A stretch of 64,000 nt of DNA from Methylomonas koyamae. GTDB lineage: Bacteria > Pseudomonadota > Gammaproteobacteria > Methylococcales > Methylomonadaceae. The first letter of the stretch is position 1; the number at the start of each line of letters is the position of its first letter. This document shows positions 1-64,000 of the stretch, one piece after another. The translations under genes and the position numbers were made by a program. The notes beneath the pieces are model-generated. The model did no database searches and was not told the origin of the DNA. It was given only the letters and a program-made list of their open reading frames with translations. The DNA lies in NCBI RefSeq assembly GCF_006483455.1, contig NZ_PPPU01000011.1, positions 1 to 64,000 of the forward strand, in the 5' to 3' direction.

Positions 1-94
1 GGTTATGTTGCACCCGCTTGGGCGCCCGCCCCGGCTTACCCGATAAGACAGCCCACCGCGCACTGTTGCAACGGTGGCAAGGCGAACCGATGTC

Positions 95-637
95 TTAGCG
101 AGAACGCTTGGCCCGCTCCGGTTCCAAGTATTTGTGGCGCAAATCGACGTAATTGCCGCCTATCCATTGCCAGAAAGTCGCGGCTGCTTCCGGGTCGGTA
201 CTGAGCAATTTGACCGCAATCGCACCGTTGGCGCTGATATCGGTGATTTGGGCGTCAATATCGATCGAATTCCTGTTTTTGACGACGCGCTTGTCGGTTT
301 CCACCCGAAACGTCACCGGTTCGCCAAGCTTGAACACAATATCGCGTTTCAACCCGCCCAGAAATTCCAGGCGATACTCCGGCACCGACTGGAACGGCAA
401 TACAAACTCCGCATGCCAGCGGAAGGGCGGACAATGGATAGGTCCGCTGTGCTTCGGAAAATGCACGGTGTAGCCGTCGTCGACTTTGGCCTTGATTTCG
501 CCTTTGGTGTAAATGTCGCGGCAATTGGTCAGCACCGCATCGCCCGGTTCCAAGTTGTATTTGGCGGCAAATGCGGTTTCGCTCAGCAGGCCGATAGCGA
601 CAGCCAATCCGTATCGGCAAAGGTTCGATCTGTTCAT
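95..637 (-). CDS. Hypothetical secreted protein
   Basis: A 180-residue protein of unknown function. The first 24 or so residues form a clear Sec signal peptide (basic start, hydrophobic stretch, cleavage near AFA-AK), so the product is probably periplasmic or secreted. Two cysteines in the mature part (in LTNCRD and GPIHCPP) could form a disulfide. The middle is rich in alternating hydrophobic and charged residues, suggesting a beta-rich fold, and the tail is basic (ERAKRSR). It is the last gene of a leftward run with the lipoprotein gene 29 bases upstream, so co-transcription is likely. I recognise no family. The 94 bases between this gene and the window edge show no gene. Confidence 0.7.
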   Translation of the reverse strand: MNRSNLCRYGLAVAIGLLSETAFAAKYNLEPGDAVLTNCRDIYTKGEIKAKVDDGYTVHFPKHSGPIHCPPFRWHAEFVLPFQSVPEYRLEFLGGLKRDIVFKLGEPVTFRVETDKRVVKNRNSIDIDAQITDISANGAIAVKLLSTDPEAAATFWQWIGGNYVDLRHKYLEPERAKRSR

Positions 638-666
638 GGCGAACTCCTGACTGTGATTATTGTGTT

Positions 667-1386
667 TTATCGCGGCGGCAGCGGTGCGGCGGCCGGGAGC
701 GGCCCCAATAAACTGCGCGCCAACGGATCGGTTTCGTCGATATCCACCGTCACCATATGGCCGGTATTGGCGCCAATATAGCCTTGCATCGCGGCAGCCA
801 TGTAAGGAAACACCAAGCGCAAATCGTTACTGGCGCCGCCGCTCTGCACGCTGGTTTTCCACAGTTGTTTGCGTTGCTGCTGCGTCAAATAAGGTCCGGT
901 TTCGCAGGCTTCCAAGGTCAGATAGCGGCGAAAAGTGGTGTATGTGTCGATGCGTTGGGTATATCCGGTGCCGGCAAAACCCGGATAAAACCCGCGGTAA
1001 TAAAATGATCTTCGGTACGGGTAAAAGTAGCCCCAATCGTTCCACATCGGTACGTCGTAAGCGTATTGGTGCACTTCCGGCTGGCCGACGCCGTAGCCGA
1101 GAAACACTACCAGATCGCTGTCCTGAGCTGTCGCCGCTTTGACGAAGCCGCGGTTAGCCAGTACCTTTTCGATATAACCTTTGAATTCGATGAATTGCAA
1201 ATCCTGCTCGTTACCGCCCGGATTGCCCGGCAATACCAGAAAACGGTTGCCGATCGTTGCGCCGGGCGCGGCCAATGCATCGATTTCGGTACGGAACTGT
1301 AGCGTCGAATTAACACTACAACCACTCAACATTGCCATCAATACGCCGAATACGACGATCAATAGCATCGAATTAAGCCTCTCCAT
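667..1386 (-). CDS. Putative outer-membrane lipoprotein, DUF4136-like
   Basis: A 239-residue lipoprotein. A short hydrophobic signal ends in the lipobox LSGC with the acylated cysteine at residue 23. The body resembles DUF4136 lipoproteins: an early FRTEIDALA stretch, a central aromatic-rich segment full of Tyr, Trp and Phe at about residues 108-145, and a late beta-rich part. The ATG at 1386 is preceded by an excellent ribosome site (AGGAGG, five bases before ATG), which settles the start even though it makes the gene overlap the end of the upstream coiled-coil gene by 14 bases. That overlap points to translational coupling. Function is unknown; envelope location is inferred from the lipobox. 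Confidence 0.7.
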   Translation of the reverse strand: MERLNSMLLIVVFGVLMAMLSGCSVNSTLQFRTEIDALAAPGATIGNRFLVLPGNPGGNEQDLQFIEFKGYIEKVLANRGFVKAATAQDSDLVVFLGYGVGQPEVHQYAYDVPMWNDWGYFYPYRRSFYYRGFYPGFAGTGYTQRIDTYTTFRRYLTLEACETGPYLTQQQRKQLWKTSVQSGGASNDLRLVFPYMAAAMQGYIGANTGHMVTVDIDETDPLARSLLGPLPAAAPLPPR

Positions 1387-2434
1387 GCTCGCCTCCTGTT
1401 GGCTCTGCCAAATCGTGTTCCTGCATCAAAGTTCGAGCCCGCTGCTGCATACGAAGTTCGGCCAAGACTTCTTGCTCGTGCAATCCCGCCCGGTGCGCCA
1501 ATTGGTCGGTCAATTGCCGGTTCTCGGCACTACGTTGCCGGACCTGGCGTTTTTCCTGGCTGAGCAATTCGGCTTCGAAGCGCATTTCCTGTAACTCGGT
1601 ATCGTGCCGCAGTTGTTCGGCATGCAGCCGTTTTTCGATTGCCAGTTGCTGAGTCAATTGCTCGAATTTGTCTTCAGCCAAACGCCGCTGTTTTTCGGCT
1701 TCGAGCGCCTGCATCTGTTGTTCCAGATCGATCATCCGCCGCAAATGTTCCAATTGCTGGCGTTTTTCGTGAATTTCCTCTTCTTCGAGCAAGCGCTGTT
1801 GTCGCGACAACTCCAGATTTTTGGTCTGGTTCAATTCGAAGGTTTTTTTCAGCACGTTAACGTAAACGGCGTCGCGCCCCAACTGGGCATCGGGAAATTC
1901 GGCAAAACCGGCGTTCAACCTGCAAACCGCCAAAGACTGAATCTGCTGTTGCGCCAATAATTCGTTGATGCGTTGGGCGATGCGTTTTTCGGCATCGGCC
2001 AGACCGGTATGGACCCAGTTACCGTCGGCCAGAGTCTGCAACTCCAGATTGACGGCATCCTCGACCATAGCGGCGTAGACATTGCGGATATGGGCGTTGA
2101 TATCCGGCAACAATTCGGCATTTTTGAGTGCGTAATCGAACGTTGCCTGAAACCGCAAATCCAGCGCCAAGTCCAGCGTGCAAAACCCTTCGAACAGCGT
2201 TATCTGTCGGCGGTAAGGCCAGGACTCCACCGGCAGCGGATAAAGCGTGTGGTAAAAGCGCCTGATGAATTGCTTCGGCCGCAAATACAGCTTTTGATAA
2301 GGCCCCAACTTAACCAGGACTACTTGGCGGTCGGCATCGAAGCCGGCCAACCAGTAGCTGTCATCGGCACCTAAATCATCCTGCAGATCGCTGCCGGTGA
2401 GCCAGGCATCCAGTTCGGATACTGAGCTATTCAT
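1373..2434 (-). CDS. SPFH/band-7-like coiled-coil protein
   Basis: A 353-residue protein without signal peptide or membrane segment. Residues about 35-190 have the alternating strand and helix character of an SPFH (band 7/prohibitin) domain. Residues about 200-320 form a long highly charged coiled coil full of Glu, Gln, Arg and Leu heptads, as in flotillin-like scaffolds. Its gene lies between a membrane coiled-coil protein (overlap 8 bases upstream) and a lipoprotein (overlap 14 bases downstream), so the three are probably made together and may form one envelope-associated assembly. The SPFH assignment is by appearance only. The coiled coil is certain, the function unknown. Confidence 0.6.
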   Translation of the reverse strand: MNSSVSELDAWLTGSDLQDDLGADDSYWLAGFDADRQVVLVKLGPYQKLYLRPKQFIRRFYHTLYPLPVESWPYRRQITLFEGFCTLDLALDLRFQATFDYALKNAELLPDINAHIRNVYAAMVEDAVNLELQTLADGNWVHTGLADAEKRIAQRINELLAQQQIQSLAVCRLNAGFAEFPDAQLGRDAVYVNVLKKTFELNQTKNLELSRQQRLLEEEEIHEKRQQLEHLRRMIDLEQQMQALEAEKQRRLAEDKFEQLTQQLAIEKRLHAEQLRHDTELQEMRFEAELLSQEKRQVRQRSAENRQLTDQLAHRAGLHEQEVLAELRMQQRARTLMQEHDLAEPTGGEHGEA

Positions 2435-3674
2435 GGCCGGCCGGCGCAGTGAGCGCCTTTTGTTTCAGAGCCGCGATTTTATCCGACATTTTCTCGGCAA
2501 CCAACGGATACAGGTTGGGCGCGAATTCCACAGTACGGTGGTCCACTTTGCGCAAAAATCCGCGGCTAAGGAGAAGGCCGACCACAAACATCCGGGTCCA
2601 ATCCGAATAGCGCCGGGCCTTTTCCAGATCGGATTTTTCGATCACCATTTCCAGCTCGTCATTCTGGTTGATGCGAAACTCGGTGAACTGGCGCAGGCAC
2701 TCGAATACCAATTCTTCCTCCTGCACCGTCAATGGCCCAGGCGCGGTGAACTCCAATCGGTACGACAGCAGCACGGTAAAAAAATCCACCATGGCCGCGC
2801 AGACGAAAGCGAACCAGGAAAATCCGCGCCACATCGCAAACGACGGTTTCACGTCCTCGACGAATTGTTTGAAGGTCATCGGCAACGGCGCATCCGGCGG
2901 ACTCACGCCCATGCTGCTGGCCAATTGGTTCACGCCCAGTTGGATATCCTGGTAGTGCTTCAAAAATTGGGCGTAGGTAGCTTCGTCGCTGCTCACATCC
3001 AGCTGATTCAAATTTATGTGTAATTGGCGGATGTGCTCGTCCAGCTCGCGGAAGGTTTGCTCCTGCTGTTGCAACGCCTGCTTTTTTTCCTGGTAAATCT
3101 GGTTGTAATGCCGCCAGAACGGGCCTTCGCCGACCTGATTCTTGTAGCCGGGACCGATCTGATTATGGGTGCCGAAATAGGCTTGGCTGGCGTCGAGCGA
3201 GGCTTTATCCAAATCCTGTTTTTGCTGTAGCGAGATTCGGCTCTTGAGCTGCATTACGGCGTCCAGATAGTCCTTGCTCTGCTGGCGCAACTGATTCAGA
3301 CGGTTAATGTGTAGAGTTTCGCGCTCGGATATTTCGTAAAACTTGAAATAAGAAAAAGTGATCGAGGCGGCGATCGCCACGGTCAACGACGCCACCACCG
3401 AGAAATATCGAATCCGGTTGGCTGTCCAATGAATCCCGGCCATCTCCAGCGAGCAAATCACGATGATGGATTGAATGGCGACGGTGATCACCAGCGCGAT
3501 CCACGGGGTGATGAAATGCGACAGACCGTAATAGGTGGTAAAACCGGAGGAAACGCTCAGCATCAGAACAATGGGTATCGTCCAGATGCGCAGCATGCTG
3601 ACGAATAGAGTCTGAATCCGATTCAGAAAATAGCCGGGCCCGCCGGGGCGGTGCTTGTTGCTGGTGTCGTTCAT
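2427..3674 (-). CDS. Inner-membrane protein with periplasmic or cytoplasmic coiled coil
   Basis: About 415 residues starting at ATG 3674. A longer frame to 3719 would need a TTG start touching the cysK stop codon and adds an unconvincing leader. Three hydrophobic helices lie near the N-terminus (roughly residues 25-45, 55-75 and 85-110), followed by a long soluble helical region of about 150 residues with coiled-coil character. A further membrane segment (WFAFVCAAMVDFFTVLLSY) comes near residue 295, then a soluble C-terminal domain that looks winged-helix-like. The gene starts a leftward cluster with the SPFH-like, lipoprotein and secreted genes. I know no family for it. A scaffold or transporter-accessory role is possible but unproven. 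Confidence 0.65.
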   Translation of the reverse strand: MNDTSNKHRPGGPGYFLNRIQTLFVSMLRIWTIPIVLMLSVSSGFTTYYGLSHFITPWIALVITVAIQSIIVICSLEMAGIHWTANRIRYFSVVASLTVAIAASITFSYFKFYEISERETLHINRLNQLRQQSKDYLDAVMQLKSRISLQQKQDLDKASLDASQAYFGTHNQIGPGYKNQVGEGPFWRHYNQIYQEKKQALQQQEQTFRELDEHIRQLHINLNQLDVSSDEATYAQFLKHYQDIQLGVNQLASSMGVSPPDAPLPMTFKQFVEDVKPSFAMWRGFSWFAFVCAAMVDFFTVLLSYRLEFTAPGPLTVQEEELVFECLRQFTEFRINQNDELEMVIEKSDLEKARRYSDWTRMFVVGLLLSRGFLRKVDHRTVEFAPNLYPLVAEKMSDKIAALKQKALTAPAGHE

Positions 3675-3715
3675 AATTATTGTTCTAATGACCAGCGTGA
3701 AACCCGAATTCGGGT

Positions 3716-4624
3716 TCAACTCATGCTGAGATAACGTTCGCCGGTGTCGTGGACGATGGTGACAACGGTTTTCCCGGGGCCCAGTTGCGCCGCCACTCTG
3801 ACGGCACCGCAGACGCTGGCGCCTGAAGAGATGCCGGCCATGATACCCTCCTCCTCGATCAGGCGCTTGCGCATCGCAAAGGCCTGCTCGGTACTGACCA
3901 GTTCGATGCCGTCCAACAAATCCACTTCCAAGTTCTTCGGCACGAAACCGGCTCCGATACCTTGAATCTTATGCGGCGAATGGTTGCCGCCGGAAATGAC
4001 CGGCGACTCGGCCGGTTCCACTGCAATAGCCTTGAACTGCGGATTGCGGTTTTTAATCACGTCGGCCACGCCGGAAATGGTGCCGCCGGTACCGACCCCG
4101 CAGACGAACGCATCGACTTGACCGTCGGTGGCTGACCAAATTTCCTGAGCGGTGGTCTGTCGATGCACCTCAGGATTGGCCGGATTTTCGAACTGGTGCG
4201 GCATAAATGCACCGGGATGGTTGGCGACGATCTCCTGCGCCTTGGCAATTGCGCCTTTCATGCCGTCCGCACCGGGCGTCAATACGATTTCCGCTCCGTA
4301 AAGTGCCAACAACTGGCGCCGCTCGACCGACATGGTCTCCGGCATTGTTAGAATGCAGCGGTAACCGCGAGCTGCGGCCACCATCGCCAACGCAATCCCC
4401 GTATTCCCCGAGGTGGGTTCGACAATGATCCCGCCACCTCGCAGTTGACCACTTTTTTCCGCCGCCTGCACCATGGCTAAACCGATGCGATCCTTTACAG
4501 AGCCACCGGGATTTCTCGACTCAAGCTTGACCAATACCGTCGCCGAGTTTTCCTCGACGACTTTCTGCAATTTGACCAACGGCGTGTTGCCGATCAATTG
4601 AGTTACATTACTGGCGGCAGGCAT
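3716..4624 (-). CDS. cysK: Cysteine synthase (O-acetylserine sulfhydrylase)
   Basis: A 302-residue PLP enzyme joining O-acetyl-L-serine with sulfide to make L-cysteine in the cytoplasm. Lys44 in NPGGSVKDR is the Schiff-base lysine, TSGNTG (71-76) is the substrate-binding loop, and [10 protein letters not shown] binds the PLP phosphate; all are intact. Length matches the CysK/CysM family. The short form and the sequence around the PLP site favour CysK-type over the thiosulfate-using CysM, but this split is not certain from sequence alone. The start follows the mucD stop by 13 bases on the same strand, so it may be read through from the rpoE operon. Confidence 0.9.
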
Positions 4625-4637
4625 TGAGTCACCTCAA

Positions 4638-6041
4638 TCATTTTTCGATTTTGAAAGCCAAGAACACCGGACTGCCGTTACGTTGTACCAAAAGCGCAAT
4701 AGATTTTTCAACCGGTAATTTGGCTACGATGCTGTTGAATTCAGCGGCATCGCGCACCACGGTGTTTTGAATCCGCAAAATCACATCGCCCGGCTGAATC
4801 CCGGCATCCAAGGCAATCCCTTTACCGACTTTCTGGACCAGGACCCCATTCTTTTCCACCTGCAACTGTTGGCGTTGTTCAGCAGTCAGATCAGCCACCG
4901 CCAGCCCCAACCGGTTCACCGCAGTCTCCGGAGCCGCCGACGGTCCGGCAGCCGCCATGCTTTGCTGCGCCGGCAACAAGCCGATTTTTACCGTAATGTC
5001 TTGCTTGTCGCCCTGGCGAATGATTTTGACTTTAGCTTTTTCATCGACTGGCGTCATGCCTACCCGCGGCGGCAATTCGCCTGAGGTTTCGATGACTTGG
5101 CCGTTAAATTCGACAATGATGTCGCCAATCTGGATGCCGGCTTTCTCGGCCGGACCCCCGGGAATCACTTTTGATACCAACGCGCCGTGCGGACGGTCCA
5201 TGCCAAACGACTCCGCCAATTGCCGAGTAACGTCTTGAATTTGCACGCCTAACCAACCGCGCGAAACCTTGCCCTTACTTTTGATTTGGTCGACCACGTT
5301 CATCGCCACGTCTATCGGTATCGCAAACGACAATCCCATGTAACCGCCTGAGCGGCTATAGATCTGCGAGTTGATGCCGACCACCTTGCCCTGCATGTTG
5401 AACAGCGGGCCGCCCGAGTTGCCGGGGTTGATCGCCACGTCGGTCTGAATGAAAGGCACATAGTTGCCGTCCGGCAAACTGCGACCCTTGGCACTGACGA
5501 TACCGGCGGTGACCGACTGGTCGAAACCGAACGGGGTGCCGATCGCCAATACCCATTCGCCGACTTGCAATTGGTCGGGTGCGCCGATTTCCACCACCGG
5601 CAGGTCTTTAGCGTCGACTTTCAATAAAGCCACATCGGTACTTTCGTCGGAACCGATCAATTTGGCGATCAATTCCCGGCGGTCTTTTAATTTGACCACG
5701 ATTTCCGATGCATTATTCACCACGTGATGATTGGTCAGGATATAGCCGTCGCGCGAGATGACGAAGCCGGAACCCAGCGAATTGGTTTCCCGTGGCGTGT
5801 AGCCTCGGCCCGGCCCCTGGAAGAAATGGCGGAAGAACTCCTCCATCTCCGGCGGCATGTCTTGCGGCATTTGCTGAGGGTCGGCCCCGGCTTGCGAATC
5901 GGTCGCTTTCTGGGTGGTGCTGATATTCACCACGGCATCGCCGTTGGTCTTCACCATTTCGGTAAAGTCAGGCAGTTGGGCGTAACCGGAGTTGATCGCC
6001 AAAAGCATTATAAGAAATCCATAAAACAGCTTATTAAGCAT
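4638..6041 (-). CDS. mucD: Periplasmic serine protease DegP/MucD
   Basis: A 467-residue Do-family (HtrA) serine endoprotease/chaperone that removes misfolded envelope proteins. A signal peptide covers residues 1-21. The protease domain shows the full triad: His106 in TNHHVV, Asp136 in STDVALL and Ser209 in PGNSGGP. Two PDZ domains follow at about 245-345 and 370-460. A Pro/Gln/Met-rich loop near residues 55-80 matches the LA loop region. Its place directly after rpoE-rseA-rseB is the algU-mucA-mucB-mucD order of pseudomonads. Protease activity downstream of a sigma-E operon implies a role in envelope stress and in tuning RseA cleavage. Confidence 0.93.
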   Translation of the reverse strand: MLNKLFYGFLIMLLAINSGYAQLPDFTEMVKTNGDAVVNISTTQKATDSQAGADPQQMPQDMPPEMEEFFRHFFQGPGRGYTPRETNSLGSGFVISRDGYILTNHHVVNNASEIVVKLKDRRELIAKLIGSDESTDVALLKVDAKDLPVVEIGAPDQLQVGEWVLAIGTPFGFDQSVTAGIVSAKGRSLPDGNYVPFIQTDVAINPGNSGGPLFNMQGKVVGINSQIYSRSGGYMGLSFAIPIDVAMNVVDQIKSKGKVSRGWLGVQIQDVTRQLAESFGMDRPHGALVSKVIPGGPAEKAGIQIGDIIVEFNGQVIETSGELPPRVGMTPVDEKAKVKIIRQGDKQDITVKIGLLPAQQSMAAAGPSAAPETAVNRLGLAVADLTAEQRQQLQVEKNGVLVQKVGKGIALDAGIQPGDVILRIQNTVVRDAAEFNSIVAKLPVEKSIALLVQRNGSPVFLAFKIEK

Positions 6042-6079
6042 GTAATCTCCAAACGTACGAATGAAATATAAGAAGACGT

Positions 6080-7021
6080 TTATTGCCGAAACGCGATGCC
6101 GCCGGCAATCAGTTCGACTGTTTCCGCAGGAACTTCGCCGAGCACGGTAATCTGGGTATTGTCTATCACTTTGCTGAAAGAGTTGACAGTTCCCAAACTA
6201 TGCAAACCGTTGATGCCATCGGCTTCCTTAGCTTCGAGGTAAACCGAAACGGTGGAAAAGCCGTCGCTGACCAACAGATGGTCTACGGCTTTCTGCGACT
6301 GTTGGATCGAGTTGCGGATAAAAAAGACTGGCTCGAAACCCTGAGGCCAATTTTTCAAAACGAATGTAGCGCTGTCCAAAGGCTCGGCTTGTGCGCTGTG
6401 GATGTGTTTAGTGTGGAACTTATCGTCAACGTTATTGCCGTTGAGGGGTTCTGCTCCAGCCTGCGTGTTCAAGTCGGTGAACATGACTTGTTCCAGAGCA
6501 TGCCCTTCCAAACCATAAACTTCGATTTTCAACGGCAGAAAGGTTTGGGTGTTGATCCAAATTTTTCTCGGGTAACGCAGTTGGTCTTTCGGCTGCGCCG
6601 CAACGATTTGCGCCGGCAACATCGCGACGGATTCCTGACCAGCCAGTTCCAAGTTGTAGGACTTTTGTAACATCGCCGCACTACTCGGCATATTAATGAT
6701 AAAAGAACTGTCCAACGGATGGTGGTTAATCACCTTTTCGCTGGTTTCCTTGAACACACAAGTGACTTCGTTGGATTTGCGCGTCACCTCCCTCATCGGC
6801 GAGTTCAAGGAAGATAAGCGTTCCTGCGAGACACCGTTATCGACGCTATGTCGATATTTCATGGTTTCGATCTGGCCGTTTTTCATGAAAATTACGGTAC
6901 CCTCGTAATTGAGGGTTTTCATCGCCAGATTCATTTTATCCAACCATTGCACCGCCGTAAGATTGTCGCCGGCAGCGGTTTCGGCGATCAAGCCGATCAA
7001 AACAACCAGTAATAATCTCAC
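6080..7021 (-). CDS. rseB: Sigma-E regulatory protein RseB/MucB
   Basis: A periplasmic sensor that binds the anti-sigma factor RseA and shields it from DegS-type cleavage until lipoproteins or LPS signals displace it. The family hallmarks are visible: AVQWLDKM and NYEGTVIF near the mature N-terminus, then two beta-rich domains of the MucB/RseB fold. I prefer the GTG start at 7021 (313 residues). It gives a clean signal peptide (VRLLLVVLIGLIAETAAG), lies four bases after the rseA stop and has an AAGGA ribosome site. The longer frame to 7057 would add a tryptophan-rich, charged leader in front of the signal. No rseC/mucC gene follows; mucD does. Confidence 0.88.
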   Translation of the reverse strand: MRLLLVVLIGLIAETAAGDNLTAVQWLDKMNLAMKTLNYEGTVIFMKNGQIETMKYRHSVDNGVSQERLSSLNSPMREVTRKSNEVTCVFKETSEKVINHHPLDSSFIINMPSSAAMLQKSYNLELAGQESVAMLPAQIVAAQPKDQLRYPRKIWINTQTFLPLKIEVYGLEGHALEQVMFTDLNTQAGAEPLNGNNVDDKFHTKHIHSAQAEPLDSATFVLKNWPQGFEPVFFIRNSIQQSQKAVDHLLVSDGFSTVSVYLEAKEADGINGLHSLGTVNSFSKVIDNTQITVLGEVPAETVELIAGGIAFRQ

Positions 7022-7025
7022 GTCC

Positions 7026-7529
7026 TTATTCCTGCGAATATCCCACCACCCGCGCATAAGGTTGCGCCGCCTGCACCGTGTTTACGTAAAGCGTGTTGTC
7101 GTGAGCCTGCAAATAGTCCTTAAAACGGGCGTGCATTTCAGTTGACTCCGAACCGCTATGCGCCACCACGCCGACGGCACTGAACGGATTAGCTTGCCTA
7201 GGCTCGACTTTACTGGCTAGCCAGACAACGGCGAGGACTGTAGATGCAGCGATCGCAAGCCCGGCTTTTTGCCACTTTATCGCCGCTTTCTGCCGCGGCA
7301 TGAAATAAATCGGTTCATGACGTAATTGCTGATGGATTTTGTCGGCAAAATCGCTACTCACCAGCGAATACTCACTACTTTTCAACACTTGACTGGCAAT
7401 TTGATAGCGCCTTAGCTTGTCTTTCAGGGCGTCGTCTTCGCTAACGGCTGTCAGCAACTCCAGCGATTGCGCGCCATCCAGTTCGTCGTCTATGAATTGC
7501 GATAGTTTTTCGTTAAGTTGTTCCTGCAT
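7026..7529 (-). CDS. rseA: Anti-sigma-E factor RseA/MucA
   Basis: A 167-residue single-pass inner-membrane protein that holds RpoE inactive. The N-terminal cytoplasmic part carries the family start (EKLSQFIDDELDG) and the small helical sigma-binding domain (about residues 5-70). A transmembrane helix spans about 88-105 (AGLAIAASTVLAVVWLA), leaving a periplasmic tail of about 60 residues for regulated proteolysis and RseB binding. It starts 10 bases after rpoE and ends just before rseB, so the three are co-transcribed. Under stress, successive cleavage of the periplasmic and membrane parts would free RpoE; that is known for the family, not shown here. Confidence 0.9.
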   Translation of the reverse strand: MQEQLNEKLSQFIDDELDGAQSLELLTAVSEDDALKDKLRRYQIASQVLKSSEYSLVSSDFADKIHQQLRHEPIYFMPRQKAAIKWQKAGLAIAASTVLAVVWLASKVEPRQANPFSAVGVVAHSGSESTEMHARFKDYLQAHDNTLYVNTVQAAQPYARVVGYSQE

Positions 7530-7539
7530 CGATACACCT

Positions 7540-8130
7540 TTAGTCGAGCAATGGGTTTAATTTTTGGTCAATGGCTTCGCGGGCTCTAAAAATCCGCGAA
7601 CGCACGGTGCCGATAGGGCAATCCATAGCCTCGGCTATTTCTTCATAGCTCATCCCTTCGAATTCTCGGAGAGTAATTGCTATTCGCATTTCTTCCGGTA
7701 AATTTTCAATAGCCGCTCGTATTACAGCGACAATTTGCTCGTTCATCAGTTGATGCTCGGGCGTTTCTATATCTTTCAATTGCGGCGCGTTTTCCACCTG
7801 CTCCGCATCTTGAACGTCGATCTCATAATCAGAGTGGCGACGGGAGCGCGACAAGAGATAATTCTTAGCTGTATTTATCGCGATCCGGTAAAGCCAGGTG
7901 TAAAAGGCACTCTCTCCGCGGAAATCGCCCAGAGCCCGGTAGGCTTTGATAAAGGTGTCTTGTGCCACATCCTGCGCTTCACTGGGATCTTTAACGTAAC
8001 GATTCACCAAGTGGACGATCTTATGCTGATACTTTAAAACCAAAAGATCGAAGGCGGATTTATCACCTTGCTGCACCCTCCGCACCAAGCTTTGATCGAC
8101 ATCTTCGGTGTTGCTAATTTGTTCGTTCAC
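7540..8130 (-). CDS. rpoE: RNA polymerase sigma-E factor (AlgU/RpoE)
   Basis: A 196-residue ECF sigma factor directing transcription of envelope-stress genes. Region 2 is clear (FDLLVLKYQHKI, then DVAQDTFIKAYRALGDF), as is region 4 with its helix-turn-helix (LPEEMRIAITLRE, YEEIAEAMDCPIGTVRSRI). Length matches AlgU/RpoE. The start is a GTG (GTGAACGAAC). The gene heads the leftward operon rpoE-rseA-rseB-mucD and is divergent from nadB, a pairing also seen in other gammaproteobacteria. A sigma-E-like promoter candidate just upstream would give autoregulation, as in family members. Confidence 0.95.
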   Translation of the reverse strand: MNEQISNTEDVDQSLVRRVQQGDKSAFDLLVLKYQHKIVHLVNRYVKDPSEAQDVAQDTFIKAYRALGDFRGESAFYTWLYRIAINTAKNYLLSRSRRHSDYEIDVQDAEQVENAPQLKDIETPEHQLMNEQIVAVIRAAIENLPEEMRIAITLREFEGMSYEEIAEAMDCPIGTVRSRIFRAREAIDQKLNPLLD

Positions 8131-8150
8131 TGCTCTATTTTTCTGATGAG

Positions 8151-8177
8151 ATAGACAGAATTAAACCTTATTAGTTC
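8151..8177 (-). promoter_or_regulatory. Candidate sigma-E promoter of rpoE
   Basis: Read on the minus strand, GAACTA (8172-8177) and TCTAT (8151-8155) are separated by 16 bases. The ECF sigma-E/AlgU consensus is GAACTT-N16/17-TCTGA, so the -35 matches 5 of 6 and the -10 only partly. The position, about 21 bases before the rpoE GTG, suits an autoregulated promoter. Because the -10 match is weak the call is tentative. Confidence 0.35.
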
Positions 8178-8259
8178 TGGCAATACAAAAAAAATTGCCG
8201 GCCAGATAAAACAAGATATTATTCCCGGCCGGTTTGAACTTTTTCCTTCGCTGATCCAC

Positions 8260-9906
8260 TTGACGACCTTGACCCATAGCAATACCGTCCCAAACGCAAA
8301 CCTTCACTACGACGTCTTGATTGCCGGCAGCGGTGGCGCCGGACTGAGCTTGGCACTACATTTGGCGGATCGGTTTAGAGTCGCAGTGCTGGCGAAATTT
8401 GCGCTGACCGAATGCAGCACTTACTACGCCCAAGGCGGGATCTCAGCGGTATTCGACGACCGTCACGACTCCATCGAATCTCATATCGAGGATACGTTAA
8501 TCGCCGGCGCCGGGCTGTGTGACCCTAACATAGTCCGCCTCAGCGTCGCCCAGGGCCGGCAAAGTATAGAGTGGCTTCGCTCTCAAGGCGTCAACTTTAC
8601 CGAAGAACACGGCGCCGACGGTGTAAAACAATTGCATCTTAACCGGGAAGGCGGACACTCCCACCGGCGTATCGTACACAGTGACGACGCGACTGGCAAA
8701 GCCGTATCGCTGTCTTTGATCGACCGCGCTAAAGCTCATCCCAACATCAATTTGCTGGAATACCACAATGTCGTGGAATTAATCACCGCGACCAAGCTGG
8801 GGGCTAAGCAACAGCGAATATGCGGCGCCTACGTTCTGGACAGCAAGACCGGAAAAATCAAGACCATTGCGGCCAAGATCGTGGTACTTGCCACGGGCGG
8901 CGCCAACAAGGTCTACTTATATTCAACCAATCCACACATTTCTACCGGCGACGGTATCGCGCTGGCTTGGCGGGCGGGCTGTAAAGTGGCAAACATGGAA
9001 TTCATGCAGTTTCATCCGACCTGCCTCTATCATCCCACTGCCCGTTCTTTCTTGATCAGCGAGGCGGTACGCGGCGAAGGCGGTCATTTGATTTTACCGG
9101 ACGGCGAACGCTTCATGCGCCGCTACGACGAACGTATGGAATTGGCGCCGCGCGACATCGTCGCCCGTGCCATAGACAGCGAAATCAAGAAGCACGGTAT
9201 CGAATGCGTGTATCTCGATATCAGCCACAAATCCCGAGAGTTCATTCAAAAGCACTTCCCGACCATCTACATGCAGTGTCTGGAATTGGATATCGACATC
9301 AGCCAGCAACCCATTCCAGTGGTTCCGGCCGCTCATTATACTTGCGGCGGCGTGGTTACCGACGCCAATGCCCGTACCGGCATTCCGGGTTTATACGCCA
9401 TCGGCGAAGTTGCCTGCACCGGCCTGCACGGTGCGAATCGAATGGCCAGCAACTCGTTATTGGAATGCCTGGTTTTCGCCGAACAAGCTAACCAGGATAT
9501 CCGGCGGATTTTCAACCAACTGCCGGAGCCGATAGCATTGCCCGACTGGGATGAATCCAAAGTCAGCGACTCGGACGAGGAAGTAGTGATAGCCCACAAC
9601 TGGGACGAATTACGCCGCTTCATGTGGGACTACGTGGGTATCGTCCGGACTAACAAGCGTCTGGAACGGGCAATGAATCGACTGGTGTTGCTGAAAGACG
9701 AAATCGCAGAATACTACGGCCAATTCCGCATTACCAGCGACCTCCTAGAGCTTCGCAACTTGGTAATTGTTGCCGAACTGATCATTCGCTGCGCACAGCA
9801 ACGCAAGGAAAGCCGCGGTCTGCATTACACCAAGGACTACCCGGCTCCGGACAACAGCCGCGTCCCGACTAACACGGTACTAACCCCCGAACAGACCAAC
9901 CAATAA
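8260..9906 (+). CDS. nadB: L-aspartate oxidase (NadB)
   Basis: A 548-residue flavoenzyme oxidising L-aspartate to iminoaspartate, the first step of de novo NAD synthesis with NadA. The FAD dinucleotide motif GSGGAG is at residues 23-28. Further family motifs are visible: HSDDATGK, the VLATGG stretch, EFMQFHPT, the capping-domain [10 protein letters not shown], and the late [23 protein letters not shown]-terminal helical domain of the succinate dehydrogenase type ends the protein. No ATG is available. The TTG at 8260 gives a typical N-terminus of about 17 residues before the FAD motif, but a second TTG at 8269 is also possible. It is divergent from rpoE. Confidence 0.93.
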
Positions 9907-9960
9907 TCGACCAACCCTGACAAAGCCTTGCCCACGGGCTGCACGACGACGAACGCGCAT

Positions 9961-9990
9961 AAAAAAAGGGCTTGAGAAAATCTCAAGCCC
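9961..9990 (-). terminator. Intrinsic terminator after tRNA-Met
   Basis: A perfect 10-bp stem (9968-9977 with 9981-9990, loop AAA) is followed on the minus strand by seven T (9961-9967). It lies 11 bases after the CCA end of the tRNA gene. In the opposite direction the stem is followed only by TTGCTTT, so it may also stop nadB weakly. Confidence 0.85.
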
Positions 9991-10000
9991 TTGCTTTAAA

Positions 10001-10077
10001 TGGTGGCGACACCGGGAATCGAACCTGGAACCTCGGGGTTATGAATCCCGCGCTCTAACCGGTTGAGCTATGTCGCC
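10001..10077 (-). tRNA. tRNA-Met (anticodon CAU)
   Basis: A 77-base cloverleaf on the minus strand. The acceptor GGCGACA pairs with TGTCGCC, then discriminator A and an encoded CCA (10001-10003). The D stem is GCTC/GAGC, the anticodon loop TTCATAA, and the T arm carries GGTTCGATTCC. The anticodon stem has four G-C type pairs and one A-C mismatch next to the loop. The 5' end starts with a normal G-C pair, unlike initiator tRNA, so this is elongator Met. A lysidine-modified tRNA-Ile2 also reads CAU and cannot be fully excluded by eye. Confidence 0.93.
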
Positions 10078-10131
10078 ACAAATCTTGTTCAACGAAACAA
10101 GCGATCATTATACTGACGCGTCAAAACCTTG

Positions 10132-11223
10132 TCAAACGTTGAACCTAAAATGCATCACATCGCCGTCCTGCACTTTATATTCCTTACCTTCCAGACGCCA
10201 TTTGCCGGCATCTTTCGCACCTTGTTCGCCTTTGTAATTGACAAAATCTTGATACGAAATTACTTCGGCCCGGATAAAGCCTTTTTCAAAATCCGAATGA
10301 ATCACGCCGGCTGCTTGCGGCGCCAGCGCATTGACCGGAATTGTCCATGCTCTGACTTCTTTGACCCCTGCCGTGAAGTAGGTTGAAAGATTTAACAACT
10401 CGTAAGCCGCTCGCACCACCCGGTTCAACCCGGGCTCTTCCAAGCCTAAATCCGCGAGAAACTCGACCTTTTCCGCGTCGTCCAACTGTACGATTTCGGC
10501 CTCGATCGCAGCACATACCGGCACCACTTTAGAGCCTTCGCCGTCGGCAAAGTTTTTTACCTTATCCAACAACGGATTATTTTCGAAGCCGTCGTCCTGG
10601 ACGTTCGCCACATATAAGGTGGGCTTGATCGTGATCAAACACAATTCCTTAATTAATTTAGCTTCGTCTTCGCTCAGCCCCAAGGTGCGGACCGGTTCAC
10701 CGGCGTTCAGGTGTTCCAGGACCCGTTCCAACACCTGCTTTCTGGCCAACTCGTCTTTGTTACCTGATTTGGAAGCCTTGGCCGATTTCTGTAAGGCTTT
10801 TTCCACCGAAGCCATGTCGGCCAAGGCCAATTCGGTATTGATGACTTCAATATCGTTGACCGGGTCGACCTTACCGGCAACGTGAATCACGTTATCGTCA
10901 TGAAAACAGCGCACCACATGCACGATCGCATCGGTTTCTCTGATATTGCCGAGAAACTGGTTTCCCAAACCTTCGCCCTTCGAGGCGCCAGCCACGAGTC
11001 CGGCGATGTCGACAAACTCGATGGTTGTAGGCAATACCCGCTCCGGGTTGACGATTTCAGCCAGTTTATCCATCCTCGGATCGGGTACCGGAACCACTCC
11101 GACATTCGGATCGATGGTGCAGAAAGGATAGTTCTCGGCAGCGATGGTCGCTTTAGTCAGCGCGTTGAACAGGGTTGATTTGCCGACGTTGGGCAAGCCG
11201 ACGATTCCACAATGAAGTGCCAT
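10132..11223 (-). CDS. ychF: Ribosome-binding ATPase YchF
   Basis: A 363-residue Obg-family P-loop protein that prefers ATP over GTP and binds the 70S ribosome; it is linked to oxidative stress response and translation. The P-loop GLPNVGKS is at residues 9-16, followed by the G2 region ([12 protein letters not shown]), [17 protein letters not shown] (switch II) and the C-terminal TGS domain (about 275-363). ATG at 11223 gives [12 protein letters not shown] and the usual 363-residue length. An in-frame extension to 11265 adds 14 residues with no counterpart in the family. The neighbour is tRNA-Met; pth, its common partner, is not seen upstream. Confidence 0.95.
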
Positions 11224-11376
11224 AGCAATAATTTCGAAATTTGACAGGAATGTCCGGCACAACACGGCCGGGTTGGAGAGGCGGCGGATTATACAGCGAT
11301 TTTACGAATTGAGAACCGATACCCTCGCCTGGACAGCTCTGGCGCAGCAAAGGTATCGGATAGAAGCAAAAGCGTT

Positions 11377-12138
11377 TTAGAACAAACCGGAGATCGATCT
11401 AACCAAACCGGAGGTTAAGCTTGGCGCCGCCGCCTCATATTCCAAATTGGCCTGATTGGCAGTGCTGACGATCCGCGTACGGTATTTTTTTCGGTCGCTG
11501 ACTTCCGAAGATGTTTGCCGGCGCGAACCGCCGATGCCTTGCTTGGCGTCCTGTTGGCTGTCCTGCCTGACGACAACACCGCTTTTGGCCTTTTCCGCGA
11601 TCTCGATGTCGGTGACCACCATGTAGGTTACGTCCTTGACTGCAGCATCGGCGATGGTTTCGATGGCGCCGCCAACCGCGACACCGGCCAAACCGCCAAT
11701 ACCGGCTCCCGACCAACCGCCGAGGCCGCCGCCGATTGCCGCACCGGCCGCCGCGCCCGCCAACGAACCGCCGTAGCCGGAATGCAACGCCGATTCCGCC
11801 GCGGTGGGACTGGCTTTATCGACACTGAGCACATTGGCTCTCAACCAATAATGCGACGCTTCCGGATCGGTGGAAATGATGTAACCTTTGGACTGCAGAG
11901 CTTGTTTCACCGGTAACATCACGTCGAAATTGGCTTTGTCCGAGGTATTGCGCACATCGAGAAAGATGGTGCGCTGTTCCGGCCCGACCGGATCGAGAAA
12001 TATCGTGTCGCTCATCTTGGTTTGGACGTCCAGGTCCTTTTTGGCAATCGATGTGTGTACGGCGGCACACCCGCCCAACATTGCGGCCACAGCCGCCGCA
12101 CCGGCAAGTTTCATGAATGTGTTTCGAGCAATAGCCAT
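11377..12138 (-). CDS. TraT-like outer-membrane lipoprotein
   Basis: A 253-residue lipoprotein with lipobox MLGGC (Cys24). The sequence has the marks of the TraT complement-resistance/surface-exclusion family: AAVHTSIAKKDLDVQTKMSDTIFLDP after the cysteine, split here as AAVHTSIAKKDLD and VQTKMSDTIFLDP; a central glycine/alanine-rich hydrophobic region (about 125-170) of the kind that inserts into the outer membrane; and a C-terminal region with YRTRIVSTANQ. On plasmids TraT blocks conjugative entry. Chromosomal copies like this one have no proven role. No conjugation genes are nearby. It lies before a small secreted protein gene on the same strand with a gap of about 40 bases. Confidence 0.8.
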   Translation of the reverse strand: MAIARNTFMKLAGAAAVAAMLGGCAAVHTSIAKKDLDVQTKMSDTIFLDPVGPEQRTIFLDVRNTSDKANFDVMLPVKQALQSKGYIISTDPEASHYWLRANVLSVDKASPTAAESALHSGYGGSLAGAAAGAAIGGGLGGWSGAGIGGLAGVAVGGAIETIADAAVKDVTYMVVTDIEIAEKAKSGVVVRQDSQQDAKQGIGGSRRQTSSEVSDRKKYRTRIVSTANQANLEYEAAAPSLTSGLVRSISGLF

Positions 12139-12179
12139 CTATATCTCCAAATGAATTGATCCAAAAATAAAACTGCAAT

Positions 12180-12497
12180 TTAGTAAGGCCAATAATAGCC
12201 GTAATAACGGTAGTAATAACTGCAATCCCGGTAATCGTTCCAAGAGTAACGCCGTAAATCGTTGCAGGTGTAACCGCGGCGCCAGTATTTACTGGGCTCG
12301 GACTTCGGTGGCGTACCTCTTTTCGTCGCTTCTTCGATGTAGCTGTTGAGTTTGGCTTCGTCCTCAACGCTGAAGGGTTTGGCCATAACCTGATCGTTGA
12401 GCATTTTTTGCATGTCGCTGGCCTGATCGGCCTGCACCACACAACTTGCTAATATCAATCCCAGCGATAAAACGCACTGCGGTAACATTTGTTTCAT
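12180..12497 (-). CDS. Small secreted Tyr-rich protein
   Basis: About 105 residues from ATG 12497, which has a textbook ribosome site (GGGAGGAG five bases upstream). The frame extends to 12590 but the extra 31 residues precede the signal peptide and are unlikely to be translated. The signal peptide (MKQMLPQCVLSLGLILASCVVQA) contains cysteines but no clear lipobox. The mature part has a helical middle (SVEDEAKLNSYIEEATKRG) and a C-terminal stretch where about half the residues are aromatic, mostly Tyr, with two cysteines. Function is unknown. The aromatic tail suggests a surface or binding role. Confidence 0.6.
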   Translation of the reverse strand: MKQMLPQCVLSLGLILASCVVQADQASDMQKMLNDQVMAKPFSVEDEAKLNSYIEEATKRGTPPKSEPSKYWRRGYTCNDLRRYSWNDYRDCSYYYRYYGYYWPY

Positions 12498-12609
12498 TCG
12501 ATCTCCTCCCAGATACCAAGAGAACACAACGCCGTTCTCCGTTTTGATGACAATCGCGCCGATTTTAGAATCGATAATGCCGCCGAACAACCGATTTGAG
12601 CCGACAACG

Positions 12610-13803
12610 TTAATCGCCGCGCACTATGTGGTCGTCGAATACTACTAATTGGTTGCGGCCATTGGCTTTGGCCTGGTAAAGCGCCGCATCGGCACAGTTA
12701 ATCATCTCGTCGATGTCCGGCGCCAAGTTATCCGAATAGCTGTCGGCTGCCAAGCAAAACAGGCCGATACTCAGTGTCACGTTTACCTTCTGACCGCCCA
12801 ATTTCCATTCCAATTTACTGATTTCCTGCCGAATCCGCTCGCCGAAAACCTTACCGCTCTCGCTCGCCGTATTGGTAAAAATCAATACAAATTCTTCGCC
12901 GCCGAAACGCACCAATATATCGGTACTGCGGACTTGGCGTTTTAATGCGGAAGCGACACCGACCAGTATCTGGTCACCGAACAAGTGGCCGAAGCGGTCG
13001 TTAACAACTTTGAAATGATCGATATCGAGCACCAACAAACACAAGCTGTTGCGATAACGCATATGCTGGGCGACAACAATTTCGACCTGATCGTAAAAAA
13101 ATCGCCGATTATGCAGGCCAGTCAACTGATCGTGCATCGACATACTGGCGAAATGTTCTTTGAGCTGATTGGTTTCAGCGACCAGACTTTCCAATTCGGC
13201 CGTCCGCGACGCGATTCGTCGCTCCATTTGCCGCACCAAACGTTGGCTAGTAATCAATTGACCGAGGATATTTTTGTAGATTTCCAGCAGACGGATGTGC
13301 CAATCGTTGAAGTAAAACGGTTGCGGATGCGATACGTTCAACACGCCGATCAGCTGCCGATTCAAGGTGAACACCGGTACGCTGATCAGCGAACCCGGCG
13401 GCGTAGCATCCGTCGTTCTTTCGAAACGCGGATCTTCCAGGCAATTTCGGCAATACTGCAACTCACCGGTCGCGGCAGCCGCACCGATTATCCCCTCGCC
13501 GATTTTGAAGGTTAGCGGCGTGTCCGGTACCGACTCTACCACCTGCAGTGACTCTTGAATGCTGGTTCCGGCTAAATTGGTCAGGCATCCCAAATCATCC
13601 AGCATAAAAAACGAGCAGCGCTCCATGTCCTGATACTGAATCAAACCGGTGAGCGCTTGTTTTACCAGCAGGGCTTCGTCGTCGATCTGGCAGTCGAGTT
13701 CCGACAACTGCTTAATCGCCGACAAGGCGTTGAACAAATCCATCACCAAGTCATGAATGCCGCCGGCTTGACTAGGATTTGAGCCTTCGGATTGCGAATT
13801 CAT
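12610..13803 (-). CDS. GAF-GGDEF diguanylate cyclase
   Basis: A 397-residue cytoplasmic enzyme predicted to make cyclic di-GMP from two GTP. A GAF sensor domain fills about residues 40-185, a coiled coil follows (190-218), and the GGDEF domain covers about 222-395. The active-site loop is GGEEF (301-305), a functional variant, and the inhibitory site RSTD (292-295) sits five residues before it, so product inhibition is expected. The gene start overlaps the upstream HDOD gene stop by four bases (ATGA), indicating coupled translation. GAF ligand is unknown; the GAF contains several cysteines (FMLDDLGCL, YCRNCLED), so redox or metal sensing is conceivable. Confidence 0.9.
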   Translation of the reverse strand: MNSQSEGSNPSQAGGIHDLVMDLFNALSAIKQLSELDCQIDDEALLVKQALTGLIQYQDMERCSFFMLDDLGCLTNLAGTSIQESLQVVESVPDTPLTFKIGEGIIGAAAATGELQYCRNCLEDPRFERTTDATPPGSLISVPVFTLNRQLIGVLNVSHPQPFYFNDWHIRLLEIYKNILGQLITSQRLVRQMERRIASRTAELESLVAETNQLKEHFASMSMHDQLTGLHNRRFFYDQVEIVVAQHMRYRNSLCLLVLDIDHFKVVNDRFGHLFGDQILVGVASALKRQVRSTDILVRFGGEEFVLIFTNTASESGKVFGERIRQEISKLEWKLGGQKVNVTLSIGLFCLAADSYSDNLAPDIDEMINCADAALYQAKANGRNQLVVFDDHIVRGD

Positions 13804-14669
13804 CGCGCCCCCATCACGCCGGCCAAGCTATCTAAAGCCTGCTTGTTTTGAGCTAGCCAATCCACCAGGTTTTCGATAGCTGGTTCCGATAATTCGATTT
13901 CGCGACAAGCCGCATCCACCACGCCGCTATTTACCGCCGTTCCGCTATAAATGCGGGCGCTTAACTGGCGGGACAAACCGAGCAGTACCAGCAAAGGCCG
14001 TTCCGGGCCGCTAAAATTCGGTTGCCGGAAGTTCGCCAGTACGGTCTGATACACCACCGGCAATTGCCATCTATTCAATAACACGTAGCCGAATTGGTAA
14101 TGGCTAAGCCCAAATTCCCGGGCGATTTCGTCACCGACCGCTTCCCCGGACGTTTTGCATTTTTCCAGGATCGCGTTCAGCTGCTCCGGCAGCAAAAATC
14201 CGAGCGCCAGCAAACCGATATTCAACAATAAACCGCTGGTATAAACCGTCGATACCGAGAAACCATGCAAATGGCGGCTTTCCGTCGCCAATTTTTGCGC
14301 CGCAATCGCAATCAATAGCGACTCGCTCCAGAAGCGCTCGCTATCGAAATGTTGGCACTTAGTGGTATCGAATTGGGCGTTGAACACAATCCCTAACGCC
14401 AACGACTTGACCAAGTCCATACCCAAAACCTGGAAAATCGCGGTACGCAAATCACTGACAACACCACCGCGGGAAAAATAGGCAGAATTGGCCAATCCCA
14501 ACAGTCTGGCTACCAGCGCTGGTGACAACGCCAACACCGAGCTCAGCCTATCTATCGAAATATCCGGCGTATTCACGGCAGCAAGTATTCTGACACTGGC
14601 CTCAGGTAAGGCCGGCAGGTTTTTCAATGCACCTATTTCTAACGCGATGGTTCGAGAAGTAGCGTTCAT
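13800..14669 (-). CDS. HDOD domain protein
   Basis: A 289-residue HDOD protein. The HDOD fold is related to HD phosphohydrolases but most members lack metal-binding residues and act as signalling scaffolds. The characteristic start (LPALPEASVRILAAVN), the LSPALVARLLGLANSAYF segment and the ARTAIFQVLG-type helix (here DLRTAIFQVLG) are present. No catalytic HD pair is evident in the middle (YTSGLLLNIGLLALG replaces HD-G). The gene overlaps ygfX by four bases upstream and the GGDEF gene by four bases downstream, so the three products are made together. This suggests the HDOD protein modulates or is modulated by the adjacent diguanylate cyclase. Confidence 0.88.
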   Translation of the reverse strand: MNATSRTIALEIGALKNLPALPEASVRILAAVNTPDISIDRLSSVLALSPALVARLLGLANSAYFSRGGVVSDLRTAIFQVLGMDLVKSLALGIVFNAQFDTTKCQHFDSERFWSESLLIAIAAQKLATESRHLHGFSVSTVYTSGLLLNIGLLALGFLLPEQLNAILEKCKTSGEAVGDEIAREFGLSHYQFGYVLLNRWQLPVVYQTVLANFRQPNFSGPERPLLVLLGLSRQLSARIYSGTAVNSGVVDAACREIELSEPAIENLVDWLAQNKQALDSLAGVMGAR

Positions 14670-15100
14670 TTGGTTTGGTCAATTTGGGAAATTTTCAGGC
14701 ACACCAACAACCTGCGGAACTGGTCGCGTCGCAACATGTCAGGGAACACCGCGAGTGAGTTGCGGACTCCACTCCCGTCGCGCCAATGCACCGCCACCAC
14801 CACCCGGCTAACAACGGAGCTGGGCAGCAAGCGAATCGGGAGAAATTCGCCTCGCCCTTCTCGTACCGACCAGCCTCGGCTCAAATGGAAGCGTAACTGG
14901 ATTGGCCCGACCTTTTCGGCCACAATTGCTTTGGCCCAGCTCAAAACCACCAACGCCGCCAGACTTACCCGGCAACCCGCCGGTAACCCATTCAGCCAAC
15001 AACCGGCCAACGCCAAGCTGTGCAAGACGCTAACACATATCCGGCGCTGTCGGGAAACGCCAAAGTTAAAATCCACGCTTTGCTCGAGATTTTTGGTCAC
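14666..15100 (-). CDS. ygfX: YgfX/CptA-like small membrane protein
   Basis: A 144-residue protein with the YgfX (CptA, DUF1434) layout: two membrane helices near the N-terminus (about residues 24-60, a paired hydrophobic stretch around LHSLALAGCWLNGLPAGC and VSLAALVVLSWAKAIVA) and a soluble beta-rich C-terminus with RDQFRRLLVCLKI at the end. In enterobacteria ygfX sits after sdhE and opposite ygfZ. Here it is also opposite ygfZ, which supports the call, but sdhE is absent. It overlaps the HDOD gene by four bases. In E. coli CptA was described as a toxin-like inhibitor of cytoskeleton proteins; whether this copy does so is unknown. Confidence 0.65.
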   Translation of the reverse strand: MTKNLEQSVDFNFGVSRQRRICVSVLHSLALAGCWLNGLPAGCRVSLAALVVLSWAKAIVAEKVGPIQLRFHLSRGWSVREGRGEFLPIRLLPSSVVSRVVVAVHWRDGSGVRNSLAVFPDMLRRDQFRRLLVCLKISQIDQTK

Positions 15101-15163
15101 AAAACCTTCACCCGGCCTTACCTAAGGTAAACTAATCAAATTATTCTCGGTTTTAACAGCCTT

Positions 15164-16105
15164 ATGATTGTAGACCCTACTCCGGCCGTAGCGGCAGAAC
15201 CAGCGAAACTTCCCCAAAAACTATACGCCGACACCGGGTTGGCTGCCATCGGCGTCAACGGTGTTGATGCCGCCGGCTTTTTGCAAGGCCAACTCACCTG
15301 CAACGTGCTCGACCTGAGCGAATCGCAAGCCAGCATCGCGGCATTTTGTAACGCCAAGGGCCGGGTCATTAGTACGCTGTTAGTGGTCAAAACGCCACCA
15401 GGATTCTTATTGATTCTGCCGCTCGCGCTAAGGGACAGCGTTTACCGCAAACTACGCATGTATGTGCTGCGTTCCAAAGTGGAATTGACGATGGACGACC
15501 GGCTGAAAATATTCGGCATCACCGGTTGCGCCAGCAACTTCAACGACCGAACGTTGCTTCAGGCCGATTTTGCAGTGTCTACCGGCCCGGAGCTCTTGCT
15601 CAAGCTACCCGGCAGCGAACGGTTTTTGTGGCTGGTGCCGGAACACGAAGTCGCTAGCCAAGTAGAAAAATTGACTGGTCAGCCCGGTTTTACCCACGGG
15701 AGCCCGGCGGAATGGCGCTACCACGATATAGCGTCAGGTTTACCGTGGTTCGGTCCGGAGCAGTCCGAGCAGCACATCCCGCAAATGCTGAATATCGACC
15801 GACTCGGCGGTATCAGTTTCAACAAAGGCTGTTATACCGGCCAGGAAATTGTGGCGCGGACTCATTACCTCGGTAAAGTTAAACGCGCGTTGTTCGTGGC
15901 AGCCTGCTCAGGCGCCAGCCAACCGCAGCCTGGCGCCGCCGTTTTGGACGGCGACACACAAACGGTCGGAAGCGTCCTCACTGCCGCCACCTGGGAAAAC
16001 AGCACGCGCCTATTGTTGGTCCTGCAAATAGTTGATGGTATGCCAAAACACCTTATACTTGACGGCGATAACCACGCGCAACTGACGCTGATTTCGGTCC
16101 AATAA
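15164..16105 (+). CDS. ygfZ: Folate-dependent Fe-S cluster protein YgfZ
   Basis: A 313-residue member of the glycine-cleavage T-protein-like family. YgfZ uses folate to help assemble or repair iron-sulfur clusters, including in tRNA-modifying MiaB. The diagnostic motif KGCYTGQE is at residues 221-228, with the conserved Cys223. The N-terminal half shows the aminomethyltransferase fold (GVNGVDAAGFLQGQLTCNV). It is divergent from ygfX, as in E. coli, with 63 bases between the starts. A HDOD gene follows after 13 bases on the same strand. Confidence 0.92.
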   Translation: MIVDPTPAVAAEPAKLPQKLYADTGLAAIGVNGVDAAGFLQGQLTCNVLDLSESQASIAAFCNAKGRVISTLLVVKTPPGFLLILPLALRDSVYRKLRMYVLRSKVELTMDDRLKIFGITGCASNFNDRTLLQADFAVSTGPELLLKLPGSERFLWLVPEHEVASQVEKLTGQPGFTHGSPAEWRYHDIASGLPWFGPEQSEQHIPQMLNIDRLGGISFNKGCYTGQEIVARTHYLGKVKRALFVAACSGASQPQPGAAVLDGDTQTVGSVLTAATWENSTRLLLVLQIVDGMPKHLILDGDNHAQLTLISVQ

Positions 16106-16118
16106 CGGAAATTCATTC

Positions 16119-16961
16119 ATGCAATTCAAATCAGTTCAAGACTTTCTGATCCACGTACAAGCGGAATTGGACGCCAATCGTCTGGTATTGCCGACGCTGC
16201 CGGACGTTGCCATCAAAGTCCGAGAAGCTGTTACCAAAGGCGACGCCACCGCGCAAAGTCTGGCTGAAATCATCGCCACCGACGCGGCAATTTCGGCACG
16301 TCTGATTCAGGTTTCCAATAGTCCTTTGTACCGTGGCACCGTTGAAATCAAAAACATTCAAATGGCGGTAACCCGGCTCGGCAACAACACGATCCGGACT
16401 CTGATCACCAGCCTGATCATGCAGCAGATGTTTACGCCTGCCAGCGCATTGTTGGAAAGCTACTTCCGCAGCACCTGGGAACAGGGCGTGAACGTCTCGG
16501 CGATCGCCCGCGCCCTGAGTTCTTTCGTTCCACACTTGAACGCCGACGAAGCCATGCTGGCGGGCCTGATCCACCAAATCGGCAAACTGCCGATACTGAC
16601 CTTGGTGGAAAAAATTCCGGAATTCCGCGACAGCCCCTCCCGACTCGACAAACTATTGGAAAAGGCCCATCCGCACGTCGGTAAACTCATCATGAATACC
16701 TGGAATTTTCCGGAAGAATTGAAGCGGGTGCCGTCTGAATACGTCGATTTTCAGCGGGACTCCGGTCCGCAAGCCGACTATGTGGACTTGGTACAAGTTG
16801 CCTTCTTACAAAGCATCGCCGGTACCGATCATCCCGCCTGCCGGGTCGATTGGAGTACGGTGCCGGCTTTTGCCAAATTGGGCCTGCAAGCCGATGCCGA
16901 AATTTTGGAAATCGAAGGGGTTTCCGAAGAGATCGAATTGGCCCAGTCCATGTTTTTATAA
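16119..16961 (+). CDS. HDOD domain protein
   Basis: A 280-residue HDOD protein with LPTLPDVAIKVREAV near residue 22, then TDAAISARLIQVSNSPLYRG and the IQMAVTRLGNNTIRTLI helix. The middle reads MLAGLIHQIGKLPIL, so the first metal ligand His is kept while Asp is replaced by Gln, which probably rules out hydrolysis. It lies 13 bases behind ygfZ and 13 bases ahead of heme A synthase, so the three form one transcription unit. A signalling or scaffold role is likely for the family, but the partner is not evident here. Confidence 0.88.
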   Translation: MQFKSVQDFLIHVQAELDANRLVLPTLPDVAIKVREAVTKGDATAQSLAEIIATDAAISARLIQVSNSPLYRGTVEIKNIQMAVTRLGNNTIRTLITSLIMQQMFTPASALLESYFRSTWEQGVNVSAIARALSSFVPHLNADEAMLAGLIHQIGKLPILTLVEKIPEFRDSPSRLDKLLEKAHPHVGKLIMNTWNFPEELKRVPSEYVDFQRDSGPQADYVDLVQVAFLQSIAGTDHPACRVDWSTVPAFAKLGLQADAEILEIEGVSEEIELAQSMFL

Positions 16962-16973
16962 CCCCGCCACACC

Positions 16974-17948
16974 ATGATAGACGATCAGGCTGCCGCCCGC
17001 TTCCGTCGCCTAGGCGCGCTGACAATATTCGCCGTGTATTTTGTGATTCTGGTGGGCGGCATCGTCCGCGCCTCCGGAGCCGGCATGGGTTGTCCCGACT
17101 GGCCGACCTGCTTCGGCCAATGGGTCCCACCCACCGACGAATCGCAGCTTCCGGCGAATTACCACGAAATATATGCTGCGCGCGGTTACGAGAATACGGC
17201 CTTCAATCCGGTGAAGACCTGGACCGAATACACCAACCGCCTGGTCGGCGTGACGATAGGTTTCTTGATTTTCCTGACGGCTTGGTCCTCGCGCATTTAT
17301 CTGAAAGCCGACAAGACTATTTTTTATTTGGCGCTGTCGGTGTTCTTGTTGGTCGGTTTTCAAGGCTGGCTCGGTTCGGCCGTGGTAGCCAGCAACCTAA
17401 AACCGCTGATGATTACGCTGCACATGCTGCTGGCCCTGGGCATCGTCGCACTGTTGATTTATGCCATCGCCCGCTCGCAGAAACCTCTGCTCCAGGCGAT
17501 AGACACACATTGGCTGACGCCGCGTTTCGCGACGGTTTTGAAAGTAGCCATGGGCATGACCTTACTGCAAATCGCGATGGGCACCCAGGTACGGGAAGCA
17601 GTCGATTACATCGCTCACGAGCACAGTTACATTGACCGCCAATATTGGCGCGACAGTTTTCCAATCATCTTCTACGTCCACCGCTCGTTTTCGTCGATCA
17701 TTCTGTTTACCAACCTGTGGCTGGTTTGGAAAATCCGCGAGCAAGCGGCCGCCGGCAACCTGTTGTTGCGGCTAGGCTATGTCCTGGCGGGCTTAATCGT
17801 GACGGCTATTCTGGCCGGTGTCACATTGGACCGTTTAGGCTTCCCGGCGTTTGCACAACCGGTGCATTTGCTGATGGCGAACCTGATTTTCGGCGCCCAA
17901 TTTTTTCTGTTTATTTGCCTGAGCTATTCGGCAAACCGGGCAGCATAG
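16974..17948 (+). CDS. ctaA: Heme A synthase (COX15/CtaA)
   Basis: A 324-residue inner-membrane enzyme that hydroxylates heme O to heme A for aa3-type cytochrome oxidase. Eight hydrophobic helices can be traced. Diagnostic pieces are VILVGGIVRASGAGMGCPDW near the N-terminus, the paired cysteines in the first loop (GCPDWPTCFGQW), and histidines at the helix ends (YTNRLVG, ITLHMLLAL, YVHRSFS, PVHLLMANL). No heme O synthase gene (ctaB) follows in this window. The gene implies a heme A oxidase in the respiratory chain of the host. Confidence 0.92.
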   Translation: MIDDQAAARFRRLGALTIFAVYFVILVGGIVRASGAGMGCPDWPTCFGQWVPPTDESQLPANYHEIYAARGYENTAFNPVKTWTEYTNRLVGVTIGFLIFLTAWSSRIYLKADKTIFYLALSVFLLVGFQGWLGSAVVASNLKPLMITLHMLLALGIVALLIYAIARSQKPLLQAIDTHWLTPRFATVLKVAMGMTLLQIAMGTQVREAVDYIAHEHSYIDRQYWRDSFPIIFYVHRSFSSIILFTNLWLVWKIREQAAAGNLLLRLGYVLAGLIVTAILAGVTLDRLGFPAFAQPVHLLMANLIFGAQFFLFICLSYSANRAA

Positions 17949-18069
17949 CGTATCGATATTTTTCTGTAATTATCAATAAGTTAAGCAAGATTCAACCGAA
18001 CTGCGTTACAATGCCGGCTATGACTGTGCTCCTAGCCGGCCGATCTCTTTTCATCTACAGGTATTTTTA

Positions 18070-19800
<1,731 letters not shown>

Positions 19801-19811
19801 GCCGGCAAATG

Positions 19812-19838
19812 CAGCCGGCTGCGGGCACGCGCCGGCTG
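19812..19838. terminator. Hairpin between convergent genes
   Basis: A 7-bp GC stem, CAGCCGG (19812-19818) with CCGGCTG (19832-19838), lies between the ends of deaD and the PhzF-like gene, which run toward each other. No T tract follows, so it is only a possible terminator. Confidence 0.4.
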
Positions 19839-19850
19839 TCATACGTCGGT

Positions 19851-20768
19851 TCAATCCGACAAATCGATAGTACCTTCGGCAAATATTGCCGCCTGTCCGC
19901 CAACCCGGACCGTCAGATACTCCTGCTGCTTGTTGTCCATTTCCAACTGTATCAAACTGCGGCGACCGGCGTGGTGGCCGCGCTCGACGGCGAACACATG
20001 GGTACCCTTACGCGTGTGTTCGAAGGAACACAGATAGCTGCAAAAAGCCGGCGTTGCACTGCCGACCGGCGGGTCTTCATGCATACCGATGTTCGGTCCC
20101 AACAAACGCAAGGTGAAATCGGCTTCCGGGTTCGGCGATTTCGGCGCGAACAACAAAATTTCCTGAGCGGCGGTTTGCGGGGCGCTGGACTGGCTCCATG
20201 CCGAATAATTGAATCGGGCCTTGCGCACCGATTCGTAACTCCACACCGGCACCACCAGATACGGAAATCCGCAGGAAACCAGGCGCGGCGAATATTTCTT
20301 ATGGTCCAAGTCGGCGATTTGCAAACCGAGGAATTGGGCCAGCTCTTCATCGCTCGGGGCAAAACGGTCGACGACGGCGCTAATGCTCCGGCTAAACTGC
20401 ACCAACGTCGGCTTACCGCCGACGCTGGAGATATTGGCTTCGATCACGCCAACGTTTTGTTCCAGCAACAATGGCGTCACCGGGTCGGCCAACGCAATAT
20501 CGCCGCAAGCGGCCATCACATAGGCCGCGGCCACAATGGACTGACCGCCAAACTGAATCTCCCCTAACGGAGAAAAGATACGCATTCGCCGACCGCTACC
20601 CGCACCCTGGCCTGGAAACAAGAACACGGTTTCCGGCAGGTTCAATTCCTTGGCGATGGCAACCATCGTTTCGGTATTTAGACCGTTACTCTGCGGCAAC
20701 ACCGCAATCTGGGCACCATTAAAGATTTGCCGGGTAAATACGTCGGCAATGTAATAGCGGTATTTCAT
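19851..20768 (-). CDS. PhzF-family isomerase-like protein
   Basis: A 305-residue protein of the PhzF/diaminopimelate-epimerase-like fold. The catalytic acid is seen as Glu46 in NLPETVF, matching the N-L-x-E-T/S motif of PhzF. The second half has QFGGQSIVAAAYV, the conserved glycine-rich loop that starts the second pseudo-repeat, and GMHEDPPVGSATPAFCSYL, the family's VxEDPATGSA equivalent. Phenazine genes are absent, so the name refers to fold only; substrates of most family members are unknown. It lies four bases behind nirD on the same strand and may be in the nitrite reductase transcript. Confidence 0.82.
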   Translation of the reverse strand: MKYRYYIADVFTRQIFNGAQIAVLPQSNGLNTETMVAIAKELNLPETVFLFPGQGAGSGRRMRIFSPLGEIQFGGQSIVAAAYVMAACGDIALADPVTPLLLEQNVGVIEANISSVGGKPTLVQFSRSISAVVDRFAPSDEELAQFLGLQIADLDHKKYSPRLVSCGFPYLVVPVWSYESVRKARFNYSAWSQSSAPQTAAQEILLFAPKSPNPEADFTLRLLGPNIGMHEDPPVGSATPAFCSYLCSFEHTRKGTHVFAVERGHHAGRRSLIQLEMDNKQQEYLTVRVGGQAAIFAEGTIDLSD

Positions 20769-20772
20769 CGGT

Positions 20773-21105
20773 TTACTCCGGCAACTGCACCGCTACCCTG
20801 CCGCGATCGATTCTGACCCGGTATGCAGGCGTTGCGACGCTGGGATCTTCGAAACAGACGCCGGTATGTAAATGAAAATGCTGCTTATACATCGGCGACG
20901 CCACCATCGGCTCACCGCCGATGTCGCCTATCATGCCACGCGACAACACATTCGCGCGACTGAACGGGTCGAAATTACCGACCGCGTAAACCGCTTGCCG
21001 CCGCGGCAGATAAAAAATCGCCACTTGTTGGCCGCCGACCAGAGCGCAAATACCGGAATCCGGCTGCAAATCGTCGATACTGCAGACATCGATCCAATTG
21101 TTCAT
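20773..21105 (-). CDS. nirD: Assimilatory nitrite reductase small subunit
   Basis: A 110-residue NirD protein partnering NirB. It has the Rieske-like fold sequence (DVCSIDDLQPDSG at the start, VYAVGNFDPFSRANVLSRG, PMYKQHFHLHTGVC) but lacks the Cys-x-His pairs needed for a Rieske cluster, as known for NirD of NAD(P)H-dependent enzymes. ATG shares one base with the nirB stop (TAATG), indicating coupled translation. Confidence 0.93.
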   Translation of the reverse strand: MNNWIDVCSIDDLQPDSGICALVGGQQVAIFYLPRRQAVYAVGNFDPFSRANVLSRGMIGDIGGEPMVASPMYKQHFHLHTGVCFEDPSVATPAYRVRIDRGRVAVQLPE

Positions 21106-23645
21106 TAGGCGGCCTCCTCAACCAGTTTAAAATGTTTGCGCTCGAAATCGTTGGCCGGCCGAATCTGGCCGCGCTCCTCGACAAACACCACGTTGTCGTC
21201 GGCTTGGTCGCTGTTGACGAAATGGCGGAACCGTTTCAGGCGTTGTTCGTCCTGCAAGGTGGTTTTCCACTCGCATTGATAGGTGTCGATGACACGCTGC
21301 ATCTGCTGCTCCAGATCGCCGCCAATCCCGAGCTTGTCGTCGATCACCACCGACTTCAAATAGTCCAGACCGCCTTCCATGTTTTCCATCCAGACCGAAG
21401 TGCGTTGCAGCCGGGCCGCGGTACGCACATAGAAAATTAATACCCGGTCGATGTATTTGATCAGGGTTTCCTTGTCCAGATTGGTGGCGAACAAATCGGC
21501 ATGGCGCGGTTTCATACCGCCGTTGCCGCAAACGTACAGATTCCAACCGTTCTCGGTGGCGATGACGCCGATATCCTTGCCCTGGGCCTCTGCGCACTCA
21601 CGGGTGCAACCCGACACGGCGAATTTGATTTTGTGCGGCGCCCGCAAACCCTTGTAGCGATTTTCCAGTTCGATCGCCAAACCCACGCTGTCGTCGACAC
21701 CGTAGCGGCACCAAGTACTGCCGACGCAGGACTTGACGGTGCGTAGCGACTTGCCATAAGCGTGGCCGGATTCGAAACCGGCATCGGTAAGTTCCTGCCA
21801 GATCGCCGGCAATTGCTCCAGCCGGGCACCGAAAAAGTCGACGCGCTGGCCGCCGGTGATTTTGGTGTACAAATTGTATTTTTTGCCGACCTGTCCCAGC
21901 ACGATCAACATATCCGGGGTGATTTCGCCGCCGGCGATCCGCGGCACCACCGAATAAGTGCCGTCTTTCTGCATATTGGCCAGGAAGGTGTCGTTGGTAT
22001 CCTGCAGACCGATATGCGGTTTTTCCAGGATGTAGTCGTTCCAGTAAGAGGCCAGAATCGAGCCGACCGCTTGCTTACAAACCTCGCAGCCCAAGCCCTT
22101 GCCGTGTTTATCCAGTAATTCGTCGAAGGTTTTGATCTGGCCGACCATGATCAGGTTGTACAAATCCTGGCGGGTGTAGGCAAAGTGTTCGCACAGGTCG
22201 GTGCTGACCGCGACGCCCATCTTGCCTAATTCGCAGTCCAATACCGACTTCAACAGCGCCGAACAACCGCCGCAACCGGTGGCGGCTTTGGTCTGCGCTT
22301 TTAAATCGCCCAACGTCAGGCAACCGGCTTCGATCGCGCCGCAGACCTGGCCTTTACTGACGTCGTGGCAAGAGCAGATTTGTGCCGACGCCGGCAGCGC
22401 ATCCGGCCCCAGTCCCACCGATTGGTCGGAGCGCTGCGGCAAAATCAAAGAATCCGGATTTTCCGGCAACTCGATACCGTTCAGGCAGTATTGCAACAAG
22501 GTGCCGTAGCCGGCGGCATCGCCGACCAACACTGCACCGAGCAGGTGTTTTTGATCCTGGCTGACCACCAAGCGTTTGTAGATTTCGTCTGAACCGTTCT
22601 GGTAGGTGTAAACCAATGCTCCCGGCGTCTTGGCGTGAGCATCGCCGATGCTGGCGACATCGACGCCCATCAGCTTCAGTTTGGTGCTCATGTCGGCGCC
22701 GGTAAAGCTGGCCGCGTCGTCGTTTAATGCGGCGACGACAGTTCTGGCCATGGTATAACCCGGCGCGACCAGACCGAAAATCTGGCCGTTCCACAGTGCG
22801 CATTCGCCGATCGCGTAAATGTCCGGATCGGAGGTTCGGCATTGATTGTCGATGACGATGCCGCCGCGGGGGCCGACTTCCAGCCCGCATTGGCGGGCAA
22901 TTTCGTCGCGCGGCCGGATCCCGGCCGAGAACAATACGATGTCGGTTTCCAGCACTTGACCGTCGGCAAAATTCATTTTGTGCCGGCACTGCATGCCGTC
23001 GTCGATCAAGGTGGTGTTTTTGTTCAAATGCACGTTGACGCCCAGGGCTTCGATTTTGTGTTTCAGCATCGCGCCGCCGCCTTCGTCCAATTGCACCGCC
23101 ATCAAGCGCGGGGCAAATTCGACGACGTGGGTTTCCAGACCTAAATCCTTCAGCGCTTTTGCCGCTTCCAAACCCAACAACCCGCCGCCAACGACGGCGC
23201 CCACTTTAGACTGCGCTGCGGCGGCTTGAATCGCCTCAAGGTCTTCTATGGTACGGTATACCAGGCACTGCGGCCGCTCGTGGCCAGGCACCGGCGGCAC
23301 AAACGGGTAGGAGCCGGTCGCCAATACCAACTTGTCGTAAGCTATCGTCAAGCCTTTCGCCGAGGTGACTTGCTTGGCGGCGCGATCGATCTCGACGGCT
23401 TTGTCCCCCAAATGAATTTCGATGCCGTGCTCGGCAAAAAAACCGGACTCGACCAGAGACAGGTCTGCCGCGGTTTTGCCGGCAAAATATTCCGACAAGT
23501 GCACGCGGTCGTATGCAGGACGCGGTTCTTCACAGAACGTGACTACCCGGTAGTTTGCAAGCGCCGCACTGCCCGCCAAACTACTCAAAAAATGCTGGCC
23601 AACCATGCCGTTGCCAATCACAACCAGGGTTTGTTTGTTACTCAT
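21105..23645 (-). CDS. nirB: Assimilatory nitrite reductase large subunit
   Basis: An 846-residue enzyme reducing nitrite to ammonium with NAD(P)H through FAD, Fe-S and siroheme. The start at ATG 23645 gives MSNKQTLVVIGNGMVG with the FAD motif. A longer open frame to 23783 would run through the leader terminator and is rejected. The NADH/FAD domain occupies about 1-400, the BFD-like [2Fe-2S] domain follows (CSCHDVSKGQVCG near 420, then GCGGC), and the sulfite/nitrite reductase half carries the 4Fe-4S/siroheme cysteines in SCVGSTWC and SGCTREC. Expression is probably controlled by antitermination in its leader (see the hairpin and terminator features). Confidence 0.95.
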   Translation of the reverse strand: MSNKQTLVVIGNGMVGQHFLSSLAGSAALANYRVVTFCEEPRPAYDRVHLSEYFAGKTAADLSLVESGFFAEHGIEIHLGDKAVEIDRAAKQVTSAKGLTIAYDKLVLATGSYPFVPPVPGHERPQCLVYRTIEDLEAIQAAAAQSKVGAVVGGGLLGLEAAKALKDLGLETHVVEFAPRLMAVQLDEGGGAMLKHKIEALGVNVHLNKNTTLIDDGMQCRHKMNFADGQVLETDIVLFSAGIRPRDEIARQCGLEVGPRGGIVIDNQCRTSDPDIYAIGECALWNGQIFGLVAPGYTMARTVVAALNDDAASFTGADMSTKLKLMGVDVASIGDAHAKTPGALVYTYQNGSDEIYKRLVVSQDQKHLLGAVLVGDAAGYGTLLQYCLNGIELPENPDSLILPQRSDQSVGLGPDALPASAQICSCHDVSKGQVCGAIEAGCLTLGDLKAQTKAATGCGGCSALLKSVLDCELGKMGVAVSTDLCEHFAYTRQDLYNLIMVGQIKTFDELLDKHGKGLGCEVCKQAVGSILASYWNDYILEKPHIGLQDTNDTFLANMQKDGTYSVVPRIAGGEITPDMLIVLGQVGKKYNLYTKITGGQRVDFFGARLEQLPAIWQELTDAGFESGHAYGKSLRTVKSCVGSTWCRYGVDDSVGLAIELENRYKGLRAPHKIKFAVSGCTRECAEAQGKDIGVIATENGWNLYVCGNGGMKPRHADLFATNLDKETLIKYIDRVLIFYVRTAARLQRTSVWMENMEGGLDYLKSVVIDDKLGIGGDLEQQMQRVIDTYQCEWKTTLQDEQRLKRFRHFVNSDQADDNVVFVEERGQIRPANDFERKHFKLVEEAA

Positions 23646-23751
23646 CTCAGGCCTCTGTCGATTCAGATTAATCCGTAGGCGCCGAGTTAACCATTCTGTG
23701 GCTACTCGGCGAAAGGGTTCGCAACTTGTCCCGGCACCCAAACTTCCGGCC

Positions 23752-23801
23752 AAAAAAAAGGCGTCCTGACGAAACGAGTACACTCGTTCGAGCAGGACGC
23801 C
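23752..23801 (-). terminator. Leader terminator upstream of nirB
   Basis: On the minus strand GGCGTCCTG (23793-23801) pairs with CAGGACGCC (23760-23768). The stem continues inward after one mismatch with CGAACGAG against CTCGTTTCG (one bulge) around a TGTA loop, and is followed by eight T (23752-23759). This strong intrinsic terminator lies about 107 bases before the nirB ATG, so it must be bypassed for nirBD to be made. Its left arm overlaps the hexaloop hairpin at 23795-23808. Confidence 0.88.
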
Positions 23802-23808
23802 TTTGTCC
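23795..23808 (-). promoter_or_regulatory. ANTAR-target-like hexaloop hairpin (antiterminator)
   Basis: Minus-strand sequence GGAC-AAAGGC-GTCC forms a perfect 4-bp stem with a hexaloop whose first base is A and fourth is G, the signature of ANTAR-bound hairpins. The loop end and 3' arm (GGCGTCC) are the first bases of the terminator stem, so the two structures exclude each other. An ANTAR protein gene (nasT) lies 1.8 kb away in the same locus. Binding of NasT here would prevent termination and allow nirBD expression, as in NasR/NasT systems. Confidence 0.72.
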
Positions 23809-24074
23809 AGTATTTAACACGGGGGGGTAAGCCTGTAGACAAGACTTGCGAATTGGAAAACAAAATACATGCCAACTCATAAAGCATTGATAAAATGGCA
23901 CTACTTGATCTTATCTAGCGCAAACCCCTAAACATTGCACCCAAATAAGGCGAGCTTGGCGCGGTTTTGCACCAAATTGAAGCAATCAGCCGATCAAAAC
24001 GACCGCCCCAGCTATCCGCCAGGGCTGGCATACTAGCTGCTAACAGTTACCGAATCGACAACCCCGGAATTCGC

Positions 24075-25553
24075 ATGTCATTTACCCCGTTTAAACTGCT
24101 GAGTATGCAGGGCAAAGCTAAAGTCCTGCATATGAGTTGGATAGCTTTCTTCATCAGCTTCGTCATCTGGTTCAACCACGCCTCGCTGTTGGTCTTGATT
24201 CAGCAAGATGTCGGGATCAGCGAGACTGAAGCCGAAATCCTGCTGTTGCTGAACGTGGCGTTGACTATTCCGGCGCGGGTCATCACCGGCATGCTGGTAG
24301 ACCGGTTCGGCGCCAAAATCAGCTACAGCGTGTTATTGGCGGTATGTAGCATCCCCTGTTTCATGTTCGCTAGCGCCGAGAATTTCGCCGAATTGGCTTG
24401 GTCGCGTTTCCTGCTTGGTTTCATCGGTGCCGGTTTTGTGGTTGGGGTGCGGATCATCGGCGACTGGTTCCCGGCCAGCCAGGTCGGTACCGCAGAAGGA
24501 ATTTACGCCGGCTGGGGCAATTTTGGCTCGGCTTTCGCCGCGATCTTCCTGCCCGGACTGGCATTTTACTTCGGCGCCGAGCACGGCTGGCGCACGGCGA
24601 TTGCTTTAACCGGCGGCATCGCCCTGGTCTATTCGGTTATTTACTACTTTAGCGTCGAAAACTTCCCGCCCGAAATCGCCGCCTTGAAAACCCGGCGCTC
24701 GGCAACAATGGAAGTCACCAGCATTCGCGATTTGTTTTTGTACATGTTAAGTCTGGCGCCGCTGTACACCACAATGTCGCTGCTGGCCTGGAAGCTATCG
24801 ACGCCGGAAATCGCCGTCATCAGCCCCGGTTACACCTTGATGTTACATAGCGTGGTTTGGCTGCTATTCCTGATTCACTGCTACCAATTGGTCAACAACA
24901 ACGCCGACCGTCTCAGCCAGCCGATCGCCAGCATCCACCATTACCGCTACAAACAGGTCTTCATTCTAGCCATTGCCTATTTGGTGACCTTCGGTTCCAA
25001 ACTGGCGGTACTGTCGATGCTGCCGATATTTTTTTACAAAACCTTCAACCAAACCCAAGGCCTGGGCATGCTGGATGCCGGCCTGCTGGCTTCCAGTTTC
25101 GTCGTGACCAACGTCATTGCCCGCCCCGCAGGCGGCTGGCTTAGCGACAAGATCGGTCGCAAATTATCGTTAACGCTATTTTCAGCCGGCTTGGCCGGCG
25201 GCTACCTCCTGATGGCCTTCATTTCGCCGCAATGGTCGATTGCCGTTACCGTGGTCGTCACCTTGGTGTGTTCGATCTTCATGCAAGCGGCCGAAGGCGC
25301 AATTTTTGCCTTTGTGCCCTTGGTCAAACGCGCGATCACCGGTGAGGTGGCGGGCATCGTCGGCGCTTACGGCAATGCCGGCGCCATCGTGTTCTTGATT
25401 TTACTGACCTTCGTCTCGGCGACCGCCTTCTTCCTGATTCTTAGCGCCTGCTGCCTGTTACTACTCGGTCTGATCTACTACCTGGAAGAACCGAAAAACT
25501 ACATTACCGAAATCATGCCTGACGGCTCGTTGCTGAAAATCGCATTGGATTAA
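24075..25553 (+). CDS. nasA: NarK/NasA-type nitrate/nitrite transporter
   Basis: A 492-residue major-facilitator protein with twelve likely membrane helices. ATG 24075 gives MSFTPFKLLSMQGKAKVLH, the usual NarK-family N-terminus. The frame upstream to 23967 has no membrane or family features. The conserved MFS A motif appears as GMLVDRFGAKIS in the first half and GGWLSDKIGRKLS in the second. Glycine-rich NarK signature regions (GWGNFGSAFAAI and GAYGNAGAIVFL) are clear. The context of nirBD and nasT makes nitrate uptake for assimilation the likely role. nasT follows after two bases, so transporter and regulator are co-transcribed. Confidence 0.9.
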   Translation: MSFTPFKLLSMQGKAKVLHMSWIAFFISFVIWFNHASLLVLIQQDVGISETEAEILLLLNVALTIPARVITGMLVDRFGAKISYSVLLAVCSIPCFMFASAENFAELAWSRFLLGFIGAGFVVGVRIIGDWFPASQVGTAEGIYAGWGNFGSAFAAIFLPGLAFYFGAEHGWRTAIALTGGIALVYSVIYYFSVENFPPEIAALKTRRSATMEVTSIRDLFLYMLSLAPLYTTMSLLAWKLSTPEIAVISPGYTLMLHSVVWLLFLIHCYQLVNNNADRLSQPIASIHHYRYKQVFILAIAYLVTFGSKLAVLSMLPIFFYKTFNQTQGLGMLDAGLLASSFVVTNVIARPAGGWLSDKIGRKLSLTLFSAGLAGGYLLMAFISPQWSIAVTVVVTLVCSIFMQAAEGAIFAFVPLVKRAITGEVAGIVGAYGNAGAIVFLILLTFVSATAFFLILSACCLLLLGLIYYLEEPKNYITEIMPDGSLLKIALD

Positions 25554-25555
25554 CC

Positions 25556-26137
25556 ATGGCCGGATTGAACGTTTTAGTCGTCGACGAATTCGATAGCGAG
25601 CGCCTGCTGGAAGCGGCGTTACGCCAACACGGCTGCGAGGTGGTCACGCTCAGGCTAAAAGAGCTGAACATGCTGCAGATCGTGCAAACCCTGCATCCCG
25701 ACGTGGTGGTATTAAACCTGTATACCCCAACCGATGAGGTCCTGCAGACCATCGTCGAAATCAACCAGAGTTTTTCGTTACCGGTGGTGATGTTCGCCGA
25801 AGACCAGCAAACCGACACCATCAACAAAGTCATCAAAGCCGGCGTCAGCGCCTACATCGTCGATGGCCTGGAGCCGAAACGGATCAAGGCCATCGTCGAT
25901 ATCGCCATCGCCCGCTTCAAGGAGCAGCATGCCTTGAAAGAAGAACTGAAAAAAACCAAAACCCAGCTCGAAGACCGCAAATTGCTGGACCGGGCCAAAG
26001 CCATCTTGATCAAATCGCAAGGCTATACCGAAGACCAGGCCTACCACGCCCTGCGCAAGCTGGCGATGGACCGCAACATGCCGATCGGCGAAATGGCCAA
26101 GAATGTGATTTCGATGGCGGAGTTGTTTGGTAAATAG
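25556..26137 (+). CDS. nasT: ANTAR-domain antitermination regulator NasT
   Basis: A 193-residue RNA-binding regulator. Residues about 4-115 are a receiver-like domain, followed by a coiled coil (115-145) and an ANTAR domain (about 134-190, with LLDRAKAILIKSQGYTEDQA and AYHALRKLAMDRN). The usual phospho-accepting Asp is replaced by Asn54 (VVVLNLYT), so this is a pseudo-receiver. That fits NasT, which is controlled by binding the nitrate sensor NasS rather than by phosphorylation. No nasS gene is visible in the window. It would bind the hexaloop hairpin in the nirB leader. It ends close to the AT-rich defence island. Confidence 0.9.
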   Translation: MAGLNVLVVDEFDSERLLEAALRQHGCEVVTLRLKELNMLQIVQTLHPDVVVLNLYTPTDEVLQTIVEINQSFSLPVVMFAEDQQTDTINKVIKAGVSAYIVDGLEPKRIKAIVDIAIARFKEQHALKEELKKTKTQLEDRKLLDRAKAILIKSQGYTEDQAYHALRKLAMDRNMPIGEMAKNVISMAELFGK

Positions 26138-26206
26138 CGGCTACTCGTGATTGTTTGAGGGCACGAAATAGGTCGTTTTCGGCCATTAAGAGACAAACAG
26201 GAGTTT

Positions 26207-26299
26207 ATGGTGTACGACAAGGAAAGCCTAAGAGCAGCCGTCAACGCCTTGCTAAGCGATCCAGTAGAACACAGCGCCAACTACAGAAGATATTCATAA
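26207..26299 (+). CDS. Short ORF at island border, possibly a gene remnant
   Basis: A 30-codon frame with a good ribosome site (ACAGGAG, four bases before ATG) encodes a helical, charged peptide starting MVYDKESLRAAVNALL. It may be the surviving N-terminus of a gene cut by the arrival of the neighbouring AT-rich island. It could also be a chance frame. The 195 bases between nasT and the island ATPase stop hold nothing else recognisable. Confidence 0.3.
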   Translation: MVYDKESLRAAVNALLSDPVEHSANYRRYS

Positions 26300-26332
26300 G
26301 CTGGCCGAGGGTGGATCTAGTTAGGCAACATG

Positions 26333-28054
26333 TTATCCGCTATTAAAATCTGATTCAAATATATAGGAATATCCTGATTCGACTCTGTTATATGTAGTGT
26401 TATTCAGCAGGGCGTGCTCCACATCCAAATATATTACTTTTGCTAGATCCTTTATTGGCTTTAACTTTTCGGAATCCATTCCACATACAAATAGTTGCGA
26501 TTTTTTAGGCAGCTCATCAAGAAGTAGCGAGACAATACTATCGTAGTATTTTGCTGCTTGCTCGTGTTGATTCGGAGTATCAATGACAAAAGGGCATAAA
26601 ACATGCTCTCCATACTTATAAATCAAATTGTATATGCTGACATAATAAGCAAGCATTGCTCTCGTTGACTCTGCTGCACCGCCGCTTGCAGCAACTTTGG
26701 AATAATTTTCTGGGGATTTTATAGGGCTAGTATTAACCCCAAAAGCCTTGAGTTTAGTAACGTAGCGTGGAAATAAATCCTGAAAGTCCCCTTTAATCTT
26801 TTCTCTGCTATCTTTAGAAGCCTTGGTTCTTTCGTTAATCAGACGTTGCTCATCGGTAGTAAGATTATGTAATTTTTCAATCTGCACGCATCTATCCCCT
26901 TCAACCTTTTTTTTCACCGAATTCGATGCAATTGATTCAAGGATGGTGGAGAAAGAATTATTTTGGTTTTCCGGTGACGAATATTTTTGATCAAGCTCGC
27001 TAATGTGTGCTCTAAGTTTTTTAAATTCAACGTCTTTTTTCTCTATATTTTCGTTCAATAGAATCAACTCTGAATGTAGTCTTTGGACTATGGCTTCAGC
27101 TTGCTTTTTGTCTTGCAGCAAAGTAAATCTATTTACAATAGAGTTGTCATGGATAACGCCACATGTAGGGCATTCAATATCTTCATCTAGAGATTCTGCA
27201 AATTCGTAATCCTCGCAAGCCTCGATAAATGAATTTTCAGCCACAATGATCTGACACTCCACATGAGCTTTTTCCGCTTTTAAAGAAGCCAACTCCTCAA
27301 ACAGAATTTCTTGCTGATAGTATAAATCCATAACTTCAACACTAATTTGTTCTTCTACTTCATTAAGCTCCTTTTCTTCCAAGACTAGGCCACTTAAAAA
27401 TGGAATATCGCATAATACGGAAATTGCAGTATCTAATCGCTCAATGGCTTTTTTGACTTCGGTAGATTCAAGTTTTTTTGAATAAATTTTTTCAGTGGTA
27501 TCAAAGTAATTTTTTTTAATCATTCCTGTGTGATAAGGAACTATTGTCTTTCTCCAGTTTGCAAATTGGCTTAAATTAAGGAAGCCTGCCCAAGCATTCG
27601 CCCAACTCAATTTTTGATCTATATAGAAGGGCAAAAAGTAGTAAGCCGGCGAAGGCGTGGTAACTTCATCTTTATCACGTACTTCTAATAGAGCATTGAA
27701 ATTAACTAGGCGCATCAAGGCGGAAGAAAAACCATCTCCTCCCAGAGAGGAAAAAACCTTATGGTTATTTTGATTATCCTTCAGAATAAATCTATTACCA
27801 TGTCTAGCCAAAAGGTATGATTCTTCATTAATATCAAATTCTAATATCACTCTGCTATCAAGAGCTTTCCAATTATCATCAAACTGCGGCTCACAACCAA
27901 AGCACCAAAATATACTCTTAACAAGAGATGATTTTCCAACACTATTTTTTTCTTTTGATAGTATTAAATTGTAGCTCCTTGAGAAGTCGAACTGAGCTGC
28001 TTTCCTTTGAGTTTTGCTTATTATAGTCAGTCGATTGAAATACATTTCTCTCAT
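26333..28054 (-). CDS. SMC/RecF-like ATPase with zinc hook (LmuB-like defence ATPase)
   Basis: A 573-residue ABC-class ATPase of the SMC/Rad50/RecF kind. A P-loop-like segment EKNSVGKS lies at residues 35-42 (the usual first Gly of the loop is Glu). Two long coiled-coil arms (about 185-290 and 305-425) flank a Rad50-type zinc hook CPTC (295-298). ABC signature-like ASGGAAEST (456-464) and Walker B-like CPFVIDTPN with Asp492 follow; no catalytic Glu follows the Asp directly. It is 54 bases behind a DUF4297-like nuclease gene. This pair and order match two-gene Lamassu systems (LmuA-LmuB), in which the SMC protein senses aberrant DNA and releases the nuclease. Related ABC-ATPase defence families are an alternative. 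The gene is far more AT-rich than its surroundings. Confidence 0.75.
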   Translation of the reverse strand: MREMYFNRLTIISKTQRKAAQFDFSRSYNLILSKEKNSVGKSSLVKSIFWCFGCEPQFDDNWKALDSRVILEFDINEESYLLARHGNRFILKDNQNNHKVFSSLGGDGFSSALMRLVNFNALLEVRDKDEVTTPSPAYYFLPFYIDQKLSWANAWAGFLNLSQFANWRKTIVPYHTGMIKKNYFDTTEKIYSKKLESTEVKKAIERLDTAISVLCDIPFLSGLVLEEKELNEVEEQISVEVMDLYYQQEILFEELASLKAEKAHVECQIIVAENSFIEACEDYEFAESLDEDIECPTCGVIHDNSIVNRFTLLQDKKQAEAIVQRLHSELILLNENIEKKDVEFKKLRAHISELDQKYSSPENQNNSFSTILESIASNSVKKKVEGDRCVQIEKLHNLTTDEQRLINERTKASKDSREKIKGDFQDLFPRYVTKLKAFGVNTSPIKSPENYSKVAASGGAAESTRAMLAYYVSIYNLIYKYGEHVLCPFVIDTPNQHEQAAKYYDSIVSLLLDELPKKSQLFVCGMDSEKLKPIKDLAKVIYLDVEHALLNNTTYNRVESGYSYIFESDFNSG

Positions 28055-28108
28055 TAGATATTTTCCTTAGACTTCTTACTAGTCGCTTATAGCTAAAATT
28101 ATCCCGAC

Positions 28109-29191
28109 TCATATTTTTACGCTCCCCAGAAATTCATACAGAAAGGCACCAGTGAGGTCTTCTGAGTTTGAGAAAAATAACAAAGTTTTCTCATTGAGAT
28201 TTTTTATTACTTTTGTCTCTAAATCCTTTGCGCTAGAGCAGCCTTCTATATTATTGTTAATATTAGTAATCAGGTCGTCTGAAACAGATTTTATCAAGGG
28301 CTCTCTATTTGCCGCCCTTTTCAAGTAATAACGATCGAAAGCGTTACGAACTTTCCTTCTCTCTATAGAATTTAGTGAATATTCTGATGCTAGAATATAC
28401 ATTAATTCATTTGCAATATTCTCGTCGGGCTTTCGACTTATATGGTGTTCAATAACTTCTGCCAGTTGAATATGTGTTATTGCTTTCTTTCTAAGCGCAT
28501 CATCCCAATTTTGATAATCGAATATATTTTCTCCTTTTCTGCTCAAGTCTCTGATAATGCATGTGTAGATAGAATTAGAGTCATATTTTAAACCTGGTAC
28601 TAGCTTGCTTATCAACGAACTGATTCTTCCTTCAACCACATGATCAAATCCTTTATCAGGTAGGCCGGGTATTATGAAGGCTAATTTTTCAAAGAATCCC
28701 GATGTATCTTTAATATGCGCTATGCATTCTTTAATCTTTTCTTCTTCTTCTTTGCTCAATTGGCCAGAATCGAGTACCTCAAAGGCATATCCTTTTTTGT
28801 TAAAATCAAAACTGTATCCCCCAGTTGAAACAAAGTTTACTCTTGTTATTTTATCTGTATAGGACCTATCACAGCAGCTAATTGCCAATTTTTCGATTAT
28901 AGACTTAGGATCTTTTTTGGATTTCTTTGTAAGGTTATCAACGGTATAAGTTTTTGATGTTTCTTTGACTTGATTAAACTCAAATGTAGTTTTGTCAGCA
29001 TCTAAAGAACTCGCAATAGTGACATCCTCGTGCGCTTCTATAAAAAGAGCAAATTCATTACCCTTTTCGTGCTCATCCAGCATGCGACAGAAAGCCCAGT
29101 GATATTGGTAGTTATACTTACGAAAAGTTTCACTACCAGATTTTTCCCTTTTAGGGTCTAGGCCTAATGGGTTTGTGTTACTTTCATCCAT
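28109..29191 (-). CDS. DUF4297/Cap4-like nuclease (LmuA-like effector)
   Basis: A 360-residue protein whose N-terminal 190 residues look like the DUF4297 (Cap4) dsDNA endonuclease domain of the PD-(D/E)xK class: YNYQYHWAFCRML (26-38), then IEAHEDV with Asp56, a strand, and FNQVKE with Gln74 and Lys76 as the QxK motif. The C-terminal half is helical and probably binds the partner ATPase or mediates oligomerisation. It is the first gene of a leftward pair with the SMC-like ATPase. Such effectors degrade DNA to stop phage or plasmid replication or to kill the infected cell. Codon and base composition are strongly AT-biased, indicating transfer. Assignment to Lamassu-Cap4 is by motif and gene order only. 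Confidence 0.75.
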   Translation of the reverse strand: MDESNTNPLGLDPKREKSGSETFRKYNYQYHWAFCRMLDEHEKGNEFALFIEAHEDVTIASSLDADKTTFEFNQVKETSKTYTVDNLTKKSKKDPKSIIEKLAISCCDRSYTDKITRVNFVSTGGYSFDFNKKGYAFEVLDSGQLSKEEEEKIKECIAHIKDTSGFFEKLAFIIPGLPDKGFDHVVEGRISSLISKLVPGLKYDSNSIYTCIIRDLSRKGENIFDYQNWDDALRKKAITHIQLAEVIEHHISRKPDENIANELMYILASEYSLNSIERRKVRNAFDRYYLKRAANREPLIKSVSDDLITNINNNIEGCSSAKDLETKVIKNLNEKTLLFFSNSEDLTGAFLYEFLGSVKI

Positions 29192-29223
29192 TTTGAATCC
29201 TAATCATCTATGGTCGCGCAGGG

Positions 29224-29262
29224 CTGTATGGCGGATAATCGAAGCATCATCCGCCGATACAG
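29224..29262. repeat. REP-like palindrome (GGCGGAT type)
   Basis: Imperfect inverted repeat with arms CTGTAT-GGCGGATAAT and ATCATCCGCC-GATACAG around a CGAAGC centre. It resembles the widespread bacterial intergenic palindromes of the GGCGGATTACG...AATCCGCC kind. It lies immediately upstream of the nuclease gene. Confidence 0.6.
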
Positions 29263-29331
29263 TCGTCAATTCTTCCTTTTACCCACTTGTACCAATGCCA
29301 AATCTGAGGGTCGTAGACTGGCTAGAGTAAG

Positions 29332-29447
29332 GTGAAACCCAGCAATTGCTTTGAAATAACCTAGTTTCTTTACATTCGAACTGCTCTTAAGTCTTAGAAA
29401 ACTTAACCACTTCTAGGCTGGGTTTCATTATCATTCAACCCAGCCTA
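29332..29447. repeat. REP-like repeat cluster (GGCTGGGTT type)
   Basis: TAGGCTGGGTT (29414-29424) and AACCCAGCCTA (29437-29447) form a perfect 11-bp inverted repeat around a 12-base loop. A further copy of one arm, TGAAACCCAGC, lies at about 29332-29343 and can pair with GCTGGGTTTCA at 29417-29427. This resembles the common GTAGGTTGGGTT family of intergenic repeats. Confidence 0.6.
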
Positions 29448-29774
29448 CCACTGCAAACCACACATCAACTTATTATCAATTTGCGGACATTAGTAAAACT
29501 GGAGCGAACGTCGCTTCAGGGTCGAAAACATCAAACACCTCAGCGACATCAGCACCACACGGGTTACATTCTCACCAACGCCCCTAACCCGCATCCACGC
29601 CAACTGGTCAGCCTTTGGTCTTTGCCGCCATCCCGATTTCCTTGATGCTGCCATCGGAGTTAACATATCCGGCTTATTTGCTGGCGAGCCGTATCGTTCA
29701 GCGACGGGTTGATCCGGCAGACAGTCGGGTGCCCTATTCCAACGGTTTCTTTTTTCCATCGATCCGACAACAGT

Positions 29775-31418
29775 ATGAAACTAGCAAAATCTTCCCGCTT
29801 CTCCCCTTGCCAAGGCCCGGTCGTTACGATCGTTCTGGACGGCGTCGGCATTTCGCCGCGCGACGACGGCGATGCCGTCAAAGCCGCGCGCACGCCGATG
29901 CTGGACCAGCTGATGGCCAACTTTCCGATGACCAAATTGTTGGCGCACGGTAAGGCCGTCGGCATGCCCAGCGACGAGGACATGGGCAATAGCGAGGTCG
30001 GCCATAATGCCATCGGCGCCGGCCGGGTGTTCGCCCAAGGCGCCAAACTGGTGGCCGAGTCGATCGCCAGCGGCCACCTGTGGCAAGGCCACGCCTGGCA
30101 CGAAGTGGTTGCCGCCGCCAAGCAAGGCGGCACCCTGCACTTTTTGGGCTTGTTTTCCGACGGCAACGTACACTCACATATCGACCATCTGAAAGCGATG
30201 ATCGATCGCGCCAAACAGGAAGGCGTGTCTAAAGTGCGGCTGCACATTCTGCTCGACGGCCGCGACGTCGGTGAAACCTCTGCGCTGGATTACGTCGATC
30301 CGTTCGAAGCGTATCTGGAGGACTTAAGCGACGCTAATTTCGACGTGGCCATCGCCTCCGGCGGCGGCCGCATGAAAATCACGATGGACCGCTACGAAGC
30401 CGACTGGAGCATGGTGCAACGCGGCTGGGACATCCACGTCAAAGGCGAAGGCCGCCAGTTTGCCAGCGCCCATGAAGCGATCGAAACCTATCGCAACGAA
30501 CTGAAAGTCATCGACCAGGACTTGCCGGGTTTCGTGATTGCCAAAGACGGCCAGCCGCTGGGCAAAATCGTCGACGGTGATGCCGTGGTGTTTTATAACT
30601 TCCGCGGCGACCGCGCCATCGAGATTTCCCGCGCCTTCACCGAAGAAAACTTCGCGCCGTTCCAGCGCGGTCCGCTGCCGAAAGTGACCTATGCCGGCAT
30701 GATGCAATACGACGGCGACACCAAATTGCCGCCGCGCTTTTTGGTCGAACCGCCGGCCATCGATAGAACCATGGGCGAATACCTGGCCAAAAACGGCGTC
30801 GCCCAATACGCGATCAGCGAGACGCAAAAATACGGCCACGTCACCTATTTCTGGAACGGCAACCGCTCCGGCAAGTTCGACGATGCGCTGGAAACTTACG
30901 TCGAAATCCCCAGCGACGTGGTGCCGTTCGAGCAACGTCCCTGGATGAAATGTGCGGAGATTACCGATGCGCTGATCGAAGCCATTCAAGGCGGCCAATA
31001 CAAATACCTGCGCGTCAATTATGCCAACGGCGACATGGTCGGCCACACCGGCAACTTCGAAGCAGCGGTGACCGCGATGCAAGGCCTGGATCTGCAACTG
31101 GCGCGCTTGATTCCGGTAATTCTGCAGGCCGGCGGCGTAGCATTGATTACTGCCGACCATGGCAACGCCGACGAAATGTACGAACTGGACAAGAAAGGCA
31201 ACGTCACCCGCGACGCCGAAGGCCGCACCAAGGCCAAAACCTCGCACACGCTCAACCCGGTGCCGTTGGTACTGGTCTCCGGCGAAGCCGATCCGGCCTA
31301 CAAGCTACGCGACGACTTGGCGGCGCCGGGCCTGTCCAACATCGCCGCGACGGTATTGAATCTGCTGGGCTACGAAGCGCCGGAAGATTACGATCCAAGT
31401 TTGATCGTGCCGGCATAA
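29775..31418 (+). CDS. gpmI: 2,3-bisphosphoglycerate-independent phosphoglycerate mutase
   Basis: A 547-residue manganese enzyme interconverting 3- and 2-phosphoglycerate in glycolysis and gluconeogenesis. The phosphoserine site is Ser73 in GNSEVGHN. Other alkaline-phosphatase-superfamily motifs are VLDGVGIS near residue 20, [34 protein letters not shown] and [11 protein letters not shown]. The ATG at 29775 gives MKLAKSSRF; an upstream frame to 29709 adds a leader without family similarity. At about 550 residues it belongs to the long form of iPGM rather than the 510-residue E. coli form. It is the first host gene right of the defence island. Confidence 0.94.
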
Positions 31419-31503
31419 GCCTTGCGACCGCGGCGGGAGGCGCCATTTCCCGCCGCGGCAACTTTAGCGTTCGCCGGGCTGCCGAGCTCAGCAATGCGCA
31501 AAT

Positions 31504-31531
31504 GAAAAAGGCCGGAATTCCGGCCCTTTTT
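31504..31531. terminator. Bidirectional intrinsic terminator
   Basis: A perfect palindrome, GGCCGGAATTCCGGCC (31510-31525), is flanked by AAAAA on the left and CTTTTT on the right. It can stop gpmI from the left and the leftward-oriented membrane protein gene from the right. Confidence 0.85.
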
Positions 31532-31536
31532 GCTGA

Positions 31537-33066
31537 TTAGTCGCTTGCCGTCTTGAATCGGGTCGCGGCGCCCAGCAAGCCGGTGACGAAGAAGGCTGTG
31601 CCGACCAAGGTAAAGCGCAGATTTAGTTTTTCCAACGCCAGATCGTCGGTCGCATAGAGCATGAAGATCACGGCAATACCGCCCCAGGCCAGAAAGCGCA
31701 ATCCGGCAGCTATGGCAGCTTGGCTCAAGGTTTCGGCGTCGCTGGCCGGCGCATCCATCCGGTAGGCGACGAAGCCGCTGATCAACGCCGGCATGATCCC
31801 CCACCGGGCATGGTCGAGGAAACTGTCCAGGAAATTGAAGTCGCCGCGATGGTAGAACGTCAGCTCCAGGATGAAAGTGGATATCGAGGTGCTGACCACG
31901 AAACCGACGAACATCATCGCCATATAAAAGCCGTAGTAGCGGTCGGCCGGCTCCTGCTGGTGGCGGAAAGCGACGCTACGCAATACGAACACCAGGGCGA
32001 TCGGCAACACGTAAATCGCAATCGAATAGGCAATCCAGCGTAACGTGGTGTAACTGAAGTGGGATAGCGGCTTGTCCGGAAACAAAAACACGTTGTGCAA
32101 CGCTACCGAGACCTCGCGCCCCAAAATCACGCCGAAAGTGGTCGCGGCTGCAAAAATCAGCAGGTATTTATAGGTATGCTTCAGCCGCGCCTCATGGACG
32201 TTACCGCCCAGTTCCTTCACGGTGGCCCAGATTTCGTTCTCATTGGCGCTGCCGAACACAACCAGCGCCGCCAGCAACCGGCACAGCAGCCCACTGAGCC
32301 GGTCCAGTTCCTTCAATAGATTGACGGTCTTGGTGTAGTGCGGCTCGGCCTCCTTCCATACCGCGACCTTTTCCGACATCGCGTTATAGGAAATGCAGAT
32401 TTCGCCCCATTTCAGCGACGGTTCGCTGAACAGCCGCCGGTAAGACGATTGGTCGGCATAATGCTGAATTCGGTCGAACAACAGGCTGTTATGGGCCCAT
32501 TTGTACTCGACCGTGGCACCGGCTTTGTCGAAATCGCCGGCGTCGATGCTTTGCACCAACAGGCGGTCGGCGATTTGACCTTTGATTTTGTCGTCCACCG
32601 CCGATAGCCGGGATTTGATCAAGGCGTTGTAGACCTCGACCGCTTTGGTCGGGATCGCGAATGCATCGTGTATGCTATCGCGCAAAATCAGCAGCGGATT
32701 GAACGCGCTTTCCCAACCGATCAAGAACAGCACGACACCGGCGGCGATCAGCGGCAGCAACTTGTTGCCGTCCAAACCGTACAACAGCTCGACCAGGCTA
32801 CCGGCCCGCAAATGGCTGACGACCAAGGTCACCAACGGCTCCAGCGGCAGCCATTGCCAGGTCAACAAACAAAACAACGCCGCCATCAAGGCACAGTACA
32901 AACCGATTCCGGTCCAGTAGGTGCTGCGGCGAATGAAGTATTGCGGCAGAGTCGGTTCCGCGCCAAGCTGGATCCGGCGCTTTTGAAACGAACGGTAGGC
33001 CAGCACCGCGGCTGCCGCGGCGCCCAGCAACTGAATCGCAAAATTAATCAGAAATTCGATGGTCAT
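31537..33066 (-). CDS. Multi-pass membrane protein of unknown function
   Basis: About 509 residues starting at ATG 33066 (AGGAAC ribosome site four bases upstream); the frame extends to 33147 with an arginine-rich leader that is unlikely to be used. Hydrophobic helices lie at the N-terminus (residues about 5-25, 45-70, 95-115), then a soluble helical domain (about 130-290, with WKEAEPHYTKTVNLLKELDRL), then about six more helices to the end. Arrangement resembles a membrane anchor with a large cytoplasmic insert. I recognise no family. Its neighbour on the same strand is an HDOD gene 100 bases upstream; operon membership is uncertain. Confidence 0.65.
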   Translation of the reverse strand: MTIEFLINFAIQLLGAAAAAVLAYRSFQKRRIQLGAEPTLPQYFIRRSTYWTGIGLYCALMAALFCLLTWQWLPLEPLVTLVVSHLRAGSLVELLYGLDGNKLLPLIAAGVVLFLIGWESAFNPLLILRDSIHDAFAIPTKAVEVYNALIKSRLSAVDDKIKGQIADRLLVQSIDAGDFDKAGATVEYKWAHNSLLFDRIQHYADQSSYRRLFSEPSLKWGEICISYNAMSEKVAVWKEAEPHYTKTVNLLKELDRLSGLLCRLLAALVVFGSANENEIWATVKELGGNVHEARLKHTYKYLLIFAAATTFGVILGREVSVALHNVFLFPDKPLSHFSYTTLRWIAYSIAIYVLPIALVFVLRSVAFRHQQEPADRYYGFYMAMMFVGFVVSTSISTFILELTFYHRGDFNFLDSFLDHARWGIMPALISGFVAYRMDAPASDAETLSQAAIAAGLRFLAWGGIAVIFMLYATDDLALEKLNLRFTLVGTAFFVTGLLGAATRFKTASD

Positions 33067-33167
33067 TGTTCCTACGGGTTGGTAGAGAAAGGAAGTCCGC
33101 GCCCAAGCACGCGGCCTGTCGCGCATTCTAATGCAAAGCCGCCGCAATTAGCGACCGTATCGACAGC

Positions 33168-34004
33168 TCAGGCCGACAAGGCCAACGAATCTTCCAAAGC
33201 AATTTCCAGCTCGGCCAGTGCGATTTCCGACAAACCGAGCCGGGCCGCTTCTTCGCTGCTGGAGACCACCAAGTCCGGTTGGGGTTGGGAGGCAATACCC
33301 AGCTTGTACGCCACCATGTCGGCTATCCGCACCACCAATTCGACGGTACCGGTATCCTCGTTAACCGGCCGATGATGCGACTCGGCGACGTTACAATAGG
33401 TTTCGGGCAGATTCCAGGACCGCAGCAGCCAGGCGCCTCTGGCTTCGTGCTGGCGAATCAGCAATTCGAGCTGCAAATCCTCCGGCAGATTCAGTTTGGG
33501 ATCCTGAGTCCGCAAATCATCCAGGCAGCGCAATAGCAGCAATTCGCCGATGTCGTGAAACAGGCCGGCCATGAAGGCCTCTTCGGCGATCGCATGGAAG
33601 GACAGCCGTTTCGCCAACCATTCCGCGCCCAACGCCACCGCCACGCTATGCTGCCACAGCTTGGCCATGTATTTTTCAGTCGCAGAGTCCCGCGCGCTGA
33701 ACATGCCCTTTTGCATTACCAACGTCGCAATCTGGACGATACGCGGCAAGCCCAAACGCACGACTGCGTCTTTGACGGTGTTGACCGAACTCAGGCCGGC
33801 ATAAAACGACGAATTCGCTACCCGCAGGATCTGGCTGGCCAAGCTGGCGTCCATTGCCAATTGTTTGGCGATGTTATCCAGCGAACGGTTTTCGTCTTGC
33901 AAGGCCTGCCGCAATTCCGTTACCGCGCGCGGGAACACCGGCAGCGCACCGGCGCCGCTGGCGATGGATTCATCGATCATATCCGTTAATGATTTTTCGC
34001 TCAT
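33168..34004 (-). CDS. HDOD domain protein
   Basis: A 278-residue HDOD protein, the third in this window. LPVFPRAVTELRQAL starts the domain, followed by MDASLASQILRVANSSFYAG and VKDAVVRLGLPRI. Unlike the other two copies the central motif keeps HD (FMAGLFHDIGELLLL), and a later AESHHRPVN carries a His pair, so metal binding is at least possible. It lies 18 bases behind an MshEN-containing secretion-type ATPase, suggesting that the two act together, perhaps in c-di-GMP-linked control of surface structures. Confidence 0.87.
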   Translation of the reverse strand: MSEKSLTDMIDESIASGAGALPVFPRAVTELRQALQDENRSLDNIAKQLAMDASLASQILRVANSSFYAGLSSVNTVKDAVVRLGLPRIVQIATLVMQKGMFSARDSATEKYMAKLWQHSVAVALGAEWLAKRLSFHAIAEEAFMAGLFHDIGELLLLRCLDDLRTQDPKLNLPEDLQLELLIRQHEARGAWLLRSWNLPETYCNVAESHHRPVNEDTGTVELVVRIADMVAYKLGIASQPQPDLVVSSSEEAARLGLSEIALAELEIALEDSLALSA

Positions 34005-34022
34005 GTTAGTTAGTTCATCAAA

Positions 34023-35921
34023 TCAGCGGCTGCCCAGCAAACGGCGCAGCTCGTAAAGGGGACGGGGCTTGCCGAAGCGCGGCAGGTTGCGGATCACTTC
34101 TTGCAGTGAAGTAATTCCGGCCGCAGCCTTGACCAGCCCGTCTTCGACTAAAGTCACCAAACCGGCGGTCTCCAGACTGACGCGGCGGATTTCGTAGGAC
34201 GTCTTGCGTTGTAAGATCGCATCCTTGACCGACTCATTCATCGACAACAACTCGAACACGCAAACCCGCCCGGAGTAACCGGTAAAGCGGCATTTATCGC
34301 AGCCCTTGCCCAACAGAAAATGGGCGCCGATCACGTCGTCCGCCGTCAAATTCAGCCGTCGGAGCAGGGCCGGATCGGGCTGGAACGGTTCGGCGCAATG
34401 CTTACAGACTCGGCGCAACAAACGCTGGGCAACCACCGACACCACGGTCGACGAGATCAGAAACGCCTCGATCTCCATGTTCAACAGACGCAACAGGCCG
34501 CCGATACTGTCCTCGGTATGGAATGTGGTCAATACCTTGTGGCCGGTCAGCGCGGCCTGGATTGCCGTATCGGCCGAGAATCGGTCGCGAATCTCGCCGA
34601 GTACGATGATATCCGGATCCTGGCGCACGATATGGCGCAGGGTTTCTTCGTAGGTCAAATTGATTTTCGGGTTGATCGAGCACTGGGCAACGCCATCGAT
34701 CACGTATTCCACCGGGTCTTCGGCCGAAACGATACTGACTTCTGGACCATTCAAATAGTCGACCGCACTGTATAGGGTCGTGGTTTTGCCCGAACCGGTC
34801 GGCCCGGTAATGATAATCACGCCGGTCGGGACATCCAGCGAATCCAGCAGGAACCGCTCCAACATCAGCGGCGCCATCCCCACTTCATGAATATCCAGCA
34901 ATTCGGTTTTGCGATTCAACAAGCGCAGTACGATCTTCTCGCCGTTGATGGTACTGAAAAACGACGCCCGCATGTCGATCACATGATGGGTGGCGACCTG
35001 CTCGAACAATACCCGGCCGTCCTGATGCCGGCGCTTTTCGGCGATATCGGCGCCGGCCATGACCTTGATCCGGCTGATCATGGCCTGGGCCATTGCAACC
35101 GGAAAATCCCGATAGTGCACCATCAGGCCGTCGATCCGAAAACGGACGCGCAACTTATGCTCCAACGGCTCGATATGGATATCGCTGGCCGCTTGGCGGA
35201 TTGCATCCTCGAAAATTTCATTGACCGAAGCAACGGCAGACTGCTCTCCGAAGGCGGCTTTCTCCTCCCGGGCATTACGTTCGTAATTCAGCAAAAAACG
35301 CATTATCTGGGAATAACGGCCCACTGCCGGAATCACCTCGGAACCAAGCACGTGTCGTGCCGTTGCGATCGCGGTTTGATCCATGGGGTCGCCGAACGCG
35401 ACCAACACACCGTCGACTTGTTTTTCGATCGGCAGAAAGCAGTGCTTGTTCGCCGACTTCAGCATCGGTTTGGTCATCAGACTCTGATCGACGTTGGCGA
35501 GGCTGAGGTCGATCACGGATATACCCATCAGATCGGCCAGAACCTCCAGCATTCTCGATTCGGAAATCAGATTGCGCTCGACCAGGATTTCGCCCAGGCG
35601 TTTGCCTCCGCCTGCCTGCTGTTGCTGGGCCAAAGCCAGTTGCAAATCGCTATCGCTGATAAAACCGAATTCGACCAGAAACAGGCCCAATTTGACTTTT
35701 AACGGATGACTGCGGAACACCTCGACCAACTGCGCATGGGTGACGTAACCCAAATCGCACAACACCACCAGAATCGGCTTGGGCGATTCCAGCTTGCCCT
35801 GCACGCGCTGCGCATATTTCAATTTGGCGCCGTCAAGCACCTCCTGCTCGACTAAAAGTTGGAGGAAGGAATCGATGAATTGAGTGCCGGAATCGGCAGA
35901 GCTAACGTCGCGGGATTTCAT
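34023..35921 (-). CDS. GspE/PilB-type secretion ATPase with MshEN repeats
   Basis: A 632-residue hexameric-type ATPase of the type II secretion/type IV pilus assembly family. ATG 35921 has an AAGGTGAG ribosome site and replaces a longer frame. The N-terminal region carries tandem MshEN-like c-di-GMP-binding repeats (KLGLFLVEFGFIS from residue 77; RLGEILVERNLIS from 108; a degenerate earlier copy near 50). The ATPase core shows Walker A GPTGSGKTT with Lys379, an Asp box (SAEDPVEY), Walker B (IIVLGEIRD) and the HTEDS His box, plus a zinc tetracysteine (CKHC...CDKC). No other secretion or pilus gene is near, so it is an orphan; an HDOD gene follows. Confidence 0.88.
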   Translation of the reverse strand: MKSRDVSSADSGTQFIDSFLQLLVEQEVLDGAKLKYAQRVQGKLESPKPILVVLCDLGYVTHAQLVEVFRSHPLKVKLGLFLVEFGFISDSDLQLALAQQQQAGGGKRLGEILVERNLISESRMLEVLADLMGISVIDLSLANVDQSLMTKPMLKSANKHCFLPIEKQVDGVLVAFGDPMDQTAIATARHVLGSEVIPAVGRYSQIMRFLLNYERNAREEKAAFGEQSAVASVNEIFEDAIRQAASDIHIEPLEHKLRVRFRIDGLMVHYRDFPVAMAQAMISRIKVMAGADIAEKRRHQDGRVLFEQVATHHVIDMRASFFSTINGEKIVLRLLNRKTELLDIHEVGMAPLMLERFLLDSLDVPTGVIIITGPTGSGKTTTLYSAVDYLNGPEVSIVSAEDPVEYVIDGVAQCSINPKINLTYEETLRHIVRQDPDIIVLGEIRDRFSADTAIQAALTGHKVLTTFHTEDSIGGLLRLLNMEIEAFLISSTVVSVVAQRLLRRVCKHCAEPFQPDPALLRRLNLTADDVIGAHFLLGKGCDKCRFTGYSGRVCVFELLSMNESVKDAILQRKTSYEIRRVSLETAGLVTLVEDGLVKAAAGITSLQEVIRNLPRFGKPRPLYELRRLLGSR

Positions 35922-36293
35922 TCTCACCTTGAACTGAAGACCGATCGGAGTCCGTGCGTAATAGACACGGGACAAATTCCGCTTTCCATGAATACTAAGA
36001 ATACTAAGTTACTAGATTTTGACGGTCCAATACAGCGTTATATTGTTACAAACCCGCGTAAATTTTACGACCGCCAAGCGGTTGCCGTTGAGCCCGGCAC
36101 CGACCCATTCGAAAACAACAGTTTACGCGCCCTAGAGGGCATTTTTGGCTCTAGCTTATAAGCCCGGCCGCCAGGAACACCGCGACACCAGTAACTCGCT
36201 GTCTTTATAATTGATTAGGCAATATTCTGCCACTCCAGTCCGCCAACGGCGGACTCCAGCACAAACCCGCTTTCGCCGCAGGAGGTCTTTATC
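35922..36293. other. Intergenic region between ATPase and ethylene-receptor-like kinase
   Basis: Divergent promoters for the leftward ATPase and rightward kinase should lie here. The left part is AT-rich around 35985-36070. A strong ribosome site (AGGAGG) precedes the kinase ATG. A short frame at 35988-36161 is listed separately. No repeats or RNA genes were recognised. Confidence 0.4.
35988..36161 (+). CDS. Possible small hypothetical protein
   Basis: A 57-codon frame starting MNTKNTKLLDFDGPIQRY and ending in LEGIFGSSL. Composition is protein-like and it occupies an otherwise empty intergenic region, but the ribosome site is weak and I know no family. It could be a chance frame. Confidence 0.25.
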   Translation: MNTKNTKLLDFDGPIQRYIVTNPRKFYDRQAVAVEPGTDPFENNSLRALEGIFGSSL

Positions 36294-38066
36294 ATGCAAA
36301 GCATTGCCGAATTTTTCGGGACCAAGGATTTTATGCCGCACGGATATTGCCTGGCCTGGAGTCCGGGCCTGCTCTGGCTGATGGTGACTTCCGATGCGAT
36401 TATGGCTTTGGCCTACTTTACCTATCCGATCGGCATCGCCTACTTCGTTTGGAAACGGAAAGACTTGTCCTACCGCTGGCTGTACCTCGGCTTTTTTATC
36501 ACCTTCATTCTGACCTGCGCCGCCACCCATCTGTTATCGGTGGTGACGGTCTGGATTCCGCTTTACTGGCTGGATGCCTATGTCAAAGCCGTATCCGCCC
36601 TGGTGGGCATCGCCACCTCTTTCGCGATCTGGTGGGTCATACCGCGCGCGCTGAAATTGCCAAGCCCGGCGGAATTGCAGCGCGCCCGCGATCAGGCCGA
36701 AGCCGCCAACAAAGCCAAAAGCGTGTTTTTGGCTAACATGAGCCACGAACTGCGCACACCGCTGAATGCCATTCTCGGTTTTTCCAGCCTGATGCAAAAA
36801 GATCCGCAGCTCCCGGCCAGCCAACACCACAATCTGGCCATCATCAACCGCAGCGGCGAACATTTGTTGAGCTTGATCAACGACGTACTGGAAATGGCAA
36901 AAATCGAGTCCGGCCGGCTGCAATTGGAACGTAGCCGCTTCGATCTCGGCGCCATGATCCGCGACGTCAGCGACATGATGTCGATGCGGGCGCGCGACAA
37001 GGGTTTGCAATTGTTAATCGACCAAACTTCGGAATTTCCGCGCTTCGTTTGCGGCGACGAGGCGCGTCTGCGCCAAGTGTTGATCAATCTGCTCGGTAAC
37101 GCCTTGAAATTTACCCAGCAAGGCGGCGTCACACTGCGTCTGGGCACACAACAAAACAACCACAGCCATCTAAGGATCGAAGTGGAAGATACCGGTCCCG
37201 GTATCGCCGACAGTGAGCGGGAGCACATCTTCGAGCCCTTCGTGCAACTCGGCGACCAGGGCGACAGTAAAGGCACCGGCTTGGGCTTGACCATTACCCG
37301 CCAGTTCGTGCAACTGATGGGCGGACAGCTGACGCTGGAAAGTAGCGTCGGCAAGGGTTCGTTGTTCCGCATCGATTTACCGCTGCCGGAGTTGGCGGAG
37401 CCGGAGGTCCGTGCCAGCGCAGCGGATAGCCTTGGCGAAGTGACCGGACTGGCCCCCGGCCAACCGCAATATCGGATTTTGATCGTCGAGGATCAACTGG
37501 AAAACCAGCTGCTACTCGGCCGGCTGATGACCGATATCGGCATGCAAATCCAGGTAGCCAAAGACGGCGCGCAAGGCGTGGCAGTGTTCGAATCCTGGCA
37601 ACCGCACCTGATCTGGATGGACCGGCGCATGCCGCACATGGACGGCATGCAAGCCACCCAAGCCATCCGGCAGTTGCCAGGCGGTGATCGGGTCAAGATC
37701 GTCGCGGTCACCGCCTCCGCGTTTATGGAGCAGCGCGAGGAAATGCTGCAAGCCGGTATGGACGACTTCATCCGCAAACCCTACCGGGCCGAAGAAATTT
37801 ACGCCTGTCTGGCCAAACACCTCGGCGTCGAATTCGTTTACCGGACGGAAATCGCCGCTGCCCAGGACGCAAGCTTGGACCCGGCGATGATTGCCGCCCT
37901 GCCGGAACCATTGCGGAAAGACTTGAAAACGGCACTGGAAAGCCTGGAACAAGCGCGCATAGCCGAAGTCTTGGAACGAATCGGCGGCGTAGATCGGCCG
38001 CTACAAAAAACCCTGGCGCTACTGGTCGACAACTTCGACTATCCAGCTATTCTTAAATATCTGTAA
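36294..38066 (+). CDS. Hybrid histidine kinase with ethylene-receptor-like sensor domain
   Basis: A 590-residue membrane kinase. Residues about 28-125 form three helices strikingly like the ethylene-binding domain of plant ETR1: [20 protein letters not shown] aligns with its first helix (ETR1 Asp25, Tyr32 and Pro36 correspond to Asp34, Tyr41 and Pro45), then YRW, then CAATHLL with Cys75 and His79 matching the copper ligands Cys65 and His69. A short coiled coil leads to the HisKA domain (His151 in SHELRTP), HATPase (about 250-365, with DTGPGI and GTGLGL) and a receiver with Asp443. The tail is helical without an HPt histidine. A REC-HD-GYP gene follows 23 bases on and is the likely output. Sensing of ethylene or another copper-binding signal is inference. 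Confidence 0.88.
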
Positions 38067-38089
38067 AGCTGCTCTGGACAACTACGCCA

Positions 38090-39088
38090 GTGAACGGAAA
38101 AATCCTCGCCGTCGACGACACCCCGGATTCCCTAAAATTGTTGACCCAACTGTTGCAGTCGGAGGGCTACGAGATCCGCTCGGCCATCAATGGCGAACTG
38201 GCTTTGCAGTCGGCGTTACTCAATCCGCCGGAATTGATCCTGCTCGACGTGCGCATGCCGGACATGGACGGCTTCGAGGTATGCCGCCGCTTGAAAGCCT
38301 ACCCGCAAACCCGCAGCGTGCCGGTCATCTTCGTTACGGCGTTATCGGAGATCAACGAAAAAGTCGACGGCTTTAAATTGGGCGCCGTCGATTTTATTAC
38401 CAAACCCTACCAGCGGGAGGAGTTGTTGGTCCGGGTCCGCACCCATCTGGAAATGGCGCGCTTGCGAAACGGCCTGGAATCTCTGGTCAACGAACGCACC
38501 GCGGAATTGAAAGCCAATATGCTGTCGTTCGTCACCGCGATCGCATCGACGGTGGAAATGCGCGATCCATACACGGCCGGCCATCAACGCCGCACGGCTC
38601 ATCTGGCGTCGGCAATCGCCCAACAAATGCGACTCGGCCCGGATTTAATCGAAGGCCTAAGCCTGGCCGGGGTGGTTCACGACATCGGTAAAATCAAAGT
38701 GCCGGCCGAAATTTTATGCAAACCGGGAAAGCTGGACGAACTGGAATACGGCCTGATCAAACTCCACCCGCAAACCGGTTACGAAATTCTGAAATCGATC
38801 GATTTTCCCTGGCCGATCGCCCAGACCGTATTGCAACACCACGAACGACTGGACGGATCGGGCTATCCGCAAGGCAAAACCGGGGCGGACATTCTGCCGG
38901 AAGCGAAGATTCTGGCTATCGCCGACGTGGTCGAAGCGATGATTTCCCACCGCCCTTACCGGCCCGGCCTGGGCATAGCCGCCGCTTTACGGGAGATTGC
39001 CGAGCACCGCAACACGCTCTACGACGCCGCTGCGGTCGATGCCTGTCTGGCTCTGTTCCAAGAAAAGCATTACCAACTGCCGGTTTGA
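38090..39088 (+). CDS. Response regulator with HD-GYP phosphodiesterase domain
   Basis: A 332-residue REC-HD-GYP protein that should hydrolyse cyclic di-GMP when phosphorylated. The receiver (1-120) has Asp53 in LLDVRMPDMDG. A coiled linker follows, then the HD-GYP domain (about 145-330) with HD at 197-198 (VVHDIGKIK), HHE at 250-252 and DGSGYP at 255-260, so metal ligands and the GYP signature are complete. The start is GTG at 38090. It lies 23 bases behind the ethylene-receptor-like kinase and is its probable phosphorelay target. Confidence 0.93.
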   Translation: MNGKILAVDDTPDSLKLLTQLLQSEGYEIRSAINGELALQSALLNPPELILLDVRMPDMDGFEVCRRLKAYPQTRSVPVIFVTALSEINEKVDGFKLGAVDFITKPYQREELLVRVRTHLEMARLRNGLESLVNERTAELKANMLSFVTAIASTVEMRDPYTAGHQRRTAHLASAIAQQMRLGPDLIEGLSLAGVVHDIGKIKVPAEILCKPGKLDELEYGLIKLHPQTGYEILKSIDFPWPIAQTVLQHHERLDGSGYPQGKTGADILPEAKILAIADVVEAMISHRPYRPGLGIAAALREIAEHRNTLYDAAAVDACLALFQEKHYQLPV

Positions 39089-39127
39089 ACGGCGCAGCCA
39101 CCAGTCCAACCGCAAATATCGATTCAC

Positions 39128-40093
39128 ATGATGAACATCCCGAGTTTCTATCTGGAACCCGCCAATTATGCCGCTGACTTTCCCGACCTGCATTACCTCA
39201 GAACCGAAGTGTTCGTCGTCGAGCAAGGTATTGCGCCGGAAATCGAATTCGACGATTTGGACCGGGATTGCCGGCATCTGATTGCCCGCGACGCCGAGCG
39301 GCGGCCCATCGGTTGCGGCCGTCTGTCGCCGACCGGCAGAATCGGCCGAATGGCGGTACTGCCGGCATGGCGCCGGCAAAAGGTTGGCGAATCGCTATTG
39401 CGCGGCTTGATCGAACTGGCCGGCAATTTGGGGCTAAGCGAAGTCACCGCCCACGCCCAAACCGCAGCGCTGGGGTTTTACCGGCGCTACGGTTTCCAAA
39501 CCGTCGGCGCCGAGTTCCTCGAAGCCGGGATTCCGCATACCGCAATCCGTCTGACCATTGCCGCGCCGGCGCCGATGTCCCGCCAGAGTGAGGACGCGCC
39601 TGAACCAAGCGTACCCGCCATACGCCTGCAAACGCCGGAAGCGGCGGCGGAAGCAGCCTTGGCTTTGGTCCAGCAAGCCCGCCGCCTGCTCTGCATCTAC
39701 AGCCGCAACCTGGATTCGCGGCTCTACAGCCAAAAACCGCTGGTAGAAGCCTTGAAACAATTCGCGTTGCGTAACCAGCGCGGCGCCGAAGTCCGCATCA
39801 TCGTTCAGGAACCGGAAGCGATTCGCGGCCAACAACTTCCTTTAATCGATTTGGCGCAACGTTTGCCGTCTTATATTGCGATCAGGGCAGCGGTCGAAGC
39901 CGAGGATTTGAATTTTAGGCCGGCATTCATCGCCAACGACAACGGCGGTTATTTGTTTCAATTGCAGAGCGACCGCTACGACGGACACTGGAGCCCGAAT
40001 TTACCGGCGCAAAACCGGCAATTGAGCGAGGAATTCGAACGGGTATGGCAAAGGGCGCGGATTTGCAGCGAGTTCCGCGCCTTGGCACTTTAG
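39128..40093 (+). CDS. GNAT acetyltransferase fused to a C-terminal PLD-like domain
   Basis: A 321-residue fusion. Residues about 5-145 are a GNAT N-acetyltransferase of the ElaA-like kind: VFVVEQGIAPEIEFDDLD, then GRIGRMAVLPAWRRQKVG as the acetyl-CoA loop (motif A) and ALGFYRRYGFQTVG. After a Pro/Ala linker, residues about 165-320 form a second alpha/beta domain (LLCIYSRNLDSRLYS, VEALKQFALRNQRG) of the type annotated DUF7931, related in appearance to phospholipase-D-like folds but without an HKD motif. Substrate is unknown. It follows the HD-GYP gene by 39 bases and may be in the same transcript. Confidence 0.8.
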   Translation: MMNIPSFYLEPANYAADFPDLHYLRTEVFVVEQGIAPEIEFDDLDRDCRHLIARDAERRPIGCGRLSPTGRIGRMAVLPAWRRQKVGESLLRGLIELAGNLGLSEVTAHAQTAALGFYRRYGFQTVGAEFLEAGIPHTAIRLTIAAPAPMSRQSEDAPEPSVPAIRLQTPEAAAEAALALVQQARRLLCIYSRNLDSRLYSQKPLVEALKQFALRNQRGAEVRIIVQEPEAIRGQQLPLIDLAQRLPSYIAIRAAVEAEDLNFRPAFIANDNGGYLFQLQSDRYDGHWSPNLPAQNRQLSEEFERVWQRARICSEFRALAL

Positions 40094-40198
40094 GAAGCCG
40101 ACAAGTCACTTAATCTCGCAATTAAAACAACAAAGCCCGGCGAATTCCAGCCCATAATTGTTTTCTCTCGCGAAATAAACAATGCATTCAAGCACATA

Positions 40199-40226
40199 TT
40201 GTAAATTGATCCAGCCGGGCTATAGT
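40199..40226 (+). promoter_or_regulatory. Candidate sigma-70 promoter for a small RNA
   Basis: TTGTAA (40199-40204) and TATAGT (40221-40226) are separated by 16 bases. The -10 matches five of six consensus bases, the -35 four of six. It would start a transcript near 40233 that ends at the strong terminator ending at 40367. The surrounding DNA is intergenic. Confidence 0.5.
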
Positions 40227-40231
40227 GAAAC

Positions 40232-40367
40232 CGTCGTTAGCGCAATTCGGTTCGAAACGGCGCCAGCCGCACCCGGCCAATCCCGCTAACGTTCCCTCGC
40301 TCACAGCGGTGAACTCCTGCACCGCGCACTCTACGGCCTCTATCGCTGCCTGATAGAGGCTTTTTTT
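40232..40367 (+). ncRNA. Candidate structured small RNA, about 135 nt
   Basis: An intergenic segment with its own promoter-like element and an intrinsic terminator. Three stems are visible. CGTTAGCG (40235-40242) pairs with CGCTAACG (40284-40291), enclosing about 41 bases. GCGGTG (40306-40311) pairs with CACCGC (40320-40325), showing an AACTCCTG loop that is complementary to Shine-Dalgarno sequence. The terminator stem ends the transcript. No open frame of note runs in this direction. An exposed CUCCU loop is typical of RNAs that block ribosome sites. No known family was recognised. The terminator may instead belong to the upstream GNAT transcript. Confidence 0.5.
40336..40367 (+). terminator. 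Intrinsic terminator
   Basis: GCCTCTATC (40336-40344) pairs perfectly with GATAGAGGC (40352-40360) around a 7-base loop, followed by seven T (40361-40367). It acts only in the rightward direction; the next gene runs leftward. Confidence 0.9.
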
Positions 40368-40403
40368 GCGCCCGGCCGAATCTCGGCAGCAACCTGCGGC
40401 GCT

Positions 40404-41027
40404 TCAGCCGGGACGGTACCCTTCTTCCATCAAAACCCGCCTGACGGCCGGGCGAGTCAACATCAGCTGATAATGCTGCCGACAACGCACCGGCAACTCG
40501 ATATCCGATCGGTCGGCCCAGAATTCCACATAAAACAGCGCGGCGTCGGCAATGCCGAAACCGCCCACGGCATAGCCCTGCTCCGGCAAAGCCCGCGCCA
40601 CCAAAGCCAGAGCCTGATTGACGATAGCCGTCCCCTGCCGTTTGACTTGGTCGTACTGGGCAGAATCGGTCCCAAATTTCTCCGGCACGAATAGGCGCTG
40701 GAAACCCTGGCCGTGAATCGTAGCAACCACATAATCCATCAATTCGATCGCTTGCGCAGCCTGATCCGGACCGGTCGCCAATAGCCCTGCTTTGGGGTAA
40801 GTTCGCGCCAGCCAATAGGCGATGGCCTGGAATTCGGTGATGGCCGAACCGTCGTCTTTAACCAAAACCGGGATCGTCGCTTTCGGGTTAATCGCCAAAA
40901 ACTCGGGCTTGTGCTGGTCTCCGGCCAGCAGATTGACGATTTGCGCTTCGAACACCAAGTCCAGTTCTTCCAGCAAAATATGGATGCCGGTCGAACAGGA
41001 ACCGGGCGTCATATACAGTTTCAGCAT
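40404..41027 (-). CDS. Glutathione S-transferase family protein
   Basis: A 207-residue protein with the thioredoxin-like N-terminal domain (MLKLYMTPGSCSTGIHILLEE, residues 1-75, here split as MLKLYMTPGSCS and TGIHILLEE) and an all-helical C-terminal domain (85-207). IPVLVKDDGSAITEFQAIAYW holds the cis-Pro and the glutathione-binding Asp/Glu-Ser-type loop (here SAITE). The start at ATG 41027 has a GGAGGG ribosome site, so the longer frame to 41075 is rejected. GSCS near residue 10 resembles beta-class bacterial enzymes using Cys/Ser. The substrate is unknown. Its start overlaps the stop of the gene upstream by seven bases. Confidence 0.88.
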   Translation of the reverse strand: MLKLYMTPGSCSTGIHILLEELDLVFEAQIVNLLAGDQHKPEFLAINPKATIPVLVKDDGSAITEFQAIAYWLARTYPKAGLLATGPDQAAQAIELMDYVVATIHGQGFQRLFVPEKFGTDSAQYDQVKRQGTAIVNQALALVARALPEQGYAVGGFGIADAALFYVEFWADRSDIELPVRCRQHYQLMLTRPAVRRVLMEEGYRPG

Positions 41028-41482
41028 CGGCCCTCCAGAAAATGCCGGTTCAAATCGAGCGCGAAAGTTTTCCACAAACCGGCAATCTCCCGACGCGTCG
41101 CATTCAGGTAATCCCGGTCCGGTTTATGTTCTTCCGCAAAATTCGACAGCGCGCAGGAAGTACGGTGCTTATCGACCGCAAACAAAATCAACTCGTCGCT
41201 AAATCCGGCAAATGCGGTCAAGACTTGGCCGGTTAGTTCGCTCATTCCGTTTTCGACCCCGACCTGGCTGGCGTCGAACGACAGGGATTTCAGCTGTTGC
41301 AAGGCCTGAGGATAAAATGCCGCCAACACCGCCACCAGATTCCGCTGAAAGCAACCCTGCCACTGTTGGCTCGCCAAATCGGCAGCCAAGCGCTGTTGAT
41401 ATTGGCGCTGCAAGAGCGGTTTGGCTTCGGCGATAAAACAAGCGAAGTCTTGCAAAAGCCTGGCGTTCAATTGGGTATCCAT
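41021..41482 (-). CDS. Hypothetical helical protein
   Basis: A 153-residue, mostly helical cytoplasmic protein from ATG 41482 (MDTQLNARLLQDFACFIAEA). The open frame continues to 41539 without a better start. It contains FQRNLVAVLAAFYPQALQQLKSLSFD and a C-terminal half rich in charged residues with two cysteines. It overlaps the glutathione transferase gene by seven bases and is translationally coupled to it. Family not recognised. Confidence 0.55.
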   Translation of the reverse strand: MDTQLNARLLQDFACFIAEAKPLLQRQYQQRLAADLASQQWQGCFQRNLVAVLAAFYPQALQQLKSLSFDASQVGVENGMSELTGQVLTAFAGFSDELILFAVDKHRTSCALSNFAEEHKPDRDYLNATRREIAGLWKTFALDLNRHFLEGRC

Positions 41483-41970
41483 GGTGCGATCTGTACCGAG
41501 TTTACCGAACTGACAAACAAGATACGGACCAGTTTGCAAGGGCCGCGACCGGCCCGGACCGCAACCGCCAACTGAAAACTATTTTAAATAAAATCAATAG
41601 CTTACCTCCGCTTGCAGTATAAGCAGATCACTTCCCGCTACTGCCGATCCGACACAAGCCGCATTGCAGATGCTACATATTCCCGGGAGTTGCGGGGTTT
41701 GCGACATAGCAAAACGTCGGCTGCAAACCAAAATCAGCCTAAGTCCAGATAATCCCGCTATTCGCAAGACTTCGCGGCGACGCCAAAAACCGCCGCTACC
41801 CCAAACATTGCATTTACTTGAAGCTGGGCGCAAAGGCTGCCTGGCCTTTGCGATTCTTTAGCCCCGTTTTGCAACCACTATGCTGAATCCTGGATTGTCT
41901 GCGGCGAATGCCGAGTTTTGTCCGCTGACCAGTAACCGGATCGGCAACGCCGGCCCTGGCGGCCGCTGCC
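41483..41970. other. Intergenic region
   Basis: No convincing gene. Short frames on both strands (65-79 codons) are rich in Arg, Pro and Ser and lack good starts. A terminator-like hairpin at 41829-41860 is listed separately. The bases near 41577-41600 are AT-rich and could hold the promoter of the leftward pair. Confidence 0.45.
41829..41860 (+). terminator. Terminator-like hairpin
   Basis: CGCAAAGGC (41829-41837) pairs perfectly with GCCTTTGCG (41844-41852) around a 6-base loop, followed by ATTCTTT. It faces rightward although no gene is seen upstream on that strand, so a small transcript may end here. Confidence 0.45.
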
Positions 41971-42426
41971 TCAGGCGTAATACAGCTTGCGTAATTCCAG
42001 CATCGACGCCGCAACCAACTCGGCGCTATCGCTGGCGCGCTTCACCGCATAACCGGCTTTGCCCAAGGTGATTTCCTCGCCGGCAGCGGCGTAACCGACC
42101 ACGTTGTGACCGACATCGAGATCCCTGCGGTGCAAGCCGCCATACTGGGTGTTGAAATCGGCCAGCAGTCCGCAATGCGGCGGATTCATGACCGATCCCC
42201 ACCACGACAATTGGGCAACATCGTGACTCCAAAAATCGCCGATCGCTTCCGGCGGCAGGCAGCGCTCCACCAGACGGTCCCCGATCACCGCATACTGGCG
42301 CCGGCTGATTTTTCCCGGTTCGTCGCCGACGTTGTCGCGGCATTCCAGAATCTCGCCGTTAACGAAACTCTCGGTCGCCGGCACCACCCGGTTCCATTGG
42401 CCATCTAATGCTTTGTGCTCGAACAT
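41971..42426 (-). CDS. Hypothetical protein
   Basis: A 151-residue soluble protein of unknown function. ATG 42426 is preceded by GGAGAAAGG, so a TTG start at 42441 is less likely. It starts MFEHKALDGQWNRVVPATES and contains GDFWSHDVAQLSWWG, an aromatic-rich segment with HCGLLADFNTQYGG, and a C-terminal helix (ASDSAELVAASMLELRKLYY). No signal peptide or membrane helix. Flanked by long noncoding stretches, so it is probably transcribed alone. Confidence 0.6.
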   Translation of the reverse strand: MFEHKALDGQWNRVVPATESFVNGEILECRDNVGDEPGKISRRQYAVIGDRLVERCLPPEAIGDFWSHDVAQLSWWGSVMNPPHCGLLADFNTQYGGLHRRDLDVGHNVVGYAAAGEEITLGKAGYAVKRASDSAELVAASMLELRKLYYA

Positions 42427-43117
42427 ATTGCCTTTCTCCAATTACAGTTGAACGAAACCTACGGGAAGGCGGGTAACGGCATTCCCGGACATCGACACTG
42501 CAAGCAAATTCGCGGCCAATTCTCGGTTAGCCGGGCAGCGGGATTGCCGCTTTCAGGATATTTTTAAAAACAAGGATTTAGCCATCATCCTTAGCGCAAA
42601 TCCGGCATTGGCAGCCCGATAATGGCCCGCGCCCATCGTGTTTTGCAGGTTCGGACACGACAATTTGTCGGCTTTGCATTGTGCGCCGGTAAGGCGCACC
42701 CGGTTAAACCCCAACGCTCTGTAGCCGGAATTACTCGGGCCGGCTGTGCACGTCGGGCAAATCGAACATAGCGGATAGGTCAGGAAACGTTAAACCTAGA
42801 AAAAGCAGTTGAGCCGAAATAGAGCCCGTTCGTGCTGAGATTCGAAGGATGGGCGGGATTTTTGATTCACCCAACGGACCAGCGTGTTGTGAGCCACTCA
42901 TGCTTCGATCTTGCTCAGCATATATGCCCTAGAAGGCACGAAAGGCACACAACACACGTCAACGACTCGTTCCAGATGAAACAAAGACAGACAGCGGCGA
43001 TAGCCGCGGTTGGTGTTAGATGTGGTATAGGCCAGCGTTCGATAGAACAATTTGAATAACCGGCTAAAATTCAGGGTTTCCGAAACCGTAGGAATAGTCT
43101 GACGGGTGCTTCGAATA
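42427..43117. other. Long intergenic region before the giant kinase
   Basis: About 690 bases without a convincing gene. A perfect hairpin, GTGCGCC-GGTAA-GGCGCAC (42681-42699), resembles the dispersed GGTGCGC palindromes found in many proteobacterial genomes. The right part must contain the promoter of the giant kinase. Two overlapping frames of 75-77 codons on opposite strands at about 42830-43130 look like chance. Confidence 0.5.
42681..42699. repeat. Palindromic repeat (GTGCGCC type)
   Basis: Seven-bp perfect stem GTGCGCC/GGCGCAC with GGTAA loop in a noncoding region. There is no T tract, so a dispersed palindrome is more likely than a terminator. Confidence 0.5.
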
Positions 43118-46100
43118 ATGAATGATTCCATCCCAAGCCTTGATGATTTGGATTTCCGCTTACTGTTCGAATCGTCGCCCGACCTTTACCTGGTGTTAAA
43201 TCCACAATTGGAAATCGTCGCCGCCAGCGATGCCTATACCCGCGCCACCTTGACTCGCCGGGAAGACATATTGGGGAAAACGATGTTTCAAATTTTTCCC
43301 GACAATCCCGACGACCCGACGGCGGAAGGCCAGCGCAACTTGCGCGCGTCCTTGCAGCGGGTGTTGTTGTCCGGAAAACCCGACACCATGCCGGTACAGA
43401 AATACGACATCCCTAGACCCGACGGCAAGGGGTTTGAGCAGCGGTACTGGAGCCCGATCAATATCCCCATTCTCGGCAAGGACAGCAATATTGCCTATGT
43501 GCTGCATCGCGCGGAAGATTTAACCGAGTTTATCCGCGTCAAACAACTGGGCGTTGAGCAAAGCCAACTCAACGACACACTGCGCGCCCAGGCCGTAAAA
43601 ATGGAAGTTGAGCTGTTCGCCCGCACCAAGGAAGTTGCATCCGCCAGCGCGGAGTTAAAGTCCGCCAACGAGGAACTGTCCCGCTTGTACGCCAAAACCT
43701 TGGAGTTGGACGAACTCAAAACGCAGTTTTTTGCCAACGTCAGCCATGAATTTCGCACGCCGCTGACGCTGATGCTAGGGCCTCTGGAAGAATTGCTGGC
43801 CCAATTTGCTCCAACGAGTTCAAGCCCTGACGCTGCCTTGCATGAACAACTTGATCTGGTGCATCGCAATGGCCTGCGCCTACTCAAATTGGTGAATGCG
43901 TTGCTCGATTTTTCGCGTATCGAAGCCGGTCGCATGGATGCGTCCTATGAAGCGACGGACTTGGCGACCTATACCGCCGAGCTGGCGAGCGTATTCGGCT
44001 CCGCCACTGCAAAAGCGGGGTTGAAGCTGATCGTGTCGTGCCCGGCAATGGCCGAACCGGTGTATGTCGATCGGCAAATGTGGGAAAAAATCGTCATTAA
44101 TCTGCTGAGCAACGCCTTCAAGTATACCTTTGCCGGCGAAATTGAAGTTTCGCTACGTCAATGTGGACAAAGGGTTGAGCTGGCCGTGCGCGACACGGGT
44201 GTCGGCATTGCCGCTGACCAGCTTAACCATGTGTTCGAACGCTTCCATCGGGTGCCGAACGTGCGCTCGCGCAATCACGAGGGAACCGGTATCGGCCTGG
44301 CTCTGGTGCGCGAGTTGGTCCGCTTGCACGGCGGCGACATCTCGGTCACCAGCACGCAGGGTTTCGGCAGCACCTTTACCGTTGTCATCCCGACCGGCAC
44401 AGCACACTTGCCGGCTGACCATATTCACCCTGCCAAAGTGCCCTTCTCTGCCTGCACTGGCGCGGAATTTATGGCCGATGAAGCGTGGCGTTGGGAAGTG
44501 GGAGCGGAACATGAAAATGCCCTCGGTCCGCACATAGATTCGGTTGAATCGATAGGGTCTACTGCGGGCGTGAGCGCACACATTGTCATTGCCGATGATA
44601 ACGCCGACATGCGCAGTTATGTTGCCCGGCTGTTGCGGGTACAAGGCTACGACGTAACAGCGGTGCGCGACGGCTTAGCGGCGCTGGCAGCAGTACGCCA
44701 GCGCCGACCGGATCTGGTGCTCACCGACATTATGATGCCGGGTCTGGACGGCATCGGTTTGCTGAGCGCCCTGCGGGAAGATCAAGAAACCAGCACGATT
44801 CCGGTCATTTTGCTCTCGGCTCGGGCCGGAGAAGAAGAACGCATCGAAGGCCTGAAACACCGAGCCGACGACTACCTGACCAAGCCCTTCAGCGCCCGGG
44901 AACTACTGGCTCGTGTTGGGGCATACATTGAAACAGCACGGCTACGCAAAGAGGCTGAAATCCAGTTACGTATCCAGGAAAACGAACGCGAATTTCGCGC
45001 CTTTTTCGATCTGGCCGCCGTGGGCATCGCGCAAGTCAGTCCCGATGGACGGTGGATGAGAGTCAACCAAAAACTGTGCGACATCGTCGGCTATTCTCGG
45101 GAAGAACTAGTAACGAAGACATTTCAAGACATCACTCACCCGGATGATCTCCATACCGATCTCGGCTATATGCAGAGGATGCTGATCGGAGAGATCGATA
45201 CCTACTCCTTGGAGAAGCGTTATTTGCGTAAGGATGGCGCCGTCGTCTGGATCAATCTGACCGTCGCCCTGGTTCGTGGCGATACCGGACAGCCGAGGTA
45301 CTTCATCTCTGTAGTAGAAGACATCACCGGGCGTAAACAACTTGAGATTGAGCGGCAGAAATTCTTCCTGCTGGCTGAAAGCAGCAGCGAATTCATTGGC
45401 ATGTGCGACCTCGATATGAATCCCCTCTATGTTAATCCCGAGGGTCGGCGCATGGTCGGTCTACCGGATATGGCCGCCGCCTGCCGGGTCAAGGTACAGG
45501 ACTACTTCTTTCCGGAAGATCGGCGTTTCATCGCTGCGGAGTTCTTCCCGCGCGTGCAACGGGAGGGGCACGGCGACGTGGAGATCCGCTTACGGCACTT
45601 TCAGACCGGCGAACCGATTTGGATGAACTACTACCTGTTCAGTGTCTACGACGCCGCCGGCATGCCCATCGGCTGGGCAACTGTCAGCCGCAATATAACC
45701 GAACGCAGACAAGCAGAGGCGGCGCTGCGCGAGAGCGAGTCGCGGCTGCGGTCTGTTACGGATAACATATCCATCGGTATTGTCACGCTTGATCGCCATC
45801 GGCAATACAGGTTCGTTAACCCTGCCTATGTCCGTATTCTTGGCCTTGCTCAGTCAGCCGACGAGCTGATTGGCAGGTCGCCGTCCGAGGTACTTGCATC
45901 CAGCTATGCGACGCAGATTTCGCCACGCCTCGACCGAGCCTTCGCCGGTGAAAAGGTGGTATACGAATTGATTCGGCCACTTGCCTCTGAGGCCGCGCCA
46001 AGACAATACACCGTCATCTACGAGCCGATACGTGATGGCGAAGAAATTGATGGCATCATTGTCATCATCTATGACATTACCCAGCTGAAGCAGACTGAAA

Positions 46101-49100
46101 ATGCCTTGCGCGAGAGCGAGCGCGAATTTCGAGTTCTAACCGAGGCCATGCCGCAAATTGTCTGGGCGACACGCCCTGACGGCTGGAATGTCTATCATAA
46201 CCAGCGCTGGGTCGAATATACCGGTCTGACACTTGAAGAAAGTTATGGTCATAGCTGGATAGAACAAGTTCACCCTGATGATAGGCAACGTGCCTGGGAA
46301 GCCTGGCAACGCGCGACCCAGCATCATGACAGCTACTCCGTGGAATTTCGCTTGCTACGGGCAGACGGCGTATACCGGTGGTGGTTGGCCCGGGGCATGC
46401 CACTGTTAAACGCACAAGGGCAAATCGAAAAATGGTACGGCACCTGTACCGACATTCAGGAGTTAAAAGAAGCGGAAACCGTTATCCGTGAAAATGAAAC
46501 CAGGCTGCATTTTGCTTTGGAGATGTCGAATACCGGCGCCTGGGAAGTGGATTTGGAAACGCACGCGGCGTATCGCTCAATCGAACACGCCCGTATTTTC
46601 GGCTATTCCGACACCGCGTCGGCATGGTCGGTCGACAAATTCCTGGAGCATGTGCTGGCGGCAGACCGGGCCAGGGTCGCGGCAGTGCTGCAAGAGGCGT
46701 TTGCCAGCGGCGGCGAAGGCAAATTCGAATGCCGGATTCGGCGTACCGATGGCGAAATCCGCTGGATCATGGTCGCCGGCCGCTATCGCATCCACCGAAC
46801 GGACGGCAAAAGCCAGGTCGCCGTGGGCGTCATTCAAGACATTACCGACAGTAAACTCTTTCAGGAAGAACTCAAGCAACACCGCGACCAGTTGGAAATA
46901 TTGGTTGCCCGCCGCACCGAAGAACTGGAAAAAGCCAAGGCCTTGGCGGACACCGCCAACCATGCCAAGAGCGCCTTCCTGGCCAATATGAGCCATGAAA
47001 TCCGCACGCCGATGAATGCCGTGCTCGGTTTTTGCTATCTATTGGAACAACGTCATCTGGACGGCGAATCGCTGGCCTTGGTGCGCAAAGTCCACAATGC
47101 CGGGCATACGCTATTGTCCCTGATCAACGATATCCTCGACTTTTCCAAGATCGAGGCTGGGCGGCTGGATATTGAGCGCGCGCCGTTCAAACTGACCGAA
47201 ATGCTGGACAACCTTGCCGCTATCATGGCGACGGCCGCCCACGATAAAGACCTGGAATTGATCATCACCCCACCCGCCGAAATCGACGCCTTGGTTGGCG
47301 ATGCCTTGCGCCTCCAGCAAATATTAATCAACTTGCTCAGCAACGCGATCAAATTTACCGAACGCGGCGAGGTCGAGTTGCGCGTTAGCGTGGAATCTGC
47401 GGACAAACAACAATGTCAGCTGCGTTTTGGGGTGCGCGATACCGGCATCGGCATTTCCAGCGCACAGCAGTCGCTGATTTTCTCGGCTTTCGGCCAAGCC
47501 GATAGCAGCATCAGCCGCCGATTCGGCGGCACCGGCTTGGGCTTGAGCATCAGCATGCAACTGGTGGAACTGATGGGCGGCAGCCTGCAAGTGACCAGCG
47601 AAGTCGGCCAGGGTAGCGAATTCTGGTTCGTGTTGCCGTTGCAGCGCGACCAGCGCGTGGAACGCCGGCCTAGCGAACTGGCTCGGCTCGAACTGCTGAT
47701 CGCAGATGACTGCGCCAGCGTGCGCGAGGCGCTGGCCGTTGTGGCTAACTCTTTGGGTTGGCCGGCCGATACCGCCGCTTCCGGCGAATCCGCCCTGATG
47801 CAAGCACTGACCAGGATGGATAGCCAACGTTTTTACGATGCCATCGTATTAGATTGGAAAATGCCGGGGCTGGACGGATTGAGTGCCGCTAAAGCCATAC
47901 GCCAAGCGCTTCAGGAAAAACGCCAGGACTTGGACCCGCCGATACTACTGATGGTCGCCGCTCATTTGCGCGAAGAATTATTGGCCCAACCGGGTATCGA
48001 GACAGTGGCCAAGGTACTCAGCAAGCCGGTCACCGCCTCGACGCTCTACTCTGCCGTCGCCGACTCGTTAAACCAACGCGGTCTGGGGCTATTTCGGCCC
48101 GATCCGCCGCCGATCGCCGCCGCCGGCAATCGCCGCATTCCCGGCGTGCGCGTACTGGTGGTCGACGATAGCGATATCAACCGGGAAGTGGCAAAAGGCA
48201 TCCTGGAAGCAGATGGCGCAATCGTCGATACGGCCTGCGACGGCCAGGACGCGCTGGAATGGCTGCGAGTCCACCCCGATACGGTGGATATCATATTGAT
48301 GGACTTACAAATGCCGCGCCTGGACGGCTATGCCGCCACCCGCATTATCCGCGAGGATGAACGCTGGCGGGAGTTACCCATCGTCGCACTGACCGCCGGC
48401 GCCTTCCAGGAATTGCGCGATGCGGCGCAGGCATCCGGCATGAGCGATTTTGTAGCCAAACCGTTCAACGTGGCGCAAATGATGGAAACCATTCAACGCT
48501 GGACCGGATGCTCGGCAGGAAAGGCCATCTCGGGCGTTAGCGGCGCAAGCGTGGCCGTCGGCTCGGCAAGTGTATCGCCGCCGCGGCCGGCGACCGGCGC
48601 TGGAGAACCCGAATTGCCGGCTATCGATCTGGCGGCCGCGCGCGGCCAATGGGGCCAGCTCGACGTCTATCGCACTTATCTGGACAAATTCGTCGCCGCG
48701 TACGCGGTGTGCGGAACCTCTATCGCCGCCGCCTGCCATGACGGCGACCTGAAAACTGCCGGGGATCTGGCACATAAACTGTACGGCGTGGCCGGAACTT
48801 TGCGGCTGTCCCGAGTCGCCGAGCTGTCCCGCAAACTGGAAACACGCTTGAATGGGGGCGAAGCGGCATTTAAACTGGCGGCAGAATTGCAAGCCGCGAT
48901 AGATCAGGTATGCGCGGCAGTCCACGCTTGGCCTGAAACCGAAAACCCCGCGGTCGAGCCGGAGCCGGCTGCCGGCCCGCTTGGGGACGGCTTGCTTGAT
49001 TTGTTCGCGGGCATGCTGGAAGCGCTCGACCGTAACGATCCCGATGATTCCGAAATCTGGCTGGACCGGCTGCGGCAGCACCCGGACCCCATCCAACTGA

Positions 49101-49198
49101 CCGAGTTGGACGCGCTGCTGGCCGACTTCGATTTCCGCGGGGCGGAGGCCGCCGTACGCAGCCTGGTGCAGCACCTGAATTTATCGATACCGGAGTAA
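43118..49198 (+). CDS. Giant cytoplasmic hybrid histidine kinase with two kinase modules
   Basis: About 2026 residues from ATG 43118 (positions here count from a GTG four codons upstream). Order: PAS (about 15-140); coiled coil; HisKA with His214 (SHEFRTP); HATPase (about 325-450); receiver with Asp541; then about five PAS domains (630-1260); a second HisKA with His1297 (SHEIRTP); HATPase (about 1405-1525, GTGLGLS); receiver with Asp1583; receiver with Asp1733; HPt with His1890 (AHKLYGVAGT). No membrane segment or signal peptide, so it senses cytoplasmic cues. The parts allow a complete internal phosphorelay. The next gene, REC-HD-GYP, begins three bases after the stop and is the likely output. 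The ligands of the PAS domains are unknown. Confidence 0.92.
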   Translation: MNDSIPSLDDLDFRLLFESSPDLYLVLNPQLEIVAASDAYTRATLTRREDILGKTMFQIFPDNPDDPTAEGQRNLRASLQRVLLSGKPDTMPVQKYDIPRPDGKGFEQRYWSPINIPILGKDSNIAYVLHRAEDLTEFIRVKQLGVEQSQLNDTLRAQAVKMEVELFARTKEVASASAELKSANEELSRLYAKTLELDELKTQFFANVSHEFRTPLTLMLGPLEELLAQFAPTSSSPDAALHEQLDLVHRNGLRLLKLVNALLDFSRIEAGRMDASYEATDLATYTAELASVFGSATAKAGLKLIVSCPAMAEPVYVDRQMWEKIVINLLSNAFKYTFAGEIEVSLRQCGQRVELAVRDTGVGIAADQLNHVFERFHRVPNVRSRNHEGTGIGLALVRELVRLHGGDISVTSTQGFGSTFTVVIPTGTAHLPADHIHPAKVPFSACTGAEFMADEAWRWEVGAEHENALGPHIDSVESIGSTAGVSAHIVIADDNADMRSYVARLLRVQGYDVTAVRDGLAALAAVRQRRPDLVLTDIMMPGLDGIGLLSALREDQETSTIPVILLSARAGEEERIEGLKHRADDYLTKPFSARELLARVGAYIETARLRKEAEIQLRIQENEREFRAFFDLAAVGIAQVSPDGRWMRVNQKLCDIVGYSREELVTKTFQDITHPDDLHTDLGYMQRMLIGEIDTYSLEKRYLRKDGAVVWINLTVALVRGDTGQPRYFISVVEDITGRKQLEIERQKFFLLAESSSEFIGMCDLDMNPLYVNPEGRRMVGLPDMAAACRVKVQDYFFPEDRRFIAAEFFPRVQREGHGDVEIRLRHFQTGEPIWMNYYLFSVYDAAGMPIGWATVSRNITERRQAEAALRESESRLRSVTDNISIGIVTLDRHRQYRFVNPAYVRILGLAQSADELIGRSPSEVLASSYATQISPRLDRAFAGEKVVYELIRPLASEAAPRQYTVIYEPIRDGEEIDGIIVIIYDITQLKQTENALRESEREFRVLTEAMPQIVWATRPDGWNVYHNQRWVEYTGLTLEESYGHSWIEQVHPDDRQRAWEAWQRATQHHDSYSVEFRLLRADGVYRWWLARGMPLLNAQGQIEKWYGTCTDIQELKEAETVIRENETRLHFALEMSNTGAWEVDLETHAAYRSIEHARIFGYSDTASAWSVDKFLEHVLAADRARVAAVLQEAFASGGEGKFECRIRRTDGEIRWIMVAGRYRIHRTDGKSQVAVGVIQDITDSKLFQEELKQHRDQLEILVARRTEELEKAKALADTANHAKSAFLANMSHEIRTPMNAVLGFCYLLEQRHLDGESLALVRKVHNAGHTLLSLINDILDFSKIEAGRLDIERAPFKLTEMLDNLAAIMATAAHDKDLELIITPPAEIDALVGDALRLQQILINLLSNAIKFTERGEVELRVSVESADKQQCQLRFGVRDTGIGISSAQQSLIFSAFGQADSSISRRFGGTGLGLSISMQLVELMGGSLQVTSEVGQGSEFWFVLPLQRDQRVERRPSELARLELLIADDCASVREALAVVANSLGWPADTAASGESALMQALTRMDSQRFYDAIVLDWKMPGLDGLSAAKAIRQALQEKRQDLDPPILLMVAAHLREELLAQPGIETVAKVLSKPVTASTLYSAVADSLNQRGLGLFRPDPPPIAAAGNRRIPGVRVLVVDDSDINREVAKGILEADGAIVDTACDGQDALEWLRVHPDTVDIILMDLQMPRLDGYAATRIIREDERWRELPIVALTAGAFQELRDAAQASGMSDFVAKPFNVAQMMETIQRWTGCSAGKAISGVSGASVAVGSASVSPPRPATGAGEPELPAIDLAAARGQWGQLDVYRTYLDKFVAAYAVCGTSIAAACHDGDLKTAGDLAHKLYGVAGTLRLSRVAELSRKLETRLNGGEAAFKLAAELQAAIDQVCAAVHAWPETENPAVEPEPAAGPLGDGLLDLFAGMLEALDRNDPDDSEIWLDRLRQHPDPIQLTELDALLADFDFRGAEAAVRSLVQHLNLSIPE

Positions 49199-49201
49199 GC
49201 C

Positions 49202-50200
49202 ATGCCTTACGGCCCTATTCTCATCGTCGACGATGAGCCCACCAATTTGGCCATCCTACGCCGTACGCTGAAAGACGAGCACCGGTTAATGCTGGCTCGA
49301 AACGGTGCAGAAGCGCTCGAGCTGGCGGGCAAGCATCATCCCTGTCTGATCCTGCTCGATATCCAAATGCCGGAAATGGACGGCTATGCGGTCTGCCGCG
49401 CCCTGAAAGCCAATCCGGCGACCGAGGCCATCCCGGTGATTTTCGTCACCACGCTGTCCGAATTGGAAAAAGAGGAAGCCGGCTTCGACGCAGGCTGCGT
49501 CGATTATTTGATCAAACCGGTTTACCCCCGGATCGTGCGGGCGCGGGTGCGGACCCACCTATCGCTGGTGCAGGCCAAACGCTTGGAGAGAACCTACGGC
49601 GAGGCCATCGCCATGCTCGGTAAAGCCGGCCATTACAACGACAGCGATACCGGGCTGCATATCTGGCGCATCGCGGCTTACGCCCGGCAACTGGCCGAGG
49701 CCGTCGGCTGGCCCAAAGAGAATTGCGTGTTGCTGGAGCAAGCCGCGCCGATGCACGACACCGGCAAAATCGGCATTCCCGACTCGGTGTTACGCAAACC
49801 CGGCCAACTGGATGCCGACGAATGGGCCATCATGCGCAGCCATTGCCGAATAGGCTACGAAATCCTGTCCAGCAGCGACGCGCCGGTATTCGTGTTGGCC
49901 GCCGAGGTCGCACTTCGCCATCATGAGAAATGGGACGGCAGCGGTTATCCCGACGGCTTGCGCGGCGAAGCGATTCCCGAATCGGCGCGCATCGTCGCGC
50001 TGGTCGACGTGTTCGACGCCTTGACCATGAAACGCCCGTATAAAGACGCTTGGTCGGTGGAACGGGCTATGGACACCTTGCGCGAAGGCGCGGGCCGCCA
50101 TTTCGACCCTACCCTGGTCGAGGCATTCGAATCCTGCCTGCCGCGCATTTTGGAAATCAAGGCCGGTTGGGACAGCCGCGAAGCACAGCAAGGCGCCTGA
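49202..50200 (+). CDS. Response regulator with HD-GYP phosphodiesterase domain
   Basis: A 332-residue RpfG-like protein. The receiver has Asp53 ([11 protein letters not shown]); the HD-GYP domain (about 135-330) has HD at 185-186 ([11 protein letters not shown]), HHE at 240-242 and DGSGYP at 245-250, all intact, predicting c-di-GMP hydrolysis. Start ATG lies three bases past the giant kinase stop, a strong sign of co-transcription and of phosphotransfer from the kinase HPt. It has the same length and layout as the HD-GYP protein at 38.1 kb, but about half the residues differ. Confidence 0.93.
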
Positions 50201-50445
50201 TCCCTCCGCCAAAGCCGAATTGGCGCTGCCGCTGCGCGCCCTCCGCTAACCGCAAATAACCAATTCCGACTAATTCTTTGTCAGATTTCAAATTACCGAA
50301 GGCCGTCATTCCGGCATGGATTCATGTCAGGGCGTCCTGCCTGACACCCTGCGGGTAATCCAAATCCGTTCCAGACCGATTTTTGCCGGAGCCGCAGACC
50401 CCAGCTCGGTATTCATACCCTGGCCGCCGGTCGCCGAGTTGTGGT

Positions 50446-50451
50446 TATAAT
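50446..50451 (+). promoter_or_regulatory. Possible -10 box of glcD with no leader
   Basis: A perfect TATAAT ends six bases before the glcD ATG (50457). A start point 6-7 bases after it would fall on the ATG, giving a leaderless mRNA. No Shine-Dalgarno sequence precedes glcD, in agreement, but no good -35 is seen. Confidence 0.3.
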
Positions 50452-50456
50452 CGGCC

Positions 50457-51914
50457 ATGCCTTTATCTGCCGCCTTTACCCGCCAATGCCTCGACTTGCT
50501 CGGTGCCGCCAACGTCGTCACCGAGCCCGAGCGCTTGCGGGTTTACGAATGCGACGGCCTGTCCGCCTACCGCACCCTGCCGGAGCTGGTGGCGCTGCCG
50601 GAAACCGCCGAGCAAGTCCTGGCGTTGATGCGCTTATGCCGCGAGCAGCGGGTGCCGGTGGTGCCGCGTGGCGCCGGTACCGGTCTCGCTGCCGGCGCGA
50701 TGCCGGTGGCCGGCGGCATCGTCATTGGTTTGAGCAAGATGAACCGCATCGTGGCGCTCGATCCGCTGAACCGCACCGCCACGGTCCAGCCCGGCGTCAG
50801 AAACCTGGCCATTTCCGAAGCCGCCAAAGCGCACGGCTTGTTTTACGCACCGGACCCTTCGTCGCAAATCGCCTGCAGCATCGGCGGCAACATCGCCGAA
50901 AATGCCGGCGGCGTGCACTGCCTGAAATACGGCTTGACCGTGCACAACGTGTTGCAGATCAAATTGGCGACGATAGACGGCGAACTGCTGACGCTGGGCG
51001 GCCCCGGCCTCGATGCGCCGGGCTACGACCTGCTGGCGTTGGCGATCGGCTCGGAGGGTTTGCTGGGTATCGTGGTCGAAGCCACGGTCCGGCTGCTGCC
51101 GTTGCCGCCGGCGACGCGGGTGCTGTTGTCGGCTTTTCCCAGCGTCGAGCAAGCCGGCGCGGCGGTGGCGGCCGTGATCAGCTCCGGCTTGCTGCCGGCC
51201 GGCCTGGAGCTGATGGACAACCCGGCCATCCGCGCCACCGAAGCCTTCGTCCACGCCGGCTATCCGCTCGACGCCGCGGCATTGTTACTGTGCGAGCTGG
51301 ACGGTTTGCCGGAACAGGTGGCGGCCGACAGCGAACGCGCCATCGCGGTGCTGACGGCGGCCGGGGCCAGCGAAATCCGCAGCGCCGACGACGAAGCGCA
51401 ACGCAAACGCTTCTGGGCCGGCCGCAAGGCCGCGTTTCCGGCGGTCGGTCGCATTGCCAGCGATTACTACTGCATGGACGGCACGATTCCGCGCAAACAC
51501 CTGGCCGAGGTATTGCGCCGAATTTCCGAGATGTCGGCCGAATTCGGCCTGGCGGTAGTCAACGTATTCCACGCCGGCGACGGCAATTTGCATCCTTTGA
51601 TTTTGTACGACAACGGCGTCGACGGCGAATTTGCCAAAGCCGAGGCCTTCGGCGGCAAAATACTGGAACTGTGCGTCGCGGTCGGCGGTACCATCACCGG
51701 CGAACACGGCGTCGGCAGCGAAAAAATCCCGTATATGTGCGTGCAGTTCAGCAGCGGCGAATTGGAGCAATTCCTGCGCTTGAAACGCGCCTTCGACCCT
51801 TACGCTCTACTGAATCCGGGCAAGGCGGTGCCGACCTTGTACCGCTGCGCCGAACTCGGGCGGATGCACGTCCATCGCGGCGAACTGCCGCATCCGGATC
51901 TGGAGCGATTCTGA
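50457..51914 (+). CDS. glcD: Glycolate oxidase subunit GlcD
   Basis: A 485-residue FAD-linked subunit oxidising glycolate to glyoxylate at the membrane with GlcE and GlcF. The VAO-type FAD-binding domain shows PRGAGTGLAAGA (about 75-86) and DPSSQIACSIGGNIAENAGG (split: DPSSQIACSIGG, NIAENAGG) near 138-158. The C-terminal cap has VFHAGDGNLHP and GGTITGEHGVGSEK, typical for D-lactate/glycolate dehydrogenases. glcE starts on the last base of the stop (TGATG), so translation is coupled. In a one-carbon or aerobic host glycolate arises as an overflow or salvage product. Confidence 0.93.
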   Translation: MPLSAAFTRQCLDLLGAANVVTEPERLRVYECDGLSAYRTLPELVALPETAEQVLALMRLCREQRVPVVPRGAGTGLAAGAMPVAGGIVIGLSKMNRIVALDPLNRTATVQPGVRNLAISEAAKAHGLFYAPDPSSQIACSIGGNIAENAGGVHCLKYGLTVHNVLQIKLATIDGELLTLGGPGLDAPGYDLLALAIGSEGLLGIVVEATVRLLPLPPATRVLLSAFPSVEQAGAAVAAVISSGLLPAGLELMDNPAIRATEAFVHAGYPLDAAALLLCELDGLPEQVAADSERAIAVLTAAGASEIRSADDEAQRKRFWAGRKAAFPAVGRIASDYYCMDGTIPRKHLAEVLRRISEMSAEFGLAVVNVFHAGDGNLHPLILYDNGVDGEFAKAEAFGGKILELCVAVGGTITGEHGVGSEKIPYMCVQFSSGELEQFLRLKRAFDPYALLNPGKAVPTLYRCAELGRMHVHRGELPHPDLERF

Positions 51915-52963
51915 TGGCCGCCGATATCAGCGCCGAATTGCGCGAGCACATCGAACGGGCCGCGGCGACCAACACGCCGCTGCGCATCGTCGGCGGCAAC
52001 AGCAAAGCCTTTTATACCGGACCGGCAGCAGACGTCGAACTATTGGAAGTAGCCGGACACACCGGCATCATCGGTTACGAACCCAGCGAACTGGTGGTGA
52101 CGGTCCGCGCCGGCACCCGCCTCGCCGAGCTGGAAGCGGCGCTGGCCGGACACGGCCAGATGTTGGGCTTCGAGCCGCCTTATTTCGGCGCCGACGCCAC
52201 CATCGGCGGCACGCTGGCCTGCGGCTTTTCCGGCCCGCGCCGGCCATTCGCCGGCAGCGCCCGCGATTTCGTGTTGGGTTGCCAGATCGTCAACGGCCTC
52301 GGCGAGGAGCTGAATTTCGGCGGCCAGGTCATCAAAAACGTGGCCGGTTTCGACGTGTCGCGGCTGATGGTCGGCGCCCTGGGCAGCCTGGGTCTGTTGT
52401 TGCAGTGCTCGTTGCGGGTGCTACCCAGGCCGGAAACCGAGACGACCGTGACATTCGCGCCGGCCGAAGCGGCCGCCGCGATCGAGTTCATGAACCGTCT
52501 GGCCGGCCGGCCCTGGCCGCTGTCGGCGCTGGCTTACGCCGGCGGCCGGGTCCGGGCCAGGCTGTCCGGCGCCTCAGCCGCGGTGAGCGCCGCCGCAACC
52601 AAGATCGGCGGCGATATCGACGCCGACGGCGACGCGTTCTGGCAGGACTTGCGCGAACAGCGTTTGCCGTTTTTCCAGCAGCCGGGCAATTTGTGGCGGA
52701 TTGCGATGGCGCCGGCCGCATCGCAACCCCAACTGGCCGGCGATTGGTTGCTGGATTGGGGCGGCGCCCAGCGCTGGCTGAGAACCGGCGAATCGGCCGC
52801 AGCGGTGCATCGGGCCTGCGCCGCTGCCGGCGCCCAGGCACGGCTGTTTCGCGGCGAGGCCGGTGCGGACCGGCAGCGCATCGCGCCGGAATTGGCCGCG
52901 CTGCAACGCCGCGTGCGTCAGGCCTTCGATCCGCTCGGCCTGTTCGTCCCCCTCCCGGATTAA
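51914..52963 (+). CDS. glcE: Glycolate oxidase subunit GlcE
   Basis: A 349-residue second FAD-binding subunit, shorter than GlcD. The start ATG overlaps the glcD stop (TGATG). FAD-domain features include LRIVGGNSKAFYTG, GYEPSELVVTVRAGTRLAELE and ADATIGGTLACGFSGPRRP, followed by GGQVIKNVAGFDVSRLMVGA. The C-terminal part is short and variable, ending in FDPLGLFVPLPD, which corresponds to the usual FDP-x-G-x-FN end of the family. The rest of the complex is encoded on both sides. Confidence 0.92.
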   Translation: MAADISAELREHIERAAATNTPLRIVGGNSKAFYTGPAADVELLEVAGHTGIIGYEPSELVVTVRAGTRLAELEAALAGHGQMLGFEPPYFGADATIGGTLACGFSGPRRPFAGSARDFVLGCQIVNGLGEELNFGGQVIKNVAGFDVSRLMVGALGSLGLLLQCSLRVLPRPETETTVTFAPAEAAAAIEFMNRLAGRPWPLSALAYAGGRVRARLSGASAAVSAAATKIGGDIDADGDAFWQDLREQRLPFFQQPGNLWRIAMAPAASQPQLAGDWLLDWGGAQRWLRTGESAAAVHRACAAAGAQARLFRGEAGADRQRIAPELAALQRRVRQAFDPLGLFVPLPD

Positions 52964-52967
52964 GCCC

Positions 52968-54176
52968 ATGCAAACCCGCATCGATCCAAGCCTGGCCGGC
53001 CACCCCGGTATCGACGCCGCTCAAGCGGCGTTGCAGCGCTGCGTCCATTGCGGCTTTTGCAATGCCGCCTGCCCCACCTACCGTTTGCAAGGCGACGAAC
53101 TGGACGGGCCGCGCGGCCGGATTTATCTGATCAAACAACTGCTGGAGGGCCAGAACGCCACCGCCTCCAGCCAACACCATCTGGACCGCTGTCTGGGCTG
53201 CCGCGCCTGCGAATCGGCCTGCCCGTCCGGCGTCGAGTACGGCCGCTTGCTCGATGTGGGCCGGGAAATCGCCGCCGGCCGGATCGCGCGGCCGTGGCGG
53301 CAGCGCTGGCTGCGCCGGGCCTTGCTGGCGATACTGCCCTACCCGCGCCGGCTGTCGCCGCTGGCCGCACTGGCGCGGCTGGCGAAACCGTTGCTACCGG
53401 CCGCGTTACGGGCCAAGGTACCGGCCAAACCGACGCCGGAAACCTGGCCGCCGCTAAGCCGCCGGCGGCGGATGCTGATCCTGGAAGGCTGCGTGCAGCC
53501 GGCGCTGGCGCCGCGCATCAATGCCGCCACGGCGCGGGTGCTGGACCGTCTCGGCATCAGCGTGATTCAAGGCCAAAGCGCGTGTTGCGGCGCGCTGGCT
53601 CACCATCTGGACGAGCGCGAAGCGGCACTGGACGCGATCCGGCGCCGGATAGACGCCTGGTGGCCGGCATTGCAGGCCGGGGCGGAAGCCATCGTCATCA
53701 CCGCCAGCGGCTGCGGCACCATGATCAAAGATTACGGCTATCTGCTGCGCGACGACCCGGACTATGCCGCAAAGGCGGCGCAAGTCGCGGCCAAAGCCAA
53801 GGATATTGCCGAAATCATTCGAGCCGAGGACACCGCCAAATTGGCGGCCTGCCCACGCAAAATTGCGTTTCAGGCGCCTTGCAGTCTGCAACACGGCCAA
53901 GCGTTGGCCGGCGTCGTCGAAAGTCTGCTGACCGGCCTGGGTTTCGAGTTGGCGACGGTGGCCGATGCCGGCTTGTGCTGCGGCTCGGCCGGCAGCTACT
54001 CGTTGTTGCAACCGGAACTTTCCGGCCGCCTGCGCCTGGCCAAACTTACCGCACTGCAAGCGGGGCAACCGGAATTGATCGCCAGCGCCAACATCGGCTG
54101 CCTGTTGCACTTACGGGAAACGGCGCAACTGCCGGTGGTGCACTGGATAGAATTGCTGGACGGCTGGGATCGGTAA
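52968..54176 (+). CDS. glcF: Glycolate oxidase iron-sulfur subunit GlcF
   Basis: A 402-residue electron-transfer subunit. Two [4Fe-4S] motifs sit at residues 25-35 (CVHCGFCNAAC) and 75-85 (CLGCRACESAC). Two CCG cysteine-rich domains follow (QSACCGALAHHLD, then DAGLCCGSAGSY), as in GlcF and heterodisulfide reductase D proteins. ATG 52968 lies four bases after glcE; an earlier frame overlapping glcE is rejected. Electrons from GlcD/E flavins pass through it to quinone. Confidence 0.93.
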   Translation: MQTRIDPSLAGHPGIDAAQAALQRCVHCGFCNAACPTYRLQGDELDGPRGRIYLIKQLLEGQNATASSQHHLDRCLGCRACESACPSGVEYGRLLDVGREIAAGRIARPWRQRWLRRALLAILPYPRRLSPLAALARLAKPLLPAALRAKVPAKPTPETWPPLSRRRRMLILEGCVQPALAPRINAATARVLDRLGISVIQGQSACCGALAHHLDEREAALDAIRRRIDAWWPALQAGAEAIVITASGCGTMIKDYGYLLRDDPDYAAKAAQVAAKAKDIAEIIRAEDTAKLAACPRKIAFQAPCSLQHGQALAGVVESLLTGLGFELATVADAGLCCGSAGSYSLLQPELSGRLRLAKLTALQAGQPELIASANIGCLLHLRETAQLPVVHWIELLDGWDR

Positions 54177-54300
54177 AGCCGTGTATTGCGAAGGTTTGAC
54201 GCCGATCAAAGCGCAGCCGTTTCGGCGAGGTAAAACGCACGAATTCAGGAGCAAAATCCGCCGGGAAGGCCTAACTTAAACTGCCAAAAGGGAGCATCCC

Positions 54301-55368
54301 ATGAACCACAAACTATCCGTCGCCGCCCTGATTCTGATCGCGGCAACCGCCGCCGGCCGAAGCGAGGCGGCAAATTTTTCCAGCGTTTATGCCTTCGGCG
54401 ACTCGCTGTCCGACAGCGGCAAAAGCGCCTCGTCGGTCTGGAGCATTTACAATTTTTTAAATGGTTATCCGGGGCCGATCAATCCCAACGGCAATTGCGA
54501 TTCCAACCATCCCTGCCCGCCCTATTTCGAAGGCCGCTATTCCAACGGCCCTGCCGCCGTGGAGCGGGTGGCGAATGCGGTTTTGCCCGGTGGCGCCAAC
54601 GCCGGCAATTTTTTCAATTACTCGGTTTCCGGCGCCACCAGCGGCATCGGTAACTTCGGCGACGGCGGCTCGCAGTCGGCCCCCGGCGGTTTCGCTCTAC
54701 CGGGCATCGCCCAACAAATCGGTTTTTATCTGAACACCGCCGCCCCGGCCGCCAATGCGCTGCACTTCGTCTGGGGCGGTGCCAACGACTATCTGACCGA
54801 CGTCTATATCCCGCTGGCAACTCAATCCGGCCTCGACCCCAGCGCGGTCGCCAAAAAAGCGGCACAAACCGCCGCAACCAACATCGCCGGTTACGTCGGT
54901 GCGTTGGCGGCTTTCGGCGCAGAAACCATCCTGGTGCCCAACTTGCCCGATTTGGGCTTGACGCCGTTCGTCACCAGCCAAGGCCAGGACGTGATCGACC
55001 CGGCGCGCGAATATTCGTTGACCTTCAACCAAACCCTGACCAGTTTATTGGGTCTGGTCGACAACCAGTTCGCCGCCACCGACATCGTCGAATTCGACTC
55101 GTTCGGTTTATTCAATGCCATCGTCGCCAATCCGGCCGGATTCGGCTTCGGCAACGCGGTCAGCGCCTGCGTCAGCTTACCCGACGCCTGCGCCGATCCG
55201 AATAATCATGTGTTTTGGGACGATTTCCATCCGACGGCGGCGATGCATGCGCTGGTCGCCAACGCCATGGTCAGCCAGGTACCGTTGCCGGCTGCCGGCT
55301 GGTTGTTCGCCGCCGGCTGGTTAGCGCTGTGTCGCCGCCTCCGGTTTACCGCGCCGGCCAGCGCATAA
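54301..55368 (+). CDS. SGNH/GDSL hydrolase with VPLPA-type C-terminal sorting tail
   Basis: A 355-residue exported esterase/lipase-like protein. Signal peptide 1-24. The catalytic Ser is Ser35 in FGDSLSDSG; Gly and Asn blocks are seen in VWGGANDYL and the Asp/His pair in DDFHPTAAMH. The tail reads VPLPAAGWLFAAGWLAL then CRR, i.e. a VPLPA motif, membrane helix and basic end, matching the VPLPA/PEP-CTERM exosortase sorting signals. So it is probably processed by an exosortase and placed at the surface or in the extracellular matrix. No exosortase gene is in the window. The preceding 124 bases hold the likely promoter and a CAAAAGGGAG ribosome site. Confidence 0.87.
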   Translation: MNHKLSVAALILIAATAAGRSEAANFSSVYAFGDSLSDSGKSASSVWSIYNFLNGYPGPINPNGNCDSNHPCPPYFEGRYSNGPAAVERVANAVLPGGANAGNFFNYSVSGATSGIGNFGDGGSQSAPGGFALPGIAQQIGFYLNTAAPAANALHFVWGGANDYLTDVYIPLATQSGLDPSAVAKKAAQTAATNIAGYVGALAAFGAETILVPNLPDLGLTPFVTSQGQDVIDPAREYSLTFNQTLTSLLGLVDNQFAATDIVEFDSFGLFNAIVANPAGFGFGNAVSACVSLPDACADPNNHVFWDDFHPTAAMHALVANAMVSQVPLPAAGWLFAAGWLALCRRLRFTAPASA

Positions 55369-55380
55369 GCTCTAGTTGGT

Positions 55381-55407
55381 TGCGGCCGGTTCAAGCAGCC
55401 GGCCGCA
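55381..55407. terminator. Hairpin between convergent genes
   Basis: TGCGGCCGG (55381-55389) pairs perfectly with CCGGCCGCA (55399-55407) around a 9-base loop, between the GDSL gene and the leftward kinase gene. No T tract on either side, so a terminator role is probable but not certain. Confidence 0.5.
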
Positions 55408-55412
55408 GGGCG

Positions 55413-58400
55413 TCAACCGGGACGGCCTCGATTCAACTCGGCGATGGCCCGCTGCAAGGCCTCGATCAACTCTTCGGCTTGGCGCAACGCATGCTCGTCG
55501 CCAAGCCGGACCGAACGCAACACCCGAATCGCAACCGCTTCCAACTCCGGCGCGCAGACATTGCCGGCCATGCCTTTTAAATTATGAGCCATCTCCTTGA
55601 TTACCTCTAAATCCCGGCTTGCCAGCGCTTGGCGCAATAGTTCGGCATCGCCTGCGTGGTGCTCGGCCGCCATACGAATCAAACGGTCGACGAAATCGGT
55701 TTGATTCGGAAACTTTTTGGCAAGCGCCGGCCAATCGACTGCCGGCAATGGCGTCGGCTCCGCTTGGCCTAAACTCAACGGCGCCAAGCCCGGATTGGCA
55801 CCGGCATTGCCAATCTGATCGCGCAAGGCCGACACCAGGGTTTCGATATCGAGCGGTTTGGTCAAAGTCGCCGCCATTCCTGCCGCCAAACAGCGCCTAT
55901 GTTCTTCTTTCAGGGCGTGAGCGGTCTGGCCGATCACCGGCAGCGCCGGCGCAATTTGCCTGATGAGCCGAGTTGCTTCGAGCCCGTCCATCTCCGGCAT
56001 CTGTACATCCATCAACACCAGATCGAAGTTCTGCGCCGCGTGTTGCACTGCTTCGACGGCCAAACGCCCGTTAGCGACCATCTGCACCTCGGCGCCTTCC
56101 TGGCGCAGAAAATCCTCCAGCACCAACTGATTGATCGCATTGTCCTCGGCGGCCAGTATCCGCAGGCCGGCCAGACGCCTTTCGCCGGTAGTGCGGGTGA
56201 TGGCAACCGGATTGTCGCAGTGATCGATCAGCCGTAGCGGTAGGCGCAGAGTAAAGGTGCTACCCACACCCAGTCTGCTGTCGACCTCGAGCGTACCGCC
56301 CATCATTAGCGCCAGACGCCGGCTAATCGCCAGGCCCAGGCCGGTGCCGCCGAATTTGCGGGTGGTGGCGCTGTCGGCCTGTTCGAACGCCTCGAACAAT
56401 CGAGCCAAATTGGATTCGGCAATACCGATGCCGGTATCGCGGACGCGAAACACCAACTCGCCGCCCTCGCAGCTGCCGCTTAGGCAGATTTCGCCGGTCT
56501 GGGTAAATTTGATGGCGTTGGCAATCAGGTTGATCAGGATCTGGGAAATTCTGACCGGATCGCCCAGGCAGGCCTTGGGCAATGCGTCGTTTTGGACTAG
56601 CAATTTCAGTCCCTTAACGGCGCCGGCCTCGGCAAAGGTTTGCAAGGCGGTGTCGGCCAAATAGCCGGGATCGAGCGGCACGCTTTCGATTTCCAGCTTG
56701 CCGGCTTCGATTTTGGAAAAATCCAGAATATCGTTGATGATGGTCAGCAACAATTTGCCGGAATCGAGAATACGGGAAAATATCTCCTGGGTTTCGCCTC
56801 GGCCCACACTGTCGCGGTAACCGATCTGGGCCAAACCGAGCACGCCGTTTAGCGGCGTGCGGATCTCATGCGACATATTGGCCAAAAACTCGCTTTTCAG
56901 CCGCGCCAATTGCTCGGCGGCCCGGCGCGCGTCTTCCCTGGCCTGATCCGCCAAGTAACGTTCGGTATTGTCGTAGAAGCTCATTACCGCGCCAGACAAG
57001 CAGTCGCCGTTCCAAACCGGCTGCGTGGCAACGGAAACTTGCAGCGCATGGCCGCCGGCACGCCAAAACACCTCGCTGTCCAGCCGCAACTCCTTACCGG
57101 CAACAACCGCATGGAACAAAGGGCAGGCTTCGGCAGCACAACGCCGGCCGTCGGCCCGCCGGTAATGAATCACGTCGTGCACGTTGCGGCCCAATATGTC
57201 TTCGACCGCATAGCCCAACAATTGCGCCGCGGCCGGATTCGCCATCCGCACCAAACCCTGGGCATCCAGTTCGAATATGCCTTCCGCGGCCGACTCGACC
57301 ACTTGCCGGTAGCGTTGTTCCGCTTGCCTGGCTTCCCCGGTGCGGGCTTCGACCAGGCGCTCCAGATGAAACCGGTGTTTTTCCAGTTCGGCTTCGGCCT
57401 GCTTCAGATGAGTCACATCGGAAACGATTGCATAAAATCCCCTGACCTCGTGGTCCCTGATATCGGGAATGTATTGCACCATGGCATGACGTCCCGGGCG
57501 GTCGTTACGCGCCGGGTATTCGGTATCGAATACCTGTTTTTCGCCGCGCAACACCGCTGCAACCCGAGGCAGATTGCTCGGATAAACCCCCTCCGGCAAC
57601 ACTTGGCCCATGTGTCTACCCCGCATCACTGCGGGATCGATGCCGAACCAATCCGCGTAAGCGGCGTTGCCGAAGCGATTGACCAAATCTTTATCCCAGT
57701 ACCCGATCATGGCCGGGACATTATCGAGGATGGTACGGTAAAAAACTTCCCGCACCGCCAGTTCCGCTTCTTTGGCCTTGAGCGCCCGCAGATCGAAAAT
57801 CGTTGTCATCAGACCGAGAAAATTGCCTTGGGCATCGCGGATACTGGACACGGTCAGAAACACCGGCACGGCACTACCGTCTTTGGCTTGCCGCACAACT
57901 TCCCGCGCGCAACCGCCCTGCTCGAAAGCCTGCCGCAATATGTCCAGTTGTTCGACTCTGCTGTCCGGGTCGTCCGGCACCAAAAAACTCGGGTGGCGGC
58001 CGCAGACCTCATGCTCGGCATAGCCGAATAATTGCAAAAACGCCGGATTGACAAATTCAATGGTGCCGTCGGCAGCGGCGATTACATTGGGAGCCGCGGA
58101 TTGACGCAAGGCCTCCGACAGGCGGTAGCGTTCGCTCTCCGCGGCCTTGCGTTCGGTAATGTCCTCACTGAAGAAAACAACGCCGCCGACCGAACCATCT
58201 CGCGCCGGCCATGGCCGTACCTCCCATTTCAACCATTGCACGCTGCCATCGCTACGCCGGAAACAATCCTCGTCTTTGCGGATCACCTCCCCGGCTAGGC
58301 CGCGGCGATGAACAGCTTTCCAGTCGTCGCCGATCTCCGGAAACACGGCATAATGCGATACGCCGGACAGTGCGGTGTCGCCCAAGCGGTAATCCTCGCG

Positions 58401-59870
58401 CCAGCGTTTGCTGGCCGCCAGGTAACGCATGTCCCGGTCGAACATCGCCAATGCCGCCGGCGCATGTTCGATCAATATCCGCAACCGCTCCTCGCTGTCC
58501 GCCAAGGCGTCTTCGGCCCGTTTGCGCTGAGTAATATCCAACACCGACAACAACATTTCGTCGCCCAACCGGACCCGGCCGAGCAGTACGGTTTTGATGC
58601 TGCCGTCTTTACTGCGCACCGACAACTCGGATTGGGTTAACTCGGTTTCCACCAGTTCGGCCCACCGCTGCCGGCAGAGTTGGAGTTGCTGCAGACTCGA
58701 TTCGGGATCGGCGATCACTTTATCCCGCCAATCTTCTATGCTGGACAATTCGTCCGGCCCATAGCCAAACAGTTTGACGAATTCGCGGTTCATCGAGACG
58801 AAGGCGCCATCGCGGTTGCTGGTGGAAAAGGCCACGGGCGACTGCTCGTACATCCGGCGGAAGCGGGTCTCGCTGGCCGCCAACGCTATTCGCTGTTGCT
58901 CGATGGTATCCATCAAGCGTTTGCGCTCGGTCACGTTGCGGGCAACGGCAAACATGCCGATCGGCGATCCGTTACGGCCGACGACCGGCCCTTTGATGGT
59001 TAAAAACTCCAGGACTAAACCGTCCCGGTTTTCCAGATGCTCGTCCAGCATGATCGGTTTGCCGCTGAGCATCGCCGCCCTATCGTTGGTCATGAAGGCC
59101 ATCCCGACCTCCACCGGAAACAAGGCCAAGTCGTCTTTGCCGATGATTTCCGCGAGCGGTTTGCCGATGAATTCACAGGTGGCGGCGTTGGCCAGCACGT
59201 ATCGGCCCAGTGCATCCTTGGCGAATACCGCATCCGGGGTACCGTCGACGATGGCTTGCAGCAGGTAGCGGGTGGCTTGCGCTTCCGCCAAGGAACGCTG
59301 CAAGCGCCCGCTCAGCGACGACAAGGTAATTCCCGACAGCAGAAAAATCGCCAATTGCAAACTTTCCACCGCCGGTACCACCACGAAACTGTCCAGCGGC
59401 AGCAGGAGCCGATAGCAGACGAAACCGGTCGACAGCAGCGTCGCGGTAAACCCTGGCCCGCTGCCGCCGAGCAAGGCACTGAACACGACCGGGATCATGA
59501 ATAGCACCAGCATCGGTCGCTGGCCGAACGGCATGGCGAACTCTTGCCTGACCCAAATCGTCGCCAGCGTAATGCAGACGGCAAACAGGTACATGGGCCA
59601 GCGCCGCGGTTTATCGAGAAAACCGGTTACCGCCGAATTCAGATGGGATTGGGCCTGATCGGCTGCCGAAGCGGTCGCGACCGAATTCAATGCAAAAAAC
59701 AGAAAACCGGTAGTGACAACGACGAACAACACCCCTTTTGCGGTCGAAAACCAGACCACAGATTCGGTGTCGGTAATTTGAGCCAACAAGGTGTCGGATA
59801 AAAATATCCAGGCCAAACCGAGTATCAGGTAAGCCGTCGTTGCAAACAAAATAAATCGGTTTCTCGCCAT
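55413..59870 (-). CDS. Membrane-bound multi-PAS hybrid histidine kinase
   Basis: A 1485-residue sensor kinase. Two N-terminal helices (about 8-28 and 42-62) and a four-helix block (about 90-190, like the DUF4118/KdpD-type sensor module) anchor it. About six PAS/PAC units follow (roughly 200-985; several end in the DITERK-type PAC signature). HisKA has His1001 (SHEIRTP), HATPase lies about 1105-1225 (GTGLGLA), the receiver has Asp1288 (LMDVQMPEMDG), and the HPt has His1429 (AHNLKGMAGN). All phosphorelay residues are present, so an external response regulator is the expected end point; none adjoins. It is convergent with the GDSL gene and divergent from the GH17-like gene. Confidence 0.92.
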   Translation of the reverse strand: MARNRFILFATTAYLILGLAWIFLSDTLLAQITDTESVVWFSTAKGVLFVVVTTGFLFFALNSVATASAADQAQSHLNSAVTGFLDKPRRWPMYLFAVCITLATIWVRQEFAMPFGQRPMLVLFMIPVVFSALLGGSGPGFTATLLSTGFVCYRLLLPLDSFVVVPAVESLQLAIFLLSGITLSSLSGRLQRSLAEAQATRYLLQAIVDGTPDAVFAKDALGRYVLANAATCEFIGKPLAEIIGKDDLALFPVEVGMAFMTNDRAAMLSGKPIMLDEHLENRDGLVLEFLTIKGPVVGRNGSPIGMFAVARNVTERKRLMDTIEQQRIALAASETRFRRMYEQSPVAFSTSNRDGAFVSMNREFVKLFGYGPDELSSIEDWRDKVIADPESSLQQLQLCRQRWAELVETELTQSELSVRSKDGSIKTVLLGRVRLGDEMLLSVLDITQRKRAEDALADSEERLRILIEHAPAALAMFDRDMRYLAASKRWREDYRLGDTALSGVSHYAVFPEIGDDWKAVHRRGLAGEVIRKDEDCFRRSDGSVQWLKWEVRPWPARDGSVGGVVFFSEDITERKAAESERYRLSEALRQSAAPNVIAAADGTIEFVNPAFLQLFGYAEHEVCGRHPSFLVPDDPDSRVEQLDILRQAFEQGGCAREVVRQAKDGSAVPVFLTVSSIRDAQGNFLGLMTTIFDLRALKAKEAELAVREVFYRTILDNVPAMIGYWDKDLVNRFGNAAYADWFGIDPAVMRGRHMGQVLPEGVYPSNLPRVAAVLRGEKQVFDTEYPARNDRPGRHAMVQYIPDIRDHEVRGFYAIVSDVTHLKQAEAELEKHRFHLERLVEARTGEARQAEQRYRQVVESAAEGIFELDAQGLVRMANPAAAQLLGYAVEDILGRNVHDVIHYRRADGRRCAAEACPLFHAVVAGKELRLDSEVFWRAGGHALQVSVATQPVWNGDCLSGAVMSFYDNTERYLADQAREDARRAAEQLARLKSEFLANMSHEIRTPLNGVLGLAQIGYRDSVGRGETQEIFSRILDSGKLLLTIINDILDFSKIEAGKLEIESVPLDPGYLADTALQTFAEAGAVKGLKLLVQNDALPKACLGDPVRISQILINLIANAIKFTQTGEICLSGSCEGGELVFRVRDTGIGIAESNLARLFEAFEQADSATTRKFGGTGLGLAISRRLALMMGGTLEVDSRLGVGSTFTLRLPLRLIDHCDNPVAITRTTGERRLAGLRILAAEDNAINQLVLEDFLRQEGAEVQMVANGRLAVEAVQHAAQNFDLVLMDVQMPEMDGLEATRLIRQIAPALPVIGQTAHALKEEHRRCLAAGMAATLTKPLDIETLVSALRDQIGNAGANPGLAPLSLGQAEPTPLPAVDWPALAKKFPNQTDFVDRLIRMAAEHHAGDAELLRQALASRDLEVIKEMAHNLKGMAGNVCAPELEAVAIRVLRSVRLGDEHALRQAEELIEALQRAIAELNRGRPG

Positions 59871-60081
59871 GCCAAAATGTTCGAATGGTCCGGATAAAGG
59901 GATCGCTTGCCACGGGCCGATACCCGCCCGCCTATTTCGATAATTTTGGCACAGTTTAAAATTCCTTCATCGGCAATAGATTCGAGCGGCCGTTGCCGTC
60001 ATCACTATTGCAGCCGCGGACATCGGCACCGCAACGGCCGGTGTATAATCGCCGAATTCATTATCGGCTTCCCTCATCCGC

Positions 60082-61785
60082 ATGTCTTCGCTCAAAGTCC
60101 TGCTCTGCCTGCTACTCGTTTTCGTCGCCCACGGCTCCATCGCTTGGTATCGCAACCAACCGCAAGCGGCCGGCCCGGACGTGCCGTCCGGCAAATTGCG
60201 CAGCCTATCGTTTGCGCCTTACCACGCCGGCTTTAGCCCGATCGCCCAAAAATTTCCGTTGCCGGAGCATATCGACACCGACGCCCGGCTGATCGCCGAC
60301 AAAACTTACACCATTCGCACCTATTCCGTGCGCGGCGGCATGCAACCGACACCGGAATACGCCCGCCAATACGGTTTGAATATGATGATGGGCGCCTGGC
60401 TCGGCGACGGCCACCCGGAAAACAAAGTCGAAATCCAGAGCCTGATTCAAGCCGCCAACCAGCACCCGGACGTCGTAACCCGGGTCATCGTCGGTAATGA
60501 AGTGTTATTGCGCAAGGACATGGATATCGACACGCTGATCGCTTACATCCGCCAGGTGAAGCAAGCGGTGAAACAACCGGTGACCTATGCCGACGTCTGG
60601 TCCAGTTACATGCAATATCCGCAACTGTTCCAGGAAGTGGATTTCATCACCGTGCATATCCTGCCTTACTGGGAAGACGAACCGGTCGCGATCGAACACG
60701 CAGCGGACCACGTCGAAAAAATCGTGCGCCAGATCGAAGAAAAGGCCCGCAGTATGGGCGTCGACAAACCGATTCTGATTGGCGAATCCGGCTGGCCCTC
60801 GCTCGGCAGGCAGCGCGGCGCCGCAGTACCCGGCGTGGTCAACTCGGCGCGTTATATCCGCGATTTGATTCAGGTCGCCAACCGCCACGGTTTCGATTAC
60901 AACATCGTCGAAGCTTTCAATCAGCCCTGGAAAAGCCACAACGAAGGCGTGGTCGGCGCCAATTGGGGCTTACTGGACATAGACCGCGAACCGGTGTTTC
61001 CGCTGACCGGACCGGTACAGGAAAATCCGGACTGGCTGCAGCAGTTCGGCTGGGGCGCGGCGCTGAGTCTGGCCGCGGCCGGCATCGGCCGGCGGGCTTT
61101 ACAACATTTGGCCTGGCCGAAGCTAACGGCGTATCTGCTGCTGATCCAGGTATTCAGCGGATGCCTGGTGCATCTGGCCGACTTATCCTGGGAGACCAGT
61201 TACAGCGTCTGGCAACAGGCCTACACGCTGATCATGATATGCGGCAATGCGGCACTCGCCGGCCTGCTGCTGATCCAGGTTTACGCCGCAGTAGCCGAGC
61301 GAGCCGTTCCGGCCCCCTGCCGCGTAGCGCTGCAAACCGGGTACTTGCTGTTCATGGCGTTGGCCGTCGCAAAAACCTATCTGCTGGCGTTCGACGGCCG
61401 CTATTTGAGTTTTCCGGTCGAGCAATTCACGATTCCGGCCGTGGGGATCGCTGCGCTAGCCGTATGCCGCCGGCTCGGCGACTTGACGACGAATAGCGGG
61501 GCCGAGGCCGGCAAATACAGCGGCCGCCTGGCATTTTTGTTGGGCTTGGGCATATTCGGCGTCGTCGCCGGCGAAACCTATTCCTTCATGTCGGCCTACG
61601 ACTTTATCCAGGCCCACCCCAGCATCGGCGAGGGCCTGCCGGTCGCGCTAGGCTATACCTTGCAGAACCGGCAATTGCTGGCTTGGCTGGTCTGCATCCT
61701 GATTCTGGCGTTACCGTACTGGCCGAAACCGAGCGGCAAGCCGCAACCAGCCGGCGATGCCCGCATTAGCGGAGAACCACAATGA
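60082..61785 (+). CDS. GH17-like glucanase domain fused to membrane helices
   Basis: A 567-residue membrane protein. An N-terminal signal anchor (1-22) precedes a glycoside hydrolase family 17-like domain (about 40-310): IRTYSVRG near residue 75, the acid Glu140 in VIVGNEVL and the nucleophile Glu235 in GESGWPS are both present, predicting action on beta-1,3-glucan. The C-terminal 220 residues hold about six membrane helices. Bacterial proteins of this layout act in periplasmic or exported glucan processing. A TATAAT box at 60044-60049 suggests the promoter. The stop overlaps the next small gene (ATGA). Confidence 0.82.
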   Translation: MSSLKVLLCLLLVFVAHGSIAWYRNQPQAAGPDVPSGKLRSLSFAPYHAGFSPIAQKFPLPEHIDTDARLIADKTYTIRTYSVRGGMQPTPEYARQYGLNMMMGAWLGDGHPENKVEIQSLIQAANQHPDVVTRVIVGNEVLLRKDMDIDTLIAYIRQVKQAVKQPVTYADVWSSYMQYPQLFQEVDFITVHILPYWEDEPVAIEHAADHVEKIVRQIEEKARSMGVDKPILIGESGWPSLGRQRGAAVPGVVNSARYIRDLIQVANRHGFDYNIVEAFNQPWKSHNEGVVGANWGLLDIDREPVFPLTGPVQENPDWLQQFGWGAALSLAAAGIGRRALQHLAWPKLTAYLLLIQVFSGCLVHLADLSWETSYSVWQQAYTLIMICGNAALAGLLLIQVYAAVAERAVPAPCRVALQTGYLLFMALAVAKTYLLAFDGRYLSFPVEQFTIPAVGIAALAVCRRLGDLTTNSGAEAGKYSGRLAFLLGLGIFGVVAGETYSFMSAYDFIQAHPSIGEGLPVALGYTLQNRQLLAWLVCILILALPYWPKPSGKPQPAGDARISGEPQ

Positions 61786-61949
61786 AAGCCTCCTCCGCGA
61801 CCCGATTCAAATGCGCTGCCGTGTTTTTAGTGTTCATGATTTTTAGCGTCGGACCGATTCCGATCACCAGCACACTGGGCTTATACGTGGTTATTTTCCG
61901 GCCGCGCTGGTTTAAAGAACTGGTTAACCGCGTCTACGCCGACGATTAA
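61782..61949 (+). CDS. Small membrane protein coupled to the GH17-like gene
   Basis: A 55-residue protein whose ATG overlaps the stop of the glucanase gene by four bases. It has one hydrophobic segment (AAVFLVFMIFSVGPIPITST, about residues 12-31), possibly extended by LGLYVVIF, and a basic/aromatic end (RPRWFKELVNRVYADD). Start overlap and hydrophobic profile make it a real gene in my judgement. It is probably an accessory subunit of the upstream membrane enzyme. Confidence 0.7.
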   Translation: MKASSATRFKCAAVFLVFMIFSVGPIPITSTLGLYVVIFRPRWFKELVNRVYADD

Positions 61950-62080
61950 TTGGCCGCCCGGATTCCGTGTTATCCCAGCTCCGGCAAGTCTAAGCGGTTT
62001 ACCCGGCCGGATTTATCCATTATCGTTAGCTACCGGGCCGAATCGCCCACATCCAGCCATCACAACCCAGGAAAATTATT

Positions 62081-62512
62081 ATGGAACGTCGCGATTTTAT
62101 TAAATTCAGCGCGGCCGGCGCGGTAGCCGGCCTGGCCCTTCCCCACGCTGCTTCGGCGGCAGCCGGCGCGGTACCGACACCGCCGGGGGACCTGTTCTAC
62201 ACCAAGGACGCTCAGGGCCGCTGGGCCGGAAAGGCTGCCACCCACTTGCCGGTGATCGAGGCGACCAAAGACGGCGGCAAAATCAGCATAAAAGTCACCA
62301 CCCCGCACGAAATGAAAGGATACGAGCATTACATCGTCAAACACGTGCTGCTGGACAAGGACTACAAATTCCTGGCCGAACACATGTTGGACCCAAGTAA
62401 AGACCCGGTGCCGGTTTCGACCTTTAGTTTGGACGGCTATGTCGGCACGCTGTACGCCCTGAGTTTGTGCAACAAGCACGATTTGTGGATCAGCAGCGCC
62501 GAGATTGCCTGA
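62081..62512 (+). CDS. Tat-exported superoxide reductase-like (desulfoferrodoxin) protein
   Basis: A 143-residue protein with a twin-arginine signal (ERRDFIKFSAAGAVAGLAL, cleavage near residue 28) and a neelaredoxin-type iron domain. The five centre-II iron ligands can be placed: His55 (THLPVI), His76 and His83 (PHEMKGYEHYI), Cys130 and His133 (LCNKHDLW). Such enzymes reduce superoxide to hydrogen peroxide. The Glu-Lys pair that normally precedes the first His is Ala-Thr here, so activity may differ; a related sulfur- or copper-linked role is not excluded. Export by Tat in a folded, metal-loaded state fits a periplasmic redox protein. It is expressed alone, with about 130 bases of leader and an upstream GGAAAATT-type ribosome site. 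Confidence 0.8.
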   Translation: MERRDFIKFSAAGAVAGLALPHAASAAAGAVPTPPGDLFYTKDAQGRWAGKAATHLPVIEATKDGGKISIKVTTPHEMKGYEHYIVKHVLLDKDYKFLAEHMLDPSKDPVPVSTFSLDGYVGTLYALSLCNKHDLWISSAEIA

Positions 62513-62519
62513 TTCCTGC

Positions 62520-62549
62520 GCCCCCGGATCGGGGAAAGTATCCGGGGGC
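62520..62549. terminator. Strong hairpin after the superoxide reductase-like gene
   Basis: GCCCCCGGAT (62520-62529) pairs perfectly with ATCCGGGGGC (62540-62549) around a 10-base loop, seven bases past the stop codon. There is no T tract, but position and stability suggest a transcript end. Confidence 0.6.
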
Positions 62550-62689
62550 CTATTGCCGCAGTTAAACAGCCTGCCGGCGCAGTCGCCTGGCACCACCCCT
62601 TAAAATCAATGCCTGGAGATTTGGGAGAGCGGCATGATTGCTCTCCCCTCAGCGCCCGCTCAAGTTTGGTCTCCAACTCGTTAAACCGG

Positions 62690-64000
62690 TTATTCGGCCA
62701 ATCCGTATCTTGCATCGCGACCATCGTTTCCGGGTCGAACCGAAGCAAAAAGACGGCGGGCGAAACTCAACAGGTCGTCGATCGCGGTGTAGGCTACCGG
62801 AATCACCACCAGACTCAGCGCGGTCGATGTCAGCAAGCCGCCAATCACGGTAGTCGCCATCGGTGCCCGGAAACTCGGGTCCGCGCCCAGACCCAGCGCG
62901 ATCGGCAGCATGCCGGCACCCATCGCGATCGTCGTCATCAGGATCGGTTGCACCCGCTTGCGGCAACTGTCGATCACCGCCTCCAGCCGGCTCAGGCCGT
63001 GTTCCCGGCGGGCAATCATCGCGTATTCGACCAGCAGGATCGAGTTTTTGGTGACGACGCCCATCAGCATCAACAGCCCGATCACACTCGGCATCGCGAA
63101 GCTGCCGCCGGTCATCAGCAAGGCCAGAAAAGCCCCGCCCAGCGATAAGGGCAGCGCGCCGAGAATGGTCACCGGCTGACTGAAGTCGCCGAACAACAGT
63201 ACCAGCACCACATAAATGCACAACACGCCAATGGCCATCGCCCCGCCGAAACTGCCGAACAACTCGTTCATCCGTTGCGCATCGCCCGATTCTATCGTGC
63301 GCACGCTGGCCGGCAGATTTTGCAGCGTCGGCAATTGCATGGCCTCGGCCAGCACGTCGCCGACCGCCCGCTCGCCCAACTCGATGTCGAAGGTGGTATT
63401 GCGCATCCGGTCCAGCCGGTCGATTTGCTGCAAGCCGCCGGCCAGGCGAATGTCGGCCAGGGTGGCCAAACTGACGCTGCCGCCGCGTCCGGCCACCCGC
63501 AGTTGGCCGATTTCGTCCAGACTCCGGCGGACGGATTCGGCCAGCCGCACCCGAATCGGAATTTGCCGTTGCGGCAGATTCAGCTTGGCCATCACGTTGG
63601 AGTAATCGCCGTAACTGGCGACCCTCACCACGTCGGCCAAGGCCTCGACCGTGACTCCCAATTCGGCGGCCTTGCCGAAATCCGGAGTGATTTGAATCTC
63701 CGGGCGTTGCAGGCTGGCGCTGGAGGTAATGTTCCCGAGACCGCGCAGTTGGCGCAACTCAAGCTCGACCGCATCGGCGGCCCGGCGCAAGGCTTGCGGA
63801 TCGTCGCTGGCCAGCGTCAGTTGCAATTTCTCACCGCTGCCGCCGGCACCGACGGCCACCCGCACGCCGGGCAGATCGGCCAGTTTCTCGCGAATCGCCG
63901 CCTCGACCGCCGCTTGTTTATACGGGCGTTCGGCGCGATCGCGCAAACTCAAGGTCAAGGTGGCATTGCGCACTTCGTAGTTGGTGGTCGCGGCATCCGC
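62690..64000 (-). CDS. RND efflux permease, C-terminal part (cut by window edge)
   Basis: The last 436 residues of an RND-family inner-membrane exporter of the AcrB/MdtB (HAE-1) type; the frame is open to the window end, so the start lies outside. Seen are a porter-domain segment with LRGLGNITSSASLQRPEIQI and ELGVTVEALADVVR, then several membrane helices: LCIYVVLVLLFGDFSQPV, ILGALPLSLGGAFLALL, GVVTKNSILLVEYA (the conserved KNxILL), RVQPILMTTIAMGAGMLPIAL and the last helix with SLVVIPVAYTAIDDLL. Periplasmic fusion and outer-membrane partners are not in the window. About 120 bases of apparently noncoding DNA follow it. Confidence 0.92.
   Translation of the reverse strand, partial: ADAATTNYEVRNATLTLSLRDRAERPYKQAAVEAAIREKLADLPGVRVAVGAGGSGEKLQLTLASDDPQALRRAADAVELELRQLRGLGNITSSASLQRPEIQITPDFGKAAELGVTVEALADVVRVASYGDYSNVMAKLNLPQRQIPIRVRLAESVRRSLDEIGQLRVAGRGGSVSLATLADIRLAGGLQQIDRLDRMRNTTFDIELGERAVGDVLAEAMQLPTLQNLPASVRTIESGDAQRMNELFGSFGGAMAIGVLCIYVVLVLLFGDFSQPVTILGALPLSLGGAFLALLMTGGSFAMPSVIGLLMLMGVVTKNSILLVEYAMIARREHGLSRLEAVIDSCRKRVQPILMTTIAMGAGMLPIALGLGADPSFRAPMATTVIGGLLTSTALSLVVIPVAYTAIDDLLSFARRLFASVRPGNDGRDARYGLAE

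Follow-up and report, generated by a model that had tools for sequence, protein, structure and literature searches.

A kinase gene of Methylomonas koyamae that encodes a sensor domain like that of plant ethylene receptors raises two linked questions, namely what it perceives and to what output it is wired. The gene lies on the forward strand of the window, by which we mean the whole stretch of 64,000 nucleotides analyzed here. A first-pass annotation had proposed that its product senses ethylene or another small copper ligand and passes the signal to c-di-GMP turnover, and had considered this of particular relevance were the host a methanotroph.

The kinase and its sensor domain

The gene, its likely upstream signals and the main parts of its product are:

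36206-36211, +, candidate -10 box TATAAT, with its first hexamer from 36182 (consensus match only, 10/12)
36280-36285, +, AGGAGG Shine-Dalgarno, eight bases 5' of the ATG at 36294 (sequence)
36294-38066, +, hybrid histidine kinase ETR1_N-HisKA-HATPase_c-REC, 590 aa (ORF list, Pfam)
36369-36659, +, ETR1_N domain, Tyr variant, residues 26-122 (Pfam)
36717-36914, +, HisKA, residues 142-207, phospho-acceptor His151 at 36744-36746 (Pfam, motif alignment)
37476-37805, +, C-terminal receiver (Response_reg), residues 395-504, Asp443 at 37620-37622 (Pfam, motif alignment)

The 4.4-kb region contains six promoter-like sites, whereas shuffled sequence has 2.0 on average. The HATPase_c domain occupies residues 254-365 (Pfam), and HisKA, HATPase_c and REC all display their catalytic motifs, as expected of a hybrid histidine kinase. 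No PAS or GAF domain was found by Pfam between the sensor and the kinase modules.

The protein is a member of the ETR1_N family. Its N-terminal region matches the Pfam profile (PF25487) with 96.6 bits against a cut-off of 27 (E 1.1e-27), far enough above the cut-off to rule out chance resemblance, and the same profile run against the genome stretch gives 101 bits. The ETR1-like sensor read from the bare sequence in the first-pass annotation is thus borne out by a profile comparison, and a better match to an unrelated sensor family, which was held out as the finding that would overturn it, did not emerge: residues 1-130 have no competing Pfam family at E 0.001, a sequence search with the sensor returned zero PDB chains at E 1, and a fold search of the PDB returned none at E 0.001 (best E 0.77, MtTMEM175). 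An AlphaFold2 monomer model of residues 1-149 (mean pLDDT 77.5, 18 rows) predicts sensor helices at 24-54, 61-87 and 91-120, and thereby the three-helix N-terminal bundle of ethylene receptors, with a fourth helix running into the kinase.

A tyrosine clade within the ETR1_N family

The residues that bear on ligand binding lie in two helices:

36393-36428, +, helix 1 site: Asp34 (36393-36395), Tyr41 (36414-36416), Tyr44 (36423-36425), Pro45 (36426-36428)
36507-36530, +, helix 2 site: Ile72, Thr74, Cys75 (36516-36518), Ala76, His79 (36528-36530)

When aligned with plant ETR1, Asp34, Tyr41, Pro45, Cys75 and His79 fall at Asp25, Tyr32, Pro36, Cys65 and His69, with helix 1 unshifted, just as had been claimed for these five residues. 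A mutagenesis paper on ETR1 reportedly includes Y32 and gives the full list of seven residues. According to passages of the papers cited here, ethylene binding to ETR1 requires seven residues (PMC11819568; PMC6682694), with C65, H69, I35, P36, I62 and D25 named as needed (PMC6586836; PMC11819568) and Ile35 described as essential (PMC6586836). The Methylomonas kinase keeps six of the seven (D25, Y32, I35, P36, I62, C65, H69): ETR1 Ile62 is retained as Ile72 and the copper-ligand pair Cys65/His69 as Cys75/His79, and the seventh, Ile35, is replaced by Tyr44, beside the conserved proline. Misalignment as the source of this Tyr was rejected, because the Asp-Tyr-Pro spacings in helix 1 equal those of ETR1. 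Helix 2 is longer than its ETR1 counterpart by one residue, inserted upstream of the site residues. Since the set of seven is incomplete, we would not name the kinase an ethylene receptor at this stage; by its sequence it is a conserved Tyr variant of the ETR1_N family and not a certified ethylene receptor. In alignment A2, which has 18 rows, only eight show Lys at the position of ETR1 Lys91 (eye count), a residue that a passage of PMC11819568 ties to output; this weighs against the mechanism posited below.

The substitution is not peculiar to this protein. Tyr is found at the Ile35 position in 20 of 107 distinct ETR1_N domains, a table from which L111 and L150 were left out as having no alignable domain and in which the groups are defined by the Tyr itself; the 87 non-Tyr domains have Ile (80), Met (4), Thr (2) or Val (1). 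In all 20 Tyr-type domains, ETR1 position 64 is occupied by Thr and position 66 by Ala or Thr, and the equivalents of Pro36, Ile62, Cys65 and His69 are retained. The equivalents of Asp25 and Tyr32 are each kept in 19 of the 20, the exceptions being Asn for Asp25 in L050 and Phe for Tyr32 in L041. The extra residue of helix 2 occurs in every Tyr row and in zero other aligned rows. Together with a tree computed without the trait columns, this insertion supports the clade independently of the Tyr: in the 92-row tree, which is unrooted, uses few columns and has a bootstrap that is not settled, the 21 Tyr rows (including L157) form one branch with support 100/99, and the adjoining group, which joins it with support 97/88, consists of 12 canonical rows. 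This tree excludes eight rows that were degenerate or divergent, and its non-Tyr rows were thinned at 85% identity.

Judging by the sequences, decay of the sensor is unlikely: its conservation exceeds that of the full-length protein (75% versus 53% identity for the pair L039/L068, and 76% versus 50% for L040/L069), and the copper residues persist in every Tyr-type domain. The Tyr clade thus amounts to a natural experiment on what sets ligand choice in a copper pocket. Other departures from the canonical pocket were also seen: Leu at the Ile35 position in the approximately 1300-aa hybrid kinases of the genus (e.g. L196; L196-L204 in part), Ala for Pro36 in its 848-aa GGDEF-EAL proteins (e.g. 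L209; L209-L214 in part), and, in an ETR1_N group of the Gallionella family (L163-L167, L170), Asn for Asp25, with Cys for Tyr32 in two members.

Probable coupling to c-di-GMP

The output side is approached through the flanking genes:

34023-35975, -, type II/IV secretion (pilus) ATPase with an MshE-type c-di-GMP-binding motif (NF053729, 59.2 bits, cut-off 38)
38090-39088, +, REC-HD-GYP response regulator, 332 aa, 23 bp after the kinase (ORF list, Pfam, motifs)

The response regulator has intact motifs (Asp53, LDVRMP, HDIGK at 197-201, HHERLDGSGYP at 250-260), which make it a putative c-di-GMP phosphodiesterase of the HD-GYP type. Such a gene directly follows the kinase in seven of 18 evaluable distinct Tyr-type loci, including one from the Gallionella family (20 distinct loci were examined, two being at or near a contig edge; the neighbors of L157, from G1059, were excluded). 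The seven are L065 (the window's species), L066, L067 (by tblastn only), L073, L075, L077 and L094. The catalytic motifs are present in all the aligned HD-GYP partners, and the partner in L094 is 46% identical. In an eighth locus, L079, the kinase is followed by a receiver gene and then by a REC-PAS-GAF-HD-GYP gene. The kinases of the six paired loci searched are at least 69% identical to that of the window, whereas those of unpaired loci that align over nearly the full length are about 47-53% identical. The remaining 11 of the 18 loci have no HD-GYP gene directly next to the kinase, which means that the clade has no uniform output; other Tyr-type kinases adjoin hybrid kinases (L091, L081) or unrelated genes.

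The pair nevertheless persists where its surroundings do not: seven of the window's other flanking genes were sought and kept in L066, and the next gene, encoding a GNAT protein, is kept in L067, but the search of L073, L075 and L077 turned up none of them (L067, L073 and L075 are on short contigs). The 4.5-Mb genome has only nine HD_5 matches above the cut-off. Among the loci searched, the MshE-motif ATPase stands beside the pair only in L065 and L066 (G106); its motif makes it a possible candidate for a downstream c-di-GMP receptor.

The window holds further genes of related interest. A second pair of a kinase followed by an HD-GYP gene lies at 43106-50200 (+). It consists of a multi-PAS hybrid kinase of 2030 aa that includes Hpt and, 3 bp on, another REC-HD-GYP gene, whose product is again 332 aa long and, by tblastn against L065, 38% identical to the first. 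Of the nine HD_5 matches over the cut-off in the genome, two lie within 12 kb. The pilus ATPase and an HDOD protein (33168-35975, -) are divergent from the sensor kinase. The gene next after the HD-GYP partner (39128-40093, +) encodes a GNAT acetyltransferase fused to DUF7931 and is also present in G106 and G104, which belong to the host's genus. Further on, 50441-54176 (+) encodes FAD-binding and 4Fe-4S/CCG proteins that resemble the products of an operon for glycolate or lactate oxidase; the frame of 840 aa is probably too long.

The host has a second ETR1_N protein, with the architecture ETR1_N-PAS-GGDEF-EAL, on contig C54 (L082:7830-10025). This paralog keeps all seven ethylene-binding residues and is a candidate direct converter of ethylene into a c-di-GMP signal. 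Among the matches listed for the genus, GGDEF and EAL occur together in 22 of the 28 ETR1_N proteins scanned with Pfam, the other six being kinases. The 28 are from 40 proteins among the matches listed, the Tyr-type kinases being excluded; L192 (cut), six look-alikes of the 1300-aa kinases and five of the 848-aa GGDEF-EAL proteins were left out, the look-alikes having been assigned by length and N-terminus. Three other genomes of the family (G048, G176, G056) have the combination in five of the 10 proteins scanned, out of 14 ETR1_N matches, with L248 left out. The rest of the phylum sample has it in none of 29 proteins (from 31 matches listed outside the host), 26 of which have HisKA, and this rules out a universal wiring of ETR1_N to c-di-GMP. 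When the proteins are clustered at 60% identity and GGDEF is called by motif in one member each, it is found in eight of 15 clusters of the family, among the matches listed, versus none of 23 in the rest of the phylum. The counts do not stand for independent events. Even so, several distinct subfamilies of the host family have ETR1_N linked to c-di-GMP enzymes, whereas none of the 29 other proteobacterial proteins does. The c-di-GMP output proposed at the outset is accordingly upheld by the adjacent HD-GYP gene in seven of 18 loci, its intact motifs, the fused paralog and the family census; to judge from these genes and motifs, it is a well-supported reading, and the best-supported part of the interpretation.

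Ligand, distribution and known systems

The supposition that the host is a methanotroph proved apt, as it is a Methylomonas with two AMO/pMMO-family genes. In the family in which 237 genomes were examined, and which we take to be Methylomonadaceae, ETR1_N occurs in 138, versus 29 of 398 genomes in the phylum sample (host included); none of 14 control genomes has it. Tyr-type copies, set apart by an N-terminal identity of at least 68% (next best 57%, among the matches listed) and then checked for the Tyr, occur in 18 of the 237 family genomes, among the matches listed and counting both the window genome and a same-species genome. A scan of 18 named Tyr-type loci placed them in Methylomonas, Methylobacter, Methylococcales, vaguer MAGs, Crenothrix sp. 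D3 and two Gallionella MAGs. Of 150 genomes sampled from the family of one Gallionella MAG, 15 have an ETR1_N match and four the Tyr type; contamination is thought an unlikely origin of the Gallionella copies because four genomes of this sample carry them. In a class sample of 321 genomes, 11 have an ETR1_N match, and among the alignable ones Tyr is found only in the host.

Of the 18 named Tyr-type genomes, 11 gave an AMO/pMMO match. None was found in the three Gallionella-family carriers searched (two Gallionella MAGs and G949), of four, or in the Tyr-type genomes G939, G947, G951 and G954. The completeness of the latter (as G043, G229, G226 and G133) is 72, 99, 91 and 78%, and hence the missing genes are not all due to incompleteness. 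A strict link to methane oxidation is thereby rejected. The relevance to methane monooxygenase that the first-pass annotation had seen stands in so far as the host has AMO/pMMO genes, and is weakened by the occurrence of the clade in Gallionella-family genomes.

We posit a mechanism in which three membrane helices would hold Cu(I) via Cys75 and His79, with Asp34 and Tyr41 nearby, as in ETR1, in a pocket that the clade would have reshaped through the fixed change of Ile35 to Tyr, Thr64, Ala or Thr66 and the added residue of helix 2. A ligand at the copper site would alter the autophosphorylation of His151, and the phosphate would then move to the receiver of the kinase itself, to the REC-HD-GYP protein whose gene lies 23 bp downstream, or to both. 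The REC-HD-GYP protein would lower c-di-GMP, with the MshE-motif pilus ATPase as one possible target. Copper binding, the direction of the signal and phosphotransfer are steps that we infer. The residues retained suggest that the kinase probably works as a copper-based sensor, and we lean, with moderate confidence, towards copper-based small-molecule sensing that feeds c-di-GMP degradation.

Ethylene would be the best single ligand to name, a choice somewhat short of an even chance because one essential residue is replaced. The kinase might yet be an ordinary ethylene receptor that tolerates the Tyr and whose Cu(I)-ethylene binding warns the methanotroph of a gas from which pMMO makes toxic epoxyethane. 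This account is plausible, if rather doubtful: it is favored by the six residues kept, by the frequency of ETR1_N in 138 of 237 family genomes as against 29 of 398 in the phylum sample, by the ethylene-binding AzoEtr1 in the same domain family (PMC11819568, in a passage; L115), and by the toxicity of ethylene to methanotrophs, which a passage of PMC11507031 describes as likely due to co-oxidation to epoxyethane. However, it sits uneasily with a Tyr, Thr64, Ala or Thr66 and helix insertion that run clade-wide, when 80 of 87 other domains have Ile, with the complete set of seven residues in another copy of the same genome, and with three Gallionella-family Tyr carriers in which AMO/pMMO was not detected. 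The original notion of ethylene or copper-ligand sensing therefore survives as to the domain family and the copper-site residues; as to ethylene for this particular copy, the change of Ile35 to Tyr44, shared by all clade members, and the paralog with seven of seven residues speak against it.

These same pocket changes, fixed while the copper-site residues are retained, are what would be expected had the sensor been retuned, with Tyr44 and Thr74 admitting O2, NO, CO or acetylene, or reporting copper loading. That the clade is common to methanotroph lineages and the Gallionella family, that its neighboring group in the unrooted tree is canonical and that a canonical paralog exists in the same genome all point the same way, although a fixed Tyr may have other reasons, such as helix packing. 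We hold such retuning as a tentative possibility, and equally tentatively consider that it may be of use at the oxic-anoxic interfaces where methanotrophs and Gallionella meet. A domain that binds neither copper nor gas, and acts as a membrane anchor or as a responder to membrane or redox state, would accommodate the loss of one essential residue and the losses of Asp25 in L050 and Tyr32 in L041; it is improbable in light of the equivalents of Cys65, His69, Pro36 and Ile62 in all 20 Tyr-type domains and of a sensor better conserved than the whole protein. The fullest version of the retuned copper sensor, in which a lineage of methanotrophs and Gallionella relatives retuned the domain and the ETR1_N family of Methylomonadaceae was rewired to c-di-GMP, is rather unlikely as a whole. 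If true, it would mean that an ETR1_N domain has become, by a fixed Tyr, a copper sensor for some other small molecule, and that canonical and retuned copies alike have been rewired to c-di-GMP turnover in a methanotroph family.

With regard to precedents, a limited literature search found no report of ethylene receptors in methanotrophs, and the word receptor is absent from the main text of the study of ethylene toxicity in these organisms (PMC11507031). The same limited search, in the portions of the literature it covered, found no description of an ETR1_N-GGDEF-EAL fusion, an earlier report of which is possible.

Plant ETR1 shares with the Methylomonas kinase the three-helix Cu(I) sensor, with D25, Y32, P36, I62, C65 and H69 matched; the latter differs in the change of Ile35 to Tyr, the longer helix 2 and the lack of a detected GAF domain. 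It also has a two-component partner gene next door rather than the plant CTR1 route, as a passage of PMC7700396 describes it. As far as the cited passages go, AzoEtr1 of Azospirillum brasilense Sp7 likewise combines ETR1_N, a histidine kinase and an adjacent response-regulator gene (PMC11819568), and shares the Cys75 and His79 positions. However, it has all seven residues (PMC11819568; L115) where the Methylomonas kinase has Tyr at the Ile35 position, and it has a PAS domain and a separate receiver protein of 135 aa (PMC11819568) in place of the latter's own receiver and HD-GYP partner. AzoEtr1 (525 aa) and the overlapping 135-aa receiver gene lie on the plasmid ABSP7_p1 (L115), for which the plasmid collection lists no feature at this place. 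In the cyanobacteria, SynEtr1 (Synechocystis slr1212) and GeiEtr1 and GeiEtr2 of Geitlerinema, compared here by their description in parts of PMC6682694, are also kinases with ethylene-binding domains, but SynEtr1 carries a cyanobacteriochrome module and the Geitlerinema proteins keep all seven residues; a gene that groups with GeiEtr2 codes for a diguanylate cyclase domain (PMC6682694, in the same parts).

The closest parallel in output comes from the ETR1_N-PAS-GGDEF-EAL proteins of the host family, including the C54 paralog, which have the same sensor family and a c-di-GMP output, but by direct fusion to the c-di-GMP enzymes and, in the paralog, with a canonical pocket. With ETR1_N present in over half of the family's genomes and GGDEF-EAL its commonest output in the genus, among the matches listed, ethylene sensing by methane-eating bacteria therefore becomes a testable proposition.
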